Positions 1 through 64,000 of a stretch of 64,000 nucleotides of DNA are shown here, in pieces (position 1 is the stretch's first letter; each line of letters begins with the position of its first letter). This DNA comes from Corynebacterium freiburgense (lineage in GTDB: Bacteria > Actinomycetota > Actinomycetes > Mycobacteriales > Mycobacteriaceae). The stretch covers positions 2,480,001 through 2,544,000 of the forward strand of contig NZ_CP047355.1 of assembly GCF_030408815.1 (NCBI RefSeq). Reading direction: 5' to 3'. The translations under genes were made by a program, and so were the position numbers. A model generated the notes under the pieces. That model saw only the letters and a program-made list of their open reading frames with translations. It did not search any database and had not been told where the DNA came from.

Positions 1-168
1 AGTCTTATGCAGATCACCAAGGCTATTGAAAGACGAAGTTCCGACCCATCCAAAAATACCCCCACCAGTGATCCTGATGGGGGTAATACTGTGGGCCCTG
101 TGGGGCTCGAACCCACGACCTACGGATTAAGGATTAGGCGTGTCTTACACGGGGTCAGGGCAGCATAG
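1..168 (+). CDS. 3' end of an upstream regulator-like gene read into the att site (partial)
   Basis: An open frame enters from the left edge in phase 1, passes through the 73-bp att repeat and stops at TAG 166-168. Its att-encoded part (TPTSDPDGGNTVGPVGLE...) is in the same frame as the end of the regulator at 13789-14118, but the residues before it (ITKAIERRSSDPSKN) differ. The likely reading is that a second integrated element lies left of the window and that its regulator also ends in this att. Its present last 12 residues (RIRRVLHGVRAA) come from the prophage side of the junction. The start is outside the window, so the family cannot be named. It could also be a degenerate remnant. Confidence 0.5.
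   Translation, partial: SLMQITKAIERRSSDPSKNTPTSDPDGGNTVGPVGLEPTTYGLRIRRVLHGVRAA
58..130. repeat. attL: attL: 73-bp direct repeat, left prophage junction
   Basis: These 73 bp are identical to 14023-14095. They hold the 3' part of the tRNA-Lys sequence plus the GC-rich hairpin beyond it. After ...GGATTAA the two copies diverge: ggattagg here, aagtccgc at the right copy. The complete tRNA gene is at the right copy, so this is the partial, element-generated copy next to the integrase gene. Confidence 0.93.
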
Positions 169-180
169 GTTTAACCTATG
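164..180. promoter_or_regulatory. 17-bp perfect palindrome before the integrase start
   Basis: CATAGGTT-T-AACCTATG has 8-bp perfect arms around one base. It covers the TAG stop of the att-spanning reading frame and ends 3 bases before the integrase ATG, where a ribosome binding site would normally be. It could be an integrase or Xis arm site, or an operator for int. The half-sites AGGTT/AACCT recall DtxR boxes, but the spacing is wrong. Confidence 0.45.
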
Positions 181-183
181 TAA

Positions 184-1002
184 ATGCAAAGAGTTTTATT
201 AGAGGATTGTCTACGGGGGTGGCGGAAAGAACTTGCTGCAGCTGGACGCAGTGACGGAACTCTAGGCGTCCGAACATCACACACCCGCCGGGTGCTTAAT
301 TCCATAGGTGTCCCGCTGCATGATGTCCGTCGACACCACCTAATAAGCTGGCTGGCTCAATGCAAATACGCACCCGAAACTCGGCGTCAAGTAATCATCT
401 CACTTCGAATGTTTTTTGCGTGGCTTTTAGCTCAAAATAAGATTTCGGCAAACCCAGCTGAATCACTTCCAGCCGTTGCACGACCTCGCAAATCTCCGAT
501 GCCCGCAGCCGACTATCAAATAATCAAAGCCATGCAAGAAGCACCAGCATGGGTAGCGCTCGCCGTCGAGATCATGACTACCTGCGGTCTGCGAAGGTTT
601 GAAGTAGCAAAACTAAGAAGCCTTGATGTGCAAGCAATCGGCAACCTTTGGACCATACATGTCATCGGCAAAGGTGGACATTCACGATATGTGCCGTGTC
701 CACCACACCTTGCAATCAAACTTACAGCTAAACAAGGGTATGTATTTCCAGGGGGCCAGAATGGCCATGTGTCAGCTGGCTGGCTTGGAAAACAAATCAG
801 TAAATATTTGCCCGCCGGAATTACTTCACATAAATTGCGCCACAGATACGCCAGTGTGGCCTATCGATCACACCACGATCTACGTGCAGTGCAACAACTT
901 CTAGGCCACGCAAGCGTGGCTACGACTGAAGCCTACACCGCAGTTGATCCGTCGAGCGTTATTGAGACAGCCAGCGCGGCGTGGCGGATTGAGGGTGGTT
1001 AG
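184..1002 (+). CDS. int: Tyrosine-type site-specific integrase
   Basis: The 272-residue protein catalyses recombination between phage attP and the tRNA-Lys attB. An N-terminal SAM-like DNA-binding domain (about 1-95) precedes the catalytic domain. Visible catalytic residues are Arg in TCGLRRFEV (about 139), Lys in GKGGHSR, the HKLRHRYAS box, and LGHASVATTEAYT with the His and nucleophilic Tyr. It lies 54 bp from attL, as expected. The ATG at 184 has no clear Shine-Dalgarno. In the excised circle the regulator frame would stop 15 bp upstream, so int translation may be coupled to it. The stop overlaps the convergent tail gene by 4 bp. Confidence 0.95.
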   Translation: MQRVLLEDCLRGWRKELAAAGRSDGTLGVRTSHTRRVLNSIGVPLHDVRRHHLISWLAQCKYAPETRRQVIISLRMFFAWLLAQNKISANPAESLPAVARPRKSPMPAADYQIIKAMQEAPAWVALAVEIMTTCGLRRFEVAKLRSLDVQAIGNLWTIHVIGKGGHSRYVPCPPHLAIKLTAKQGYVFPGGQNGHVSAGWLGKQISKYLPAGITSHKLRHRYASVAYRSHHDLRAVQQLLGHASVATTEAYTAVDPSSVIETASAAWRIEGG

Positions 1003-2147
1003 GTTGGTGGGGTGCGCCAGATGGCGTTGACGGTGTGGGTGGTTTCGGTGGTGGTGACGGTGAGGGTGCCGCCGATGACGGTGAAGCAGGGGGGTGCGCC
1101 CATGATGGTGGCGATGGGGTCGCCGGCGATGCTGATGCCGGTGTGGAGGTCTTCCCATGGCAGCCAGCAGTACCTGTTTTCCCACCACGATGGCGCAATA
1201 AGTCGATCGGAGAATGTGAATTTTCTTGAGCCCGTGACCTGCAGCTTCCAGAGTGCGGTCATATCCTCCTTGTAGTCTGTGGTGTATACACCGTAGTCTG
1301 AAATGATTTTCATCACAGGACCGTGTCGGTCGGCGCGGTCGATGTCGATGATGATATGTCGTTTGGGCCCGATGACTGCGCCGGAGTTTTCTACCCAGAT
1401 TAATTTTGTTCGGTGCTGGGGTCCGACACGGGCGGCGGCGGTGGAGATGACGTTGGTGGCGGGGAGTTCTGTCAGCCCACCCCAGGTCAGGCCGCGGGCG
1501 GCGCACGTGGATACACGCAACGTTTGATAGTCCGGTGACCAGCACGGATAGCTGCCCATGGGACGGCAAATCGATGCCTCGAGCCATTGGCGGATGGTGC
1601 GTTTTTCTTGCTTGTGGGATGCGGGATACAACTCCGGGTTGCCACTGACGGTGTACGCGCTGATGCCCAGGCGCGGCCGACCCTTTTTAATCAACCACTC
1701 GTTAATCATGGTTTTAGCATTATGAGCTTTCCGATCCCTCGGAAAAACATCAGGGGTGAGCCGGAAAATATCCTCATAATCAGTAGCTTCGATTGCGCGG
1801 ATCAGCACGCGGCCGCCGTCCTCTGGCGGGTGGTTTGGGGTGATTTCCACCTCATCGACGTACCCCCGGAATACCGGGACAGTTTTGGGTTCTTTCGTTT
1901 GAGTAGTCGGCGTGGGAATATTCAGGTCAACCACTATTTTTTTGCGCATAAACTCTACGGCCGCACGCAGATCATCAGCAGAATCTGGGTAGTAAAGCTT
2001 GAGTGTGGCGGTGCGCGAGCGTGGTGGCTCGTTGAGTTCTTGACGCCCCCACGTCGTGGAAAACCCGGCAATCTCATAAAGTGGGATGCGCGTCCCCGCA
2101 ATTGACACGCGCAAACCCCGCGCCAGCGGTGATCGTTGTTTTACCAT
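999..2147 (-). CDS. Phage tail-tip / minor tail protein
   Basis: A 382-residue protein encoded last in the leftward virion operon, overlapping the tape-measure stop by 7 bp. The N-terminal half (ARGLRVSIAGTRIPLYEIAG, then FRGYVDEVEITP) has the beta-rich pattern of siphovirus tail-associated proteins that follow the tape measure, and there are no transmembrane segments. It is the only candidate for a baseplate or receptor-binding protein in the element. Function is inferred mainly from position. Its end overlaps the integrase stop, leaving no space between the virion and integration modules. Confidence 0.6.
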   Translation of the reverse strand: MVKQRSPLARGLRVSIAGTRIPLYEIAGFSTTWGRQELNEPPRSRTATLKLYYPDSADDLRAAVEFMRKKIVVDLNIPTPTTQTKEPKTVPVFRGYVDEVEITPNHPPEDGGRVLIRAIEATDYEDIFRLTPDVFPRDRKAHNAKTMINEWLIKKGRPRLGISAYTVSGNPELYPASHKQEKRTIRQWLEASICRPMGSYPCWSPDYQTLRVSTCAARGLTWGGLTELPATNVISTAAARVGPQHRTKLIWVENSGAVIGPKRHIIIDIDRADRHGPVMKIISDYGVYTTDYKEDMTALWKLQVTGSRKFTFSDRLIAPSWWENRYCWLPWEDLHTGISIAGDPIATIMGAPPCFTVIGGTLTVTTTETTHTVNAIWRTPPT

Positions 2148-4168
2148 GTTGTTTGCCGTTCACGGTCGCGATCGAGCAGCCGCCGGATTTGATCGGCGAC
2201 AGCATCGGGGTCAAGGGCCCCAGTGATGGTGAAGTGGTTGTGTATTTCGGGTCGGGTGTGGTAAGAGAGTCGTCCGAGGCGCAGTGGTCGGCGGGGTGTG
2301 GCGGCGGCGGTGAGGATGGCTGCGGCCAGTGGCGCGGCGGTGAGGATGTGGGCTGGTGGGATCGTGCCGGTTAGATCTGGTGGGGTGTGGGTGGCGAAAA
2401 TCTCACCCGCGTAGGTGGCGAGGTCGCCGAGGCTGACATTCGCGAGGCGATCGAGGAGTGCGTCAATCCAGTCGATGGTGTCGCGTACGGCCTGGATGAG
2501 GCGATTGTGTGCGGTGACGGCGAGGTCCATGGCCCCGCTGATGGCGTCGCCGGGGCGGGCGGCGAGGTCGATAAACTCGCTGACGATAGTGCTGGTGTCG
2601 TGCCATTTGTCGATGCACCAGTCCAGTGCTGTGCGGCTGGTTTCAGCCATGGTGCGCATCCCGTCGCCAACATCGGCGACTTTGGTGATGACGTATTCTG
2701 CGGCACTCGCACCGATGAGGGATGACAGGGCACCGTAGCCGTCATCACCGCCGTGGAACGCGGTCCAGACTTCTGACCATGAGGTTTTTAGGTTTGTGAG
2801 GGAGTCTCGGACATTGAGGACGAAGCCGATGGTGGTGTTGTCTTCTTCGATGCCGAGGGCTTGGCCGAGGGTGCCGGTGTAGTCGCCGTCGAAGATGAGG
2901 GAGCGTAGGCCAGTGATGGTGTCGGTCACCCAGGTCGCTTTGTCGTCGAGCCATCCGGTGGCGTTATTCCAGGTGTCTTCGGCTGAGTGCCACATTGAGT
3001 TCCAGGAGTCGGTCACCCAGGTCGCGCCGTCGTCGACAGCACCGGTGAACTTTTCCCATTCTTGGGTGCACCAGTTCCAGGCGGCGGTGAGTTGGTCACC
3101 GAGCCATGCTGCGCTGTCGCTGAGTGCGGTGGTAAATTGCTGCCAGAGTTGTTTACCGGTTTCTGTTTCAGTGAAAAACCACACCAGCGCCGCGATGACC
3201 GCAGCGATCGCCAGAACGATGAGCCCCAATGGGTTGGCGCTCATGACGACGTTGAGCGCGGTTTGGGCGATCTGCATCGCAGCGGTGGCGGTTTGCCAGG
3301 CTTTCACGACAGCGACCACACCCCAGAGTGCGGCGGTGATCCCGATGACGGCGCCGGCCATGGCTTGGAATTTTTCTGGGTTTTCGCCGACCCATTTGGC
3401 AAGCTCCGCGACTTTTTCTGCAGCTTGTGCCACGTATGGTAGGAGGGCTTCACCGAGGGAGGCTTTGGCGTTTTCCCAGGCGGCGTTAGCGCGTTGTTGT
3501 TGGCCGGCGGCGGTATCGGCTTCTCGGCTGAATGCGCCAACTGTGTCGGCGGTTTGTTGGTTCAGCAGCGTCAGGATGGCTTGGGTGCGGGCGGTTTTCG
3601 CGGCTTCGCCTTCGAGTTTATCGAGTCCTTGCGCGGCCAGTTCGGCTTGGATGGTGGATTCTTTGATGGACACGCCGTAGCGCTCGATCGGGTCGGCCTC
3701 GCCTTTCATGAGGGATGACAGTGCAGCGACTGCGTCGGCGGTGGTACCACCAAACGTGGCGGCGAGGTCAGCGCCTTTTTGAATGAGTTCATCAGTTTGG
3801 CCGACCAGCTCCCCTTGGGAGACGCCCATGTTTTTCAGCTGCGCCCCCATCACCGAGGCTAACTCTTGGTATTCGTTTTTGCTCAAACCGACGGCGCTGG
3901 ATGCTTCTGCGGCGAGGGTTTTAATTGCTTCGGCTTGGTGTTTGTAAATGCTTTCTACCGCGCCGGTGGATTGTTGCAGGCTGCTCGCGGATTCGAATGC
4001 TTGCACGCCGAAGGCGATGACTGCGCCGGAGGCCACGCTCATGGCTTGGGCTGCGGAGGTGGCGCGTGATTGCAGTTTATCGATCCGGGTTTCGGCTTCA
4101 TCGAATCCTTTGTTCGCGCCTTTTGCATCTGCCAAAATTTTGACAGAGAGCAGTGCTGTTTTACCCAT
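2141..4168 (-). CDS. Tail tape-measure protein
   Basis: At 675 residues this is the longest gene of the element. It has the usual make-up: an Ala/Gln-rich helical N-terminus (residues about 10-260: GANKGFDEAETRIDKLQSR, phage-tail tape-measure core with SSLMKGEADPIERYG), two or three hydrophobic helices (about 265-345), then Trp-rich repeats (WNWCTQEWEKF, WVTDSWNSMW). It sets tail length and helps DNA delivery. At the usual ratio of about 1.5 angstrom per residue it implies a short tail near 100 nm. The ATG overlaps the stop of the frameshifted chaperone reading. Confidence 0.88.
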   Translation of the reverse strand: MGKTALLSVKILADAKGANKGFDEAETRIDKLQSRATSAAQAMSVASGAVIAFGVQAFESASSLQQSTGAVESIYKHQAEAIKTLAAEASSAVGLSKNEYQELASVMGAQLKNMGVSQGELVGQTDELIQKGADLAATFGGTTADAVAALSSLMKGEADPIERYGVSIKESTIQAELAAQGLDKLEGEAAKTARTQAILTLLNQQTADTVGAFSREADTAAGQQQRANAAWENAKASLGEALLPYVAQAAEKVAELAKWVGENPEKFQAMAGAVIGITAALWGVVAVVKAWQTATAAMQIAQTALNVVMSANPLGLIVLAIAAVIAALVWFFTETETGKQLWQQFTTALSDSAAWLGDQLTAAWNWCTQEWEKFTGAVDDGATWVTDSWNSMWHSAEDTWNNATGWLDDKATWVTDTITGLRSLIFDGDYTGTLGQALGIEEDNTTIGFVLNVRDSLTNLKTSWSEVWTAFHGGDDGYGALSSLIGASAAEYVITKVADVGDGMRTMAETSRTALDWCIDKWHDTSTIVSEFIDLAARPGDAISGAMDLAVTAHNRLIQAVRDTIDWIDALLDRLANVSLGDLATYAGEIFATHTPPDLTGTIPPAHILTAAPLAAAILTAAATPRRPLRLGRLSYHTRPEIHNHFTITGALDPDAVADQIRRLLDRDRERQTTW

Positions 4169-4322
4169 TGTTGATTTCCTCTACCACGGCGACCGCAGTC
4201 GCGATCATCACATCATCGCAGGTGAAAAAATAGTCAGGGGCGACACCCCACGCATAGGCCAGGCGCATTAATTCCCGGATGGTGGTGCCCCGGTCGTAGG
4301 GTCCGGCATCACCTCCGGAGCA
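4161..4322 (-). CDS. Frameshift extension of the tail assembly chaperone (T part)
   Basis: In the -1 frame relative to the 95-residue chaperone, the sequence is open from 4322 to a TAA at 4163-4161. It encodes ...TIRELMRLAYAWG and CDDVMIATAVAVVEEINNG, the pattern typical of the T domain of G-T tail chaperones. The segment has no start of its own, and its stop overlaps the tape-measure ATG. A -1 ribosomal shift between about 4322 and 4268 would give a G-T product. I do not see a textbook XXXYYYZ slip site, so the exact shift position is open. Confidence 0.6.
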   Translation of the reverse strand, partial: CSGGDAGPYDRGTTIRELMRLAYAWGVAPDYFFTCDDVMIATAVAVVEEINNG

Positions 4323-4555
4323 TCATCGGCGACCAGGTCGGCGACGGTTTCGATCCATGTGTCAAAGTCCAGGGTGGTGGCGTGGGTGCGGTTGAGTGCG
4401 GCCCACGTCCAGTACGACATCCCGAGAAACGGTGCGTCCTGAAATGAGGGCCAGCCCATCCGGGCACGATGCATATCAAACCGCACTTGGTCGGGGGTCA
4501 TGACCTTCGCGGTTTCGGTCGTACCGTCGGAATACGTCACTGTGATTTTTTTCAT
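4268..4555 (-). CDS. Tail assembly chaperone (G part)
   Basis: A 95-residue protein (MKKITVTYSDGTTETAKVM...) directly upstream of the tape-measure gene, the invariant position of siphovirus tail assembly chaperones. It contains WPSFQDAPFLGMSYW and ends in a flexible Pro-rich tail, inside which the -1 frame takes over. Chaperones of this type coat the tape measure during tail assembly and are absent from the virion. Assignment rests on position, size and the overlapping frame. Confidence 0.7.
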   Translation of the reverse strand: MKKITVTYSDGTTETAKVMTPDQVRFDMHRARMGWPSFQDAPFLGMSYWTWAALNRTHATTLDFDTWIETVADLVADDAPEVMPDPTTGAPPSGN

Positions 4556-4561
4556 TGGTGG

Positions 4562-4975
4562 TTAAGCTCCTTCGATGGTGTTGAGAATGTTCTTGACGTG
4601 CTCTTCGTAGAGGCGAAGCCATGTGGGTTCAGTTTTTTGGGCTTGCTCTGCAACAAACGGGTTTGGTGTGATGTTCCGGGCAAACCAGCCCCAGTGGATC
4701 GGCCCGGCGTAGGGCACGCTTTTCGCGCCAAGGCGGATACGTGCCCCGGTCTGGGTGGAGAACACTGTGAGCGTGTCTTTGAGTCTGCGAACGCGCGCGC
4801 GTTTTGTGCGCGAGCCTACTGGTGCGACAGCCACAGATGCGGTTTTGACGATTTCACCGGCTGATTTGTTGACCGCTTTGAGTTGTTTCATGTCGATGCC
4901 AGCGCGGCGGAGTGATGCGCGCAGTTGCCGGGCACCTTCGATTTCTACATGGCCGGGTGCTCCGGCGTAGCTCAT
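4562..4975 (-). CDS. HK97 gp10-like head-tail joining protein
   Basis: A 137-residue basic protein with VEIEGARQLRASLRRAG at the N-terminus, a KTASVAVAPV segment and VPYAGPIHWGW, all characteristic of the HK97-gp10 / neck-protein family that joins or completes the tail. It overlaps the preceding gene by 4 bp. It lies after the major tail gene rather than before it, which differs from the usual HK97-like order. Confidence 0.7.
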   Translation of the reverse strand: MSYAGAPGHVEIEGARQLRASLRRAGIDMKQLKAVNKSAGEIVKTASVAVAPVGSRTKRARVRRLKDTLTVFSTQTGARIRLGAKSVPYAGPIHWGWFARNITPNPFVAEQAQKTEPTWLRLYEEHVKNILNTIEGA

Positions 4976-5412
4976 GGCGTGATCCCGTTGACTTTCGTGG
5001 CTGGGGTGAATGTGGGTTCACCGATGAAATCCAGCTCGATGTTGGTAGTTCCAGCTTCCCCGACCTTGCCCCCGACTTCTGGCGGGTCAAGGCGAACCGT
5101 GCCTTCGAATTTGCCACCATCGGTGGTGTTGGGAATGAACTCGATTTTCTCAGTGGTGCCTTTTTTCGACCACAAATACCCAACGATGCCTTTAACGGTG
5201 AGGTTTTGCACACATGTGAGTTTCAACTTATAACTATAGGTAGTTGCCTCGGCGGCGACATCACCTGATAGGAGTTGGATTTCCGAGCCGGCTTTCACCG
5301 ATGGTGCGATGGTTGCGGCGGACACCTCGGCGGAAAAGTTCAATCCGGCGGTGGATTGGCCAAGCACAATTTTGCCGGGCCCAGTGGTAGCAATTTTAGT
5401 GTTGACTGGCAT
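4972..5412 (-). CDS. Major tail protein
   Basis: A 146-residue acidic, Thr/Gly/Val-rich protein with alternating beta-strand pattern (KIVLGQSTAGLNFSAEVSAA, TYSYKLKLTCVQ, GTTNIELDFIGEPTF) and no membrane segment, typical of the subunit that polymerises into the siphovirus tail tube. It lies between the connector genes and the chaperone/tape-measure genes. The assignment is from composition and position. Confidence 0.65.
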   Translation of the reverse strand: MPVNTKIATTGPGKIVLGQSTAGLNFSAEVSAATIAPSVKAGSEIQLLSGDVAAEATTYSYKLKLTCVQNLTVKGIVGYLWSKKGTTEKIEFIPNTTDGGKFEGTVRLDPPEVGGKVGEAGTTNIELDFIGEPTFTPATKVNGITP

Positions 5413-5421
5413 GGATAGCTC

Positions 5422-5763
5422 CTAGTGTGGGGGTCGGATGGTGAGAGAGAATGCAGGGCAGACCTCCCCGCCGGGGAGGGTGACGGTGGTCCCCAGGTCG
5501 GTGTCAACGACGTTGCCGCTCAGCACGTCCAGTGCTGTGGTGAGCATCTTTTCTAGCACGCCGATGGCCGCCGGGATATCTGTTTCTGGGCTAATAAGAT
5601 GAATCCCTATCTCAATAATGTTTGTGCCGTCGAGACGGCGGCCGAGCCAGCGGGTAGCATGCACCCACGCACACGGTGGATGCAGACATAGCGGGTCGAT
5701 ATCGGCCGGGATGCCCGCATTTTGGAGTGCGGTCGTAATGTCAGTGAGGCTGTCGGTAATCAT
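5422..5763 (-). CDS. Tail terminator-like protein
   Basis: A 113-residue protein (MITDSLTDITTALQNAGIP...) with an N-terminal helix, then IIEIGIHLISPETDI and a central VLEKMLTTALDVL helix. This resembles the tail-terminator / minor tail U-like proteins that cap the tail tube. It lies 14 bp from the upstream connector gene and before the major tail gene. No catalytic motif is expected. Moderate confidence, from position. Confidence 0.5.
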   Translation of the reverse strand: MITDSLTDITTALQNAGIPADIDPLCLHPPCAWVHATRWLGRRLDGTNIIEIGIHLISPETDIPAAIGVLEKMLTTALDVLSGNVVDTDLGTTVTLPGGEVCPAFSLTIRPPH

Positions 5764-5777
5764 TGCAGTAACGGTAG

Positions 5778-6101
5778 CTAGGCGACGATGATGTCTCGGT
5801 GGCGCCCAAGGTTCAGCAATGCCTCGATATCGGGATCGTATTTCGCGACATAGCTGGGACCCAGTTCACCGATAGTTTCCACCCCGGAGGGGCTGGCGCG
5901 GCGTCGCCATAATCGGGCGGCGAGCATGTGCGCGCCACGGCGGGTTTTCGCACTGTCCCATTGGGACGCCGGGACCCAGTCAGCGACCAGGTCTACGACT
6001 GCGTCGATGACGTCGGCGAGGTCAGCGTGATAGTCGCCGCTGAGTTTGAGTTGGGCGGCAAGCTTTTCGGCATTGATGATGCCTACTGGTCGGTTGGTCA
6101 T
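5778..6101 (-). CDS. Head-tail connector (gp6-like adaptor)
   Basis: A 107-residue, mostly helical protein (INAEKLAAQLKLSGDYHADL, DVIDAVVDLVADWV, HMLAARLWRRR, YDPDIEALLNLGRHR). This is the signature of small adaptor proteins that bind the portal ring after packaging. It overlaps the capsid stop by 4 bp, as such genes normally follow the capsid. Confidence 0.7.
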   Translation of the reverse strand: MTNRPVGIINAEKLAAQLKLSGDYHADLADVIDAVVDLVADWVPASQWDSAKTRRGAHMLAARLWRRRASPSGVETIGELGPSYVAKYDPDIEALLNLGRHRDIIVA

Positions 6102-7555
6102 GCGGTAAACTTCACCAACTTTAGGCCCTTGGGTTGCTCAACCAGTGTGGCGCGATAGCCGAACACGCCTTCATCGGTGGCACCTTTAGCGACGTTGAGT
6201 GCATCGACGCGGATCGGGCTGCCTGCTAACTCCCCGTGGCGGATGGCTGGTTTACACCACGCCAGGACTTTCCCTTTGCCGATCAATGGAGTTGGTTTCA
6301 TCTGGGCCGGGGTAATGCCAAGCATTTCCAAAAACGCTGGTAATTCTTTTTCTTTGACATCGATCAAATTAAACCAATCCATGTCATTGACGACATACAC
6401 ATCCGGGTCGATATTGGTCGCAGCATGGATCGTGTGCCGCGCCCAGCCGCAGGCTTTAAACAGCGACCATTGCTTTGCAGATTGATCATCCTCGGCACCG
6501 GCACCCGCAAGCGCATCAGCCAGGGCTTTTTCGTCGGACTTTTGCGCATAGGATTCCGCCATGGCTGCGAAGTATTTGGCGATGACATCGACTTGGTGGA
6601 AATGGATGTGCTCGATCGGCAGCTGGTTCGCGCCCGCCAATCGGGTGGCCTCAACTTCGACGAGTTCGAATTCAGCTTTAGTTGACGAGACTTCAGCGGG
6701 ATGCCCAGCGTAGTCGGCGACCTCAGGTTTGGTTTTCCAGCGCACGCCTTGCATTTTCAACCCCGTGAGAGTGTCTTGCCGCATGGCCGGGATAAATTTC
6801 CGCTGGTAGGTGACGCCTTCCCAAAGCTCACCGACCCAGTTCGGCGCGAGCCCAAGTGGGGATTTCGCGACCTGCAATGATTGCAGTGCCGCGGTGAGCA
6901 TAGTCGGCTCGGCGGTGGGATCATCCAGGCGGGCAAGCGCATCGTAGATCGCAGAGCAGCTGAGTTCGACTGGGCGCGGTGTGGCGTGGATGCCGCCGGG
7001 GGCTGCGGCCGGGCCTGCGCTGGCGGTGACAGTCTCGGCGGTGGGGGTGTCATTATTCATCGTGGTGGTCTCGGTTGGGTCGGGTGTGGTATGGGAGGCG
7101 GTGATACTGGTGACACGGGCGCTGGAGAACGCTGGGATCGCCACCAACGCGACTGACATCAGTGTCGCCGCAGTAATTGTGTCACCGTCAAATTGGGGTT
7201 CGAGCAGTTCGACCGATAGCGCATCGCGCACTCCTTCGCGGATGTCTGCGCTGGCAAGATCGCCATCCGGGGTTCGGGCAAGATGAAATTTTGCGTACAA
7301 ACCAGCATCGGTGTCGGTAAGTTCCAGGGCGTAGCCGACCGGTTGCCAATCTGCTTGAGTTGAGTGGTTTCTCAACAATTTAATATGGCGAAGATCATCG
7401 GGGATGGTGATCGCCCCACGCGCGACCTGATAGTCTCCGGCGCTGGTCATGCCATGCTGATTCCACGGCAGGATAAGCCCTTCAACGATGCGTGGGGCAG
7501 CGTCGGCGTCAGTGCAGGTGGTGGCAGTCAACAGTGCGTTAGTCTGCAGAATCAC
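6098..7555 (-). CDS. Fused prohead protease and major capsid protein
   Basis: A 485-residue single frame. Residues about 1-145 look like an S78-type prohead protease: IVEGLILPWNQHG, a His in LLRNHSTQADW and a Ser in DALSVELLEP. A Thr/Pro-rich linker (about 150-195) follows, then an HK97-fold major capsid domain (about 200-485: VTYQRKFIPAMRQDTLTGLKM, ends GYRATLVEQPKGLKLVKF). In most phages protease and capsid are separate genes; here the protease would release the capsid domain during maturation. The start overlaps the holin-like gene by 17 bp. Confidence 0.82.
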   Translation of the reverse strand: MILQTNALLTATTCTDADAAPRIVEGLILPWNQHGMTSAGDYQVARGAITIPDDLRHIKLLRNHSTQADWQPVGYALELTDTDAGLYAKFHLARTPDGDLASADIREGVRDALSVELLEPQFDGDTITAATLMSVALVAIPAFSSARVTSITASHTTPDPTETTTMNNDTPTAETVTASAGPAAAPGGIHATPRPVELSCSAIYDALARLDDPTAEPTMLTAALQSLQVAKSPLGLAPNWVGELWEGVTYQRKFIPAMRQDTLTGLKMQGVRWKTKPEVADYAGHPAEVSSTKAEFELVEVEATRLAGANQLPIEHIHFHQVDVIAKYFAAMAESYAQKSDEKALADALAGAGAEDDQSAKQWSLFKACGWARHTIHAATNIDPDVYVVNDMDWFNLIDVKEKELPAFLEMLGITPAQMKPTPLIGKGKVLAWCKPAIRHGELAGSPIRVDALNVAKGATDEGVFGYRATLVEQPKGLKLVKFTA

Positions 7556-7808
7556 GGTGGCGCCCCTTTTTTTCTCGTGGTTCAGCAGCCAACCACGGCA
7601 TGTAGGTTTTCATCCATGCCTCCGTAGCAGGGTGAGCAAGAATACGGGTGATCGTAGCGATCGTGGCGAGGGTTGCCGCCACCCATGGAATGGATTCAAT
7701 GCCAAGTTCTTTGGCAATGATTGGCAAAATCGGGCCGATGCCAATGACAGCGGCGACCAGGGTGCGGATCGTGGCGCGGTTTGGATGTTTCACTTGTGTT
7801 GGTGTCAT
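7539..7808 (-). CDS. Holin-like small membrane protein
   Basis: An 89-residue protein with two hydrophobic segments (about 14-33, TLVAAVIGIGPILPIIA, and 40-58, PWVAATLATIATI) and a charged Lys/Arg C-terminus (EPREKKGRHRD). This is the topology of phage holins, which permeabilise the membrane to release the lysin. It lies just downstream of the lysin gene and a 36-residue membrane ORF, with ATGA overlap to the latter. Confidence 0.65.
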   Translation of the reverse strand: MTPTQVKHPNRATIRTLVAAVIGIGPILPIIAKELGIESIPWVAATLATIATITRILAHPATEAWMKTYMPWLAAEPREKKGRHRDSAD

Positions 7809-7915
7809 GGTTGTACGGGAGCAGGATCAGGGGCAACAACCGTAAGCAGTTGCCGGACGGCAAAGGTATTCACCACAGCGGTGATGGTTAAGGCAACAAG
7901 TTCGATGACGGTCAT
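7805..7915 (-). CDS. 36-residue membrane peptide in the lysis cassette
   Basis: The ATG at 7915-7913 overlaps the lysin stop (ATGA), and its own TGA overlaps the next gene's ATG (ATGA again). The product MTVIELVALTITAVVNTFAV... has one hydrophobic helix (about 4-27) and a short Pro-rich tail. Double translational coupling argues that it is real. It may be a second holin or antiholin component. No homologue is recognised. Confidence 0.6.
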   Translation of the reverse strand: MTVIELVALTITAVVNTFAVRQLLTVVAPDPAPVQP

Positions 7916-8769
7916 GGTTTTGCAGAAAACCCTTGCACTTCAAGGGCTTCACCAATGGCGGCCAAGGCATCGACGACGGTGCGCCCGCCGAGCTGCGGCC
8001 AGCCGGCGAATGTGTGGCCATGGGCATCGCGGCCCGGCCCGGCCAACTGGTCAAGGATCAATGAATCAATATCTGTGCGCATAGGTTCACTTTCTTCCAT
8101 CGGTGAGGTGGTGCCATAGAACAGGGCATGTAGTTGTTCTCTGGTGCCACGAAAAGCATTGATATCAACACCTGAATTTCCGCCGCGCCAGCTTCCAAAT
8201 CGCGCTTCTGAGCTAAATTGCCACAACGCTGGCTGTTGGTTGCCCAATGGGTAATTCCACTGCCTGTGGCTATTTCCTGGATAAATATTTTTTGGCGGGC
8301 CCGGGGTATTGGTTCCATAAGCGGCGACCCAAAATGCACCGAACTCATGGCTATCTGGCTCATTTGGTGAAATTTTATGCTCCCAATAGGGAACATATGA
8401 ATAACACCCGATGACACGAACACCAGCTTGCTCGAACAGTCGCTTACATTCGCGGATGTGATCGACGTGGATGCCTGCGGGGGTTTCCACATCAATCCAC
8501 ATTGGGCGTTGCTGGTTTCCCATAACCTCAAGGGAGGCTTGTACCTGGGCCGCAATACTCGATCCTTCACGAGGGTTACGCAAATAGTGGTATGCCGACG
8601 TAATCAGGCCAGCTGCCTCGGCGTCTGCCAGATGCGACTGGTAGACCCGGTCACGGTGGATGCCATCAGTAGTACGAATGATGGCGAAATCCAGGTCCGA
8701 CTCGCGGGCGGCCTCGACGAGGCTGAGACCGTTTTGCCACTCAGAGACATCAACGCCAAAAATAGTCAT
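7912..8769 (-). CDS. Endolysin, glycoside hydrolase family 25 lysozyme
   Basis: A 285-residue protein. The N-terminal GH25 muramidase domain (about 1-205) begins FGVDVSEWQNG, carries MWIDVETP with the catalytic Asp/Glu pair, and has the typical WQFSS and VDINAF motifs near its end. The C-terminal part (about 225-285: LILDQLAGPGRD, GWPQLGGRTVVDALA) looks like the short repeat-type tail seen in actinophage lysins. There is no signal peptide, so a holin is needed. Its place between portal and capsid, rather than after the tail genes, is uncommon. It overlaps the portal stop by 4 bp. Confidence 0.88.
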   Translation of the reverse strand: MTIFGVDVSEWQNGLSLVEAARESDLDFAIIRTTDGIHRDRVYQSHLADAEAAGLITSAYHYLRNPREGSSIAAQVQASLEVMGNQQRPMWIDVETPAGIHVDHIRECKRLFEQAGVRVIGCYSYVPYWEHKISPNEPDSHEFGAFWVAAYGTNTPGPPKNIYPGNSHRQWNYPLGNQQPALWQFSSEARFGSWRGGNSGVDINAFRGTREQLHALFYGTTSPMEESEPMRTDIDSLILDQLAGPGRDAHGHTFAGWPQLGGRTVVDALAAIGEALEVQGFSAKP

Positions 8770-9851
8770 TGGTTCTCACTTTCAATTTCAACATGTGGGT
8801 TAGGCGCGGGTAGGGAACGATCATCAGGCACAGTGAGTGCAGCGATATCGGCGGTGGCCTCGCTGGTATCGACCCTGAGTGACACACCACGGGGCACAAT
8901 GTCGTCCATCCCCAGTCGGGCGGTGACCGCTGAAATCATCGGGGCGATGCCAAAGGTGATCAGCTCGGCCATCCTGGCTTGAGTATTGGAATACGACAAG
9001 GAGGTGCCGGAGAGGGTGGCATCGATCATCGCGGCCGGGATCGAGCACAGTCGCGCCAAGTCAACCGCAACCGCGTTGCGGCCCTCAACCAACAGGTGTT
9101 CTTTGATGCTGCCGTGTTCTTTCACTTCAATGCCTGCTGAAGTGAATGCGACCCCACCATCGCGGCCTTTCCGGGCACGAATCCAGCTTTGTTTCAGCTC
9201 GGCGACTTTTTCCGGTGTCAACGGCTTATCACTGGTTTGATGCAACTCGGTGGTGTGGGCTGGGGTTTCTACTGCGCGCCGCACCCCACGAGCAAGCGCG
9301 AGTGCTTCCGGGATGGTGGTTTTCCCCAGTGCAAGAATGCCCTCATGAATCCCAGGGATCAGGATATGGGTTGCGGCCGCAACCGGCGCCCCATCGACTA
9401 GGACACGATCCTCGGCATCAAATGCCCAGGCATCGTATGGGACCCGGTCAGCGGTGAGCACATGACCTGAGTAGTCGCGGGTGACCCGCCACAGTGACCA
9501 GCCGTAAAACAGCAGATCGTCGATGGTCCACAACATCCGGTGATACGGGCTGAGCAGCCCATCAGTGCGGGAAATCCATGCGGGTTGGGCATCCAGGTCT
9601 GTGCCGTTTCGCACCGCTACGATCGGGAGCCGAGCGCAGGTAGTGCAAATAAGGTTGCGGGCGCGCAGCAGTGCAGGAATCGTGAGGGCCGCGTCACGGG
9701 TAATACCATGCAATGACACGTCATCGAGATCGTCACCAATGAAACTCAGGGACTCCAACCTGGGGTGCTCAGACAAAGACGAAGTGGGCGCGGTCATCGC
9801 GCGCAGCGCCCGAAATGCATCCATCATGCCCATGGATGCATCATTGACCAC
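8766..9851 (-). CDS. Portal protein (HK97 family)
   Basis: A 361-residue protein with the usual features: PALLRARNLICTTCARLPI near residue 80, the LLFYGWSLWRVTRD stretch, and GTSLSYSNTQARMAELITFGIAPMI in the crown/clip region (about 285-315). It forms the dodecameric ring through which DNA is packaged. It is somewhat shorter than common HK97-like portals (about 400). The frame starts with GTG at 9851; an ATG seven codons in (9833) is an alternative. Confidence 0.87.
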   Translation of the reverse strand: MVNDASMGMMDAFRALRAMTAPTSSLSEHPRLESLSFIGDDLDDVSLHGITRDAALTIPALLRARNLICTTCARLPIVAVRNGTDLDAQPAWISRTDGLLSPYHRMLWTIDDLLFYGWSLWRVTRDYSGHVLTADRVPYDAWAFDAEDRVLVDGAPVAAATHILIPGIHEGILALGKTTIPEALALARGVRRAVETPAHTTELHQTSDKPLTPEKVAELKQSWIRARKGRDGGVAFTSAGIEVKEHGSIKEHLLVEGRNAVAVDLARLCSIPAAMIDATLSGTSLSYSNTQARMAELITFGIAPMISAVTARLGMDDIVPRGVSLRVDTSEATADIAALTVPDDRSLPAPNPHVEIESENQ

Positions 9852-9892
9852 ACTGATGGTTTTCCGCTGAATCTATAGAACACGCTGGGGTT

Positions 9893-11338
9893 TTAGTAAA
9901 TTTCTGGTTCGATGTCTTCGCGGTAATTCTGGGCACCAATCATCGCCAGTGTCGCTGCCTCCAACGGAGCAATCGACCCGACCGCTGCACGCCGATCCCA
10001 CACCCAGGAATCACCAACCCGACGACGAGCGGCGATATCAGCGGCGGCGTCCAATGCCGGATCGGGGCGTATCTTGATCTCCGGGGCAAACATGCCATCA
10101 TCATCAATGTGCATCAAGCGGGTCAAAAAATCACCACACCCCGCCGCCAGCGCCCGAAACGTGATTTTATTCACATGAATGCCTTTGCGGTCCAGTTCAG
10201 CAGCAAGAGCATCTGCCGGGCCGATCGGGTCAATCCATACCTGTGCGCCGTGGGCTTCACACAGTTCATTAATTCGTTCCACCGCCCACCGATATCCGGG
10301 GCGTGCATCAACAACTTCAACCATTGGTTGCGAGGCCACGATGGAAGCAGTAACAATAATGGCGGTATTACGATCAGCGGCGACAGCTACGCCGAACGCC
10401 ACTGGCGCATCAGCTGGAATCGGGTCGTCACTGGATGCCATCTCCCATGCTTCAATGGGGATCAATCGATCTCGGGTATGTGTTTCACGATTACCGTAAG
10501 CCCTAGCAAACTCATTAACCTTACCACCCATTTTCTTCCACGCAGCCTGCAACGACTCCACCGACTGGGTGAACCCAACCGCAGGATGCGCCGCAGCGAC
10601 AACAGCAATATCGCTGGCATCGTCATCATCAGCAATGCCCCAATCCAGCAGCGCCACACCTTCCTTCCCCACACGGGCCGCCTCAACCTGATCGTGAAAC
10701 CATGTACTCGCCGCCGTCCCACGAGTCGAGACCAAAATGACTTGCGCACCAGGGCGAGTGGACTGGGTCGGGGTAATTGCCTGCATCAGCGCTTCACCTT
10801 CAGCTTGGTCGAACACCCATGCCTCATCAATCACGTTGAAGTCGCCTTGCTCACCGTGTAGCGACTCCTCTGTCGGGGGATGCGGCGCCCAGTCAGAACC
10901 ATTTCGAGGGATCAGAAAATGCTCATCACCACGAGATTTCTTCCGGTCAAACAGCTTTGATAACGGAAACGTTGGATCAAGTAAATCATTGGTGAACTTC
11001 ATCCAATTCCGCCGGGCGTGCCCGCCGGTTTGGGCGGTGGACCACACATATGACTTCGGAGCTTGCAGTGCGCGCTGGATACATGCGGCACCAATAAGCC
11101 GGGTTTTTCCCGACTGGCGCGGTACCGAAATAATCACCAGTGGCCACCGGCGCAACCCCGTGGCACGATCAACCTCACCAATAACATCCGCAGCCCACTC
11201 CTGCCATGGCATCGCCGGCGTGCCAGACCACTCCATAATCTGGCAAATGGCAGGGCCAAACGTAGGGTTAATCGTCGGCCGAGGCGTGGCGAATCGTGGG
11301 GGTGCTGAGCGCTGCAAGGGCTTGGGTAATGGCATCAT
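9893..11338 (-). CDS. terL: Terminase large subunit
   Basis: A 481-residue packaging ATPase and nuclease. The Walker A-like VPRQSGKT is near residue 73 and Walker B FNVIDEA near 166; the C-terminal RNase H-like nuclease has acidic residues in VAVAADRNTA, WIDPIGPADALA and DPALDAAADIAARR. The N-terminus (INPTFGPAICQIMEWSG) is typical of the Terminase_1 family. The assigned start overlaps the small-subunit gene by 71 bp, so a later start is possible. Confidence 0.9.
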   Translation of the reverse strand: MMPLPKPLQRSAPPRFATPRPTINPTFGPAICQIMEWSGTPAMPWQEWAADVIGEVDRATGLRRWPLVIISVPRQSGKTRLIGAACIQRALQAPKSYVWSTAQTGGHARRNWMKFTNDLLDPTFPLSKLFDRKKSRGDEHFLIPRNGSDWAPHPPTEESLHGEQGDFNVIDEAWVFDQAEGEALMQAITPTQSTRPGAQVILVSTRGTAASTWFHDQVEAARVGKEGVALLDWGIADDDDASDIAVVAAAHPAVGFTQSVESLQAAWKKMGGKVNEFARAYGNRETHTRDRLIPIEAWEMASSDDPIPADAPVAFGVAVAADRNTAIIVTASIVASQPMVEVVDARPGYRWAVERINELCEAHGAQVWIDPIGPADALAAELDRKGIHVNKITFRALAAGCGDFLTRLMHIDDDGMFAPEIKIRPDPALDAAADIAARRRVGDSWVWDRRAAVGSIAPLEAATLAMIGAQNYREDIEPEIY

Positions 11339-11609
11339 CGGCGTCAGTATTTCGAGCAGAAGGGATCAATTTCATTTCCCGAAGCAATTCCATATACGGC
11401 CCAGATAATTGGGCAATCGCATAGTACTTCCGATCAGCTTCGGCTTGGTCCAAAGCGCGGGCATTCGCCCGAGCCAGCGATACTGCCGCCTCGTCGAGGG
11501 TTTCGAGGTAACCATCGCGGCGAGCTTGGGCGATCGCAGTCTCAAGCATTTGGGCGTGTCGGTCACCGGTCGGCACATCAGCCGGGGTAAACAGCGCGGG
11601 TTGGTTCAT
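11268..11609 (-). CDS. terS: Terminase small subunit
   Basis: A 113-residue helical protein (DRHAQMLETAIAQARRDGYL, ANARALDQAEADRKYYAIAQL, YMELLREMKLIPS) immediately upstream of and overlapping terL. This pattern, with a conserved region before LREM, fits P27/actinophage small terminases that recognise the packaging site. Function is inferred mostly from position. Confidence 0.7.
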   Translation of the reverse strand: MNQPALFTPADVPTGDRHAQMLETAIAQARRDGYLETLDEAAVSLARANARALDQAEADRKYYAIAQLSGPYMELLREMKLIPSARNTDADDAITQALAALSTPTIRHASADD

Positions 11610-11650
11610 GGCAAAACTTTTTCCGTTTCGGGGGTTATGAGTGAAAACAA

Positions 11651-11683
11651 GGGGGGAGGGGGGAGGGGGGACGCCCCCCGGGG
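11651..11683. other. G-run / C-run tract beside the terminase genes, candidate cos site
   Basis: Three G6 runs (11651-56, 11658-63, 11665-70) are followed by ACG, C6 and G4. The 140-bp gap between HNH and terS (11610-11745) holds only this and no convincing gene. Actinophage cohesive ends are often GC-rich and lie just upstream of terminase, next to HNH genes, so this is the best candidate for cos. The tract can also form a hairpin (GGGGG-acg-CCCCC) or a G-quadruplex. Confidence 0.35.
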
Positions 11684-11745
11684 CACAACGGGGAGAGATT
11701 TTCCGGCTGGCGCGGGGCTTCCCCGACCTCGGCTTTTATAAAAAC

Positions 11746-12018
11746 TCACCATCGGCGACTCGGCGGCAGAGTTTTCCCAGGTCGCACTGGGTATTTCGCG
11801 AACCACATATCAAGCGGCATATCACGGCGGGCTGAATTGCAACTGGCGTGCGCCGGACGAAGATTCTCGATCGAATCATCACCACCAGCCGAACGAGGCA
11901 CCACATGATCGGCTGTGTCAGCACCATCACGCAAGCACAAATGGCAGATCGTGCCGTACGTCGCCAACGTCAACACCCGCAGCCGCGACGCAGATCGCCC
12001 ACCCCAACCAGCCATCAC
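11746..12018 (-). CDS. Phage HNH endonuclease
   Basis: A 90-residue protein with the complete HNH core: CHLCL zinc Cys pair, ADHVVPRSAGG with the catalytic His, ENLRPAHASCNSARR with Asn/His and the second Cys. Free-standing HNH proteins next to terminase genes are required for cos cleavage in HK97-like phages. Its ATG overlaps the WhiB-like stop by 4 bp, and it lies upstream of the candidate cos tract. Confidence 0.85.
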   Translation of the reverse strand: MMAGWGGRSASRLRVLTLATYGTICHLCLRDGADTADHVVPRSAGGDDSIENLRPAHASCNSARRDMPLDMWFAKYPVRPGKTLPPSRRW

Positions 12019-12500
12019 AGCACCTCACACTCAGCCTGCGCGCGCGATACCCGCCCCCTATCCCGGCGGGGTGCAGGATGGGCAGGGGCGGGGTGGGTCC
12101 CCCTCCGCCGACGCGCCCGAGCAGCCCGAGCAGCCCGAGCCGTTTGCTCCGTGACAGCTGCGTCCAGCTGCGCTGCATGCATCGCGCGCAGCGACAACCC
12201 ACTAGCCACCCCACTCACCGCAGCGATCGCCACACGATAACGCACAGACACGCCATGCGGCGGAATCGGAATACCAGCAACAATCACCCCACCAATCGGC
12301 GGCGCAGGCAACGACAAGGCATAGGTAGCACACGCACGCAGCAACGGACAGCCGCCACACAACTGCGCAGCACGCTCGTGCAACAGGCGAGTGCGCTCAG
12401 CAAGAGACTGCTCAGACGGAAACGAAGTAGGGTAGTCCCACCACGTGGGATCAGCATCAGGAGCCGTACACGGCGTCGGCACCCCAGGAAAGATGGTCAT
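12015..12500 (-). CDS. WhiB-like Fe-S transcription regulator, phage type
   Basis: A 161-residue protein with four Cys in WhiB spacing: Cys11, then Cys48-GG-Cys51-PLLRA-Cys57 (C-x2-C-x5-C), ligands for a 4Fe-4S cluster. The usual G-[VI]-W-G-G turn is not evident (GGVIVAGIPIP instead). The C-terminal half is long, Ala/Arg-rich and probably DNA-binding. WhiB-like genes are frequent in actinophages and can modify host sigma-factor output. It lies at the head of the HNH-terminase transcription unit. Confidence 0.7.
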   Translation of the reverse strand: MTIFPGVPTPCTAPDADPTWWDYPTSFPSEQSLAERTRLLHERAAQLCGGCPLLRACATYALSLPAPPIGGVIVAGIPIPPHGVSVRYRVAIAAVSGVASGLSLRAMHAAQLDAAVTEQTARAARAARARRRRGTHPAPAHPAPRRDRGRVSRAQAECEVL

Positions 12501-12543
12501 AAGTCATGCCCTCACAGATCAATCAATACACAAGGCCTATAGA

Positions 12544-12774
12544 TCACAGCCACTCCAGGCCAAAGAGTTCGAAGGCCCAAAGGGCCCCCTTTGCTGTGAC
12601 CTCCCAGTCGCGCTTCCCAGTTTTTCCGCCTCCCGTCGTCACACCCACGACCAGTAGCCGATGGGCGATTTTGCCCACCGGCTTCCAGCTATACGCCACG
12701 CCCACACTGATCAGATGTGAGATGGCGGTATAACGCCGAGCCGTCATACGCTTTGGTTTATGTATTGGAGGCAC
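12544..12774 (-). CDS. Hypothetical phage protein
   Basis: A 76-residue basic protein (KPKRMTARRYTAISHLI..., GGGKTGKRDWEVTAKGALWAFELFGLEWL). No family recognised. It lies in the leftward early block, 43 bp from the WhiB-like gene. The basic N-terminus followed by an Ala/Trp-rich end may suit DNA or protein binding, but no function is claimed. Confidence 0.45.
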   Translation of the reverse strand: MPPIHKPKRMTARRYTAISHLISVGVAYSWKPVGKIAHRLLVVGVTTGGGKTGKRDWEVTAKGALWAFELFGLEWL

Positions 12775-12886
12775 ATACTCGGCCGCAGTTGGTTAGTGTC
12801 GAACTTGCGGGACAAACGACAGATCGGGTCGAAGTTGGTTAATGACTATTTAGTTAGTTCTTGATGCCTCCGCATACGCGGTGCAC

Positions 12887-12931
12887 CACGAGGAAACACC
12901 AACAGAACGGCAACGTTGATGTGTCCTCGTG
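12887..12931. repeat. Inverted repeat in the 190-bp gap of the phage early region
   Basis: Arms of 17 bases (12887-12903 and 12915-12931, outer part CACGAGGA/TCCTCGTG) match except at two positions around an 11-base loop. No T-run follows on either strand, so it is not a clear terminator. The rest of the gap 12775-12964 holds two AGTTGGTTA direct repeats (near 12790 and 12829) and no gene. Confidence 0.4.
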
Positions 12932-12964
12932 ACCCACCCGCACCCAGGCAGTCACAACCAGCAA

Positions 12965-13153
12965 CTAAAACAACGGCTCAGGCAACCACACTGCTAACTC
13001 CTCCCGACACCGGGCACACACATGCTCCCCCGCCCACGGACCCGACACCATCCGCGGCGGTACACACCCTTCGGCAAAATGCACACCACAAACTCCACAC
13101 CGGGTTTTCGACCGACGCGCAGGACGCCACTCAGCAGACACAGTCAGGTTCAT
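12965..13153 (-). CDS. Small zinc-ribbon phage protein
   Basis: Starting at the internal ATG 13153, the protein (MNLTVSAEWRPARRSKTRC...) is about 62 residues with two Cys pairs, CGVC and CARC, separated by 20-30 residues: a zinc-ribbon-like layout. Longer starts to 13180 overlap the upstream gene further. No function is known; such proteins are common in actinophage early regions. Confidence 0.5.
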   Translation of the reverse strand: MNLTVSAEWRPARRSKTRCGVCGVHFAEGCVPPRMVSGPWAGEHVCARCREELAVWLPEPLF

Positions 13154-13478
13154 CACCACACCCCCCATGCGACACGACATTCTGCCGGATCCGAGTCACC
13201 AACTCAGGCGGAAGATGCCCCCCAATCGGCCCATACGTCCGCACCCACGCCTCCGCAGTCTGCAACGCCTCAGCAGCAACATACCCATACGGGGCCGACT
13301 CCTCCCCATAAATCTCATCAACCACCCCAATCAAATCATCAATCCACACCGGCACAGGCGCAGGCCGAGAAGCCACCACACCATCCGATTTCCCCCCACC
13401 ATTGCCTGATAAAAAGATACATATAACCATCACGGCGATACCGGCAAGACCAACCAAAAAAGCAAACACAGACATCAC
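13131..13478 (-). CDS. Hypothetical single-pass membrane protein
   Basis: A 115-residue protein: residues 3-24 form one strongly hydrophobic helix (VFAFLVGLAGIAVMVICIFL), then a Gly/Ser linker and a soluble helical domain (VPVWIDDLIGVVDEIYG, ALQTAEAWVRTYG) ending in a Cys-rich tail (GGCGDEPDCVC). Its start overlaps the excisionase-like gene by 4 bp. Position among lysogeny genes suggests a role in lysogeny or superinfection, which is only inference. Confidence 0.5.
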   Translation of the reverse strand: MMSVFAFLVGLAGIAVMVICIFLSGNGGGKSDGVVASRPAPVPVWIDDLIGVVDEIYGEESAPYGYVAAEALQTAEAWVRTYGPIGGHLPPELVTRIRQNVVSHGGCGDEPDCVC

Positions 13479-13663
13479 GCCACTGCCTTCCGGTCAAGCA
13501 GTTCGCGAACATCATATTCCGAAAAAATATAGGTTCCCGTTTGAGTTGAACTTTTCAAAACCGGTGCCAAAATCCCTTGCTTCACCCAACGATGAACCGT
13601 CGATCGGTTAACCCTAAATAGTTTTGCCACCTCATGCGTAGATAGCAACTGTTGCTGTTCCAT
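13475..13663 (-). CDS. Excisionase- or Cro-like small HTH protein
   Basis: A 62-residue protein from the ATG at 13663 (MEQQQLLSTHEVAKLFRVN...). It is a winged-helix HTH_17-type domain: STHEVAKLFRVNRSTVHRWVKQG is the recognition helix region, followed by the wing YIFSEYDVRELLD. Such proteins act as Xis or as early repressors. It is first in the leftward block and divergent from the regulator at 13789. A longer frame from TTG 13699 would start inside an operator-like palindrome and is less likely. Confidence 0.75.
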   Translation of the reverse strand: MEQQQLLSTHEVAKLFRVNRSTVHRWVKQGILAPVLKSSTQTGTYIFSEYDVRELLDRKAVA

Positions 13664-13778
13664 ACCATGACTAATACCAATGGATAGACTCAAGCGCAAC
13701 TGTTGCGTTTCTAATCAATTTCTTAAACTGGACTTTGGGGGCACTTTGGGGGTTGATATTGCAACAACTATTGCGTTA
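13644..13778. promoter_or_regulatory. Immunity control region with repeated GCAAC/GTTGC operators
   Basis: The gap between the divergent HTH genes (13664-13788) carries CGCAAC-T-GTTGCG (13695-13707, perfect) and GCAACAACTATTGCG (from 13761). AGCAAC-T-GTTGCT (13644-13656) lies just inside the leftward gene. ACTTTGGGGG is directly repeated at about 13732-13752. The two 13-bp palindromes share the core GCAACTGTTGC and are probably operators for the phage repressor. Confidence 0.55.
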
Positions 13779-13788
13779 GGGTGTCAAC

Positions 13789-14118
13789 ATGACAATGCAG
13801 CAACATTTCGACTTTTCAAAACTGGAATTTAATCTCGGAGATCGCCTCCGAAAAGCATTAGAGATCGCAGACCTGACTGCTATCGACATGGCTACATACT
13901 TAGACATCTCTAAATTCACCATTAGCCGCTATATCAATGGAAAAGTCCCTGTTCCATTACAGACCCTTCGCCTGTGGTCGCTTAGGACTGGTGTCCCACT
14001 GGAGTGGTTGCAAACAGGGAAAACCCCCACCAGTGATCCTGATGGGGGTAATACTGTGGGCCCTGTGGGGCTCGAACCCACGACCTACGGATTAAAAGTC
14101 CGCAGCTCTACCAACTGA
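13789..14118 (+). CDS. Phage immunity repressor-like HTH protein spanning attR
   Basis: A 109-residue protein. An XRE-like HTH lies at about 14-70 (LGDRLRKALEIADLTAIDMA, YLDISKFTISRYINGKVPVP), then VPLEWLQTGK. Residues 79-102 are encoded by the att core and the last seven (KVRSSTN) by host tRNA-Lys antisense. In the excised circle the same frame would continue instead into RIRRVLHGVRAA-stop (114 residues). The layout, divergent from a small HTH gene and followed by attP and int, matches repressor-attP-integrase cassettes in which integration stabilises the repressor. Repressor identity is inferred from fold and context. Confidence 0.75.
   Translation: MTMQQHFDFSKLEFNLGDRLRKALEIADLTAIDMATYLDISKFTISRYINGKVPVPLQTLRLWSLRTGVPLEWLQTGKTPTSDPDGGNTVGPVGLEPTTYGLKVRSSTN
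14023..14048 (-). terminator. tRNA-Lys terminator hairpin inside the att core
   Basis: On the minus strand, starting 9 bases after the tRNA 3' end, CCCCCATCAG pairs with CTGGTGGGGG and is followed by TTTTCCC: a Rho-independent terminator for tRNA-Lys. Because it is inside the att repeat, integration keeps the terminator intact. The T-run itself lies at 14020-14023, just outside the core. Confidence 0.6.
14023..14095. repeat. attR: attR: 73-bp direct repeat at the 3' end of tRNA-Lys
   Basis: Identical to 58-130. It covers the 3' 39 bases of tRNA-Lys (14057-14095) plus 34 bp beyond. Both copies are in the same phase of the plus-strand regulator frame (codon start at 14023 and at 58). Crossover anywhere in the core therefore keeps the frame. 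Confidence 0.93.
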
Positions 14119-14129
14119 GCTAAAGGCCC
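14057..14129 (-). tRNA. tRNA-Lys (anticodon TTT)
   Basis: The 73-base cloverleaf reads GGGCCTTTAGCTCAGTTGG at the 5' end (14129), the anticodon loop CTTTTAA with TTT, and GTTCGAGCCCCACAGGGCCCA at the 3' end (discriminator A at 14057). The acceptor stem pairs GGGCCTT with AGGGCCC, including one G-U pair. CCA is not encoded. It is the intact attachment gene of the prophage and is overlapped in antisense by the 3' end of the phage regulator. Confidence 0.97.
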
Positions 14130-14512
14130 TTCGTTGTGAAACAACAACGACATCATCTTAGCGGTTTCCCACACAGTTGGGAAATCGGCCTGATTTCTCC
14201 AAAAATTCGCAGGTAAACCTGGGTTTACTCCCGCCCCCCGCCAGCTAACAAGAGAGCAAGTTGAAACACGTACACTAATTTGAGGACTGTTTGGGTTCCT
14301 TTTTCGCAGGCAGATGTGACCCGCACGAATCTAAGACACCGGATTTTCCCAAAACAGCAAAATCCGGTTCTCGATATGCCTAGTTCACAGTTGTCAGAGC
14401 TGATTACTGCCAGTTTCCCAGCGTGTGGGTAACTAGATAGGGGATTTCCCGGGTGGCTCGGTTGGGTTTCCGGAGGTTTGGGCTGGTTTCCTAGGCGGTG
14501 GGCGGCCTTACG

Positions 14513-14774
14513 TGCGGTTTGATAGGCTAGCCCTATTAAACTAGTGATGTTTTTATGTCAAGTGTCGCAGATTCCATAAAATCGCCCGAAAAAATGGAAT
14601 TTGCGACAGCAACCAACATTGCGCGCAATCGTTGACCTGGGGTGTGTCGCAGATTCCATAAAAACAGTGAAAAAAAATGGAATCTGTGACAGGATCCCTA
14701 CCTATCGTGTCACAGATTCCATAAAATCCGCCGAAAAAATGGAATCTGTGACAACACGCCCAACCAGCGCCCAA
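14513..14774. repeat. Three-palindrome intergenic repeat, copy A
   Basis: It starts TGCGGTTTGATAGGCT and ends in ACACGCCCAACCAGCGCCC. It holds three stem-loops of about 46 bases at 14563-14608, 14645-14691 and 14708-14753. Each is TGTCGCAGATTCCAT or a near variant, a 15-17-base A-rich loop, and ATGGAATCTGCGACA. The third has perfect 15-bp arms. Copy B, same orientation, is at 59254-59512, with nearly identical stems and similar spacers (including CAATCGTTGACCTGGGG). No T-runs follow the stems. Confidence 0.85.
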
Positions 14775-14841
14775 AAGACTGAGCACCTCTCGGCCAGCAG
14801 CCCGAAAAGATTAAGCACCTCCCAACCAAATCCCAGGTCAC

Positions 14842-14914
14842 CACAAGCACACAACAAAACCACAAGCACACAACAAAACCACAAGCACACAACAAAACCA
14901 CAAGCACACAAAAC
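14842..14914. repeat. 19-bp tandem repeat, about 3.8 units
   Basis: The unit CACAAGCACACAACAAAAC is repeated head to tail at 14842, 14861 and 14880, with a partial fourth at 14899. Non-coding; it lies just downstream of the three-palindrome repeat. Confidence 0.85.
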
Positions 14915-15039
14915 CCCAAAACACCCCGCCTTCAAGCAACGAAAGCGGGGTGCAGTTCAGCAAGGTTCAGCAAGCGGCCCAACGGGGCCAACCCTAAGGA
15001 CCTAACCAGTCCTCGGGCTTAACCAGAAACCACCGGTTT

Positions 15040-16557
15040 TTAGCTCTTCTTCATGGTGCCGGTCTCAGCGAAGCGCTGGTGGAAGCTGAATGCGGTTGCC
15101 AGATCATGCGGGGTTTGCAGGGTCTTGCGTTCCTTGGCTAGGTGAAGTGCACGCTCGTAGTATTCTTCGAGCAGCGGACGGTAGTCTGGGTGCGCAAGGG
15201 CAATGATCTTTTCTACGCGCTGGCGTGGTGCCAGGCCACGGAGGTCTGCGTAACCGTATTCGGTAATAATGACCTTCACGTCTTGTTCGGTGTGGTCAAC
15301 GTGGGATACGAATGGCACGATCGCAGAAATAGCACCGCCCTTTGCATCGGATGGGGTGATAAAGGAGCTGATGTAGCCATTGCGGGTGAAGTCCGCGGAG
15401 CCACCCACACCGTTCATCATGCGGGAGCCGATGACATTGGTGGAGTTGACGTTGCCGTAGATATCAGCCTCGATTAGGCCATTGGTGCAGATCAGGCCCA
15501 GGCGGCGTACAACCTCAGGGTGGTTGGAGACCTGTTGTGGGCGGAGGATGATTTGCTTGGCGTACTTGGATGCCTCACGGTTCATGCGCTCTGCGTATTC
15601 CGGCGAGAGGGAGAACGACGTCGCGGACGCGACGGTCATTTTGCCTGCGTCGATAAGGTCAACCATGCCGTCTTGGATAACCTCGGTGTAGGCCTGAATA
15701 TTCTCGAACTTGGAGTCAAGCAGGCCGCTCATTACGGCGTTTGGAACATTGCCAACGCCGGATTGCATGCGGTAGCCATCATAGGTAAGGCGACCTGCAG
15801 CAACTTCACCTTCAAGGAAGTCCAGGAAGTGCCCAGCGATTTGCTTGGACTGTTCGTCGATTGGCTTAAATGGGGCGTTGCGGTCTGGAAGGTCTGTCTC
15901 TACAACCGCAACCACTTTATCTACATCAATATCAATGTAGGTGGTACCAATGCGCTGGCCTGGCTCGGTAATTGGGATTGGCACACGGTTTGGCAGCTTC
16001 TTATTGCGCCAAATGTCGGCCATGCCTTCGAGTTCTTCGGATTGCCAGGAGTTGACCTCGATAATGATCTTTTCTGCTGCGTCGAGGTATTCCACATTAT
16101 TGCCCACCGAGGAGGATGGAACGATATGGCCTTCTTCGGTAATACGCACCGCTTCAACAATGGCCACATTCATCTTGCCAAAAAAGCCTTGTTCTACATA
16201 TAGGCCAGATTCGGAAAGGTGGTAATCGGCATAGTAAGACGTACCATCATTGATTTTGTTCCGCAGGATCGGATCTGATTGATATGGGGTGCGGAAGTGG
16301 ATTGCATCAGCTTCGGCAAGAACACCGTCACAGTCCGGAGCTGTGGAGGCACCGGTAAAGAGGTCGATCATGTATTCTTCGCCGCGTGCGTGGGCCTCTT
16401 TAGCGCGGTCTGCAATGGCTGCTGGAAGTACCTTTGGGTAGCCTGCGCCGGTAAACCCGGAGATTCCTACCTTGTCGCCGTGGTTGACGAACTGCGCAGC
16501 CTCCTCTGCAGTCATGACCTTGCCGCGAAGCTTGGCGTTTGCGATCCGATCGGACAT
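15040..16557 (-). CDS. actA: Acetyl-CoA hydrolase/CoA transferase family protein
   Basis: A 505-residue class I CoA transferase (Cat1/acetyl-CoA hydrolase type) that moves CoA between acetyl- or succinyl-CoA and short acids such as acetate. It supports overflow and uptake of acetate in the cytoplasm. Motifs: GISGFTGAGYPKVLP near residue 35, IIIEVNSWQ with the predicted catalytic Glu, GVGGSADFTRNG and ITEYGYADLRGL. Length is normal. C. glutamicum has a related gene beside a dihydrouridine synthase, as here; the symbol follows that. A perfect palindrome, TGTGGTCACCACA (16670-16682), lies about 115 bp upstream. Confidence 0.88.
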   Translation of the reverse strand: MSDRIANAKLRGKVMTAEEAAQFVNHGDKVGISGFTGAGYPKVLPAAIADRAKEAHARGEEYMIDLFTGASTAPDCDGVLAEADAIHFRTPYQSDPILRNKINDGTSYYADYHLSESGLYVEQGFFGKMNVAIVEAVRITEEGHIVPSSSVGNNVEYLDAAEKIIIEVNSWQSEELEGMADIWRNKKLPNRVPIPITEPGQRIGTTYIDIDVDKVVAVVETDLPDRNAPFKPIDEQSKQIAGHFLDFLEGEVAAGRLTYDGYRMQSGVGNVPNAVMSGLLDSKFENIQAYTEVIQDGMVDLIDAGKMTVASATSFSLSPEYAERMNREASKYAKQIILRPQQVSNHPEVVRRLGLICTNGLIEADIYGNVNSTNVIGSRMMNGVGGSADFTRNGYISSFITPSDAKGGAISAIVPFVSHVDHTEQDVKVIITEYGYADLRGLAPRQRVEKIIALAHPDYRPLLEEYYERALHLAKERKTLQTPHDLATAFSFHQRFAETGTMKKS

Positions 16558-16821
16558 TTATCCTCCTGAGAGTTCTGGGGCCACACTACATGGCGGACCA
16601 GCTATATCTTCATATATGGCGTAGGCCTCATTGGGCGCTGTGACGCACCCAATACAATAATGCCTAAGTTGTGGTCACCACAGTATCGCAAATGCCCCCG
16701 CCATATGCCCCTAGTTTCATAAATCTTTACAACACTCTCCCCACCCTCTACCCCCGCTAATGCGGAAGCTGCGTGAAAAGGCAAGATGCGCGGGCGTCGA
16801 TAAGCATGCGACAATACTGCA

Positions 16822-17976
16822 GTGACACTGAAGATCGGACCCCTTACACTGCAATCTCCTGTAGTACTCGCGCCAATGGCGGGCGTAACCAATATTGCTT
16901 TTCGCGGCTTGTGCCGCGAACAGGAGCGCGAAAAAACCGGAACCGTGTCAGGCCTCTATGTGTGTGAAATGGTCACCGCCCGCGCCCTAGCGGAGCGCAA
17001 TGAAAAAACCATGCGCATGACCGCTTTTGCGGAGGATGAAAGCCCGCGGTCTATGCAGCTCTACACTACCGACCCCAAATACACATACGAAGCTGCGAAA
17101 ATGATTGCGGAAGAAAATATGGCCGATCACATAGATATGAATTTCGGGTGCCCAGTGCCTAAAGTCACGCGACGCGGCGGTGGTTCGGCGCTGCCCTATA
17201 AACGCCGTCTTTTCGCTAACATTGTCGCCGCTGCTGTCCGCGCCACCGAAGGCACCAATATTCCCGTAACCGTGAAATTTCGGGTCGGCATTGACGCAGC
17301 TCACCACACGCATCTCGACGCCGGGCGTATCGCCGCCGAGCAAGGCGCCCAGGCCGTAGCACTCCACGCCCGAACAGCTGCCCAACGGTATTCTGGATCC
17401 GCAGATTGGCGGGAGATTGCCAACCTGAAAACCCATATGATTGCACACGGGTTTGCAGATATACCGGTGCTGGGAAATGGTGATATCTTTGCCGCCGAAG
17501 ATGCCTTGGCAATGATGGAACAAACCAGTTGCGATGGCGTGGTTATCGGCAGGGGATGTCTTGGTCGTCCTTGGCTATTTGCGGAATTGTCAGCCGTACT
17601 ACGGGGCATTGAAAAGCCAGCACAGCCGACACTTGGCGAAGTAACCCAGATTATTATTCGCCACGCCGAACTCCTATCAGAACACATGGGCGAGGAACAT
17701 GGATGCCGTGATATGCGTAAACACATGGGTTGGTATCTCCGCGGATTCCCGGTAGGCGGCGACACCCGGCGCGACCTTGCCCGCATCCGTACCCTTGCCG
17801 AACTGCGGGAAACCCTAGCCCCATGGTCCGACTCCCCCGCACTCGCCAATGACCACGATGGAGCCCGCGGACGTCAAGGCTCCCCTGGAAAAGTCATTCT
17901 CCCCGAAGGCTGGCTCGATGACCCGGAAGACGACACAGTACCCGTCGGCGCCGAAATCGACAATTCCGGCGGATAA
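16822..17976 (+). CDS. dusB: tRNA-dihydrouridine synthase (DusB/NifR3 type)
   Basis: A 384-residue flavoenzyme that reduces uridines in tRNA to dihydrouridine. The N-terminal FMN TIM barrel starts VVLAPMAGVTNIAFRGLC; the signature IDMNFGCPVPKVTRRGGGSAL has the catalytic Cys (about residue 112); VKFRVG and GNGDIF follow; VIGRGCLGRPWLF binds the flavin phosphate. The helical C-domain has MRKHMGWYLRGFP. The start is GTG, and there is an extra acidic tail of about 40 residues after the conserved core. Divergent from the CoA transferase. Confidence 0.93.
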   Translation: MTLKIGPLTLQSPVVLAPMAGVTNIAFRGLCREQEREKTGTVSGLYVCEMVTARALAERNEKTMRMTAFAEDESPRSMQLYTTDPKYTYEAAKMIAEENMADHIDMNFGCPVPKVTRRGGGSALPYKRRLFANIVAAAVRATEGTNIPVTVKFRVGIDAAHHTHLDAGRIAAEQGAQAVALHARTAAQRYSGSADWREIANLKTHMIAHGFADIPVLGNGDIFAAEDALAMMEQTSCDGVVIGRGCLGRPWLFAELSAVLRGIEKPAQPTLGEVTQIIIRHAELLSEHMGEEHGCRDMRKHMGWYLRGFPVGGDTRRDLARIRTLAELRETLAPWSDSPALANDHDGARGRQGSPGKVILPEGWLDDPEDDTVPVGAEIDNSGG

Positions 17977-18092
17977 TAACGCACCTCTACCTGTGGATAA
18001 CACGCACCCCACCACCATATATCCACAAATCTGCGCATCCCTTCGCGCAATCAACTAGGCAAACCCATCATTCGCGGGCTACCAACACAACT

Positions 18093-18953
18093 ATGAGAGT
18101 CGATATCCTAGCCCGCGCCCGTAAACACCACATTGCAAGACCAAATGCCATTATCGGAGGCTGGGCCGCCCTGGCATACACCGGCCTCACTAACTGGGTT
18201 AGCAAAGCACCCGTCACCCTCCATGTGACCAGTAACTATCTCCGCACCCACAACCCCACCAAACCAACACGACGCCGCATTCGCCCAAATACCCCAACCT
18301 GGGCTCCGGACCCCTCCTACCCCAATATGCATGTTGCTGCTCCCGAGGTCGCCCTTATCGACTGTCTTATCGACCTTCAACGCAACTACTACACCTGGTG
18401 GACCTACCAAGTACCTCAACAACAACCCTGGGAAGTCCGTGCCACACAGCTTATCGACGCCCTCCACCAGCACCACCCCCTCAACTTGCCGCTTCTGCAC
18501 AGCACAGCCCGAAATATCTTTAATGCCCGCAAACTAGAAAAACTCCTGAACCAATCCCACCCGGGATCCCAATCACCACCAGAAACCGCCCTCCGCCTTA
18601 TAGCCAACACCATTCGCCCCAACCCCGATATCCAAATCCCCATCTACGAACAAACCCCACCTCACCGACTTCTCACCACCGCCGATGCAGGCTGGGAAGA
18701 CATTAAAGTAGCCCTATTCTACGATGGCGAGCACCACCTTAACCGGCACCAACGAGACTACGATGCCCGAGTCCAAATCGAACTCAGAGAAATGGGCTGG
18801 GAATCAATCCGCATTACCCACGGTCTCCTCCGAAACCCCAATGCCCTCACCAAAAACATCCAGCACGCAATCCAACGAGCGACCGCTGACCAATTCACGC
18901 CCATAACCCCCGAAACAGCACTATGGACTCCGCGAAATACCCCCGGACGGTGA
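18093..18953 (+). CDS. Endonuclease-like (DUF559/VSR-fold) hypothetical protein
   Basis: A 286-residue protein. The first 150 residues (ARPNAIIGGWAALAYTGL, MHVAAPEVALIDCLIDL) resemble the AbiEi-like N-terminal part found in many actinobacterial orphan proteins. The C-terminal 100 residues (WEDIKVALFYDGEHHLNRHQRDYDAR, GWESIRITHGLL) show the D-x-[D/E]-x-K/VSR-type core of DUF559 nuclease-like domains. No partner antitoxin or methylase is adjacent. It is probably chromosomal housekeeping of unknown function; nuclease activity is not proven. Confidence 0.6.
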   Translation: MRVDILARARKHHIARPNAIIGGWAALAYTGLTNWVSKAPVTLHVTSNYLRTHNPTKPTRRRIRPNTPTWAPDPSYPNMHVAAPEVALIDCLIDLQRNYYTWWTYQVPQQQPWEVRATQLIDALHQHHPLNLPLLHSTARNIFNARKLEKLLNQSHPGSQSPPETALRLIANTIRPNPDIQIPIYEQTPPHRLLTTADAGWEDIKVALFYDGEHHLNRHQRDYDARVQIELREMGWESIRITHGLLRNPNALTKNIQHAIQRATADQFTPITPETALWTPRNTPGR

Positions 18954-19049
18954 GTGACTAGGGGAAGCTTGTGCCCGCTGTAAAATCTGCCTGATTTTGA
19001 TGCAAAATTGGGCATTTTTCCAAAATTTGACCTGGGAAAATAGCGCTAT

Positions 19050-19076
19050 GTTAAATCTGCCTGAGGCAGATTTAAC
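19050..19076. terminator. Palindrome between convergent genes, possible terminator
   Basis: GTTAAATCTGCC-tga-GGCAGATTTAAC: perfect 12-bp arms, 3-base loop, between the stops at 18953 and 19098. The stem is AT-rich at its base and no clear T-run follows. It carries two copies (inverted) of the AAATCTGCCT motif seen in other intergenic regions. Confidence 0.4.
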
Positions 19077-19097
19077 TGCCCCACAACCTATGCCCAC

Positions 19098-19946
19098 CTA
19101 TTGGGCTTGATACACCACATGCTCTTCCTCAATGGTGAATCCGAGGTGCTGGTACGCCGCAACCGCTGGTTGATTATCGGCTTCCACATAGAGGATTACT
19201 TTGCTACATCCAATTTCCACCAAGTGAGCTAGACCCAGACTGATCAAAGGCCCCCCAAGCCCTGTACCTCGATAATTTTCGCCGAGACCCACCACATATA
19301 TTTCACCGAGTTCCTCGGAATGTTGCTTTGTCCAGTGGAATCCGGCGATATTGCCTTCTGGGTCGAGCAGGAATCGGACACCACTTGGGGAAAACCAGGG
19401 TACGTCGATCGCTTTTTCTAGCCGCAATAGATCCCAGTTCCCTTGTTCAGGATGCCAAGAAAAGGCTTCATTGTTTACCTGGAGCCAGATTGGCAAGACT
19501 GCTTCTCCGAGTGCTTGATAGTGGCTTTCGGAAAAACCTTCGGGAAGTGAATATTGTTTAGCATCGCGTAAAGCTTCGCCTTCTATCCCCATAACCAGAA
19601 GCTTTCGAGCTTCCACCATATTGAGTTTTGCGGCTAGGGCTTGGGCTTCCGGGAGATTGCCGTGAGCCCAGATACTGGTGGCGGGCAGGGCGTCGATAAG
19701 TGCGGTGGCGTATCCGCGGCGGCGATGGTCTGGGTGGACCACCAGTTCTGCTGTTGCTCCGTCATAGGCCGCCAGTGCGACGAGTTCTGGTGCGAATAAG
19801 AGCACATGAGTGTTGTTTTCGGTGAGCCCCCGAAGGAATTGTTCGGACAATGGTGCGAACCCATCGGCGGCGGTCGCAGCGTCGCAAAGTGCAAATGCTT
19901 GAGCGAGTAGCGGTTCTGGCAATGTGGTCGCATGTCGAAGTTCCAT
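19098..19946 (-). CDS. mshD: Mycothiol synthase
   Basis: A 282-residue tandem GNAT protein that acetylates Cys-GlcN-Ins with acetyl-CoA, the last step of mycothiol synthesis. N-terminal GNAT: AELVVHPDHRRRGYATALIDAL (acetyl-CoA loop). C-terminal GNAT: EIYVVGLGENYRGTGLGGPLISLGLAHL and LYVEADNQPAVAAYQHLGF, with FHWTKQH in the substrate site. Length and two-domain layout fit MshD. Its presence indicates an actinobacterium using mycothiol, consistent with the Gpx-type peroxidase at 36880. Confidence 0.93.
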   Translation of the reverse strand: MELRHATTLPEPLLAQAFALCDAATAADGFAPLSEQFLRGLTENNTHVLLFAPELVALAAYDGATAELVVHPDHRRRGYATALIDALPATSIWAHGNLPEAQALAAKLNMVEARKLLVMGIEGEALRDAKQYSLPEGFSESHYQALGEAVLPIWLQVNNEAFSWHPEQGNWDLLRLEKAIDVPWFSPSGVRFLLDPEGNIAGFHWTKQHSEELGEIYVVGLGENYRGTGLGGPLISLGLAHLVEIGCSKVILYVEADNQPAVAAYQHLGFTIEEEHVVYQAQ

Positions 19947-19971
19947 GGTCCTACCCTAGTAACCTGAAAGG

Positions 19972-20670
19972 GTGAAACGCACAATTGCCCTTGTGATCGC
20001 CGTAATTTTGGGCGGCGCCTATGCAGTGGATAATGCTTATGCCGCCAACCTTGAACGTCGCATCGGTGAAGAGACACGCGCACATGCAAATTTGGACGCC
20101 ACTCCAAAAATTTATTTGGGTGGGGTGCCTTATGCACAAGCTCTTATCACCGGAGAAATCCCGATCATTAGTTCGGAGGTACTGGATGTGGATGTGCCAC
20201 GACTCGGAATGGTGAACGCCCGTACGGAGGCTCGTGGAATCGAAGTTACACCCGAACAAGTCCGCAAGGGCGATATTACTGGCGCAAAAGCAGGCTTGCT
20301 CACTCGTCGCATCAGTATGGATGGCGTGGCACTCGGACATTTATTGGATATGACCGATCTGGATATTTCACACCCGAACGACATTTCACCAAATGGTGGC
20401 GATGCCGCGGAGGTTCGTTTGCGCGGCACACCGCCCGGAGAAACCGAACCTGTGACCGAATTAGCCAAGCTGCGCATTATCGGTGACACGATCAATATCA
20501 TCCCGGAATCAAATGAAGCATTCGCACTCACGTTCACTAACGCCGAGCTCCCCCTCACCGCTCCTGCCAGCAAGATTTTTGTCGCCGGCGGCAGTATCTA
20601 CGTTGAATCCCTCGAACGCAATGTGCTTCTCGACGCCGCCGACCTCTCACCGTTGTCGCGCACAACCTAA
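19972..20670 (+). CDS. LmeA-like (DUF2993) phospholipid-binding envelope protein
   Basis: A 232-residue protein with an N-terminal hydrophobic signal/anchor (about 3-24, TIALVIAVILGGAYAV), then the DUF2993 fold: YLGGVPYAQALITGEIP, VDVPRLGMVNARTEARGI, PLTAPASKIFVAGGSIYVE. Mycobacterial LmeA binds phosphatidylinositol lipids and supports mannan synthesis, so an envelope role is expected. GTG start at 19972. It is divergent from mshD (25 bp apart) and followed at 20 bp by the nitrobindin-like gene. Confidence 0.8.
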   Translation: MKRTIALVIAVILGGAYAVDNAYAANLERRIGEETRAHANLDATPKIYLGGVPYAQALITGEIPIISSEVLDVDVPRLGMVNARTEARGIEVTPEQVRKGDITGAKAGLLTRRISMDGVALGHLLDMTDLDISHPNDISPNGGDAAEVRLRGTPPGETEPVTELAKLRIIGDTINIIPESNEAFALTFTNAELPLTAPASKIFVAGGSIYVESLERNVLLDAADLSPLSRTT

Positions 20671-20690
20671 CTGGCATTAGGCTAGAGTCC

Positions 20691-21332
20691 ATGTCTGAAA
20701 ATAACAACGCAAATCTCGATGGAAATGAAGCCGTAAATCTCGCAGCTGAACAGGCAAAATCAACAGCTGGATTGAATATTGCTTCGGAAATTGAAGGGTT
20801 GGATGCATTAGCAGTCCCCACCGATACCGCCAATTTGCGCTTTGGCCCAAATCTTCACGATGGCCTCCTTGCATTACTCCCACTTGTTGGCGTGTGGCGT
20901 GGTGAAGGACAAGCCGCAACCACCGATGGCGATTATGCCTTTGGCCAGCAGCTAACATTTAGCCATAATGGGGAAAATTATCTTGCCTACGAATCTGTGG
21001 TCTGGCGCCTGGACGCCAGCGGTAACCCTACTGGGCATGATCAGCGGGAAACTGGTTTTTGGCGCATTAGCCTCAAGGATGAAATCGAAGTAATTTCCTG
21101 CCATGCCTCAGGTGTTGTGGAAATTCTGTACGGCAATCCCTTAAACGAGCGAGCCTGGGAATTAGAAAGCGCCTCAACCATGGTGACAGAAAGCGGCCCG
21201 GCACAACTCGGTCCAGGGAAACGAGTATATGGCTTGCTTCCCACAAACGAGCTCGGCTGGGTGGATGAACGGCTGGTAGATAATCAACTTCTGCCAAATA
21301 TGTCCGCGCGGTTACGCCGAGTAGTTGGGTAG
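20691..21332 (+). CDS. Nitrobindin-like heme-binding beta-barrel (DUF1794) protein
   Basis: A 213-residue protein. After about 55 acidic, low-complexity residues comes the beta-barrel: LLPLVGVWRGEGQA holds the GxWxGxG nitrobindin signature; YESVVWRLD and RETGFWRIS follow; the C-terminal strand LLPNMSARLRRV closes it. Nitrobindins bind ferric heme and can isomerise peroxynitrite. The distal His usually near the C-terminus is not obvious. Probably co-transcribed with the DUF2993 gene. Confidence 0.8.
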   Translation: MSENNNANLDGNEAVNLAAEQAKSTAGLNIASEIEGLDALAVPTDTANLRFGPNLHDGLLALLPLVGVWRGEGQAATTDGDYAFGQQLTFSHNGENYLAYESVVWRLDASGNPTGHDQRETGFWRISLKDEIEVISCHASGVVEILYGNPLNERAWELESASTMVTESGPAQLGPGKRVYGLLPTNELGWVDERLVDNQLLPNMSARLRRVVG

Positions 21333-21882
21333 CTTCCTCAATGATTATCTATCGGGGGTGTTTTTCGGGGGTCTTTTTATCTGGCAGATTTCTGGGTTTC
21401 ACCAGCGCAGAACCCGATATCACACAAGGAAATTGCTTCACACATGCCACTATTGGTTTGCTTGCAACAAGACCGCTGGCCAATAGATTATTCACATTTC
21501 GCCACGCCCCAATATATGTGCCCCCAATGTTCCTATAACGACTGGCCAAATCGGATTCACTCCTATCCTCCAGCCCAAAAACATTGTTCGATATAATTAG
21601 AACATCAATGGGGCAATATGTGGATACCTAGATCATTGCATCACAATTATTTTTCAATACCACCAAAACATCACCCAAAACGCAGTTCTGATACTTGCTT
21701 AAATCGAATTTTTACCAGTTGAGCGCCATAAAATTCATTGCTCATTTTGGTCGCTGGATCTTCCTTTTGCACTGTTGGCGAGTTATTCTGCAAGTGCCCG
21801 TAACAAGGCCTCGGGGAGGGAGGGCCCTAGGAGCACACCAGCTCCTGGGGCCCTTGCTATTTCATGAGCCCGGCCACAATAC
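21333..21882. other. 0.55-kb intergenic region, no gene seen
   Basis: AT-rich sequence between convergent genes. Open frames on both strands lack ribosome sites and family features. The only structure seen is the hairpin at 21821-21854. Confidence 0.5.
21821..21854 (-). terminator. Strong hairpin after pabC
   Basis: AGGGCCCTAGGAGC (21821-21834) pairs with GCTCCTGGGGCCCT (21841-21854) around ACACCA, 29 bp beyond the pabC stop. No T-run follows, so it may slow or pause transcription rather than terminate on its own. Confidence 0.5.
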
Positions 21883-22767
21883 TCACCAACCAAGCGCGGT
21901 TTCCACCATGCGATACAACTGCTCATTAGCTTGTTTGCCTGGGTCATTCAAGGTTTTCCCATTCAGGGCAGTAACACGAGTGGCAATGCGCACGGAACTG
22001 ATAAGCCAGACACTATCGGCGTCGAAAAGGTCTGAAATGCCGATTGGGACAGTGTGACAATCCCAACCCTTCCAGGATGCGTGTTCGAATAAGGCAGCTT
22101 GTGTAGTGCCGGGAAGGATATCACCGCCGGGGGTCGGCGTGTATAGGTTGGTACCTTGCACAATAATAACACTGGATGTGGCCCCCTCAAGCACCTGGCC
22201 GTTTTCCACATAGATAATGTCATCGAATCCATTAGCATTTGCATAGCGGAGTGCGGCCATATTTGCGGCATAGTTCAAGGTTTTTGCGCCGACAGTTAGC
22301 CAAGGTGCCGGGGGTGGACCACCGAGGTCACCAGGCAGTGCCGTATTAATGCTGTATCCGCGGGGTGTCGTCATCACGCGAACACCGTGTTTGCGCTGTT
22401 CAAGCACATTTTCGGCAATTGGTTTTATGGTGATCCAGGCAGACGGGCGGCCAGTGCTAGCGCGGCCTCGAGTAAGGGTCCAAACGCACGTAGCTTCGAA
22501 GTTTCCCCAAGATTCAATAGCTTCTTCGGTAGCCTGTGCCCAGTGCTGAGGATCAGGGCTCGGGAGGTCTAGTAATTGCGCACTTGATTGGAATCGGTCG
22601 ATATGCCGTTGCAGATTGCACACCTTGCCATTTCGGACGAGCAAAGTTTCGAAAATGCCGTCACCGCGCGTTACCGCAGCATCGTCCCAATACACCAGCG
22701 GCAGTTCAGGATTATGGTGCCGAGTCGAACCTCCGTGCGGCTCCAGCACAACGATTGTGGGCTTCAT
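21883..22767 (-). CDS. pabC: Aminodeoxychorismate lyase (class IV PLP enzyme)
   Basis: A 294-residue protein that converts 4-amino-4-deoxychorismate to 4-aminobenzoate and pyruvate in folate synthesis. Fold IV PLP motifs: DDAAVTRGDGIFETLLV, the PLP Lys in VGAKTLNYAANMAA, and YVENGQVLEGATSSVIIV followed by TPTPGGDILPGTTQAAL. It could be a related D-amino acid aminotransferase, but divergence with folate-dependent YgfZ (21 bp apart) fits PabC. Confidence 0.82.
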   Translation of the reverse strand: MKPTIVVLEPHGGSTRHHNPELPLVYWDDAAVTRGDGIFETLLVRNGKVCNLQRHIDRFQSSAQLLDLPSPDPQHWAQATEEAIESWGNFEATCVWTLTRGRASTGRPSAWITIKPIAENVLEQRKHGVRVMTTPRGYSINTALPGDLGGPPPAPWLTVGAKTLNYAANMAALRYANANGFDDIIYVENGQVLEGATSSVIIVQGTNLYTPTPGGDILPGTTQAALFEHASWKGWDCHTVPIGISDLFDADSVWLISSVRIATRVTALNGKTLNDPGKQANEQLYRMVETALGW

Positions 22768-22788
22768 AACTCTACTTTAGGGGTTACG

Positions 22789-23799
22789 ATGAGCCTTGTG
22801 GCTGAAGTTTGCACATATAAATCACCGTTCATGACCCGCCCCGGCGCGGCACCGGCTTCTCCGAATATTGGTGTGGCTTGGCATTATGGCAACCCACTCG
22901 GCGAGCAACGCGGCTCATTTCTCGTCGATCGCTCACACCATCGGGTACTTCGCGTGTCCGGTCCCGACGCCCCAACATTCTTAAACAATCTCCTATCCCA
23001 ACAGCTTCTCGACGCCCCGACCTCCACGGCTGCGCTCAACCTCGACGCGCAAGGGCGCATTCTCCATCATGTTGGAATCTGGTTCCACAATGACACGTTC
23101 TATCTAGAAGGACCGGCGCCCGAAATAGCCACTTTAAAGCCATATCTTCTCCGTATGGTCTTTTGGTCCGATGTGGAAATAAAAGAAGCGGATTTCGCCC
23201 TATTTACGGCGATTGGCGAGGAACCCACAACGGGACTCAAGCGACGCGTCCAATGGAACGGCCCCGAGCGGTGGGACATACTCATTCCCAGAGACCGCAT
23301 GGACGCGGCCGTCGATAAGCTTGATTTGCCACTCGCCGGCCTTATGGCGTTTACCGCCGAACGCGTCAAAGCCGTAGAACCCGAAGTCACCACCGACCTT
23401 GACGCCAAAACAATCCCACATGAAGTACCCGCTTGGATCACCTCCGCAGTCCACCTAGACAAAGGTTGCTACCGCGGACAAGAAACCGTCGCCCGAGTAC
23501 ACAACCTTGGCAGAGCACCCCGAACACTGGTCATGGTCCACCTCGACGGATCCGCCCCCGAATTACCCGAACCAGGTGCCGCAATTACCGCCCATGGCCG
23601 CACTGTCGGACGCCTCGGCACCGTAGTACACGATTGCGACTACGGCCCCATCGCCCTGGCCCTGATCAAGCGCACCGCCTTGGAAACTCCCGACCTCGCC
23701 GTAGAAGACGTAGCGTTGTCCATTGACCCAGACACCATCCCCAAAGACGAAGGAGAACGACCGGGACGCGTCGCCCAAAACCGCCTTCGCGGAAAATAA
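22789..23799 (+). CDS. ygfZ: YgfZ/GcvT-like folate-binding Fe-S repair protein
   Basis: A 336-residue protein from the ATG at 22789. The frame is open further upstream (to 22588), but that part overlaps the divergent pabC. It has the family signature DKGCYRGQETVARVHNLG with the conserved Cys (about residue 227) and the N-terminal GcvT-like folate domain (SHHRVLRVSGPDAPTFLNNLLSQQL). YgfZ helps maintain Fe-S enzymes such as MiaB. TACTTT at 22773-22778 could be a -10 box giving a nearly leaderless mRNA. Confidence 0.9.
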   Translation: MSLVAEVCTYKSPFMTRPGAAPASPNIGVAWHYGNPLGEQRGSFLVDRSHHRVLRVSGPDAPTFLNNLLSQQLLDAPTSTAALNLDAQGRILHHVGIWFHNDTFYLEGPAPEIATLKPYLLRMVFWSDVEIKEADFALFTAIGEEPTTGLKRRVQWNGPERWDILIPRDRMDAAVDKLDLPLAGLMAFTAERVKAVEPEVTTDLDAKTIPHEVPAWITSAVHLDKGCYRGQETVARVHNLGRAPRTLVMVHLDGSAPELPEPGAAITAHGRTVGRLGTVVHDCDYGPIALALIKRTALETPDLAVEDVALSIDPDTIPKDEGERPGRVAQNRLRGK

Positions 23800-23947
23800 C
23801 CCCCAGAAACCCCCAGGTCACAGCCCCGTTGCGGACTTTTTCGCTCACAACCGCTATTGTGTCTAACAGGAATACATTTAATTAGAAACGCTCAAGGGAG
23901 TGCCGAATTCCCCGCGCACTCCTCGCTCACACCAAGGGGGTCAGGCC

Positions 23948-24151
23948 ATGGGTCGCGGCCGCGCCAAGGCAAAACAAGCCAAGGTTGCTCGTCAACTGAA
24001 GTACAACTCTCCAGAAATGGACCTCGCATCACTACAGCGAGAGCTAGCTGGAAAGTCCGGAAACGAATCCTCACGCAAAGAGGACGACCAGTACGCCGAA
24101 TGGGCGGACTGGGACGACCACGACGCCGAAGACGAACAGAGCTGGCGATAA
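23948..24151 (+). CDS. DUF3073 family small protein
   Basis: A 67-residue protein starting MGRGRAKAKQAKVARQLKYN and ending in an acidic DDHDAEDEQSWR tail, the hallmark of the actinobacterial DUF3073 family. AAGGGGG lies 7 bases before the ATG, which fixes this start over a longer frame from 23900. A basic N-terminus and acidic C-terminus suggest nucleic-acid or ribosome contact; the function is unknown. Confidence 0.85.
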   Translation: MGRGRAKAKQAKVARQLKYNSPEMDLASLQRELAGKSGNESSRKEDDQYAEWADWDDHDAEDEQSWR

Positions 24152-24514
24152 CGCCCTCCAAAGTCACCGCGAGGAAGGCCCCCGCCGACCTCGCGTTTCG
24201 GCATGCCTAAGCCCAGGACCTTTGTCTAACTTTTCTTGCCCCTGGGTTTGCTTTTGGGTTGGCTGTGTGTCCTTGTGTGGACTCGTGCTGGGCTGGAAAA
24301 GGCAGATCTGACATTGTGCACCAGCCAATAATCCATTTCCCCAGGTCACGATCCCTACAGGTTGTGCCTGATGCAACATCTGCCTTTCTACAGCCTTTTC
24401 ACTGCCTTTTCGCCCAGGGAAACCATCCCTGTCGGCGCAGCCCTAGCCGACCAGGTGAACCGAACTCACCCAGCCGCCTCGGGAACATGTTATGCCTAGA
24501 CCCGGTGGTTTTGC
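24152..24514. other. Intergenic region with inverted GGCAGAT/ATCTGCC motifs
   Basis: The 363 bp between DUF3073 and purM hold no gene. AAAGGCAGAT (24298-24307) and ATCTGCCTTT (24378-24387) form an inverted pair 70 bp apart. A similar pair recurs at 59033-59121. Confidence 0.5.
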
Positions 24515-25585
24515 TTAGTAGCCGGGGTGTTCGCCAATCATGTTTACGCGGTTGGTGTCATTGTTTTCGGCTTTGCGGATTGTGCCGAGTTCCCAGGCTT
24601 CAATATGGCGTGCTGTCAGCATGGCGAGTGCGCGGTCTCGATCTTGTGGAGCGATAACTGCGATCATCCCCACCCCCATATTGAAAGTTTTTTCCATTTC
24701 ACTTTGTGGTACTTTGCCGAGTGCTGCAATGGTCCGGAAGATTTGGCTTGGGGTCCATGTTGCACGGCTAATGTCCGCTGTAAGTCCCTCGGGGATTACT
24801 CGAGAGAGGTTTCCTGCGAGCCCTCCCCCGGTGACATGGCAGAAGGTGTGGGTTTCACATTCGGATGCAAGTGCTAAGCAGTCAAGTGCATAGATTTTTG
24901 TGGGTTCAAGAAGCTCTTCGCCTAGGGTTCGGCCAAGTTCTTCCATATAGCCGTCGAGAGGAAGTCCAGCTTTTTCTAAAAGTACGTGCCGCGCTAGTGA
25001 ATATCCGTTCGAGTGGAGGCCGCTGGATTTCATGCCGATTACGATGTCGCCAGCACGTACTCGTTCGGGGCCTAGGACACTGTCGGCTTCTACAACGCCT
25101 ACTGCTGTGGCAGAGACGTCGTAGTGGCTAGGTTCCATAACGCCTGGGTGTTCTGCCGTTTCGCCGCCAAGGAGGGCACATCCGGCTTGCACACACCCTT
25201 CTGCAATACCCGCTACGATTTCGGCTACATGTTCGGGTACTACTTTGCCTACGGCTATATAATCTTGGAGAAACAGCGGTTCGGCACCGCATACTACAAG
25301 GTCGTCGACACACATGGCAACTAAATCGATGCCGATGGTGTCGTGTTTGTTCATAGCTTGGGCTACGGCCAATTTCGTGCCGACGCCGTCGGAACCGGCC
25401 GCCAGCAATGGTTCGCGGTATTTCCCAAGTGCGAATAAACCTGCGAATCCCCCAAGGCCGCCTCGAACCTCCGGGCGAGACGCTCGCTTTGCATGTGGGG
25501 CAAATAATTCGACAGCCCTATCTCCTGCTTCGATATCCACACCTGCGGCGGCATATGAACTGCTCATGTCGGCGTTTTCACTCAT
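24515..25585 (-). CDS. purM: Phosphoribosylformylglycinamidine cyclo-ligase (AIR synthetase)
   Basis: A 356-residue enzyme of purine synthesis, closing FGAM to AIR with ATP. Motifs: AAAGVDIEAGDRAVELFAPHA at the N-terminus, SDGVGTKLAVAQ (nucleotide loop), GIDLVAMCVDDLVVCGAEPLFLQDY and ALLGGETAEHPGVM, then GDIVIGMKSSGLHSNGYSLAR. Full length. It is 34 bp downstream of purF, probably one transcript. Confidence 0.97.
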   Translation of the reverse strand: MSENADMSSSYAAAGVDIEAGDRAVELFAPHAKRASRPEVRGGLGGFAGLFALGKYREPLLAAGSDGVGTKLAVAQAMNKHDTIGIDLVAMCVDDLVVCGAEPLFLQDYIAVGKVVPEHVAEIVAGIAEGCVQAGCALLGGETAEHPGVMEPSHYDVSATAVGVVEADSVLGPERVRAGDIVIGMKSSGLHSNGYSLARHVLLEKAGLPLDGYMEELGRTLGEELLEPTKIYALDCLALASECETHTFCHVTGGGLAGNLSRVIPEGLTADISRATWTPSQIFRTIAALGKVPQSEMEKTFNMGVGMIAVIAPQDRDRALAMLTARHIEAWELGTIRKAENNDTNRVNMIGEHPGY

Positions 25586-25619
25586 GTATTTCCTCTATTT
25601 CGGATGTTCGGTCACGCAG

Positions 25620-27152
25620 CTACATCGTATTCTGCATGGTGCGGACTAGGTCAGCGTTATGGTTTCCTTTTGGCAGGCCAAGAGGATATTTACCATCAAA
25701 GCATGCACAGCAGAGTTCATTTCGTTTTTGCCGGGTTGCTTCGACCATATTGTCCACAGACACAAAACCGAGGGAGTCTGCACCAATGGCTGTTCCCACT
25801 GCCTGAACGATTGCTTCTTCGTCATCGCCTTCAACACAGTTGGCAAGCAATTCACCTGGGCTAGCAAAGTCAATGCCATAAAAACATGGCCATTTCACAG
25901 GTGGAGAAGCGATTCGTACATGGACTTCGGCGGCCCCAGCTTCACGGAGCATTCGAATAAGTGCTCGTTGCGTATTACCGCGAACAATTGAGTCATCCAC
26001 AACAACTAGACGCTTACCAGCAATAACTTCGCGAAGTGGGTTGAGTTTTAACCGAATACCCAATTGCCGGATCGTCTGCGAAGGTTGAATAAATGTTCGC
26101 CCAACATATGCGTTTTTGACCAGTCCTTGGCCGAAGGGGATTCCAGATCCTTGGGCGTAGCCGACGGCGGCTGGAGTTCCAGAGTCAGGAACTGGAATTA
26201 CCAGGTCACCTTCAGCTGGGCACTCTTGTGCTAATCGACGCCCAATTTCCACGCGCGTTGCGTTCACTGCGCGACCTCGAATAATTGAATCTGGCCTCGC
26301 TAAATAGACATATTCGAAAACACAACCCTTATGGTTGGTTTCACCGAAGCGTTCGGAGCGAATTCCAGCTTCATTAATGCTAATCAGTTCGCCGGGTTCA
26401 ACTTCCCGCACAAATGAAGCACCAACAATGTCAAGAGCTGCAGTTTCCGAGGCCACAACCCAGCCACGCTCTAACCTCCCGAGCGCTAACGGGCGAACTC
26501 CATATGGGTCTCTGGCTGCGTAGAGGGTCGTGCCGTCGGTAAACGTTAGGCAGAAAGCTCCTTCGATTCGCGGCAGCAGTGATTTGGCGGAATCGACCAC
26601 GGATTGCCCATCACGCATTCCGTCGGCGAGCAGAGCACACATTACATCGGAGTCCGAAGGGCTGTTCGCTTTATCAACGAGCCCCTTCGTGGCTGCCTCA
26701 TCTAGTAACTCGGTGTAGTTCACCAGGTTTCCATTGTGTCCAAGCGCTACATCCGTACCATCTGGAGAAACCCGAAACATCGGCTGCGCGTTTTCCCAGC
26801 AGATTCCGCCTGCGGTGGAATAGCGCGTATGGCCAATGGCCACGTCACCACGCAGCGATTCGAGAGTTTTTTCGTCAAAGATTTGAGAGACCAATCCGAT
26901 ATCTTTAAATACAACGATCTGGTCACCATCACCAACAGCAATGCCTGCAGCTTCTTGACCACGATGCTGCAACGCATACATGCCGTAGTACGTCAGTTTG
27001 GACACCTCCTCCCCTGGTGCCCATACCCCGAAAACACCACATTCTTCGCGGGGCGCTTGTTCGCCGTGGTCATCGAATCCGTCATTGTTGGTGGGCGCGG
27101 GACGGTGAATTGTCGCGCGCAGGGATTTCTCCAAAGGTGCCACGGGAGACAA
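25620..27152 (-). CDS. purF: Amidophosphoribosyltransferase
   Basis: A 510-residue enzyme, first committed step of purine synthesis: PRPP + Gln to phosphoribosylamine. A propeptide (about 37 residues) precedes the catalytic Cys in REECGVFGVWAPGEE, so it is the processed, Fe-S type. The glutaminase has YALQHRGQEAAGIAV and GHTRYSTAGG. The PRPP loop is RLVVVDDSIVRGNTQRALIRML. Upstream of purM; overproduction is normally prevented by AMP/GMP feedback. Confidence 0.97.
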   Translation of the reverse strand: MSPVAPLEKSLRATIHRPAPTNNDGFDDHGEQAPREECGVFGVWAPGEEVSKLTYYGMYALQHRGQEAAGIAVGDGDQIVVFKDIGLVSQIFDEKTLESLRGDVAIGHTRYSTAGGICWENAQPMFRVSPDGTDVALGHNGNLVNYTELLDEAATKGLVDKANSPSDSDVMCALLADGMRDGQSVVDSAKSLLPRIEGAFCLTFTDGTTLYAARDPYGVRPLALGRLERGWVVASETAALDIVGASFVREVEPGELISINEAGIRSERFGETNHKGCVFEYVYLARPDSIIRGRAVNATRVEIGRRLAQECPAEGDLVIPVPDSGTPAAVGYAQGSGIPFGQGLVKNAYVGRTFIQPSQTIRQLGIRLKLNPLREVIAGKRLVVVDDSIVRGNTQRALIRMLREAGAAEVHVRIASPPVKWPCFYGIDFASPGELLANCVEGDDEEAIVQAVGTAIGADSLGFVSVDNMVEATRQKRNELCCACFDGKYPLGLPKGNHNADLVRTMQNTM

Positions 27153-27193
27153 TCGTAGCGCTTGATTGGGTTATGCCCTAATAAAGCTCGGCA

Positions 27194-27889
27194 CTATGCC
27201 CCAAAAGCAACACCGAACACAACGCCGATCACATAGGTCACCCCCAATGCCACCGCACCACCAATAATTAAACGTGCCACTGACCTGCCATGATGAGCAT
27301 CAGCCAGCCACGCCGAAACGCTGCCGGTAATACCCAAAGAAACAAGGGTAGCCACAAGGGTAATACTCACCCGCCAATCATTGGGGGCGATCAAAACTGC
27401 CACTAGTGGCAGCAAAGCACCTAGGACAAACGAAATCGCCGAAGATATTGCGGCTAGACGGGGGTCAGTAAGTTCTTTAGAGTCGATGCCGAGTTCGATG
27501 TCTAGGTGGGCTGAAAGAGGATCCTCTTCAGTAAGCTCAACAACCGCCCGCTCAGCAGTTTCCATGCTCAAGCCTTTCCCTTGCAAAATGCCCACAAGTT
27601 CGAGTCGCTCAGCTTCAGGCGTATGTTCTAAGTCCCAGCGCTCCTTTTCCACCAATGCCCGCTCCGTATCACGTTGCGCAGACACCGAAACATATTCACC
27701 AAGAGCCATGCTTACCGCTCCAGAAACCAGCGCTGCAAAGCCAGCTGTAGCGATAACGCTTGACGACGCCCCGGTAGCGGCAACGCCAATAACTAAACCA
27801 GCGGTGGAAACAATGCCGTCATTGGCACCTAATACACCTGCACGTAACCAGTTGAGTTTTGAGTTTAATGTTTGAGAATCACCATTCAT
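27194..27889 (-). CDS. VIT1/CCC1-family metal (Fe2+/Mn2+) transporter
   Basis: A 231-residue membrane protein. LRAGVLGANDGIVSTAGLVIGVA and GAVSMALGEYVSVSAQRDTE are the family signatures (helices 1-2), followed by a cytosolic Glu-rich metal-binding loop (about 70-140) and three more helices (about 150-230). Family members move Fe2+ or Mn2+ out of the cytoplasm. An 18-bp perfect palindrome lies 5 bases upstream of the ATG, so expression is probably controlled there. Confidence 0.87.
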   Translation of the reverse strand: MNGDSQTLNSKLNWLRAGVLGANDGIVSTAGLVIGVAATGASSSVIATAGFAALVSGAVSMALGEYVSVSAQRDTERALVEKERWDLEHTPEAERLELVGILQGKGLSMETAERAVVELTEEDPLSAHLDIELGIDSKELTDPRLAAISSAISFVLGALLPLVAVLIAPNDWRVSITLVATLVSLGITGSVSAWLADAHHGRSVARLIIGGAVALGVTYVIGVVFGVAFGA

Positions 27890-27894
27890 ACCCC

Positions 27895-27938
27895 AAGCCT
27901 ATACATATGTGCATAGATGCGCACATATGTATAGGCTT
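27895..27938. promoter_or_regulatory. 18-bp perfect inverted repeat just before the VIT-type gene
   Basis: AAGCCTATACATATGTGC (27895-27912) and its exact complement (27921-27938) flank an 8-base loop. It lies between the stop of the sterol-carrier gene (27955) and the ATG of the transporter (27889); as RNA its stem would end next to the GGGG ribosome site. It does not match DtxR boxes. It could be a metal-regulator operator, a translational hairpin or a weak terminator. Confidence 0.55.
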
Positions 27939-27954
27939 GGCTTTGTGGGACACT

Positions 27955-28332
27955 TTAAGGCTCCAAAGGCACAATGGGCAGCCAATGTGCAATGTCTGCC
28001 GCACGCGTACCTGAGATATCAACATCGGGGGCGTCGAGAAGCGATGCAAGTCCAGTAGCCAATCGAAGCCATGTGCGAGGATCAGTTTCCACGACATTCG
28101 GCGGCGTACCCCGCGTGTGGCGGGGGCCATCGATACATTGCACAGCAACAAACGGCGGGACCCTCACTTCCACACTGCTACCAGGAGCTATCTGTTCAAG
28201 TGTACGGGCCGTTAGTCGAACAGCTTTTGCAATCGCTGTCCGCGGCGGTGTCGGGGCAGCATCACTTCGGAGCCAGTCAGCCACCGCCACCACGGCAGCT
28301 TGGGTTTCAGTCGCAGAGATAACACGCTTCAC
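27955..28332 (-). CDS. Sterol-carrier-family protein (SCP-like)
   Basis: A 125-residue protein (DWLRSDAAPTPPRTAIAKAVRLTARTL, PGSSVEVRVPPFVAVQC, TDPRTWLRLATGLASL). This matches the short corynebacterial 'sterol carrier family' proteins, including the MDMSCP2-like TDPRTWLRLATG segment. Lipid binding is inferred; the substrate is unknown. Divergent from the thioesterase at 28386 (54 bp). Confidence 0.65.
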   Translation of the reverse strand: MKRVISATETQAAVVAVADWLRSDAAPTPPRTAIAKAVRLTARTLEQIAPGSSVEVRVPPFVAVQCIDGPRHTRGTPPNVVETDPRTWLRLATGLASLLDAPDVDISGTRAADIAHWLPIVPLEP

Positions 28333-28385
28333 AAAAGTGAAGCCTACCGTTCTAAGCTATAACTACAGCGAAGAAAGGAAGCAGT

Positions 28386-29354
28386 ATGTCCCAACGCGCC
28401 GCCAGCGTAACCCTGCGTTTTATGGCTGCCCCTACAGATATCATTATGGCTGGTAACCACGGAGTTTCCGGCGGCCGAGTCTTAGAATGGATCGATAAAG
28501 CCGCCTATGCCTGCGCGGTGGGTTGGTCTGGGGCATATTGCGTAACCGCCTACGTGGGACACATTCACTTCACTCGCCCAATTCCTAGCGGGCATATGGT
28601 CGAAGTGCGCTCCCGGATAGCAATGACGGGGCGCTCATCCATGCATATCGTAAACGAGGTACTCTCCGCCGACCCGCGCGAAGGTGTATTCACACGTGCA
28701 TGCGACTGCTTAGTCATCTTCGTAGCAAAAGATGCCGAAACCGGAAAACCCCAAGCAGTCCCAGAATTCATCCCTAACACCGACGAAGAACGACGAGTCC
28801 TCGACGCCGCACTTTCCCGCATAGACTTGCGCAAAGCCATTGAAAAAGAAATGGGTGAACAAACATATGTTGGCCCCTCCGAGGCACCACGACTAATTAC
28901 CCGCTTCCTCGCAAAACCAACCGACGTAAACTGGGGCGGAAAAGTACATGGTGGCACCGCAATGGAATGGATTGACGAAGCTGGTACCGCCTGCACGATG
29001 GAATGGTCAGGGGAACATACGGTTGCCGTCTATGCTGGCGGTATTCGGTTCTATCGTCCAATCCAAATCGGCGATTTGATCGAAGTCGATGCGCGGTTAA
29101 TGCGTACCGATGCCCGATCAATGCAAATGTCTGTGCACGTTCGATCAGGTGCTCCCCGTGGCGGACGCGATGCACTGGAAACCGCAATCCACGCAACAAT
29201 CACCTATATTGCCGTTGATATAGATGGATTCCCGCTCCCCGCACGACCATTTGTTCCCCGATCCACCGAAGATGTTCGGCTTGCAAACCATGCGGCCAAG
29301 CTCCGCGAACTCCGCGCTCAATACGCACCGAAACCACTGATCAGCCGAAAATAA
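28386..29354 (+). CDS. Double-hotdog acyl-CoA thioesterase
   Basis: A 322-residue protein with two hotdog domains (about 5-130 and 165-295). The first has AGNHGVSGGRVLEWIDKAAYACA and the second VNWGGKVHGGTAMEWIDEAGTACTMEWSG: the BFIT/CTE-II-type acyl-CoA hydrolase pattern, with conserved Asn/His-Gly-Gly and Asp. It hydrolyses acyl-CoA to free acid and CoA. The ribosome site GAAAGGAAG is well placed. Confidence 0.87.
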   Translation: MSQRAASVTLRFMAAPTDIIMAGNHGVSGGRVLEWIDKAAYACAVGWSGAYCVTAYVGHIHFTRPIPSGHMVEVRSRIAMTGRSSMHIVNEVLSADPREGVFTRACDCLVIFVAKDAETGKPQAVPEFIPNTDEERRVLDAALSRIDLRKAIEKEMGEQTYVGPSEAPRLITRFLAKPTDVNWGGKVHGGTAMEWIDEAGTACTMEWSGEHTVAVYAGGIRFYRPIQIGDLIEVDARLMRTDARSMQMSVHVRSGAPRGGRDALETAIHATITYIAVDIDGFPLPARPFVPRSTEDVRLANHAAKLRELRAQYAPKPLISRK

Positions 29355-29360
29355 AAACAT

Positions 29361-29388
29361 GTGCGCACCAGCGCCACATGGTGCGCAC
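29361..29388. terminator. Bidirectional-type hairpin between convergent genes
   Basis: GTGCGCACCA-gcgccaca-TGGTGCGCAC: 10-bp perfect stem. Read on the minus strand it is followed by ATGTTTTTATTTT, a good T-run, so it would stop leftward transcripts from the HlyIII gene. It lies 7 bp after the thioesterase stop. Confidence 0.65.
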
Positions 29389-29519
29389 CTTCAGTCACTT
29401 TGCCATACCAAAACCAACCCATCCTTTAAATAAAAGAAAACGTTGACGCACTAACAGTCCACCGCAACCGCAACGATCCTACAGACTCAGGTGCGAAAAT
29501 ATGAGCGACTAGCCCCCCC

Positions 29520-30221
29520 CTACGCCCCCGTCTGAACTACTACCATCCACACAGCAATAAGGTGTAAAACCCCGGCCATCACCGTAGCCAGATGGAAATG
29601 CTCATGGTACCCAAACCATCGCGCATTACGTCCTGGCCACCGCAGCGCATAAAACATTGCACCGAATGAATATACGATTCCACCGGCAAACAGCAACCAT
29701 ACAACCGCAGGCCCCGCATTTACCCAAAGTTGCGAAATTAGGGGAATAACTAACCACCCCAGCACCAGGTACACGACCACATCCAACCAACGCGGATGTG
29801 GCACCAAGGACAATATCACGCTTATCGACGCCCCACCCCACACCGCCGCCAAAAGCCAAGTAGCGGCAACTGGAGACAAAATCATAGAAACCAGTGGAGT
29901 GTATGTCGCCGCTATAAAGACCGCTATCGTGGAATGGTCGGCCCATTTCCACCAAGCTATAGCGCGCGCTGAACGCCAAGGAACACAATGATACGCAGCG
30001 GAAACGCCAAACAATTGCAATAAACCAACCGCATATACAGTGACCGCAAACGCGAAAACTCCCGGAAGGGTCATCCACGAAAAAGTTGTTAAAACGGCCC
30101 CAGAAACGGAGGCTAAAAATGCTGCCGCCACATGAAACCAACCTCGGGCTCGTGGGCGTGGGCCTCGATCAACCACCCAGCGGGTTTTGGGTATTAACCT
30201 CGACTTTTCTATTACTGTCAC
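29520..30221 (-). CDS. Hemolysin III / PAQR family membrane protein
   Basis: A 233-residue protein with seven hydrophobic helices. PAQR motifs: AAYHCVPWRS (Ser/His region), WKWADHSTIAVFIAATYTPL with the conserved Asp-His, and the C-terminal GYHEHFHLATVMAGVLHLIAV carrying His pairs that bind zinc in this family. Bacterial members are linked to membrane energetics or lipid homeostasis, not proven hemolysis. Confidence 0.85.
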   Translation of the reverse strand: MTVIEKSRLIPKTRWVVDRGPRPRARGWFHVAAAFLASVSGAVLTTFSWMTLPGVFAFAVTVYAVGLLQLFGVSAAYHCVPWRSARAIAWWKWADHSTIAVFIAATYTPLVSMILSPVAATWLLAAVWGGASISVILSLVPHPRWLDVVVYLVLGWLVIPLISQLWVNAGPAVVWLLFAGGIVYSFGAMFYALRWPGRNARWFGYHEHFHLATVMAGVLHLIAVWMVVVQTGA

Positions 30222-30298
30222 AATAAAACTTTCGGTCGCGTAACTTACGAATGCGTAAAGTCTAGCGCCCTGACTACAAGAGCACCAGTGTTTTAAAA

Positions 30299-32623
30299 TT
30301 ATTCATCTCTGGCCTTTAAACCCTCAACAAGACGAAGTCTTGACACCATGCCGATAGAGAAAAGCCAAACAACCGCAAGCACAAGGCAAGCGATCAATGC
30401 CGCATATACATATGTATCCGGTTGAATCATCTCTTCGAAATATAATTGCGAGTTTGAAAACTTCGAAGACACATACCGAGTTAAATACAATCCTGAGACC
30501 AAACCTAACGGTAATCCCACGAGTATTTGCAGCACCAATTCCTTCAAATATGCAAGCGAAATATCCAGTGGCGTATACCCCAATACACGAAGCACCACAA
30601 ACTCATATTGGCGAGCCAATAGCGAAATTGAAGAAATTGAATACAAAGCAGCAATGCCGAGCATAATAGAGAAAAGAACTAGTAGTGTAATATACATATT
30701 CAATGCAGCGGCATGCTTTTGAAAACTTTCCCGCTCATTTGGAATCGCACTTACGGCCAGTACTGATTCCTCACGCTCCAACTTCTTTTTCGTCTCACCG
30801 ATATTATCCTTCGCACTAGCAAACACCGTAGTAAAAGTTTGTTCTTTTAGCCCTAAATCTTTTTCGGCAGCATTATACGAAGCAATCGCAATAAAACCAA
30901 TATTTTGTTGGCTTAGGCCAGTGACACTAATATCTCCATCTACAACACTGTTTGAGCTTTCAATAGTTACCAAATCCCCTTTGCCAATACCTAGCCTTTC
31001 GGCATAAAATTCCGGCAGTACAATCCCGGCACCATAGGTCATAGGGTTATCGTCCACATCCTGAAAATTATAAATATCGGCTGGTCGGTCCGTAATAATG
31101 AGTGGAAGCTCTTCCCGCCTATCTGCTACCCGCAATGTAGCCGGGACAGTGAGCGCCTTATACTGCGTTTCTAAATTAATATCCTCTGAAAACCCTGGAT
31201 CATTATTAATATGAGTTGGCGGCACTGTAATCGCATAATCATATTTCGCCGTAACATCAAAGTATTCGGTGGTAATTAGCTGATACGAATCCTGAAACCC
31301 CAGGGACATAACCGTCAACGATGTTGAAGCAATCACTCCACAAATCATTGCCAGCGAACGGCCCCAATTTCGAAACGCTGACTTTACGGCGTATCGAGAA
31401 TGAAATGATAGCCGGGCCCAGATGGGAGTTCGCTGTAAGATAATGTCTTTACCACTTTTAGGCGCAGCTGCGTGCATAGCTTCAGCAGGCATTATTCGCA
31501 CAACGCTATAGGTGGCAATCAGCGTTGAAACGACACTAATCACCAATGCGAGCACCGCAGGCAACCAAATATGGTGTAATGATCCTTCAAAGACAAAGAA
31601 TGGCGCAGTGAAAATCTTCTGGTATGTGTGCACCAAATTCGGACCAGCAACCTGAGCAATTCCAATCCCCAACAAAACACCCACAATGGTTGCAACAACA
31701 GCGACAGCACAGTACAGAAAAATAATTTGTACACTACTAGTACCCATCGCTTTTAGAATTCCGATTTGCCTACGGTCCCTTAAAACATTGCGCCGCTGCC
31801 CAACAAAAACCACAATGGATGCGATGCAAAGGAACACGATTGGAAATATATATGCCATCTGATCGAAATCACGCACATCTGCAGTAAAAGCATTCACCGT
31901 ATTTATATCCGGATACTCCGTAATATTGAGTATCTTTTCCCCTAGCAATTGCTCAACACTGCTGATAATCGCATCATTTTCATTGCGCGTCTGGTAAAGC
32001 AACGCAATCTGCTGAAACGGCACTTGGTGCGATTCAAGAAATTCCGTATCCACATACACAACACCAAATAAGGAAACATCCGCAACCGACTCCGTCGGGG
32101 ATTGCTTAAGGTACATTTCTTCCGGAGCAGTAGCAATACCGCTTACATTGCAGGTTGCTTGAAAAAGACGATGCTCAAATGACAAAACATCGCCTGGCTG
32201 GACATTATGCCTCACCGCATATTTGTGGGCCACTAAGCATTCATCAGAATTCCTAGGCGCTTCTCCTTGGTGGATATAAGGAATATTTACCCGAGGATCC
32301 TGGAAATCGTACGACAACAATCGAAGTGTTTTATCACCATCACGAGTATCCAGAGCTGCCCGACGTTGCACCGATTTCACGCCAGCAATATTCGCTAATT
32401 TATCGGCATCATTTTGCGTGAAATCTACGCCATCAATAATTACATCTGGGATTGCATATTCTTGAAAATACCGATGCGAAGATTCATCAAAATTATCCGA
32501 ATTTGTTTTTAGCGTGGCGTAAAAACCAACCGCTACACCAACGATAACAACAAGACCAATAATCGAACTTATACTACGGCGCATTTGGCGAAGCGCATTT
32601 ATAAGAGGCATTAACATTACCAT
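30299..32623 (-). CDS. MacB/FtsX-type ABC transporter permease
   Basis: A 774-residue membrane protein. It has an N-terminal helix (about 17-37), an extracytoplasmic domain (about 40-255), an FtsX core of three helices (about 255-385), a second extracytoplasmic domain (about 430-620) and a last three-helix FtsX core (about 640-765). The two-FtsX layout is typical of lipoprotein/peptide exporters with a separate ATPase. It is AT-richer than its neighbours. No sensor kinase or bacitracin-type regulator is adjacent, so the substrate is unknown. Overlaps the ATPase gene by 7 bp. Confidence 0.85.
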   Translation of the reverse strand: MVMLMPLINALRQMRRSISSIIGLVVIVGVAVGFYATLKTNSDNFDESSHRYFQEYAIPDVIIDGVDFTQNDADKLANIAGVKSVQRRAALDTRDGDKTLRLLSYDFQDPRVNIPYIHQGEAPRNSDECLVAHKYAVRHNVQPGDVLSFEHRLFQATCNVSGIATAPEEMYLKQSPTESVADVSLFGVVYVDTEFLESHQVPFQQIALLYQTRNENDAIISSVEQLLGEKILNITEYPDINTVNAFTADVRDFDQMAYIFPIVFLCIASIVVFVGQRRNVLRDRRQIGILKAMGTSSVQIIFLYCAVAVVATIVGVLLGIGIAQVAGPNLVHTYQKIFTAPFFVFEGSLHHIWLPAVLALVISVVSTLIATYSVVRIMPAEAMHAAAPKSGKDIILQRTPIWARLSFHSRYAVKSAFRNWGRSLAMICGVIASTSLTVMSLGFQDSYQLITTEYFDVTAKYDYAITVPPTHINNDPGFSEDINLETQYKALTVPATLRVADRREELPLIITDRPADIYNFQDVDDNPMTYGAGIVLPEFYAERLGIGKGDLVTIESSNSVVDGDISVTGLSQQNIGFIAIASYNAAEKDLGLKEQTFTTVFASAKDNIGETKKKLEREESVLAVSAIPNERESFQKHAAALNMYITLLVLFSIMLGIAALYSISSISLLARQYEFVVLRVLGYTPLDISLAYLKELVLQILVGLPLGLVSGLYLTRYVSSKFSNSQLYFEEMIQPDTYVYAALIACLVLAVVWLFSIGMVSRLRLVEGLKARDE

Positions 32624-33366
32624 TGCACCTCCGACGCCATAGCGGGATTTTCATTGTAAATTACTTCAGTAATTTCCCCACTTCGCATGGTAATTACCAT
32701 ATCGGCCATTTTGGCAATATCTTTATTATGAGTGATTACTATTATTGAAGTTTCATGCTCACGTTGCAATCGTTGCAACTCCTCTAAAACCTGAACACCT
32801 GTTTCAAAATCTAACGCCCCTGTCGGCTCATCACACAACAGCACTTGTGGCCGTTTTGCCAATGCACGCGCTATCGAAACCCTTTGCTGCTGACCGCCAG
32901 AAAGTTGGTGCGGATAATAATCCAAGCGATCTGCTAGCCCCACAGCAGTAAGGGCATCCTTCGCATCGGCGCGAGTTAGCCCGACCATTGACGTTGCAAA
33001 AATAACATTCTCCAGTACCGTCAGATCTGAAAGTAAATTATACGACTGGAAAATAAACCCCACTTCTTTGCGTCGAAATTTTGTTAGTTTTCGCGCAGAA
33101 AAAATACTAATATCAACGCCGCGAAATAAAATCGATCCTGACGTTGGTGAGTCCATTCCCCCTAGAAGATTAAGCAAGGTGCTTTTCCCAGAACCACTCG
33201 CCCCCAAAACAACAATAAACTTTGAGGCAGGAATATCTATTGTAATATCGCGCAATGCATGGACTTCAGCTGGTTTAACCCCATAAACTTTGGAAATGTG
33301 TTTTAAAGCGTACAACATTTTTCTGTCCACTTCATTTTTATTTTTGACTGCGCTTTTAAAGCCCAT
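32617..33366 (-). CDS. LolD/MacB-type ABC transporter ATPase
   Basis: A 249-residue ATPase. Walker [11 protein letters not shown]-loop FIFQSYNLL, signature [16 protein letters not shown], Walker [14 protein letters not shown]-loop VITHNKD, all intact. It pairs with the permease downstream. The first 16 residues ([16 protein letters not shown]) precede a natural start at [13 protein letters not shown], so the true start may be 33318. Confidence 0.93.
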
Positions 33367-33465
33367 ACTAGTTCCACCTAAGTTTGAATGTGAAGCCTCA
33401 GTAACCCATTACTTCTGGGGTCCACGACCGCACCCAGTAAGGCCACTTTAAACATTAAAGGCACA

Positions 33466-33501
33466 CAAAAATAAGGCACCCGGTCATTCCGAATGCCTTA
33501 T
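33466..33501 (-). terminator. Rho-independent terminator of the purSQL operon
   Basis: On the minus strand ATAAGGCA ... TGCCTTAT (8-bp stem, 15-base loop) is followed by TTTTTGTGTG, 37 bp after the purL stop. Confidence 0.75.
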
Positions 33502-33537
33502 CTTTTATGGTTGTTTAGCGCGAAACCAGCGTCCTAA

Positions 33538-35814
33538 CTATTCAACGACAGAGTTGGCGCCAACCGCATGCCCAAAGATACTGGGCAGTGTGGCTTCCCA
33601 TGCTTCACGGAGCTCATCCAATGGAATGTCAAACTGTCCATTGATTCGTAAAACACGATCTTCATTGGTGGAGCCGAGTTTTACACAAGGAATTCCGAGT
33701 TCAGCTGCACGTGCTTCCAATGCTTCACCAGTATCCGTAGCAACGAGTACTCGTGATGCAGTTTCAGAAAACAGTGCAATGAATGCATCGTTGTGTACGG
33801 AAGCAATATCGATATCCGCACCGATATTTGAAGTGATGGTGAGTTCAGCAAGCGCCTGGGCAAGACCGCCCTCAGATAAATCGTGAGCAGCAGTAACAAC
33901 ACGTGGGCCGGTAAAGAAATCCGAAAGGGTCTTTTCCTTAGCCAGATCAATGTTCGGGGGCATACCATTCAGGCCTGCACCAGAAATTTGCTGCCAAATC
34001 GAACCACCGAATTCGTCTTCGGTAGTGCCGAGTACATAAAGGTCCTCGGTATGGTCAACGGTGCCCAGTTTATGTCCGATTCGTTGGTGTACATCATCAA
34101 TTACACCAAGCACACCCACTACAGGAGTCGGGAGAATCGGGGTGTCACCAGTCTGGTTATAGAAGGAAACATTGCCACCAGAGACTGGGATCCCCAGTTC
34201 AACACAGCCATCGGCAAGCCCATGTACGGCTTCACGGAACTGCCACATCACGTCAGGGTCTTCTGGCGAACCGAAGTTTAGGCAGTTCGTTACGGCCACC
34301 GGCCGGGCGCCAGTAACTGCTACATTGCGATAGGCTTCCGCCAATGCGAGACGCGCACCCGTATTCGGATCAAGCTTGGTATACCGACCCGACGCATCTG
34401 CGGAAACAGCCACACCACGGCCGGATTCTTCGTCGATACGAAGCACACCGGCATCAGAATTTTGTGCGAGTACCGTATTGCCGCGCACATAGCGATCATA
34501 CTGTTGTGTAATAAATGCCCTAGAGCACAGCGCTGGCGATGAAACCATCTGCAATAGTGTTGCACGCAAATCGCTTGGCTTTTCGACGCCCCGGAACACC
34601 TGGAGTTCATCCTGCCATTCAGGCCGCGCATATGGGCGTTCATATACAGGGCCTTGGTGAGCGATTGTATGTGCTGGAGCTTCAACAACGATTTCACCGC
34701 GATGCGTAATCACCAAACGATCATTGTCTGTAACTTCCCCAATCTCAGCGCAAGTTACATCCCAGTGAGCACAAATTTCTTTGAACTTTGCTACATTTTC
34801 CGGAGTCACAATTGCACACATGCGTTCTTGTGATTCAGATGCAAGAATTTCCGCAGCAGTCATATTTTCTGCCCGCAGTGGAACCATATCCAGGTTTACC
34901 GTCATGCCGCCATCACCAGCTGCCGCCAATTCGGAAGTGGCACATGAAAGGCCGGCCCCACCAAGATCTTGAATACCTACAACTACTCCTGCTTTATATA
35001 AGTCTAAGCAGCACTCAATAAGAACTTTTTCGGCAAAGGGGTCACCGACCTGCACGGCTGGTAGTTTCCGTTCCGCACCTTCCTCAAATGTGTCAGAGGC
35101 CAATACGGACACGCCGCCGATACCATCTAGGCCTGTGCGGGAGCCGAACAACATAACTTTATTGCCTAAACCAGACGCAAACGCCAGTTTCAGGTCCTCG
35201 ACCTTGAGCGTGCCTACACAAAGTGCATTTACAAGCGGGTTACCAGCATAAGATTCATCGAATACTGTTTCGCCACCGATATTTGGAAGGCCAAGGCTAT
35301 TACCATAGCCACCGATGCCATCCACTACCCCAGGCAGCACACGTTGCGTATCCGGGGCGTCGGCGGGCCCAAAACGAAGTTGGTCCATTACCGCGATAGG
35401 GCGAGCACCCATTGCCATAATGTCGCGAACAATACCGCCCACGCCGGTAGCGGCACCTTGATGAGGTTCCACATATGACGGGTGGTTGTGCGATTCGACT
35501 CTGAAGGTAACTGCGTGCCCATCCCCGATATCTACAACGCCCGCGTTTTCGCCAATTCCAGCAAGAATCTTTGAGCCCATTTCAGGTGTAGTGGTCTCGC
35601 CGAAATAACGTAAGTGCACTTTAGAAGATTTGTATGAGCAGTGCTCTGACCACATCACCGAATACATAGTTAATTCAGCATGCGTAGGGCGTCGTCCCAA
35701 GATTTCTTTAATGCGGGCATATTCATCGTCTTTAAGCCCGAGTTCGCGGTACGGCTGCTGCGCGTCCGGGTGCGCCTTCGCGGCGTCGACAGTGTCATTG
35801 AAAGGAACAGTCAT
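33538..35814 (-). CDS. purL: Phosphoribosylformylglycinamidine synthase subunit PurL (small type)
   Basis: A 758-residue FGAM synthetase that needs PurQ and PurS. Motifs: [46 protein letters not shown] (ATP/Mg site), [20 protein letters not shown], and [13 protein letters not shown]. It uses PurQ-supplied ammonia to convert FGAR to FGAM. It lies 21 bp after purQ in the purS-purQ-purL operon. Confidence 0.97.
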
Positions 35815-35835
35815 TGTGCTACCTTTAGTAAAATT

Positions 35836-36507
35836 TTAGGAGGCAATGGTGCCGACAGCGGACAAGAACAACTCCAGCCCATCCAAGGATGGTCCGGTCA
35901 AAGTTTCAACAGCATGTTCGGGGTGAGGCATAAGCCCAACAACGCGGCCATTTTCCGAACAAACACCCGCAATCGAATTCATAGAACCATTGAAGTTGTC
36001 GGTATAGCGGAATACAACGCGACCTTCATCTTCAAGCATTTTGAGGGTTTCAGCAGAAGCTTGGAAGCGCCCCTCACCATGCTTCGCGGGAATTAGAATC
36101 CGTTGCCCAGCCTCTAAAGTATTCGTCCATGCGGTCGAATTATTCACGACCTCTAGGTAGATATCGTCGCAGTGAAAATGTAGACCCTCATTTCGGGTCA
36201 ATACACCGGGCAATAATCGGGACTCTGTAAGAATCTGGAAACCATTACAAATTCCCAGCACAGGCATACCTTTTCCAGCAGCTTCAATAACAGATTGCAT
36301 TACTGGGGCAAGTGCGGAAATAGCGCCAGAACGGAGGTAATCACCATAGGAAAAGCCCCCAGGAATCACTACGGCGTCAACACCCCGCAGATCTTCATCC
36401 GCATGCCAGAGCGAAACAGCCTTAGCGCCTGCAATACGGACGGCACGAGCGGCGTCGACATCATCAAGAGTGCCCGGAAATGTGATGACGCCGATGTTCG
36501 CGGTCAC
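35836..36507 (-). CDS. purQ: FGAM synthase glutaminase subunit PurQ
   Basis: A 223-residue class I glutamine amidotransferase. The nucleophile Cys is in [13 protein letters not shown] (about residue 86), oxyanion [10 protein letters not shown], and His-Glu in [11 protein letters not shown]. It delivers ammonia to PurL. Overlaps purS by 4 bp (ATGA). Confidence 0.97.
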
Positions 36508-36749
36508 TCGGACACCTCAAAATCAACAACTTCGAAATCTTCAATCACGGTATTGGCGAGCAGAATTTCGGCAATTTTTTCGAGATCAGCCCGGGTGACT
36601 GTTTCATCAACCTCAAGTTCGAATCGCTTTCCTTGCCGTACGTCCTGCACCCCCTCTACCCCGATACGACCCAAGGCACGCACAACCGCCTGCCCCTGAG
36701 GATCCAAAATCTCTGCCTTTGGCATCACATTGACAACTACACGGGCCAC
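36504..36749 (-). CDS. purS: FGAM synthase subunit PurS
   Basis: An 81-residue bridging subunit of the PurLQS complex ([57 protein letters not shown]), full length. First gene of the operon. An inverted repeat GTCCTGCG/CGCAGGAC (36784-36808) lies 35-59 bp upstream in the leader or promoter. Confidence 0.95.
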
Positions 36750-36879
36750 AATTAATCCCTTACTCGCGGTAGGTAGGCGTGCTGTCCTGCGCCTGAATCA
36801 CGCAGGACTCGGACACGCACAGCATACCGAGAACGCACCCAAACCACCTATTCGAAAGTGCGGCGGGCGCTAAGGACAC

Positions 36880-37359
36880 CTACTGCACCGGCAAATGCTC
36901 TTCAATGAGTTCGATAATTTCATCAGCCTCCGGATCAGTGCGTGGATCAAAACGCCCAAGCACGTCACCATTATCCGAAATAACAAACTTTTCGAAATTC
37001 CAGGCTATGTCAGCACCACCAGTTGCTTCTTTGAGATGCTGATACAACGGATGCGTGTCCTCACCATTGACATCTGCCTTGGCGAACAAAGGGAAAGTCA
37101 CTCCATAGTTCTTCTTACAAAATTCGGTAATTTGTTCGTGAGTACCTGGTTCCTGCGCACCAAACTGGTTACACGGCATGCCAAGCACAAAGAACCCACG
37201 CATTGCATAGTCATCAAACAGTTGTTGGAGACCCTCATATTGTCCGGTAAGACCACATTCAGAGGCAGTATTTACAATCAAAAGAACATGACCTTCCCAA
37301 TCCCTTAACGTGGTTTCACGGCCGTCGATTGTGGTCACTGGAATATCGTAGAAACTCAT
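36880..37359 (-). CDS. mpx: Gpx-type thiol peroxidase (mycothiol peroxidase)
   Basis: A 159-residue cytoplasmic peroxidase. The peroxidatic Cys is in NTASECGLTGQY (about residue 36); GMPCNQFGAQEPG holds the second Cys and the Gln; WNFEKFVI supplies the Trp/Asn. In C. glutamicum the matching Cys-Gpx reduces peroxides with mycothiol or thioredoxin. mshD is present in this window. Its ATG overlaps the bluB stop by 4 bp, so the two are co-translated. Confidence 0.9.
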   Translation of the reverse strand: MSFYDIPVTTIDGRETTLRDWEGHVLLIVNTASECGLTGQYEGLQQLFDDYAMRGFFVLGMPCNQFGAQEPGTHEQITEFCKKNYGVTFPLFAKADVNGEDTHPLYQHLKEATGGADIAWNFEKFVISDNGDVLGRFDPRTDPEADEIIELIEEHLPVQ

Positions 37360-37985
37360 ATGGTTGAGCGTAGGCGTTCTTGATGGATCGCGTCATCCAA
37401 AGGCCTTCTATCACGCCATCCAAAACGCTCAAGATCAGGAATTTGTTCGAGGTGCGTGACGGGACCCAGACATAACCATGCAATAGGACGAACTGGCGAC
37501 TGACAGCCAATAAAATCGGCTAAAAACGCTTCTTTATAAAAGCTAACCCAGCCCATTCCTACACCTTCAGAAGTTGCAGCTAGCCACATATTTTGAATGG
37601 CAAGCGCCGCACTGAAAACCCCGGTTTCATCAATAGTATGTCTACCTAAAATATGCGGACCGCCACGCTCAGGGTTATACGTCACCACAACACCAGTGCC
37701 TGATTCACAAATGCCCTCGATTTTAATTGGGTTAAAAGTTTTTCGACGTTCCGAAGGCAAGCTATCCGAGAATGCTTTCCGACGCCCCGCCACATGCGAG
37801 GCAAACTTGGCCAACCGCTCTGGTTCTTGCACGATCACAAAATCCCATGGCTGCGAATTCCCCACGGACGGCGCAGCATGCCCCGCTGCAAGAATCCGAC
37901 GCAATTGATCACTACCAATAACTTCGCCAGTGTATTCGGCTCGCACATCGCGACGCTGGAATATAGCGTTATACACATCCATCAT
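37356..37985 (-). CDS. bluB: 5,6-dimethylbenzimidazole synthase
   Basis: A 209-residue nitroreductase-fold enzyme that breaks down FMNH2 with O2 to make DMB, the lower ligand of cobalamin. Signatures: RRDVRAEYTGEVI, APSVGNSQPWDFVIV, GRHTIDETGVFSAALAIQNM and AATSEGVGMGWVSFYKEAFL. No other cobalamin gene and no cobalamin riboswitch are seen nearby. It could feed DMB to imported corrinoids. Confidence 0.9.
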   Translation of the reverse strand: MMDVYNAIFQRRDVRAEYTGEVIGSDQLRRILAAGHAAPSVGNSQPWDFVIVQEPERLAKFASHVAGRRKAFSDSLPSERRKTFNPIKIEGICESGTGVVVTYNPERGGPHILGRHTIDETGVFSAALAIQNMWLAATSEGVGMGWVSFYKEAFLADFIGCQSPVRPIAWLCLGPVTHLEQIPDLERFGWRDRRPLDDAIHQERLRSTI

Positions 37986-38031
37986 AGATAAAGCATAGGT
38001 TTACAACCCCAGCCAGCGAGATGACCGACAA

Positions 38032-39219
38032 CTAATTCGACATCACTGATTCTTTACCTTCGGTATTTGCAGCCCCTTCGTTATCATCATCTTCAGAATC
38101 CTGATCACTTTCGGGTTCGTTGTGCGATTCAGTTTCCTCTCGAGGTTGAGTCTCGGCAACTTCTTCGCCCTTTTCAACGTCCTCTACATCACCATGTGCA
38201 GTCGATTCCTCATTTTCTTCATTGCGTTCAGGTTCTTCTGTTTCGTCGATTTCTTCAATGTCCACAATTGGATTCAAATACGTTAATCCAGTATCTGGAT
38301 CTCGACCAACAATGACGATATGTTCATTACCTACTTCTTGACCAGCATCTACCAATGCTGGACTTCGTGTTGCCACGATGGATTGAATCCCGTGCAACAT
38401 TGCCAAAAAAAGATCACTATGTTGCGGATGCAAGAAATGCTCGGGGGTATCAATCAATAAAGTTTTACCGCTAAGTTGTGCAGTAGCCAGTGCGAGTTCG
38501 CCAAGAAAACCGTCACTTAAATGGCGGGCAGGCGTGCCCACAAATTGACCTTGAAATTGTTCATTGAGCACTAACATAACATCGCCGAGATCTGTGGTAG
38601 CAAACCCCACGGAACGGGCTGAAGGCCCCCCTAGATCGCATGCAATGGTTTCAATGCGGGCAAAAGATTCCGGGTCGGTTGATGCCAATTGATACAACAC
38701 ACCGGAAAGGTTCGAAGCATCGGATTCCAAAACACTACTTACTGGACTAAATTCACGCATTTTTTCCGGTTGAGGAACAAACTCTGTGATTGACCGCAAT
38801 GTTTCGGACAACTCCTCGATTGCCCAGTCTTCATTTACGGGCAAACCTGCAAGTTTAAAGAGAGCAGAATGCCTACCATCGAACGAGAGTTCAGCAAGAT
38901 TCAAGGATTCCCCCTCGCCCATGCCGAGCACTTCCTCCGTAATGCGTAGTTCTGGGCGAACTTCGACCGTAATGTCATAGGTCAGGTTTCCCACACTGCA
39001 ACCTATGCGAAATTCATTTTGGCCTCGGGGAGCACATTCAAGATCCTCAAGCACCGATTCGATTGGCCAACCCGCCGCTAGCCTTCCCAACGTACGAAGC
39101 GCTAGCAGCGCATTTGTCTTCCCAACGTGATGAGGTCCCACCAACAAAGCAGCAGACCCTAATTCAAGGGATTGCTCGTGGAACGTCATCCACTGGGTCA
39201 ATCGCAGGTGAGTAATCAT
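38032..39219 (-). CDS. RecF/OLD-like AAA ATPase with acidic tail
   Basis: A 395-residue protein from ATG 39219 (MITHLRLTQWMTFHEQSLEL); the frame is open to 39270, but this start fits the family. Walker A is VGPHHVGKTN, the ABC-type signature region SDGFLGELALATAQL, and Walker B TLLIDTPEHFLHP, followed by ATRSPALV. The last 100 residues are strongly acidic (Glu/Asp repeats) and probably disordered. Related SMC-like ATPases act in repair or defence; with no partner nuclease here, the role is unknown. Confidence 0.7.
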   Translation of the reverse strand: MITHLRLTQWMTFHEQSLELGSAALLVGPHHVGKTNALLALRTLGRLAAGWPIESVLEDLECAPRGQNEFRIGCSVGNLTYDITVEVRPELRITEEVLGMGEGESLNLAELSFDGRHSALFKLAGLPVNEDWAIEELSETLRSITEFVPQPEKMREFSPVSSVLESDASNLSGVLYQLASTDPESFARIETIACDLGGPSARSVGFATTDLGDVMLVLNEQFQGQFVGTPARHLSDGFLGELALATAQLSGKTLLIDTPEHFLHPQHSDLFLAMLHGIQSIVATRSPALVDAGQEVGNEHIVIVGRDPDTGLTYLNPIVDIEEIDETEEPERNEENEESTAHGDVEDVEKGEEVAETQPREETESHNEPESDQDSEDDDNEGAANTEGKESVMSN

Positions 39220-39380
39220 AAGCGCCACCGTAGCAAAAAGACCCAAGTGGTTATAGCACAGATTGTGCACTATTTTTCAGGTTCCGGCCTTGAAACCTGA
39301 GGAAAGAGAATGTTCTAGACCCCATCACGTCGAACTATAGTGCGCATCGAAAGTGTGCAGCTCCATGCACGTCAGAAACT

Positions 39381-39403
39381 AAAAAGCCCCCTCAAAAAGG
39401 GGC
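39381..39403 (-). terminator. Leftward Rho-independent terminator without a clear gene
   Basis: On the minus strand GCCCC-tttttgag-GGGGC is followed by TTTTTAG. The nearest upstream transcript on this strand is the unassigned region 39404-39870. Confidence 0.6.
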
Positions 39404-39874
39404 ATATAACAGCGAACCACTAGGCTCAGTAGAACACTTACGCAACGCTTATCACTTTTTTATATGGGCGGGCGTGGCACACACTCCGAATACGGGGGTA
39501 GCGGGTGCGGAGCACAACTTTCTGGTCGAGCCGTTTTTAAAGAATCGAATCACCAACGTCCTGATAATAAAGAGCACCGTCCAGCAACCAGAATTGAAGC
39601 CATTCGGAATATCATACCAGTCGCATATAGCGGTGCACTGCGTTAAATTTTCAAATAAGTAATGCCTCATGAATTACAACTCGAAGCATTCCGCAAAGCT
39701 GTCGCTAATCACCAAATCAACGAGCCGGTTAATTTCGGGCATAAGTACTCCTATTTTGCGTGAATGGAGACAAGCCCTTGTATTGACAACCTTGTCTTGC
39801 TTTCGCTGAATGGGCATGTACAAAAGGCGTAACTGGAATCAGACTGCGTGTTAAATCACTGTTTGGCACGCCAC

Positions 39875-39916
39875 GACAAAGCCCCACATCGTCGGAATTA
39901 CCAACAAATGTGGGGC
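39875..39916 (-). terminator. Terminator of the dioxygenase operon
   Basis: GCCCCACAT (39881-39889) pairs with ATGTGGGGC (39908-39916); on the minus strand TTTGTCG follows. It lies 18 bp after the last gene of the operon. Confidence 0.7.
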
Positions 39917-39933
39917 AAGATATCCTGTTTGCA

Positions 39934-40350
39934 CTAATCTTTTGATGCAGGGACGGTATAGGTTGTGACCACCTTGGCCAGGATGGCGTCATCAATTGAT
40001 GAACGGACCGTGGTGTCAGTAACAATTACGGTGCGGCCGGCTCGAACAATCGTTGCTGTAGCAATAGCATCGCCTTCGCGTTTGTTTGCCACTATATTGA
40101 CCGAAGAGCCCACCGCTAACGGGAACACTCCTCGCGGCACCTGCTGCATTGCGAGCCAGGTTCCACAAATATCCGCTAATCCAAAAAGAGCGGGTGCGGA
40201 AAACATACCCGCTGGTTGCGTAATTGCTTTATGCAGGGGCATACCAATTTGTACTTCGTCAACAGAGCCAGAGATTGGGTAAAGTTTCAGAGTGATGGCT
40301 ACATCATCAACCTTTGAATAGAAGGCTTCCCACTGTTCAATAAAATTCAT
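39934..40350 (-). CDS. PaaI-like hotdog thioesterase
   Basis: A 138-residue protein from ATG 40350, which overlaps the preceding stop (ATGA) and is therefore preferred over the frame start at 40389. Single hotdog fold: PLHKAITQPAGMFSAPALFGLADICGTWLAM, GVFPLAVGSSVNIVANKREGD, ATIVRAGRTVIVTDTTV. It would hydrolyse an (aryl)acyl-CoA in the cytoplasm. It is last in the dioxygenase/CoA-ligase operon, so it may recycle CoA from a dead-end thioester. Confidence 0.7.
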   Translation of the reverse strand: MNFIEQWEAFYSKVDDVAITLKLYPISGSVDEVQIGMPLHKAITQPAGMFSAPALFGLADICGTWLAMQQVPRGVFPLAVGSSVNIVANKREGDAIATATIVRAGRTVIVTDTTVRSSIDDAILAKVVTTYTVPASKD

Positions 40351-40661
40351 GTTAAATCCACTTCTTCGGTGTCTTTTTCCGTCACCCACAATGGTTCATG
40401 AACCATAAGTGAGACTTCTTTTCCCTCACGTAATTGCACATCTAGAACGTACCGGAATCCCGCATCCTCACACTCAGATATTGCGGCAATATCCCCTTCG
40501 TCCACAGCTACAATAATGCGCCTACATCCTGGGTGGGCGCCGTAAATCTCCGCGGTCTTTTGCAGCAATTGCCTACTCGAGCCAAATTCCAGTTCAATAT
40601 CATTTTTACCGAAAGGATACGTGTGTCGGAGCGGAGAATGTTCTACTAGTGTGTATTTCAT
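40347..40661 (-). CDS. Short GNAT-like protein of unknown function
   Basis: A 104-residue protein overlapping the CoA ligase stop by 4 bp. The middle (CRRIIVAVDEGDIAAISECEDAGFRYVLDVQL) looks like the last part of a GNAT acetyltransferase fold, but the acetyl-CoA loop is absent, so it is either a half-domain or unrelated. Always-coupled position suggests a role in the aromatic pathway, otherwise unknown. Confidence 0.6.
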   Translation of the reverse strand: MKYTLVEHSPLRHTYPFGKNDIELEFGSSRQLLQKTAEIYGAHPGCRRIIVAVDEGDIAAISECEDAGFRYVLDVQLREGKEVSLMVHEPLWVTEKDTEEVDLT

Positions 40662-42259
40662 TCTTCCGCCTCCACTATCTCACGGACATATTGGCGAATT
40701 GCTAGTTTATTTACCTTTCCGGCAGAGTTTCGCGCAATTTCGTCAACAATAATCAATCGCTTTGGCAACTTATACCTTGCCAAATGCCGCTCACAATGCT
40801 CACGCAAATCTTGCAATGTGATTTCAGCTCCGGGATCTAACTGCACTACCGAAACAACGCTTTCTCCCCAGTGATCATCTGAAATGCCCACTACAGCATT
40901 ACCCCGTACACCATCCATTTCTGCGACAACACGCTCTACTTCAGCTGGATATACATTTTCACCGCCAGTAATAATCATGTCTTTAAGGCGATCGACAATG
41001 TAATAGTATCCATCTTCATCACGGTGGCCCAGGTCACCCGAATGGAACCACCCAGCGGTATAAGCCTTTTGCGTGATTTCTGGATTATTCCAATATCCGG
41101 TTGCGACATTTGGGCCCCGCACCCAGAACTCGCCAGTACGTCCTGCTTCACGCACATCTTCGCCGGTATCAGGGTCAACCAACCTGATTTGCGTGTACGG
41201 CATTGGGATTCCACATGAGCCAGCTTTCTTTTCCGTCATATTTGGCGGAAGATATGTGGCAAATGGAGCAGTTTCGGTGAGCCCCCAAGCCTGTTGAACA
41301 TTAACACCTTTTTCAAGGTAGCGCCGTATAAGTACAGGTGGTACCGGCGCCCCAGCACAAATCGTTGCCCGCATTGATTTCAATGAAGCACTATGAAAAT
41401 CTGGGTGACTATACATCGCCTCAAGTTGTGCAGGCACTAAAAATGCGGAACCCACTTGGTATTTTTCAATATCACGCATTACTACCGCTGGATCGAAATG
41501 CCTATGAATAAGTACCACATTCCCACGAACTAAAGCACGAATTACAAAGGAATTCAAAGCCCCAACATGGAACAGTGGTGCACTGGCTAGGGTGACATCT
41601 CCCGGGCGGGTATCCACCATGGTGTCAACATTTATGGAATTCCACCAGAGATTGCCGAATGTAAGCTGAGCACCTTTTGGCATACCAGTGGTCCCGGAGG
41701 TAAACAGCAAGAGCGCTAAATCTTGCATTGTCATTGGACGTGATTTCGCCACCGATTGTGTATCAGTTTTCATGATATTTGAGGTGGTGCTCCAGTACAG
41801 TGGAACTTTTCCTTCTACCGGAGCGAAATCGTCGTCGTCAACGATAATGACATGGTGCCGTTCAATTCCGTAAATATGCTTTGCCATTGGCAAATATGTA
41901 CCTTCGACAACCACAGTGTGCGGTGTTCCCTGCATTAGCAGTTGAGAAACTTCAGCCTCCGAAAGCCGGAAATTAAAGGGCATAAATGTAGCCCCGAGCC
42001 ACCACGCCGCCAACATGGTGTAAATAAAGGACTTCGAATTCATACCCAGATAGGCAACTCGATCACCTTGACGAACTCCAGCTTCATCAAGATGAGCCGC
42101 CCACGCTTTAATAATGGCATTGAGTTCACTGTAGGTTACCTCTTCACCTTCATAAACTAACGCCAATTGGTCAGGTTGGTACGCCGCGTGGCGCGCAATT
42201 TGAGTGCAGGGATTAATATCAATTGTTTCCGGATTATGGTTTACCCCTGTAATAATCAT
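40658..42259 (-). CDS. AMP-forming acyl/aryl-CoA ligase
   Basis: A 533-residue ANL enzyme: acid + ATP + CoA to acyl-CoA. Motifs: LLLFTSGTTGMPKGAQLT (P-loop, about 190), QAWGLTETAP (A5, about 335), GWFHSGDLGHRDEDGYY and DRLKDMIITGGENVYPAEVE (hinge), NSAGKVNKLAIR with the catalytic Lys. It is embedded between the dihydrodiol dehydrogenase and a thioesterase with 4-bp overlaps. Possible substrates are phenylpropionate, cinnamate or a ring-cleavage acid. Not part of the classical Hca/Mhp scheme. Confidence 0.88.
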   Translation of the reverse strand: MIITGVNHNPETIDINPCTQIARHAAYQPDQLALVYEGEEVTYSELNAIIKAWAAHLDEAGVRQGDRVAYLGMNSKSFIYTMLAAWWLGATFMPFNFRLSEAEVSQLLMQGTPHTVVVEGTYLPMAKHIYGIERHHVIIVDDDDFAPVEGKVPLYWSTTSNIMKTDTQSVAKSRPMTMQDLALLLFTSGTTGMPKGAQLTFGNLWWNSINVDTMVDTRPGDVTLASAPLFHVGALNSFVIRALVRGNVVLIHRHFDPAVVMRDIEKYQVGSAFLVPAQLEAMYSHPDFHSASLKSMRATICAGAPVPPVLIRRYLEKGVNVQQAWGLTETAPFATYLPPNMTEKKAGSCGIPMPYTQIRLVDPDTGEDVREAGRTGEFWVRGPNVATGYWNNPEITQKAYTAGWFHSGDLGHRDEDGYYYIVDRLKDMIITGGENVYPAEVERVVAEMDGVRGNAVVGISDDHWGESVVSVVQLDPGAEITLQDLREHCERHLARYKLPKRLIIVDEIARNSAGKVNKLAIRQYVREIVEAEE

Positions 42260-43074
42260 AATTCGTCTCCTCCTGCCGAATTTTGAAATCCGCGGGCAGC
42301 AATTCCACCATCAGCATTAATAATTGCGCCCGTTATATTTCCGGCTTCGCGAGAAGAAGCCAGCATTACATATGGACCAGTAAATGTTTCTGGTTCTGTT
42401 GAAATATCGTGAAGAGGAATATAGGGATTGCTTCGCGCTGGTCGACGATCCAGAGTCTGCTGGAAACTGCGTGTTTCCAAGCCCAATGCTGCTGGCCCAC
42501 GTAAATCCGTACGCATTCCTCCTACTGCCACCGCATTGACTCGAACCTTTGGTGCAAGTTCGTACGCAAATTGCAGCATTAGACCCCTATCTGCAAATTT
42601 GCTGGCGGTGTAAATCGGGCCACCTCCTGCAGCATAAAATGCAGCATTCGAAAGCGTCATAATGATTGAGCCTCGCGTTTTTACCAGTTCCCGCCATGTA
42701 GCTTCAACGGTAAGTAAATAGCCCTTTACATTAATCGCAAATACTTCATCAAATACTTGGGCTAGCTCAGCGCCAGAATGGCGCGTCACCGAGCGGTTAT
42801 AATCCCAAATTCCTGCATTTGGAATAACGGTATCAAGTTTGCCAAACGTTTCAATCGTCGCTGCTACAGCTGCCTGTAAATCATCTGGTTCCCGGACATC
42901 AGCTTGTAGCGCCAAGGTTTGATGGGACGGTAACCTACCAGCAATTTCCTGGGCCCGCTTGCCATCGATATCAAGAAGTGCAACATTAGCACCCTCATTG
43001 GCAAATCGTGTTGCTAATGCGGCACCGAGCCCGGAACCGGCACCAGTAATTATTGCCGTCTGTCCTCGTAACAT
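42256..43074 (-). CDS. hcaB: cis-Dihydrodiol dehydrogenase (SDR, HcaB/BphB-like)
   Basis: A 272-residue short-chain dehydrogenase: NAD site TGAGSGLGAALATRF, NAG in IPNAGIWDYNRS, catalytic Ser in IMTLSNAAFYAAGG and Tyr/Lys in YTASK. It oxidises the cis-dihydrodiol made by the dioxygenase to a catechol (2,3-dihydroxyphenylpropionate if the substrate is phenylpropionate). It follows the small subunit gene by 11 bp and overlaps the ligase gene by 4. Confidence 0.87.
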   Translation of the reverse strand: MLRGQTAIITGAGSGLGAALATRFANEGANVALLDIDGKRAQEIAGRLPSHQTLALQADVREPDDLQAAVAATIETFGKLDTVIPNAGIWDYNRSVTRHSGAELAQVFDEVFAINVKGYLLTVEATWRELVKTRGSIIMTLSNAAFYAAGGGPIYTASKFADRGLMLQFAYELAPKVRVNAVAVGGMRTDLRGPAALGLETRSFQQTLDRRPARSNPYIPLHDISTEPETFTGPYVMLASSREAGNITGAIINADGGIAARGFQNSAGGDEL

Positions 43075-43085
43075 TTCGATTCTCC

Positions 43086-43643
43086 CTAAAAGAATGTCGA
43101 AATATTTTTCGAAGGCAGCACGTTAATATCCAACAGAATGCGACGGTCGAAGATTTTCCACCCTTGATCTGTCGTGCGCAAAAGATCTGTGCGTGTACCA
43201 GCGAACATATCGCGTTCACGTTCTAGTCGCGTCCGCCAAACTAAGAAATTTGTTCGAACTTCAATAACATCTTGGTCGGCCAGCGTAGCGTGTCGCGCAA
43301 TAAGATTGGTAATCAAATGCCGGGTACGTGATGGCGGGTCCTCCGCCCACGCCATACCTGAGTCGAAACGCCGAATTCGCCAAGCTAGAGAATCCTTTGT
43401 CTCATCGTAAAACGCGGTATCTTCGGGACCAGCGATCGCAAGCGCTTGTTGACGCCGCGTTCGGTTTGTGCGCGTCGGTGCCCAATAGTAAAGATCTTCA
43501 TCAAAGTGTTGTAACCAATCTACGTAGCGCCCTTCGTCCAGCAGTGCGGCTTCCTCGTAGTACAAGTTTTGGAGTTCGTAGTAAAGCTGTATATCTACAC
43601 GATCCCCTCGGGTAATTCCTTCTTTGCTGAGGTAATCAGTCAT
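43086..43643 (-). CDS. hcaF: Ring-hydroxylating dioxygenase small (beta) subunit
   Basis: A 185-residue protein of the NTF2-like beta-subunit family: VDIQLYYELQNLYYEEAALLDEGRYVDWL, DLYYWAPTRTNR, RHLITNLIARHATLADQDV, FRRRILLDINVLPSKN-like end. It builds the alpha3-beta3 hexamer with the large subunit. It is separated from the alpha gene by the ferredoxin and reductase genes, an order differing from E. coli hcaEFCBD. Confidence 0.9.
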   Translation of the reverse strand: MTDYLSKEGITRGDRVDIQLYYELQNLYYEEAALLDEGRYVDWLQHFDEDLYYWAPTRTNRTRRQQALAIAGPEDTAFYDETKDSLAWRIRRFDSGMAWAEDPPSRTRHLITNLIARHATLADQDVIEVRTNFLVWRTRLERERDMFAGTRTDLLRTTDQGWKIFDRRILLDINVLPSKNISTFF

Positions 43644-43652
43644 GGTCGTTTC

Positions 43653-44855
43653 CTAACGTGCGAGCTTTTTCAGGTTGACGTTCGGGTCACGCAGTTGTTC
43701 TGGGGCAACCACGATTCGCCGATCTATAATGCGTCTTGCAGCTCGTACCGCCATGCCGTTATCAATAGCTGCACAGCCAGCGAGCGTGCCGTCTGGGCGA
43801 ACACGGAACGCAACTTCAGGTTCCCCATGTTTGTTCGGGCGTAGTACCGTTTCGCCTTCTTCGGTCATCGAGCCCACACCTTCTACATGCACTCCGTATC
43901 GGTCTGTCCAAAACCAAGCTGCCCCATGTTGTGGAAGTTCCTGACCAGTAATTGATGCAGCAGCAGTTTGTGCTTCAAAAACTGCGGATTCCCAGTGCTC
44001 ATGCCGGCGTAACAATGTACCGTCTTCGTTTCGAGTGCGAGCGCAGTCCCCGATCGCCCAAATATTTTCTAGGCTTGTTCGTTGTGCATAATCAACGAGC
44101 ACGCCACCATCACAATCAAGGCCTGCACTTCGGGCCAGACGCTCTTCCGGCACGATCCCAACGGCAAGGAGCACATAGTCTGCCTGTACTGCATCGTGCC
44201 CATCGATTGTTATCGCATAACCATGCTCTGTGTGCTCAATGCTGGTAGTCAAACCAGTAATTGTGTGCACACCGTTGGCTTTGTGCAATGCGTGAAGACG
44301 TCGCGCCAGCTCTTCTCCAAGCGCCGGGACCAGAGCAATTGGCGCAGGGTCGATAAGTGTTACCTCAGCCCCTAACTCCCGTGCCGACGATGCAACCTCA
44401 GCGCCGATAAGACCAGCCCCAACGATTGCTAAATGCACACCTTTTGTAAGAACTTTTTTCAAATTCTCCGCGTCTTCGACCGTTCGAAGAACAAACACGG
44501 ACAAGTGCTCAAATGCTGGGATATTACGAGGTATCCCACCGGTGGCCAAAACCAAGTTGTCATAGCCCCTGGTACTACCATCTTCCATGACCAATTCACG
44601 GTTTTCAGGAGCTATACGACCCACCTGACCTCGAACGACATTAACGCCTTGCTCTTCATACCAACTGCGAGGCGCAAGAAGTAGCTGCTCAGCGTTTTTC
44701 TCACCTGACAGAATTTCTTTCGAAAGCGGTGGACGATCATACGGCAAGCCGTTCGGATCAATAATCGTAATTTCGCCTGCGTATCCGCGAGAACGTAATT
44801 CACTGGCCAGAGTAAATCCAGCAATACCGCCGCCAATAATCGTTGTTGAACTCAT
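43653..44855 (-). CDS. hcaD: Dioxygenase ferredoxin reductase (FAD/NADH)
   Basis: A 400-residue flavoprotein from ATG 44855 (MSSTTIIGGGIAGFTLASEL); an upstream in-frame start (44903) would overlap the ferredoxin gene. FAD site IIGGGIAG, NAD site IVGAGLIGAEVASSARELGAEVTLID, and the second FAD motif SLENIWAIGDCA. It passes electrons from NADH to the Rieske ferredoxin. Confidence 0.92.
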   Translation of the reverse strand: MSSTTIIGGGIAGFTLASELRSRGYAGEITIIDPNGLPYDRPPLSKEILSGEKNAEQLLLAPRSWYEEQGVNVVRGQVGRIAPENRELVMEDGSTRGYDNLVLATGGIPRNIPAFEHLSVFVLRTVEDAENLKKVLTKGVHLAIVGAGLIGAEVASSARELGAEVTLIDPAPIALVPALGEELARRLHALHKANGVHTITGLTTSIEHTEHGYAITIDGHDAVQADYVLLAVGIVPEERLARSAGLDCDGGVLVDYAQRTSLENIWAIGDCARTRNEDGTLLRRHEHWESAVFEAQTAAASITGQELPQHGAAWFWTDRYGVHVEGVGSMTEEGETVLRPNKHGEPEVAFRVRPDGTLAGCAAIDNGMAVRAARRIIDRRIVVAPEQLRDPNVNLKKLAR

Positions 44856-44875
44856 GGCAAAATCCACGCTCCTAC

Positions 44876-45211
44876 CTATGCCGAGGTTCCTGGATAAAGC
44901 CACACTTCATCACCGCGAAGCTCAACTTTGTGGGTAGTGGTGTCTTCCACCGCTGGCATACTCAGCACTTTTCCGGTTTTTAGGCAGAATTTTCCAGAGT
45001 GCAACGGACACTCAACTTCAGTGCCCTCAACCCACCCTTCTGCTAGGGACGCGTTGCCATGTGTACACACATCGTCAAGAGCATAAAACTCGTCATCTTC
45101 AGTACGGAATACGGCTATTGCGTTTTCCACACCACTTACATCAGATTCGATAACCGTACCTTCTTCTTGCTCAAAGTCATCGATCTCACCGATTTTTACT
45201 GGGTTATTCAT
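44876..45211 (-). CDS. hcaC: Rieske-type ferredoxin of the dioxygenase
   Basis: A 111-residue protein from ATG 45211 (MNNPVKIGEIDDFEQE), chosen because AAGGA lies upstream of it and it clears the large-subunit stop (45216). 2Fe-2S ligands: DDVCTHGNASL and VECPLHSGKFCLKTG (C-x-H ... C-x2-H). Soluble electron carrier between reductase and oxygenase. Confidence 0.93.
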   Translation of the reverse strand: MNNPVKIGEIDDFEQEEGTVIESDVSGVENAIAVFRTEDDEFYALDDVCTHGNASLAEGWVEGTEVECPLHSGKFCLKTGKVLSMPAVEDTTTHKVELRGDEVWLYPGTSA

Positions 45212-45215
45212 GGAG

Positions 45216-46550
45216 TCACATTCCTTTGGTCTCATGCCAAGCAGGGGTGGACATTAATTCGCGCCATCGTCGGTATACTCCGCGACCAGCAGCGTCGGAA
45301 TATAAACCCGAGGTTGTACCTGGGTAGTCATCGCGCTGAGTTTCTGTTCCCAATCCCATCTGATAGTTCAGCGCAGTGTTGCCAACCATAAATGCATGTG
45401 CATTGGCTTGGCACTCAGACCAGTTTTCGCCGTCATCTTGTTCGAAAATTCCGGAAGGCCCAAATGTGCGGAGATTATATAAACGTTGTGCACGCCGCAC
45501 ATCATCAGGCATTGATTTGTCCAGTACAGTCCAGGACCACACTTCCATTTTGTTAGGACCTTTTGGATGCCAAACGCGTATCGACCCATTCACCGGCAGG
45601 TAGGAAAAGTTCGGAAATACGGTCGCATGGCCGTTTGTGAGCGGCCCCATGACCTGTTCAGGCGAAAGGCGTTCCCTCAGGAATTCATAGTCGTAATACT
45701 CATGTACTGGTTGCGCATCAAAACGGTTTTTTGGATGCACCGGGAAACCTGCACCATGACCATGCTCATTTGTAAATTGCACACCTGTTCGCAGAGCAAT
45801 TTCTTTTTTCGGCCCTTTTCCGGATGGCGAAAGGACCATTAACGCCGAGGCATGCGACATATTAACGTGGTACCAGTCGGTCGCAAACTGCTCCGCCGCT
45901 AGCTTCCAGTTGCCTTCAAGCACCCATTTTGCAACACCGCCAACCACGCAAGTGCCCTCCGGGTCCCGGTCCATAAATGCGTCGATATACCATTTCATGT
46001 CACCCAGGGACTCTTCTAATGGCTCCGCATTTTCATCCCAATTAGCAAAAATTAAACCTTTGTATGACTCCACGCGAGGAACACTTACAAGGCCCCAATC
46101 CGCAGGATTAAAGTCGCTGGCATATGCCTCTCGAGCTGGAACATCAATAAGTTTGCCATCGAGATCATAGGCCCACCCGTGGTAGGTACAAATAAAGTTC
46201 TTTGTCGCACCTTCATCAGCACGACAAACCCGAGCACCACGATGTCGGCAATTATTCAATAGCACCCGAATTTCGCGTTTTTTATTCATCGTCGCGATAA
46301 CAGGGTCTTCGCCCATATAGGTTTGGAAAAAGTCACCAGGACGTTTGAATTGATCAGAATGAGCAATAAAAAGCCAGCTTCGTGCGAAAATCCTTCGCAT
46401 TTCCTGATCGTAGATGCGCTGGTCAGAAAAGATTCTCCGGTCTATTAAACCACCATCCGGATCTACCATACCGCTGACATCAAGGTTTCGATCTAAACCC
46501 TCAGGACGGGTGAGCCCCCCTCGAGGTATTGGATTACCAGTTGTACACAC
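45216..46550 (-). CDS. hcaE: Ring-hydroxylating dioxygenase large (alpha) subunit
   Basis: A 444-residue catalytic subunit, first in the operon (GTG start, AGGAGAAC ribosome site). Rieske centre: NCRHRGARVCRADEG...CTYHGWAYDLDG (C-x-H and C-x2-H). Mononuclear iron site: GNWKLAAEQFATDWYHVNMSHAS with the bridging Asp and two His. It inserts O2 into an aromatic ring. HcaE (3-phenylpropionate/cinnamate) is favoured because the downstream ring-cleavage enzyme is MhpB-like; biphenyl- or benzoate-like substrates cannot be excluded. Confidence 0.88.
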   Translation of the reverse strand: MCTTGNPIPRGGLTRPEGLDRNLDVSGMVDPDGGLIDRRIFSDQRIYDQEMRRIFARSWLFIAHSDQFKRPGDFFQTYMGEDPVIATMNKKREIRVLLNNCRHRGARVCRADEGATKNFICTYHGWAYDLDGKLIDVPAREAYASDFNPADWGLVSVPRVESYKGLIFANWDENAEPLEESLGDMKWYIDAFMDRDPEGTCVVGGVAKWVLEGNWKLAAEQFATDWYHVNMSHASALMVLSPSGKGPKKEIALRTGVQFTNEHGHGAGFPVHPKNRFDAQPVHEYYDYEFLRERLSPEQVMGPLTNGHATVFPNFSYLPVNGSIRVWHPKGPNKMEVWSWTVLDKSMPDDVRRAQRLYNLRTFGPSGIFEQDDGENWSECQANAHAFMVGNTALNYQMGLGTETQRDDYPGTTSGLYSDAAGRGVYRRWRELMSTPAWHETKGM

Positions 46551-46629
46551 GTTGTTCTCCTAAAACTGCCGCGGGACTGCACGACACCCCTTCACTGTGC
46601 CCCAAAACACAAGCCGTGTTCTAGTTCAC

Positions 46630-46646
46630 GTTCCGTAGAATGGAAC
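46630..46646. promoter_or_regulatory. IclR-type operator 1, before hcaE
   Basis: GTTCCGTAGAATGGAAC, flanked by AC/GT so that 46628-46648 continues the symmetry. It lies 80-96 bp upstream of the hcaE start. It shares GTTCC-N7-GGAAC with sites 2 and 3. Confidence 0.7.
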
Positions 46647-46845
46647 GTCTTCACCTTGGAAAAAGTAATTCACCCACCCCTACACCCCCTTGATTTTCAA
46701 CCTGCCCATACCGTGCCTAATGAACTAAGTTTTCAGCAGCTCACAGATTGCCAGCAAATAGTCTATTGACCACCTTTTTCATCAAAATTCAGGCGCACGA
46801 TTGGAGATGTATTCGGCTAAAAATTAATCTAAAACAACACGTCAC

Positions 46846-46862
46846 GTTCCATACAGTGGAAC
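46846..46862. promoter_or_regulatory. IclR-type operator 2, before iclR
   Basis: GTTCCATACAGTGGAAC, 67-83 bp upstream of the regulator ATG, so the regulator probably controls itself. Confidence 0.7.
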
Positions 46863-46929
46863 ATTTCATTTCGGCAAACCAACAGAATAACGCAAAATAT
46901 ATTCAATCAGCCCAAACAGGAAAGACCAC

Positions 46930-47718
46930 ATGAGCAGCCCAAAGAATTCCCCAGATACTCGCAGCTCTGTAGATAAAGCTTTTAGTTTACTGCGCAGTTT
47001 TAGCGATCACGACGCCGCAGGCGTTGGTGTTAGTGAACTTGCCCGCAGGGCTTGCCTTTCTAAATCAACAGCCCATCGCCTCCTTGCAACCCTTGTTGCC
47101 AATGGCGCCGTCGAGCGCTCCGGTGACTTTTACCGTCTCGGCCCTCTTTGTTTCGAATTGACTAGCGATCAGGGGACCCGTGCACACGATATGATTAGCG
47201 AGATTCTCACACCATTCCTCGCAGTTTTATTCGAACGCACGCGCCAGACCGTCCACCTCGCAACTCTCCAGGGGAACGAAGTTGTATACATAAATAAACT
47301 TTTTTCCGCTCGGCGAATCGCTAGCCCGTCTCGCATTGGTGGACGTGCTCCCGCCTATTGCACAGGCGTTGGAAAAGCAATGTTGGCTTGGGATTACGTG
47401 CGAGCAGAATCAACAATTGCTAGCGGGCTCCACCGTTGGACTCCATATACCATTACAGATCCTGAAGAATTCCGCGAAGAATTAGCGACAATCCGAAATG
47501 AAGGTATCGCTTACGATAGGCAAGAAATAGCACTCGGATTATCTTGTATCGCTGCCCCAATTTTTGGTCGAAACAACGAACCCATTGCGGCCATGTCAGT
47601 TTCTGGTGCATCCACCCAATTTAAGCCTGAAGAGCATGTCGCAGCGTTAAAACGAATCTGTGCTGCTGCCGGTCGAGCGGCCCTCGAACATCAACGAGAA
47701 TTCGAACAAACTGCATAA
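46930..47718 (+). CDS. IclR-family regulator of the aromatic catabolic cluster
   Basis: A 262-residue protein. The N-terminal winged HTH (about 12-70) reads SSVDKAFSLLRSF, VSELARRACLSKSTAHRLLATLVANGAVER. The effector domain (about 85-255) has TVHLATLQGNEVVYINKLF, GGRAPAYCTGVGKAMLA and EIALGLSCIAAPIFGRNNEPIAAMSVSG. Family members bind aromatic acids and act as activator or repressor of peripheral pathways (MhpR of E. coli is one). Divergent from the dioxygenase operon. Three shared palindromes mark its likely regulon. Confidence 0.92.
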   Translation: MSSPKNSPDTRSSVDKAFSLLRSFSDHDAAGVGVSELARRACLSKSTAHRLLATLVANGAVERSGDFYRLGPLCFELTSDQGTRAHDMISEILTPFLAVLFERTRQTVHLATLQGNEVVYINKLFSARRIASPSRIGGRAPAYCTGVGKAMLAWDYVRAESTIASGLHRWTPYTITDPEEFREELATIRNEGIAYDRQEIALGLSCIAAPIFGRNNEPIAAMSVSGASTQFKPEEHVAALKRICAAAGRAALEHQREFEQTA

Positions 47719-47737
47719 TCACTATTAAATTCACCGA

Positions 47738-47770
47738 AGCCCCATCGCAATCAAAGACTGCGTTGGGGCT
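47738..47770. terminator. Bidirectional terminator between iclR and mhpE
   Basis: AGCCCCA-tcGCA ... tGCgt-TGGGGCT hairpin in the 69-bp gap between the two convergent stops. Confidence 0.6.
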
Positions 47771-47787
47771 ACAGCATACTGCGCGGA

Positions 47788-48789
47788 CTATCCGTGAAGT
47801 GCCACCGCGACGTCGATAATCATGTCTTCTTGACCGCCAACGTAACCGCGTCGGCCTACCTCTGCAAGAATATCTGCGGTGGGAATATTGTAGCGCGCGG
47901 CCGCACGTTCAGCATGCAGAAGGAAGGAGTTATATACGCCCATCTGGCCTTGAATAATGGAACCTCTGTCCATCATCGGAAGACGCTCCACCATCGGCTT
48001 TAACACGTCTTCGGCGGCGCCTAGAATACCCTCTAAATCTACACCGTGCTTAATATCCAGGCGATCGAACGCTACGGCAAGCACTTCTGTCGGGGAATTA
48101 CCTGCACCTGCACCAAGTCCCGCCAAGGAGCCATCGATTTGCGACGCCCCTGCACGCACCGCTAGCACAGAGTTTGCAACCCCAAATGAAAGGTTTTGGT
48201 GGCCGTGAAAACCAACTTGTGCTTCTTCACCTATTTCATCGACCAAAGCTTTTACACGATCAGCAGCTTCTTCCATAATCAGCGAACCAGCAGAGTCAAC
48301 GACAAACACGCATTCGCAACCAGCATCAACCATAATTCGAGCTTGCTTAGCTAATTCCAATGGTTCAATTCGGTGCGAAAGCATAAGGAAACCACCAGTT
48401 TCCATGCCGAGTTCCCGAGCTGCCTGAAAATGCCTTATGGAAACATCAGCTTCCGTACAGTGCGTGGCAATTCGCACCATGCTTGCCCCTCGAGCATGTG
48501 CTTCCTTCAGATCCTCCACCGTGCCTAAACCAGGCAATAACAAGCAGGCAATCTTGGCAAACTTCGCTTCATCTACAGCCGCTGAAATTAAATCTAGATC
48601 AGGGACTTTTGAAAACCCGTAATTAAATGACGATCCACCAAGACCGTCACCGTGGGTGACTTCAATCATTTCAACAGAAGCGTTGTCTAGTGCTCGAACA
48701 ACATTCCGAACTTGCTCTTCAGTGTATTGATGGCGAACCGCATGGGAACCATCTCGTAAAGTTGTGTCATTAAGACGGATCTTGGTCAT
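47788..48789 (-). CDS. mhpE: 4-hydroxy-2-oxovalerate aldolase
   Basis: A 333-residue DRE-TIM enzyme: NDTTLRDGSHAVRHQYT (metal and catalytic Arg/Asp), FMLSHRIEP, FVVDSAGS, GFHGHQNLSFGVANS. It splits 4-hydroxy-2-oxovalerate into pyruvate and acetaldehyde, channelled to MhpF. The two genes abut with no gap (48789/48790). Last gene of the mhp operon. Confidence 0.95.
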   Translation of the reverse strand: MTKIRLNDTTLRDGSHAVRHQYTEEQVRNVVRALDNASVEMIEVTHGDGLGGSSFNYGFSKVPDLDLISAAVDEAKFAKIACLLLPGLGTVEDLKEAHARGASMVRIATHCTEADVSIRHFQAARELGMETGGFLMLSHRIEPLELAKQARIMVDAGCECVFVVDSAGSLIMEEAADRVKALVDEIGEEAQVGFHGHQNLSFGVANSVLAVRAGASQIDGSLAGLGAGAGNSPTEVLAVAFDRLDIKHGVDLEGILGAAEDVLKPMVERLPMMDRGSIIQGQMGVYNSFLLHAERAAARYNIPTADILAEVGRRGYVGGQEDMIIDVAVALHG

Positions 48790-49707
48790 TTATTTCCCCT
48801 CCTCTAAAAGTTCTACATACCGATCCGCCGTAGCAACCGCAGCTGCAGTGATAATATCCAGATTTCCTGCATATTCTGGCAAGTAGTCGGCGGCTCCTTT
48901 AACCTCAAGCAATACCGTGACACGGCCCCATCCATTCCACTCTGGGCGCGCATAATCAAACTGAGGTTCGGCCGTAAGCCGATAGCCCGGCACATATCCT
49001 TGGACCGTAGCAACCATTTCATCGATCGACTGACGCACACGATCCTGAAGTTCTCCAGGTTCCGCAGCCATCGCTGGCAATGAACAGTACACGGTATTAC
49101 GCATAAGCATGGGCGGATCAACAGGGTTCAAAATAAGAATTGCCTTCGCCCGCCGTGCACCACCAACAGCTTCAAGCGCGCGCGACGTCGTGTGCATAAA
49201 TTCGTCAATATTAGCGCGGGTTCCAGGACCGGCTGATTTTGAAGCTATTGACGCCACAATCTCCGCATATTCCACATCCACTATGCGCGACACTGCCGCA
49301 ACAATAGGTGTGGTTGCCTGCCCTCCGCAGGTAATCATATTGACATTATCAACAGTTTTTAGGGCATCGAGATTGACCGATGGGCAGAAGTACGGGCCCA
49401 CAGCAGCAGGTGTTAAATCGATAGCATGGATTCCTGCTTCTCGGTACTTCGGCGCATTAGCTTGATGCGCATAAGCTGATGTAGCTTCAAACACAAGGTC
49501 AGGAAGCTCCGTTTGCTCCAAAAGCCAATCAACGCCACCGGCAGAAGCGGTAACTCCAAGTTTTTCTGCCCGTGCCAAACCATCAGAGTTTGGATCGACA
49601 CCGATCATATATACCGGCTCTACATAACGAGAGTTTTTCCGCAATTTCATGAGCAGATCAGTTCCGATATTCCCCGGACCAATGACCGCTGCAGTGTATT
49701 TTTTCAT
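48790..49707 (-). CDS. mhpF: Acetaldehyde dehydrogenase (acylating)
   Basis: A 305-residue protein from ATG 49707 ([18 protein letters not shown]), preceded by GAGGAAA. NAD site [14 protein letters not shown]; catalytic Cys in [14 protein letters not shown] (about residue 125). It converts acetaldehyde to acetyl-CoA in complex with MhpE. Confidence 0.95.
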
Positions 49708-49725
49708 GGGTGATTTCCTCAAACT

Positions 49726-50502
49726 TTATTGAAAATGCGCAGTTAAAGTCCCGAAAGGGCCATAATCCACAACTAAAGTCTCGCCAGATGTGACTGGGGC
49801 TGCGCCACAAAAGCTACCCGTGAGAATCACGTCACCTTTTTGTAAGGCCACACCTTGTTCGGCGAGGGTGTGCACCAACCAAACCAATGGATGTAATGGG
49901 TGGTCCATAACAGCCGCAGCGTGACCGCTGCCAACAACTTGACCTGCAATACTCATAGTTGCGCTGACGCTCAACAACTCATCAATGTTTATGGGCACTG
50001 GTTCTGTACCAAGAATTACCGCACCACACGAGGCATTATCAGCAACGGTATCCACGAGGCGAATATCCCAATCGCGTACACGCGAATCAATGATTTCCAC
50101 CGCCAGGTATATTCCCTCAATCGCCTCAGCTACCGCCTTAAAATCAGCATCTGCGCGCAGTGAAGATGCCAACTGAAATCCCAGTTCAGGCTCAACCTTC
50201 GGAGCAATAAAACGAGACACGTCTATCGCATCACCATCGGTGAACACCATCTGATCAGTAAAAAATCCAAAATCTGGACTATCAACGCCAAGTTGCTGCT
50301 GCATAGCTCGCGAGGTCAATCCAATTTTTCTACCAATAACTCTGTGGCCTGCGGCAACCAAAGCCTGTTCCTGATACTGCTGAATCTTATAAGCACCAGC
50401 TAGATCAAGCCCAGGTACAAGATTCCTAGGCGGATCAACTGCCTTTTTGGTGGTATAGGCCTGCAACAATTGCTCAGCAACTTCTTCGAGTGAGCGGTTC
50501 AT
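49726..50502 (-). CDS. mhpD: 2-hydroxypenta-2,4-dienoate hydratase
   Basis: A 258-residue hydratase/decarboxylase-family protein: VGRKIGLTSRAMQQQLGVDSPDFGF-like segment at about 70-95, FIAPKVEPELGF metal ligands, and LVWLVHTLAEQGVALQKGDVILTGSFCGA. It adds water to 2-hydroxypentadienoate to give 4-hydroxy-2-oxovalerate. Start overlaps mhpB by 4 bp. Confidence 0.93.
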   Translation of the reverse strand: MNRSLEEVAEQLLQAYTTKKAVDPPRNLVPGLDLAGAYKIQQYQEQALVAAGHRVIGRKIGLTSRAMQQQLGVDSPDFGFFTDQMVFTDGDAIDVSRFIAPKVEPELGFQLASSLRADADFKAVAEAIEGIYLAVEIIDSRVRDWDIRLVDTVADNASCGAVILGTEPVPINIDELLSVSATMSIAGQVVGSGHAAAVMDHPLHPLVWLVHTLAEQGVALQKGDVILTGSFCGAAPVTSGETLVVDYGPFGTLTAHFQ

Positions 50503-51449
50503 CGACGCTCCTCGGCAAGCATAATGCCAAAACCGGCAATAAACTCCTTAATGGGCCGGTAGTATTCATAGCTCACATCAAAGCCATCAGTTGCCGCATG
50601 TAAAGCCGAAAATGCCGCTACCCAGCTTCGGACTTCATGAGATGAATGCCCGGCGTCGATATCCATTTGGTCTGCTGTATACGCATCAAATCGTTCCGGC
50701 TCATTGGAAGCACAATCCTCCATAAACTTTCGATCCCATTCTGGGTTCAATTCCTGAATGGGAGCTTCACCTCGAGCAAATGCTTGGGCAGTGGTAATCA
50801 CCCGTTCTTGCCGGGCTTGCCTCGCTTCTTCGGTAGGATGCCGACCGTTCAATAGCAGTTTCTTTTGCTCATCTGTCGCAGTTACCCACTGCGGCACAGG
50901 CGGATCGTGGCTTAAACCTCCAGACGCAATAATAAGTACCTTTTTTCCATCTGCCTGAAGATGACGCAAAAACTCCCCGACTGTTTGTCCCATTTGACGC
51001 ACACGTTCCATTGGCACAAACGGACGAGCTAACCCATTTACATAGATAGGAATGACTGGTTTGGCCGCGATGTCACCATACAATATTTCCATCGGCTGTA
51101 CAGCACCATGGTCCAATTCCATACGGCGTGAAATCGCCATATCAATACCGCGATCCAACACAAATTGAGCAAGCTGCTCACTAAGCGCAGTAGGTACATC
51201 GAGCGGACCTGCTTGTGAATCATAATCCCCAACACCAAGTGCCTCATACCCCACGCAATAAGGTGGCATAAGATCGTAAAAGAACCCGTTATAGTGATCG
51301 GGCGAAAAAGTGACCACTAGATCAGGATCAAAAGCGCGCACTACGGAACGAACCCGATCAAATGCGATTTCTAATTCCTGGAGAATATCTGCTCCTGGAT
51401 CATTAATATGTAGAAGCGGGCTATGAGACATAGCGAGCAATTTAATCAT
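50499..51449 (-). CDS. mhpB: 2,3-dihydroxyphenylpropionate 1,2-dioxygenase (extradiol, LigB type)
   Basis: A 316-residue class III extradiol dioxygenase that opens the catechol ring meta. The N-terminus LAMSHSPLLHINDP has the iron-binding His; VTFSPDHYNGFFYDLMPP, MELDHGAVQPM and IIASGGLSHDPPVPQW are MhpB-specific stretches. It is the best clue that the pathway substrate has a propionate or acrylate side chain. Overlaps mhpD (4 bp) and mhpC (8 bp). Confidence 0.95.
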   Translation of the reverse strand: MIKLLAMSHSPLLHINDPGADILQELEIAFDRVRSVVRAFDPDLVVTFSPDHYNGFFYDLMPPYCVGYEALGVGDYDSQAGPLDVPTALSEQLAQFVLDRGIDMAISRRMELDHGAVQPMEILYGDIAAKPVIPIYVNGLARPFVPMERVRQMGQTVGEFLRHLQADGKKVLIIASGGLSHDPPVPQWVTATDEQKKLLLNGRHPTEEARQARQERVITTAQAFARGEAPIQELNPEWDRKFMEDCASNEPERFDAYTADQMDIDAGHSSHEVRSWVAAFSALHAATDGFDVSYEYYRPIKEFIAGFGIMLAEERR

Positions 51450-52311
51450 TGGTTTCTCCCAGGAGGAATTCGAGCTGAATCTTGTTAAAGGTGTCCGCGT
51501 CTTCGTACTGCGGCCAGTGTCCGCAATTTTCCATGACCGCTAGTTTGGCATTAGGAATTAGTTCTGAAATGCGCCGTCCTTCATCCACCGGGCCTGAAGG
51601 ATCCTTCGTGGTCCATAACACGAGTGCTGGTGCTTGAATTTCTTGTAGGTCTTGATCGGAGAGCATGTTTCGTTTCCGAATTTCCATGTTTTGCAGCGCC
51701 ATATTCATTTCACAAGCACGCTTCCAATCAGGTTGCTCGAAAATTCGCTGTCGAGTTCGAATTAAATCTGGAGTAACCATGCTTGGATCCGCCATTAACC
51801 ACTCGAGCCTCGCCTGAACCCGTTCCCAACTGGGATCTTCTGCAGCAGCCATTGACAATGTGTATAGGCGCTCCATCACCTGTGGATTTGCCATTGTTCC
51901 ACCCATTGTGTTCAACACAATGCGTTCTACACGCTCGGGATGCAATTGGGCTAAGCGTGCAGTTGTCCAACCGCCTAAGGACTCTCCAGAAAAAGAAGCC
52001 TTTTCTACACCTAAATGATCCATTACCGCAAGAACTTGCGCAATATAGTGCTTAATTTCAAGTGGGTGATCTGGTTTTGAGCTGTACCCATGACCAATAA
52101 AATCTATTGCATAGACATTAAAATGCTTCGAATGCGCTTGCAAATTTCTTACATACGCTTCCGCATGGCCGGTTATCCCATGAAGCAAAAATAATGTTGG
52201 TTTCTCTGGTGAACCGGCATGTAAATACCGGGTGCGATAACCTCCAGCTTCAATATAACCTTGGCTAAATTCCACTTCTGCAAGGTCATCCCAAACGCTC
52301 GTATATTCCAT
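51442..52311 (-). CDS. mhpC: Meta-cleavage product hydrolase (alpha/beta hydrolase)
   Basis: A 289-residue protein from ATG 52311 (MEYTSVWDDLAEVEFSQG), with GGAGA 5 bases upstream; the longer frame to 52413 would run through the operator. HGITGHAEAY oxyanion loop, nucleophile Ser in FSGESLGGWT, Asp in WTTKDPSG, His in ENCGHWPQYE. It cleaves the C-C bond of the ring-fission product, releasing 2-hydroxypentadienoate and succinate or fumarate. First gene of the mhp operon. Confidence 0.92.
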   Translation of the reverse strand: MEYTSVWDDLAEVEFSQGYIEAGGYRTRYLHAGSPEKPTLFLLHGITGHAEAYVRNLQAHSKHFNVYAIDFIGHGYSSKPDHPLEIKHYIAQVLAVMDHLGVEKASFSGESLGGWTTARLAQLHPERVERIVLNTMGGTMANPQVMERLYTLSMAAAEDPSWERVQARLEWLMADPSMVTPDLIRTRQRIFEQPDWKRACEMNMALQNMEIRKRNMLSDQDLQEIQAPALVLWTTKDPSGPVDEGRRISELIPNAKLAVMENCGHWPQYEDADTFNKIQLEFLLGETND

Positions 52312-52397
52312 AGTTTCTCCGATCAAAAAGCACAACATTTGCACACATCGTGATGTGCCACACACTTTGAGATCGTAAGGTTTCCGCCAAAAGAAAC

Positions 52398-52432
52398 GTA
52401 GGGCTCGTTCCATTGAATGGAACGAGCCCTAC
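52398..52432. promoter_or_regulatory. 35-bp perfect palindrome: operator 3 and probable ptrB terminator
   Basis: Two 17-bp perfect arms around one base. The centre is GTTCCATTGAATGGAAC (52407-52423), the third copy of the cluster operator, about 100 bp upstream of mhpC. On the minus strand the hairpin ends in GTTTCTTTTGG and lies 41 bp after the ptrB stop, so as RNA it can terminate the upstream operon. Confidence 0.7.
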
Positions 52433-52472
52433 AAGAAACGTATTGCGTTTGGGTTCCTATTTAGCTAACCGG

Positions 52473-54575
52473 TTAGTCGGTTTTCCCGGTGACCTGATTA
52501 ATCATCCACGCATATTCAAACGCTGTTTGGCGCCATTTGTCATATCGTCCAGAGACTCCACCATGGCCAGCAGCCATTTCAGTTTTCAGAAGAAATTCTC
52601 CACTAGTGGCGGTTGCCCGGAGGGCTGCTATCCATTTGGCTGGCTCAACATAAAGGACACGTGTGTCATTGATTGAAGTGACTGCCAGGATGTTTGGGTA
52701 TCGTTTGGCTTCGATATTCTCGTATGGAGCATAGGAAGCCATATAGTCATAGACCTTTTCGTCTGCTAGTGGGTTGCCCCATTCTTCCCATTCCACAACA
52801 GTAAGCGGCAATTCAGGCATAAGGATACTGGTCAGTGGATCTACAAATGGAACGATTGCAGCTATTGCTTGGAATCGGTCACCCGCCATATTTGCTACTG
52901 CACCCATAAGAAGTCCACCTGCTGACCCGCCATTTGCCACGAGTTTGGTTGGGTCGGTGATGTTGTGCGCAATGAGGTGGTCCGCGACGTCGATAAAGTC
53001 TGTAAAGGTGTTTTTCTTAGTGAGTATTTTGCCGGTGTCATACCAAATACGCCCCATTTCGCCACCACCTCGAACGTGCGCAATTGCAAAGATCATGCCT
53101 CGGTCAAGCATGCTTAAGCGCGCCGTAGAAAATGCCGGATCGATCGGAGTTTCGTATGATCCATAGCCATATAGGAGTGTCGGCTGGGGTTTGGAAATAT
53201 CTAGGTCTTTGCGGCAAATTATGGATACTGGGACTTGCACTCCGTCGCGGGCAGTAACCCATTCACGTCGTGCAGTGTATTCATTAGGATCATATCCACC
53301 AAGCACTTCTTGCTGTTTCAGCAGGGTTTTTTCTCCAGTTTGAATATCTAGATCATACAAGCAACTTGGGGTAAGAAAGCTGGTATATGAAAAACGGAGT
53401 TTAGGCGCTTTCCATTCTGGGTTACTTCCAGTACCTACCGAGTAAAGTTCTTCCGGGAATTCGAGTTCCTTGAATTCGGTATACCCAGGATCCAGTTTCA
53501 TAATTGCCAGCCGACCGATACCACCGGAGCGATATCCAAACGCAATATGCGTGGCGAATGTATCTACCCCTTCAATACGTACATTATCGCGATGTGGTAC
53601 GAGTACATTAAGCGATTCAAATGAGTGCAATTCATCAATGCCGCATTCAGCGAGCTCAAAATTTGGCCCACTTGCATTGTGTATTACTAGCCAACGATCC
53701 TCGTCATTTACTATGGCATGGTCCACCCCATATTCCACGCCTTCTTTTCGGGGTACTAGGCAGCGGAATTCACCTGTTGGATTTGCTAATTCCAGTACCC
53801 AAATTTCGCTGGTGATTTTTGAACCTACTTCAATAAGCAAGTATTTTTCGCTCCGAGTAGAATCCACCCCCACCCAAAAACGCTCATCTGGCTCATAGAA
53901 TACTCGTTCATCTTCACTTACTGGGGTGCCTACTTTATGTCGCCATACTGAATCTGGACGCCATGATGCATCGACCTTTTGATAGAACACATAATCGTCC
54001 CCTGCCCATACTGCCCCGGCGGCAATTCCGGGAATTTCATCGGGAAATAACTCACCGCTTTCTAGGTCTTTAATCCGGAGTGTATAGCGCTCGTTTCCTT
54101 CAGTATCAGTGGAATACGCCAGATAACGCCCGGAAACCGTAACGGATCCGGCACCGAGGGAAAAGTATTCGTGGCCTTCGGCTAGTTCATTAGCGTCTAG
54201 AATGATTTGTTCTTCGGGCAATGCACTTTCGGTGATATGCGGCGGGTTCCAGTCATGTGCTGGTACGCGGCAGGTTATACCGTAGCTTTTGCCTTCTTCG
54301 GTGCGCCCAAAGTACCACCAGTCACCGCTCCGCGATGGCACAGACATATCTGTTTCTTTAATGCGGGATTTTATTTCCTGGAAAATATTTTCCTGCAGTG
54401 TCTTTAGCTTGCTTGTCTGTGCTTCGGTATAGGCATTTTCTGCCTCAAGGTATGCGATTGTTTCGGCGGATTCTTTATCCCGCATCCACTCATAGTTGTC
54501 GATGAATTCCCGCCCATGGTGGATACGGGTATGGGGAATTTTTTGTGCCGTGGGTGGCGTTACGGAATCAGTCAT
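52473..54575 (-). CDS. ptrB: Oligopeptidase B-like S9 serine peptidase
   Basis: A 700-residue cytoplasmic prolyl-oligopeptidase-family enzyme. A seven-bladed propeller (about 75-420) caps the C-terminal hydrolase: AHVRGGGEMGR, Ser in VANGGSAGGLLMG, Asp in TSINDTRVLYVEPAKW and His in EMAAGHGGVSGRYD. It cleaves short peptides, probably after Arg/Lys. Its ATG overlaps the stop of the upstream ABC ATPase by 8 bp (ATGACTGA), so it is translationally coupled to an iron-type transporter. Confidence 0.92.
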   Translation of the reverse strand: MTDSVTPPTAQKIPHTRIHHGREFIDNYEWMRDKESAETIAYLEAENAYTEAQTSKLKTLQENIFQEIKSRIKETDMSVPSRSGDWWYFGRTEEGKSYGITCRVPAHDWNPPHITESALPEEQIILDANELAEGHEYFSLGAGSVTVSGRYLAYSTDTEGNERYTLRIKDLESGELFPDEIPGIAAGAVWAGDDYVFYQKVDASWRPDSVWRHKVGTPVSEDERVFYEPDERFWVGVDSTRSEKYLLIEVGSKITSEIWVLELANPTGEFRCLVPRKEGVEYGVDHAIVNDEDRWLVIHNASGPNFELAECGIDELHSFESLNVLVPHRDNVRIEGVDTFATHIAFGYRSGGIGRLAIMKLDPGYTEFKELEFPEELYSVGTGSNPEWKAPKLRFSYTSFLTPSCLYDLDIQTGEKTLLKQQEVLGGYDPNEYTARREWVTARDGVQVPVSIICRKDLDISKPQPTLLYGYGSYETPIDPAFSTARLSMLDRGMIFAIAHVRGGGEMGRIWYDTGKILTKKNTFTDFIDVADHLIAHNITDPTKLVANGGSAGGLLMGAVANMAGDRFQAIAAIVPFVDPLTSILMPELPLTVVEWEEWGNPLADEKVYDYMASYAPYENIEAKRYPNILAVTSINDTRVLYVEPAKWIAALRATATSGEFLLKTEMAAGHGGVSGRYDKWRQTAFEYAWMINQVTGKTD

Positions 54576-55290
54576 ACACTCCGATGGTACTCAGCGGCGT
54601 TACCACAGGAATATTGCCATCACGCAGCACTTGCGCTTCCACCCTATATACTTCGCGCAATAGGTCAGGGGTAATAACCTCTTGCGGTGTACCTTGGGTA
54701 ATCAGCTCACCTTCGTGCATCACTACCAATTCGCCACACATACGTGCGGCAAGATTAATATCGTGGATGGCCACTAAGGCTACCGCTCCTCGTTGTTGTG
54801 TCCGTTGTCGCAGCAGGTGTAAGAGAAAAAGCTGCCGGTGCAGATCTAGTGCAGAGGTTGGCTCGTCAAGCAGCATAATATTTGGTTCCGCCACCAACAT
54901 TTGCGCCACCGCCACCAACTGCCGCTGTCCTCCGGACAATTCACGGAGTCTCCGCCCAGCTACATGCCCCACACCTAATTCAGTGAGTGTCGACGCCGCC
55001 GCCTCCACCGGATGCACCGCACCGGCTCGGCGTGCGCCAACCAATACGGTTTCTAATGCACTAAGTGCGGCAGTATCTGGGATTTCCTGGGGAACATAAC
55101 CAATGTCTTTTCGTTTACCCACGAGGGATCGAATCAATGTGGATTTTCCCGAAGCATTTGGCCCTAAAAGTCCAGTGACGTGGCCGCCTTGAATTGGTCG
55201 TTCGGTGGCAAAATCTTTAAGCACCGTTTTCCGCCCATATCGAGCGGTAACTCCTTGAATAACCAGTTCTATTGGCTTGGGCGCTACCAC
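54568..55290 (-). CDS. Iron-siderophore-type ABC transporter ATPase
   Basis: A 240-residue protein starting GTG at 55290, with AGGAGG 6 bases upstream inside the permease gene; a longer frame to 56130 is a shadow of the permease. Walker A GPNASGKST, signature LRELSGGQRQLVAVAQML, Walker B IMLLDEPTSALD, H-loop AIHDINLAARM: the FepC/BtuD class. Energises import with the FecCD permease. Confidence 0.93.
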   Translation of the reverse strand: MVAPKPIELVIQGVTARYGRKTVLKDFATERPIQGGHVTGLLGPNASGKSTLIRSLVGKRKDIGYVPQEIPDTAALSALETVLVGARRAGAVHPVEAAASTLTELGVGHVAGRRLRELSGGQRQLVAVAQMLVAEPNIMLLDEPTSALDLHRQLFLLHLLRQRTQQRGAVALVAIHDINLAARMCGELVVMHEGELITQGTPQEVITPDLLREVYRVEAQVLRDGNIPVVTPLSTIGVYD

Positions 55291-56354
55291 AGTGTCCTCC
55301 TGCCAGCCATAACGATGACAATAAAAAATGGCACACCAATGAGTGCAGTAATAATCCCAATTGGCATCGCTAAACCTGGGATAATTACCAGGCTCGCGGC
55401 ATGAGATGCAGAAAGCATAAACGCCCCTGCCGCCATGGAAGCGGGCATAAAGTACCGTTGGTCTTCTCCCACGAGCATCCTTGCCACATGAGGCCCTACC
55501 AATCCAACGAATCCAATAATCCCGCAAAACGCCACTGCTGTCGCTGCGAGCAAAGATACGACAATCAAAACAATTATTCGTAGGCGCGTAACATGCACAC
55601 CAAGCGCGCGGGCGCGGGCGTCGCCAAGCCGTAATGCTGTAAGCCGCCAGGCCAATACCGCAAACAATGGGATCGCCATTGCCAATACTGCGCCAATAAC
55701 ACCATTGGCAATCCAGGTTGCACGAGTCAATGAGCCCATTGTCCAAAACACGATTTGTTGGAGTGCCTCGGTGGTAGCACGATACTGAATTAATGCCAGT
55801 AACGCTTGGAACAAAAAGACTAAACCAATACCCAATAAAATCATGGTTTCTGCGGATGCTCCGCGCACTACCGCAGCGACCACAATAATCGTGGTTGCCA
55901 GCATTGCCGCAGCCCAAGCAGTCGCAGCGAGGTTGAATTGCGGGTGACCAAGTACCGTCCATCCCAATACAATTGCCGCCGCACCGCCAAAAGCTGCGGC
56001 TGCAGAAATGCCAAGAGTGAATGGTTCTGCGAGTGGATTTCCAAGGATCGTTTGCATTTGGGCACCGGCTAATGCCAATGACATTCCCACCAGGATGGCC
56101 ATCACTGACATTGGTAATCTGAGCTTCCAAAGCACTGTGTAATCGCGCTCGCTCAGTGCGCTGGGGTCTACGATCCCGCGTACTACATCACCAACGCTAA
56201 GGTCTACTGGCCCAACGATCGTACCGATAATAAATGCGACAAGCGCCGCCAGTGTTAAACCGAAAATAATCGCCCATCTAAGAACAACAGTTCGACGATG
56301 CTCGGTAACAATTTCTTGAACTGACGGCGCTACTTGCTCAGTTGTCGTGGTCAT
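55284..56354 (-). CDS. FecCD-family ABC transporter permease
   Basis: A 356-residue protein with about ten hydrophobic helices. FecCD motifs: LRLPMSVMAILVGMSLALAGAQMQTILGNPLAEPFTLGISAAAAFG (about 80-125) and FCGIIGFVGLVGPHVARMLVGEDQRYFMP (about 275-305, ATPase-contact loop). As the only permease gene it would act as a homodimer. Overlaps both neighbours. Confidence 0.95.
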   Translation of the reverse strand: MTTTTEQVAPSVQEIVTEHRRTVVLRWAIIFGLTLAALVAFIIGTIVGPVDLSVGDVVRGIVDPSALSERDYTVLWKLRLPMSVMAILVGMSLALAGAQMQTILGNPLAEPFTLGISAAAAFGGAAAIVLGWTVLGHPQFNLAATAWAAAMLATTIIVVAAVVRGASAETMILLGIGLVFLFQALLALIQYRATTEALQQIVFWTMGSLTRATWIANGVIGAVLAMAIPLFAVLAWRLTALRLGDARARALGVHVTRLRIIVLIVVSLLAATAVAFCGIIGFVGLVGPHVARMLVGEDQRYFMPASMAAGAFMLSASHAASLVIIPGLAMPIGIITALIGVPFFIVIVMAGRRTLW

Positions 56355-57529
56355 TTGTTCTTCGGACTACTTACAAAGAACACTCCCGATGCCTCAAATG
56401 GCAGGTACTCCTTATGAGCTTCCGCTAAATGAGCCTCTGGATCAAGGTCCTTAAAGAGTTCAGGTTGGAGCCACATCGCGAATTGCTCCAACGCCAGATA
56501 ATTAAATGGCGAATCATAGAATTGGTGCCACACTGCATGTAGATCACCGTTTAATTGATCAAAACCTGGCGTTGCGCGCAACCCCTCGAGTGTTTTCTCT
56601 GAAACATCTTTTGTAGTGTCATACCCTAATTCAACATGGGGAACTACTTCAGGCTTATCTTTATCGGGCGCCCACGAGCCCCCTGTTGCAATAATCACTT
56701 CTGGTTGTTCTGCAATTATTTTCTCTGCAGTAAGGTCACCTTCATCACCATCGAGTAGGTGATCACCAAGATTGTCGCCACCGGCAAGATTAATAAGCTC
56801 GCCAAGGTTTGATTCTTTTACTGTTGCACAACAGTCTTTAAGCCCAGCCGCGCGCCATAAAAATGTCTTTGGACGTTTTTCTGCCTTTGCAGCACCTTCG
56901 CGAATGGTATCGACTGTCTTTTGCCAGTCTTCATTGAATTTTTTCGCTTGGTCTTCTTTATTAAATAACGCACCAAGCAATTCCATTGATTTTGTTGTGT
57001 TTTCCAATGGGTGCTGCCGGAAATCCGTCACCACAAATTTCAGCCCTGCGGCTTCCATTTTCTCCACCATGCCCGTTGTGGATATCGATTCATAATGGTC
57101 TGCGGTTATCACAACTACATCGGGCTCAAAGGAAACTAGATTTTCTACCGTCACATCCCCTTTAGAAAGACTGCCGATCTCCGGAACATCTTTCGTTTCA
57201 GGTACCGCTTCGATCAAATTTTTGTGGTACGTGGGGGCCGCCGTCGCCAAATCACTACCGAGGGCCACCACCTTATCCAGCGGATTATTTTTATCCAGAA
57301 TCGATGTTGCAAACACTCCGCGCCCCTCCCCGAGCACCACCCGTTCAGGGTGCTTCTCAAAGGAAACTTCCCGCCCCAACACATCTGTAACCGTTACGCT
57401 ACCAGTGCTTTTCGACGCCCCCTCACTCGCCGTTGTACTTCCCCCGCCAGTTGTCCCTGATTGCGGTGCGCTACACGCACTCAGTGTTAAACATGCCAAA
57501 ACTATGGCAGTAGCGGTTCTTTTTAACAT
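56351..57529 (-). CDS. Iron-siderophore substrate-binding lipoprotein
   Basis: A 392-residue lipoprotein. The signal peptide ends at the lipobox LTLSACS (Cys19), then a Gly/Ser/Thr linker and the PF01497 fold: VTVTDVLGREVSFEKHPERVVLGEGRG, LVSFEPDVVVITADHYES, IIAEQPEVIIATGGSW and YDSPFNYLALEQFAMWL near the C-terminus. The ligand is probably a ferric siderophore or heme. A DtxR-type box lies 62-80 bp upstream; the gene heads a four-gene operon. Confidence 0.92.
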   Translation of the reverse strand: MLKRTATAIVLACLTLSACSAPQSGTTGGGSTTASEGASKSTGSVTVTDVLGREVSFEKHPERVVLGEGRGVFATSILDKNNPLDKVVALGSDLATAAPTYHKNLIEAVPETKDVPEIGSLSKGDVTVENLVSFEPDVVVITADHYESISTTGMVEKMEAAGLKFVVTDFRQHPLENTTKSMELLGALFNKEDQAKKFNEDWQKTVDTIREGAAKAEKRPKTFLWRAAGLKDCCATVKESNLGELINLAGGDNLGDHLLDGDEGDLTAEKIIAEQPEVIIATGGSWAPDKDKPEVVPHVELGYDTTKDVSEKTLEGLRATPGFDQLNGDLHAVWHQFYDSPFNYLALEQFAMWLQPELFKDLDPEAHLAEAHKEYLPFEASGVFFVSSPKNK

Positions 57530-57590
57530 GGCTGCCCTTCATTAGTTTGAATCCGAGATCAATCTTTCGATTGGCCAAAATAAATACTAA

Positions 57591-57609
57591 TAAGGCTAGC
57601 CTTTCCTGA
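57591..57609. promoter_or_regulatory. DtxR-type iron box
   Basis: TAAGGCTAGCCTTTCCTGA matches the DtxR consensus TTAGGTTAGCCTAACCTAA at 14 of 19 positions, with the AGGCTAGCCT core intact. Position just upstream of a siderophore-type operon supports iron repression by DtxR. Confidence 0.75.
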
Positions 57610-57623
57610 CAAGAGTTTTTTCC

Positions 57624-57656
57624 CAAATAAATAAACCCTGCAGCAAAACTGCAGGG
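57624..57656 (-). terminator. purC terminator
   Basis: On the minus strand CCCTGCAG-ttttg-CTGCAGGG is followed by TTTATTTATTTGGG, 19 bp after the purC stop. Confidence 0.8.
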
Positions 57657-57674
57657 CACCTGTATTAGAAACTG

Positions 57675-58568
57675 CTATACACAGCAGCCAATCCACTCCG
57701 AGAATTTCTTTCCAGAAATCCTTTCATACGCCTCAATATAGCGTTCCCTCGTAGCCTCGATTACCGATCCAGGCAGCGGAGGTGGCGGCATCGCACTACA
57801 TTTCTCCCATCCCGATTTTGAACTCATCAACCAGTTCCGAACGTACTGTTTATCAAAACTTGGTTGAACTTTCCCCTCAACATACCCCTCAGCTGGCCAG
57901 TACCGAGACGAATCAGGCGTAAGCACCTCATCTGCCAAAACCAATTTGCCTTCTTCATCGATCCCAAATTCAAATTTGGTATCCGCGAGAATCAGCCCCT
58001 TTTCCAAGGCCAGCTCAGCAGCCTTCGAATAAATCTCCAATGTTGCTTTACGTAGTTCTTCCGCGCGAGCTTCGCCAAGTTTTTCCACTACAGCATCGAA
58101 GCTCACGTTTTCATCATGATCGCCAAGATCGGCTTTCGTGGCTGGAGTAAAAATCGGCTCCGGTAACCGCGATGCTTCCCGCAACCCTTCCGGCAGCTTT
58201 ACCCCACACACTTCCCCGGTCTCTTTGTACTCAGCCAACGCAGATCCAGTGAGATACCCACGGGCAACACATTCAAATGGAACCATGTTGAGCTTTTTGC
58301 AAACTAAAGCCCTACCCAATACTTCATCAGGGATCCGCGGATCATCCAGTGGACCCGCCAAATGATTAGGGAAATCAATAGCATCAAAAAAGAACATGCT
58401 CATTGCGGTAAGAACCCGGCCTTTATCCGGGATCTCCGTCTCCAATATGTGATCAAAAGCCGAGATGCGATCCGAAACCACCATTAATAGGGTTTCATCA
58501 TCGATTTCGTAAATCTCGCGAACCTTACCTGCAGAAAGGTGGTTATACGAGGACAGTTCTGGACGCAT
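57675..58568 (-). CDS. purC: SAICAR synthetase
   Basis: A 297-residue enzyme from ATG 58568 ([20 protein letters not shown]); the frame is open to 58616, but this is the family start. Motifs: [45 protein letters not shown] (signature), [13 protein letters not shown] and [10 protein letters not shown]. It joins CAIR and aspartate in purine synthesis. Stand-alone gene here. Confidence 0.97.
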
Positions 58569-59253
58569 AGCAAATGATTCTAGTCCTCCCCTTCCCTCAA
58601 TGTCATTTGGTAGCAATCACAACCATAAAAACCCATTCATCAGCACATCAGCCACAAAAACCACACAACACACACAGCCCCTCAACAGCATCAATAACCA
58701 AGGAAAACGCACCCACAAAGCAGACTCTTCATACTGTCCAGCACCCCTTTAGGAGGGTACCCCTTTCTCAATTACGAGCCCCTGCTCCCCCACCCAAGCC
58801 GAACCCCTCCCTAAAGCCCAAGCAGACATCAGCTACAACGAACAACACCAACCCATTGAAATCACTTTCAATTGAGTTCTCTACCTTAAATGTGAGGCAA
58901 CGCAGACGGCTCTTCAGAAAACATCATTAGAATGGCCCAAATTTAAGTAACCTTGGACCGAAAGACCCCGAAAGGCCTGGCCGGTCTGCGCGAGCCCCAA
59001 GAATGGCACGGGAATGCCCGGGAATGCCCGGGAAAGGCAGATTTGTGTTGTGGGCTTCTGGTCTTGTGGTGTGAGCTGGGGAAATGCGGTGGTGGGTTGT
59101 GGGTGATGTGAAATCTGCCTTGTTGGGTGGTGGGGTGTGTCAGATCTGCCTGATATTTTGGGCTGGTGGGCTGAAAAACCAGGGCTTTCCGAGTATTTGA
59201 GTTGGTTTCCTGGGTGAGTTGGCTGGCTTTCCGAGCCTTCGAGCCGCATTCCC

Positions 59254-59512
59254 TGCGGTTTGATAGGCTCACCCTATTGAACTAGATATGTTTTCATCCC
59301 TACTGTCGCAGATTCCATAAAATCGCCTGAAAAAATGGAATTTGCGACAGCAAGCAACATTGCACACAATCGTTGACCTGGGGTTTGTCGCAGATTCCAT
59401 AAAAACAGCGAAAAAAATGGAATTCGTGACAGGTTCCCTACCTATCGTGTCGCAGATTCCATAAAAACAGCCGAAAAAATGGAATCTGTGACAACACGCC
59501 CAACCAGCGCCC
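59254..59512. repeat. Three-palindrome intergenic repeat, copy B
   Basis: Same order and orientation as 14513-14774: TGCGGTTTGATAGGCT lead-in, then stem-loops at 59304-59349, 59386-59431 and 59448-59493, ending ACACGCCCAACCAGCGCCC. The second stem differs by a few bases (ATGGAATTCGTGACA), while spacers and stem order are conserved. Confidence 0.85.
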
Positions 59513-59655
59513 AACCAGCGCCCAAAAAGACCAGGTCACCAGCCGCGCACAACCAAACCAACAGACACAACGGCTCCTAAAGCCAAGTGGTTTTTAACCA
59601 AGGCCCCAGTGGGAAGGCCCCAGGTGCCAAACCCTCAAGGGCAAAGCTAAATCTT

Positions 59656-59706
59656 CCCCAGCCCCAAAGGACCCCCAGCCCCAAAGGACCCCCAGCCCCA
59701 AAGGAC
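59656..59706. repeat. 17-bp tandem repeat, 3 units, downstream of purB
   Basis: CCCCAGCCCCAAAGGAC is repeated exactly at 59656, 59673 and 59690, ending 8 bp before the purB stop codon region. Non-coding. Confidence 0.85.
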
Positions 59707-59713
59707 CCCAGGT

Positions 59714-61153
59714 TTAAAGGATTTCGCCTGGTTTGTATTGTGCGGCCTCGGGGTGCCGGTATACGAGTTCTTGGATTCGGACTATTACTCGGGAGACTTG
59801 CGATTCTGCTGCACCGATAAATGCGTGGCGGTCTTCCAGGGCTTCTTGGAGTTGGCTTTCGGTAAGGGGCATTCGACTGTCTGCGGCAAGACGCTGGATT
59901 AGGTCTTGTTCGCCTCCTTGTTCGCGCATATTTAGGGCCACGGCTACGGCGTGTTCTTTAATGATTTCGTGCGCGGTTTCGCGGCCAAGGCCAGCGCGGA
60001 CTGCTTCCATTAGGATGCGGGTGGTGGCTAGGAATGGGAGGTAGCGTTCAAGTTCTCGGCTGATCATTGCGGGGAATGCACCGAATTCTTCTAGCACTGT
60101 TAAGAATGTTTCAAACATTCCATCAATTGCAAAGAAAGCGTCTGGGAGGGCCACTCGGCGTACCACCGAGCAGAATACGTCACCTTCATTCCATTGTTGG
60201 CCGGAGAGATCAGCAAGCATGGTCAGGTAGCCACGTAACACCACTTGCAGTCCGCCGACTCGTTCACATGAGCGGGCGTTCATTTTATGGGGCATGGCGG
60301 ACGAGCCAACTTGGCCTTCTTTAAATCCTTCGGTCACAATTTCATTGCCAGCCATCAGTCTAATTGTGGTGGCGAGGGAAGAAGGGCCCGCACCGAGCTG
60401 GACAAGCGCGGACACGGCGTCGAAATCCAGTGAACGTGGATACACTTGCCCTACTGAATCAAATACCCGAAGGAAGCCGAGGTGATCGGCGATGCGGGTC
60501 TCCAAAGAGGCGAGTTTCATTTCGTTTCCGCCCATAAGGTCTAGCATGTCTTGGGAGGTACCCATGGGTCCTTTTATGCCACGCAGGGGGTATCTGCCTA
60601 GGAGTTCTTCTACGCGTTCGATTCCCACAAGCATTTCGTCGGCGGCTGTGGCAAATCGCTTTCCTAATGTGGTTGCTTGAGCAGCGACATTATGGGAGCG
60701 TCCTGCCATAACTATGGATTGGTATTCGGCGGCGCGTTCGCCAATGCGCGCTACAACGGCTACGGCTTTGTCGCGAATGAGTTCAAGCGATCGGACTACT
60801 TGGAGTTGCTCTACGTTTTCAGTGAGGTCGCGGCTGGTCATTCCTTTGTGAATATGCTCGTGGCCTGCGAGTTCATTGAATTCTTCGATGCGGGCTTTTA
60901 CATCGTGGCGGGTAATGCGTTCTCGGGCGGCAATGGAATCGAGGTCAACATTGTCGATGACGGCTTCATAAGCGTCGATCACCTCAAGGGGAATATCCAC
61001 CCCCAGGTCTTTTTGTGCCTTCATAACGGCGATCCAGAGTTGCCGTTCAAGAATGATTTTTGATTCCGCACTCCACAAACTATTGAGGTCGGCAGATGCA
61101 TATCGATTGGATAGGACGTTTGCGATCTTCTTCGTTTCAGCCACGTTTTTCAT
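59714..61153 (-). CDS. purB: Adenylosuccinate lyase
   Basis: A 479-residue enzyme acting twice: SAICAR to AICAR + fumarate, and adenylosuccinate to AMP + fumarate. Fumarase-superfamily signature GSSAMPHKMNARSCER (about residue 295, mobile loop with catalytic Ser); GRSHNVAAQATTLGKRF holds the His; EHIHKGMTSRDLTENVEQ near 95. Full length. Confidence 0.96.
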   Translation of the reverse strand: MKNVAETKKIANVLSNRYASADLNSLWSAESKIILERQLWIAVMKAQKDLGVDIPLEVIDAYEAVIDNVDLDSIAARERITRHDVKARIEEFNELAGHEHIHKGMTSRDLTENVEQLQVVRSLELIRDKAVAVVARIGERAAEYQSIVMAGRSHNVAAQATTLGKRFATAADEMLVGIERVEELLGRYPLRGIKGPMGTSQDMLDLMGGNEMKLASLETRIADHLGFLRVFDSVGQVYPRSLDFDAVSALVQLGAGPSSLATTIRLMAGNEIVTEGFKEGQVGSSAMPHKMNARSCERVGGLQVVLRGYLTMLADLSGQQWNEGDVFCSVVRRVALPDAFFAIDGMFETFLTVLEEFGAFPAMISRELERYLPFLATTRILMEAVRAGLGRETAHEIIKEHAVAVALNMREQGGEQDLIQRLAADSRMPLTESQLQEALEDRHAFIGAAESQVSRVIVRIQELVYRHPEAAQYKPGEIL

Positions 61154-61183
61154 TATCGCACGACCTGGTTGTGCATGACGGTC

Positions 61184-62320
61184 TTACAGTACTTCCGCAA
61201 GTCTTGTACAGGCTTCTTCGATAAGTTCAGGCGCCACACAAAAGCTTATTCGTACATACTGATGGCCGTTGACTGGATCGAAGTCTATGCCGGGTGCGAA
61301 CGCTACTCCCGTGGCGTCGAGAAGCTCACGGCACCAGATTTCGGAATTATCTGTCAGGTGCGATACATCAACATAAAGGTAGAAACCCCCGTCCGGCGGG
61401 GCGAACTTGCCAAGCCCTAACTGTGGCAGGCGTTTTAAAAGCAGGCTTCTCGACGCCGCGTACCGCTCAACGTGCCCACGAACCTCTGCCAAGGCCTCCT
61501 CACTAAAGGAAGCGAGTGCTGCATATTGCGAAATCGCCGGTGGACACAGCGCAAGATTCGCTTCAAGATTTTCCAGTGGTTCAATAAGATATTCAGGGAC
61601 AATAAGCCAACCTAGGCGCCAGCCGGTCATAGAAAAATATTTACTTAGACTACCAACTACCACCGCTCGATCAGAGAAATTCCTGGCCGTAGCGCACTCC
61701 CTGCCATAACTAATCCCGTGATAGATCTCATCCGAAATAAGTAGGCAGCCCTTTGCTTCGCACCACTGAGCGATTCGTTGTAGTTCTTGGGGTTCAATAA
61801 TCGTTCCAGTAGGGTTATCCGGACTCGTGACTATAAGCGCCCTGGGAATAGTTTCTAAGGAATCAAGAATTTCAACAGTTGGTTGGAATCTTGTCTCTGG
61901 CCCGCATGGCACTTCCATAATCTTTACGCCGAGCGCATGGAGCGCATTCCGGTATGCGGGATAGCCTGGGCGAGTCATTGCAATCGTGTCACCCGCTTCC
62001 AAAGCAGCAAGAAACAATGCCACAAAGCCACCGGACGAACCTGTAGTAATGACAATATTATTTGCTTGTGTATCGCTGCCATACGTATTCCGATGCCATT
62101 GGGCTATGCATTCCCGCAGTTCGGGAATACCCAACGTTGGTGTATAGCCTAGGGTATGTTCAGCCAAGCACTTTTGCGCATGTGTAACCACAGCCTGTGG
62201 CGCGCCCGTTGCTGGCTGACCAACACACATTGCGATTGCATTGGGTTTCGCTTGCGCAGCAGCAAGAATCTGCATGACGCGAAACGGTTCAATCTGGCTT
62301 CGGGCACTCACAAAACTCAT
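61184..62320 (-). CDS. Class I/II PLP aminotransferase
   Basis: A 378-residue protein from ATG 62320 (MSFVSARSQIEPFRVMQIL). Fold-I motifs: VITTGSSGGFVALFLAALEAGD, SPDNPTGTIIEP with Asn, DEIYHGISYG with Asp/Tyr, and the PLP Lys in VVGSLSKYFSMTGWRLGW. The substrate amino acid is not clear. In C. glutamicum an aminotransferase gene sits beside purB, so this is backbone. 30 bp upstream of purB. Confidence 0.9.
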   Translation of the reverse strand: MSFVSARSQIEPFRVMQILAAAQAKPNAIAMCVGQPATGAPQAVVTHAQKCLAEHTLGYTPTLGIPELRECIAQWHRNTYGSDTQANNIVITTGSSGGFVALFLAALEAGDTIAMTRPGYPAYRNALHALGVKIMEVPCGPETRFQPTVEILDSLETIPRALIVTSPDNPTGTIIEPQELQRIAQWCEAKGCLLISDEIYHGISYGRECATARNFSDRAVVVGSLSKYFSMTGWRLGWLIVPEYLIEPLENLEANLALCPPAISQYAALASFSEEALAEVRGHVERYAASRSLLLKRLPQLGLGKFAPPDGGFYLYVDVSHLTDNSEIWCRELLDATGVAFAPGIDFDPVNGHQYVRISFCVAPELIEEACTRLAEVL

Positions 62321-62342
62321 ATAGCCATGGTAATGCCCGCGC

Positions 62343-64000
62343 TTATTTTCGACGAGATCTCCGAACCAACCAGAATCCAACCAACCCCATAAGCAATGCC
62401 GCTACCACAAACCCAAGTACACTGGCGCCTGTCCGCGCCAATTGTTGAGCATTGTATTGGGATGCAGTTTGCTCCTCTTGGCGTTGCTGCTGAAATGTTT
62501 TCGCTTCCTCCGGGGTCCTGGGAATGCTGGTTAACACCTCATTTCCACCAATATGTGAAGACCCCGTATCTTCTCCCAATAATGCGCTTAGACCCAGTAT
62601 TCCGAGAATTCCCGCACCACTCACTTTAGAAACCACAGTTGGGTTTCCAGTGCTATTAGTAACCGTGACCAGCATTCCTGCGTCATCGGCAACCACAATG
62701 GCAGTGGCACTATTATCACCATGGTCTTCTACCGCAGCCCCAACACTGCCTTTAAATGTTGGGGTATGCCATATGGAATCTTCTGGGAGTTTTTCCTTTA
62801 CAGTTACTTTGGTACCGAGCGGCAATTTTGGAAAATCGGTATATACGTCTCCATGCCGAAGGGTAAACGCCCGGGTTTCCATAATGCCGTCTTTGCTCCA
62901 AGAAACTTCAAACTCGAATTCTTCATCACTTTTGGCAGTGGCTACCGTAGGGTTTTCAATGTTTTTTGTAATCCCAAGGCTTCCTGACATCCGTGAGTAT
63001 GTAGATATAAACTCTGCATGAGTAATGTTCGGTTCCGGCTGAATTGTAATAGTTCGTTTCCGATCCCTAGGTTCCGAAACCATACTAAAACCTGCAAAGG
63101 CTTCGCTGGTGCCCTCTTCCGTAATAATGCACATTGCACCGAGTGGGAAACGCTCATTTCCTGTACTTACTGGCACTCCATCACCTCGTGCCACTAAGGT
63201 GCCTTGTTTTGTTCCGTCGTTGCTATCGCACACATACTGAAATTTATATTCAGCGTCGCGAGCTGCATCTACTCCTGCCGTGCGTTTTACCACAGCAAAC
63301 GGGGCATCAGAACGCCCAACCGAGTGAGAAAGCACTACCCCAACATTGCGACCAGCAACAGTGCGAATGGTAATGCTTTTGCCATCTTCCGCAAGTTCAA
63401 CTACGTTTTCACCTTCGCCTGGCGCTATGGAAAACTGCGGTTCACCAAATTGAATGCCCGAAATCTCGGGGCGAGTTAGTTCCGTAAGTTTGACAATCGT
63501 ACCTGGCGGCAAAGGAGTATTACCACTCGAAGCTGCCTCAACTGGCACCACTAAGGTTTCTTCCCGAACCTGCTGATCTGGCAATAGTATTTCGGCTTTC
63601 ACACGAAATTCTGTGCCTGGAGGTACTAATGCGGGGTCATTTCCTTCCGCCAACACGTTATGAACAGTAAAAGACTCCCGATCCACACCCTGAATTGCGG
63701 CACTGGATAATTGCATGCGTTGAACACTATTACCAGTATCAACACGTTTACCTAATAATTCTGCCGCATTTGTTGTAGGGGTTTTATCGGGTGCAAATTT
63801 CCCGTCATGTGTTTTAGTTTGGTAGCGAACTCGGTAGTAGTGCTCCGCAACCCAACCACCTTCTGGTGGCACGAGTGTAAAACGTCCGGTGGCTCCTTCT
63901 GCATGAAATGGTTCAATAACACGCGGGTTTCCAATTTGTTGCTTGGCTATCCATTCGCCATCGCCACGCTCCCCGACCTCATACTCCGTAATCGTTGGCG
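62343..64000 (-). CDS. Sortase-anchored surface protein, C-terminal part (partial)
   Basis: The frame is open to the right edge, so the N-terminus is outside. At least 550 residues are visible: repeated beta-sandwich (Ig-like, DUF5979-type) modules of about 100-120 residues with recurring [PL]PLGT-V-like motifs (LPPGTIVKLTE, FPLGAMCIITEEG, LPLGTKVTVKE). The wall-sorting end is LARTGASVLGFVVAALLMGLVGFW then RRSRRK. LAxTG is a variant of LPxTG. Expected to be covalently attached to the cell wall and to act as adhesin or pilus-associated protein. No sortase gene is in the window. Confidence 0.85.
   Translation of the reverse strand, partial: PTITEYEVGERGDGEWIAKQQIGNPRVIEPFHAEGATGRFTLVPPEGGWVAEHYYRVRYQTKTHDGKFAPDKTPTTNAAELLGKRVDTGNSVQRMQLSSAAIQGVDRESFTVHNVLAEGNDPALVPPGTEFRVKAEILLPDQQVREETLVVPVEAASSGNTPLPPGTIVKLTELTRPEISGIQFGEPQFSIAPGEGENVVELAEDGKSITIRTVAGRNVGVVLSHSVGRSDAPFAVVKRTAGVDAARDAEYKFQYVCDSNDGTKQGTLVARGDGVPVSTGNERFPLGAMCIITEEGTSEAFAGFSMVSEPRDRKRTITIQPEPNITHAEFISTYSRMSGSLGITKNIENPTVATAKSDEEFEFEVSWSKDGIMETRAFTLRHGDVYTDFPKLPLGTKVTVKEKLPEDSIWHTPTFKGSVGAAVEDHGDNSATAIVVADDAGMLVTVTNSTGNPTVVSKVSGAGILGILGLSALLGEDTGSSHIGGNEVLTSIPRTPEEAKTFQQQRQEEQTASQYNAQQLARTGASVLGFVVAALLMGLVGFWLVRRSRRK

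Follow-up and report, generated by a model that had tools for sequence, protein, structure and literature searches.

Sequence evidence for integration-dependent immunity in a Corynebacterium mini-prophage inserted at a lysine tRNA gene

Broussard et al. 2013 is the founding paper on integration-dependent immunity. Our comparison system is Angel, a cluster G mycobacteriophage and a close relative of BPs; its record is classified in Gclasvirinae. The available sections on BPs describe a viral repressor that is degraded via a tag and a lysogen form that is stable and represses (PMC4557955, PMC9262239). An A135E change was reported there to stabilise BPs gp33-136 (PMC4557955). A preliminary description of the DNA studied here had given the BPs-type viral tail as ending in AA. 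This needed correction, as the 136-residue repressor of the relative Angel ends in -KAS, which fits the A135E change, and the comparison made here is with Angel, not with BPs.

Definitions of these systems rest on the repressor in the accessible text of PMC5559632 and PMC9934374. The first of these also covers the Gordonia phages of cluster CW, whose genomes are 17 kb in size and which have a tRNA-Lys attB and integration-dependent immunity (PMC5559632). Some cluster P mycobacteriophages have Corynebacterium among their computed possible hosts, according to the sections available of PMC9635641. Within the open-access literature, as far as its available text goes, we found no described case of integration-dependent immunity in Corynebacterium. 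Here we analysed a stretch of 64,000 nucleotides from Corynebacterium freiburgense (the window), in which one locus is best read as belonging, as a corynebacterial case, to the integration-dependent immunity systems already described.

A mini-prophage, its repressor gene and the excised circle

The prophage was delimited by 73-bp direct repeats and by an identical contig, C2, and lies at a lysine tRNA gene:

131-14095, complete mini-prophage, 13,965 bp with one core copy
58-130, forward strand, att common core on the integrase side, identical to 14023-14095, its frame running on into the viral tail
14023-14095, forward strand, att common core on the repressor side, in the repressor ORF and over the 3' half of tRNA-Lys
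14056-14129, reverse strand, tRNA-Lys (anticodon TTT), found with ARAGORN and intact in the lysogen

The two cores matched over 73 bp without mismatch, identity stopped at both ends, and the first repeat began 57 bp from the window start. With identical cores, the attB overlaps a tRNA gene that is left intact (tRNA-Lys, 14056-14129). Pfam and PHROGs identified integrase, regulator, portal, major tail, terminase-like and glycosyl hydrolase 25 lysin genes in 131-14095. Of the 20 window proteins compared with Pfam or PHROGs, none was recognisable as a replication protein. The prophage had no match in the plasmid collection, nor in phage records by megablast.

Several further observations concern the prophage and its surroundings. 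Two corynebacterial prophage genomes (13,965 and 13,958 bp) and the contig that carries protein P0002 (13,501 bp) are smaller than RRH1 (14,270 bp), which the available text of PMC5513430 gives as the smallest siphovirus genome reported. By eye, the core part 14023-14055 forms a GC-rich hairpin behind tRNA-Lys, and integration swaps the bases after it, altering the T-run of a possible tRNA terminator; the promoter/terminator scan gave no terminator-like site at 14023-14055. The host flank carries a 50-bp unit three times at 14562-14756 (copies 60% and 88% identical to the first; inverted ends by eye), a tandem array of 19 bp (ACCACAAGCACACAACAAA) at 14840-14911, and a CoA-transferase gene at 15040-16557 (91% identical to the C. 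choanae and 90% to the C. aquilae counterpart), which marks the host as a Corynebacterium.

The repressor gene and the integrase gene that follows it in the circle are made up as follows:

13789-14118, forward strand, repressor gene in its lysogen form, 109 aa (HTH_3, E 2.1e-7; phrog_2328 transcriptional repressor, E 2.9e-21)
131-168, forward strand, viral-tail codons (RIRRVLHGVRAA) and stop, the first codon starting at base 14095 in the circle
184-1002, forward strand, tyrosine integrase, 272 aa (Phage_integrase, E 4.3e-19), C-terminus ...AAWRIEGG

The attP core lies within the repressor reading frame, a defining trait of integration-dependent immunity. The preliminary description had placed the 73-bp core in frame inside the regulator gene; the repeats are identical and ORF 13789-14118 reads through, in agreement with this. 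Translation of the ORF confirmed the proposed lysogen protein of 109 residues with the end ...GLKVRSSTN. As had also been proposed, its end is encoded by host tRNA-Lys antisense sequence: the codons of residues 103-109 (KVRSSTN) lie opposite the 5' half of the tRNA gene. The prophage form is the shorter one (109 vs 114 aa), and its stop (14116-14118) lies within the host half of tRNA-Lys. When 14095 is joined to 131, the frame stays open and encodes a 114-residue protein that ends in RIRRVLHGVRAA before a TAG stop at 166-168; its C-terminus is ...GLRIRRVLHGVRAA, with closing residues RVLHGVRAA. Residues 1-102 are common to both forms, followed by 7 residues of its own in the lysogen form and 12 in the viral form.

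The integrase ATG at 184 stands 15 bp beyond the viral repressor stop, as predicted. Repressor and integrase therefore follow each other on one strand in the circle with a 15-bp gap, and their co-transcription is assumed from gene order; a promoter scan of 13400-14300 did no better than its shuffles. No recognisable degradation tag was present on the integrase, which ends in EGG. By eye, a perfect 15-bp inverted repeat (7+1+7) at 165-179 crosses the viral repressor stop just before the integrase. It is linked to the repressor gene only in the circle and is possibly an integrase or translation-control site.

The viral form was modelled with AlphaFold from 22 sequences (mean pLDDT 75.5). Six helices span residues 9-76, and pLDDT was <50 for residues 84-114, which comprise the tail and most of what the att site encodes, as would be expected of a disordered, accessible tail. 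A search of solved structures gave nothing useful (two Tako8 chains over 17 positions).

C2 is the second contig of the two-contig assembly, and its 13,965 bp equal the prophage length with one core. After rotation (circular permutation), it was identical to 131-14095 at 13,965/13,965 positions. It contains the recombined attP junction and encodes the 114-residue viral repressor, which by sequence carries an ssrA-like tag (...HGVRAA). The attP is thus observed in real data as well as predicted: the 14095-131 join, the 114-residue form and its AA end are all present in C2, and the attP sequence that the preliminary description had wanted checked has an unbroken frame. In addition, a database protein (P0027, 60 aa, on a 70,989-bp contig) matches what the reconstructed attB would encode in this frame: residues 1-36 correspond to the integrase-side core and host flank, and the last 26 to the lysogen repressor end. 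Both junctions and the attP are seen, and the attB is seen at the protein level. A defective att remnant was rejected as an account of the repeats, since C2 shows recombination at the 73-bp att core.

Repressor C-termini across the family

The repressor and Angel gp33 (136 aa) were 34% identical, and both belong to phrog_2328 (window repressor E 2.9e-21 over residues 14-107; Angel gp33 E 3.1e-41). The integrase was 38% identical to that of Angel and 41-43% to those of Coeur, Rahul, GMA5 and SallySpecial. A full-length repressor query matched 182/242 genomes of the genus, most listed matches covering only the tRNA-antisense end; among viral contigs, 49/50 loci matched only within residues 74-109. 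Because the repressor end is tRNA-Lys antisense, such full-length searches are misleading. Searches were redone with residues 1-79 or an alignment of residues 1-79. Residues 1-79 hit 164 of the 50,697 phage records, from phages of Mycobacterium (136), Gordonia (15), Arthrobacter (12) and Curtobacterium (1). The genome contig search gave 13 loci, 7 of which were used; six Bacillus loci with short, weak matches were dropped.

On its 13,501-bp contig, P0002 is a repressor 78% identical to ours that ends in RVLHGVKAA, vs RVLHGVRAA here. Lysogen repressors that end in GLKVRSSTN were also seen in Rhodococcus sp. 06-235-1A (L086) and in the provirus contigs L102, L103 and L110. This shared end follows from conserved tRNA sequence, and in L086 the end lies over tRNA-Lys.

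For the comparison of C-termini, 101 loci were entered, 81 of them with an HTH match at E 1e-3. The viral class (n=33 before dereplication) comprised repressors with an integrase match at most 1 kb downstream on the same strand, an assignment that rests on this match and is not proof of free-phage DNA. The lysogen class (n=35 before dereplication) comprised 20 loci with a tRNA on the repressor end and 15 whose contig is cut at the repressor stop. Five loci that run off the contig (L088, L109, L111, L114, L141) were left out, as were seven with neither an integrase in place nor a tRNA (L100, L105, L106, L119, L142, L143 and L149, ending in CRS, LVA, HRA, THE, GTI, HRA and GEP). L139 was dropped as spurious. 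AS was counted as a tag-like end because Angel ends in KAS and A135E is reported to stabilise BPs gp33-136.

The conserved viral-side tails that the preliminary description had suggested looking for were found. After dereplication within class, 26/28 viral forms ended in A or AS (20/28 in AA; 22/28 in A alone), the exceptions being L107 (EPSD) and L120 (ERRS). None of the 30 lysogen forms ended in A, AS or AA (0/20 where a tRNA was found). When the viral DNA was read in its two remaining frames, 7/56 ends were A or AS and 2/56 were AA. Since all 28 viral forms share a common descent, Fisher values for these counts are guides only. The family comparison sets viral against lysogen C-termini in a clean natural contrast.

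Within Corynebacterium, 242 genomes were searched, and nine further loci with an HTH match were followed among the matches listed. The followed set excludes L064, at a contig end, and weak HTH matches (e.g. G071:C2, G108, G189:C23 and G209). A partner att site was found for 8/9 of these loci; the contig of L167 ends before any partner. The eight prophages are:

L159, 13,958 bp, same genome as the window (C1:2371100-2391000), at tRNA-Lys(CTT)
L160, 14,663 bp, at tRNA-Lys(CTT), closest among the followed relatives
L161, 17,175 bp, at tRNA-Lys(CTT)
L162, 15,574 bp, at tRNA-Lys(CTT)
L163, 16,889 bp, at tRNA-Lys(CTT)
L164, about 15,817 bp, at tRNA-Lys(CTT)
L165, 16,908 bp, at tRNA-Lys(CTT)
L166, 34,673 bp, at tRNA-Lys(CTT), viral tail ending in IAS

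All eight have the att site in the repressor gene and use tRNA-Lys(CTT). The cell from which the window comes is a double lysogen, in which one mini-prophage occupies tRNA-Lys(TTT) and the other tRNA-Lys(CTT). An integrase match lay just inside the other att site in 7/8; for L166, an integrase-like frame was seen by eye only. Read at the integrase-side att, the viral tails of L159-L165 ended in IPA, LPA, VAA, VPA, IAA, LVA and PVA. Taken with the window and L166, 9/9 viral tails ended in A or AS and 3/9 in AA, and the P-A ends of three relatives (IPA, LPA, VPA) are not classical ssrA tails. Off-frames were also read at the att sites in the window and in L159-L165; of those that were not empty, 0/15 had an A or AS end. 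For scale, 37/234 ORFs of at least 120 aa in all six frames of the window's prophage and L159-L165 end in A. The lysogen repressors of L159-L166 ended in EPRTR, EPRTH, EPTD or GPTD, within tRNA-Lys(CTT) antisense. The integrases ended in EGG in the window and L159, and in VAS, IAS, IVS, IAS, VSA and LSS in L160-L165.

Candidate operators and the proposed switch

Upstream of the repressor lies a divergent gene, with a repeated palindrome in and beside it:

13475-13699, reverse strand, small HTH gene divergent from the repressor, excisionase/Cro-like candidate (HTH_17, E 2.3e-10)
13645-13655, candidate operator, palindrome GCAACTGTTGC within the HTH gene start, same motif in L160
13696-13706, candidate operator, palindrome GCAACTGTTGC inside CGCAACTGTTGCG, at the edge of the HTH gene
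13765-13777, degenerate third copy of the candidate operator

The HTH gene also matched phrog_66 (excisionase and transcriptional regulator, E 1e-8). Near the repressor start, GCAACTGTTGC occurs in two copies 51 bp apart and nowhere else in the window's phage. L160 has two copies 52 bp apart, with a third copy (one mismatch) 50 bp further, and the 13-mer CGCAACTGTTGCG is common to both operator regions. As a control, random region pairs of the window's phage and L160 had a 12-mer in common in 8/2000 draws. The number of GCAACTGTTGC copies in the window's phage is weak by itself, being reached by 13/200 shuffles, so that the sharing with L160 is the stronger argument for putative operators here. 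The exact motif was absent from L159, which is consistent with a different immunity in that prophage.

In the mechanism we propose, the free circle would express a repressor with the end ...RVLHGVRAA, with the integrase next to it. Recombination at tRNA-Lys exchanges the last 12 residues for 7 (KVRSSTN) and parts the repressor from the integrase. The AA-ending viral tail may act as an ssrA-like degron for host ClpXP, in which case the free phage would hold no repressor and go lytic. The integrated form would be stable, would bind the GCAACTGTTGC operators in or beside the divergent repressor/HTH intergenic region, and would keep the prophage silent. The host has one ClpX and two ClpP genes, and AENTQRDYALAA is the tag of its tmRNA (the best prediction by ARAGORN; Rfam tmRNA above cut-off). 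By analogy with BPs, we infer that degradation, stability and immunity hold here too. The BPs-like logic that the preliminary description had put forward is supported at the sequence level by the in-frame attP, the tRNA attB, the 114-residue AA form and the homology to Angel. We put the probability at about 90% that this locus serves a temperate tailed Corynebacterium mini-phage as its immunity switch and works by integration-dependent immunity.

An in-frame att could also be a coincidence of attachment at tRNA genes, with a repressor that simply runs to the next stop and two forms that behave alike. At the reconstructed attB, two of three forward frames are open across the 73-bp core, the repressor's included, so an ORF can pass through without selection, and residues 1-102 with the whole HTH domain are in both forms. 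Against this stands the behaviour of the viral tails, which differ yet converge on A or AS (26/28) where off-frames do not (7/56 and 0/15). BPs, a relative of the homologous Angel, works through its tag, according to the available text of PMC4557955, and we consider coincidence highly improbable. Alternatively, the exchange of C-termini might alter repressor activity, through oligomerisation or partner binding, instead of stability. The tails are indeed unlike in length and sequence, and the accessible parts of PMC4557955 allow the longer BPs form a possible activating role at its own promoter. The same source reports that both BPs forms bind DNA similarly and that targeted degradation inactivates the viral one (PMC4557955). 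What the viral tails have in common is their last residues, as in a degron, and an effect on activity alone seems to us scarcely credible.

The standing of C2 was considered as well. It is a contig of its own in a two-contig assembly, as might be seen if it were a circular phage-plasmid with separate maintenance, or a product of assembly. We regard this as very unlikely for a molecule of exact excision length with one core copy, a recombined junction and zero differences over 13,965 bp. Even if C2 were a separate replicon, the recombined attP junction would exist.

A further reading, which we offer tentatively and hold to be possible rather than probable, is that of a pared-down switch in a genome of <14 kb. 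The repressor tail alone would decide, the integrase would lack a degron, a host-encoded peptide from the antisense strand of tRNA-Lys(TTT) would serve as the stable tail, and two phages would occupy the TTT and CTT genes. If this were true, two lysine tRNA genes would let two phages coexist with separate immunities.

Comparison with described systems

The present data would extend integration-dependent immunity to Corynebacterium prophages. Chromosome and excised circle stand in one assembly, and both repressor forms could be read directly. A switch this small, with both forms known, would be a convenient test case and could possibly yield integration vectors for corynebacteria.

The locus resembles BPs and Angel in having the attP in the repressor gene (published for BPs) with the integrase next on the same strand, a tRNA attB, a C-terminal tag on the viral form, and a homologous repressor (34%) and integrase (38%). 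It differs in genome size, with about 41 kb for BPs and relatives such as Angel vs 14 kb here, and in the end of the viral tail (AS in Angel vs AA here). BPs loses 33 residues on integration, whereas here 12 are exchanged for 7. The attB of BPs and Angel is tRNA-Arg in the available text of PMC9262239, and tRNA-Lys here. A tag on the integrase is part of the typical system in the same text (PMC9262239), whereas the window's integrase ends in EGG without a visible tag. Because the definitions in PMC5559632 and PMC9934374 are based on the repressor, we count the system as a member, with its integrase as a point of departure. Systems of this type are further characterised by the absence of a recombination directionality factor and of arm-type integrase sites. 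The window has an excisionase-like HTH gene.

Small Gordonia phages (GMA5, GRU3 and others of cluster CW, and the similar Coeur, SallySpecial and Rahul) are alike in their 16-18-kb genomes, in a gene order in which the integrase follows the repressor (in GMA5 after an additional ORF), and in viral tails ending in AA. They differ in host genus and gave no megablast match to the prophage. In Mycobacterium abscessus, the available sections of PMC9934374 describe prophages prophiT36-2a/b that likewise have the repressor at the tRNA junction and an -AA remnant at the other att. Prophage 2a differs from the locus described here in its 40.8-kb size, its tRNA-Thr site and its tandem integration (PMC9934374).
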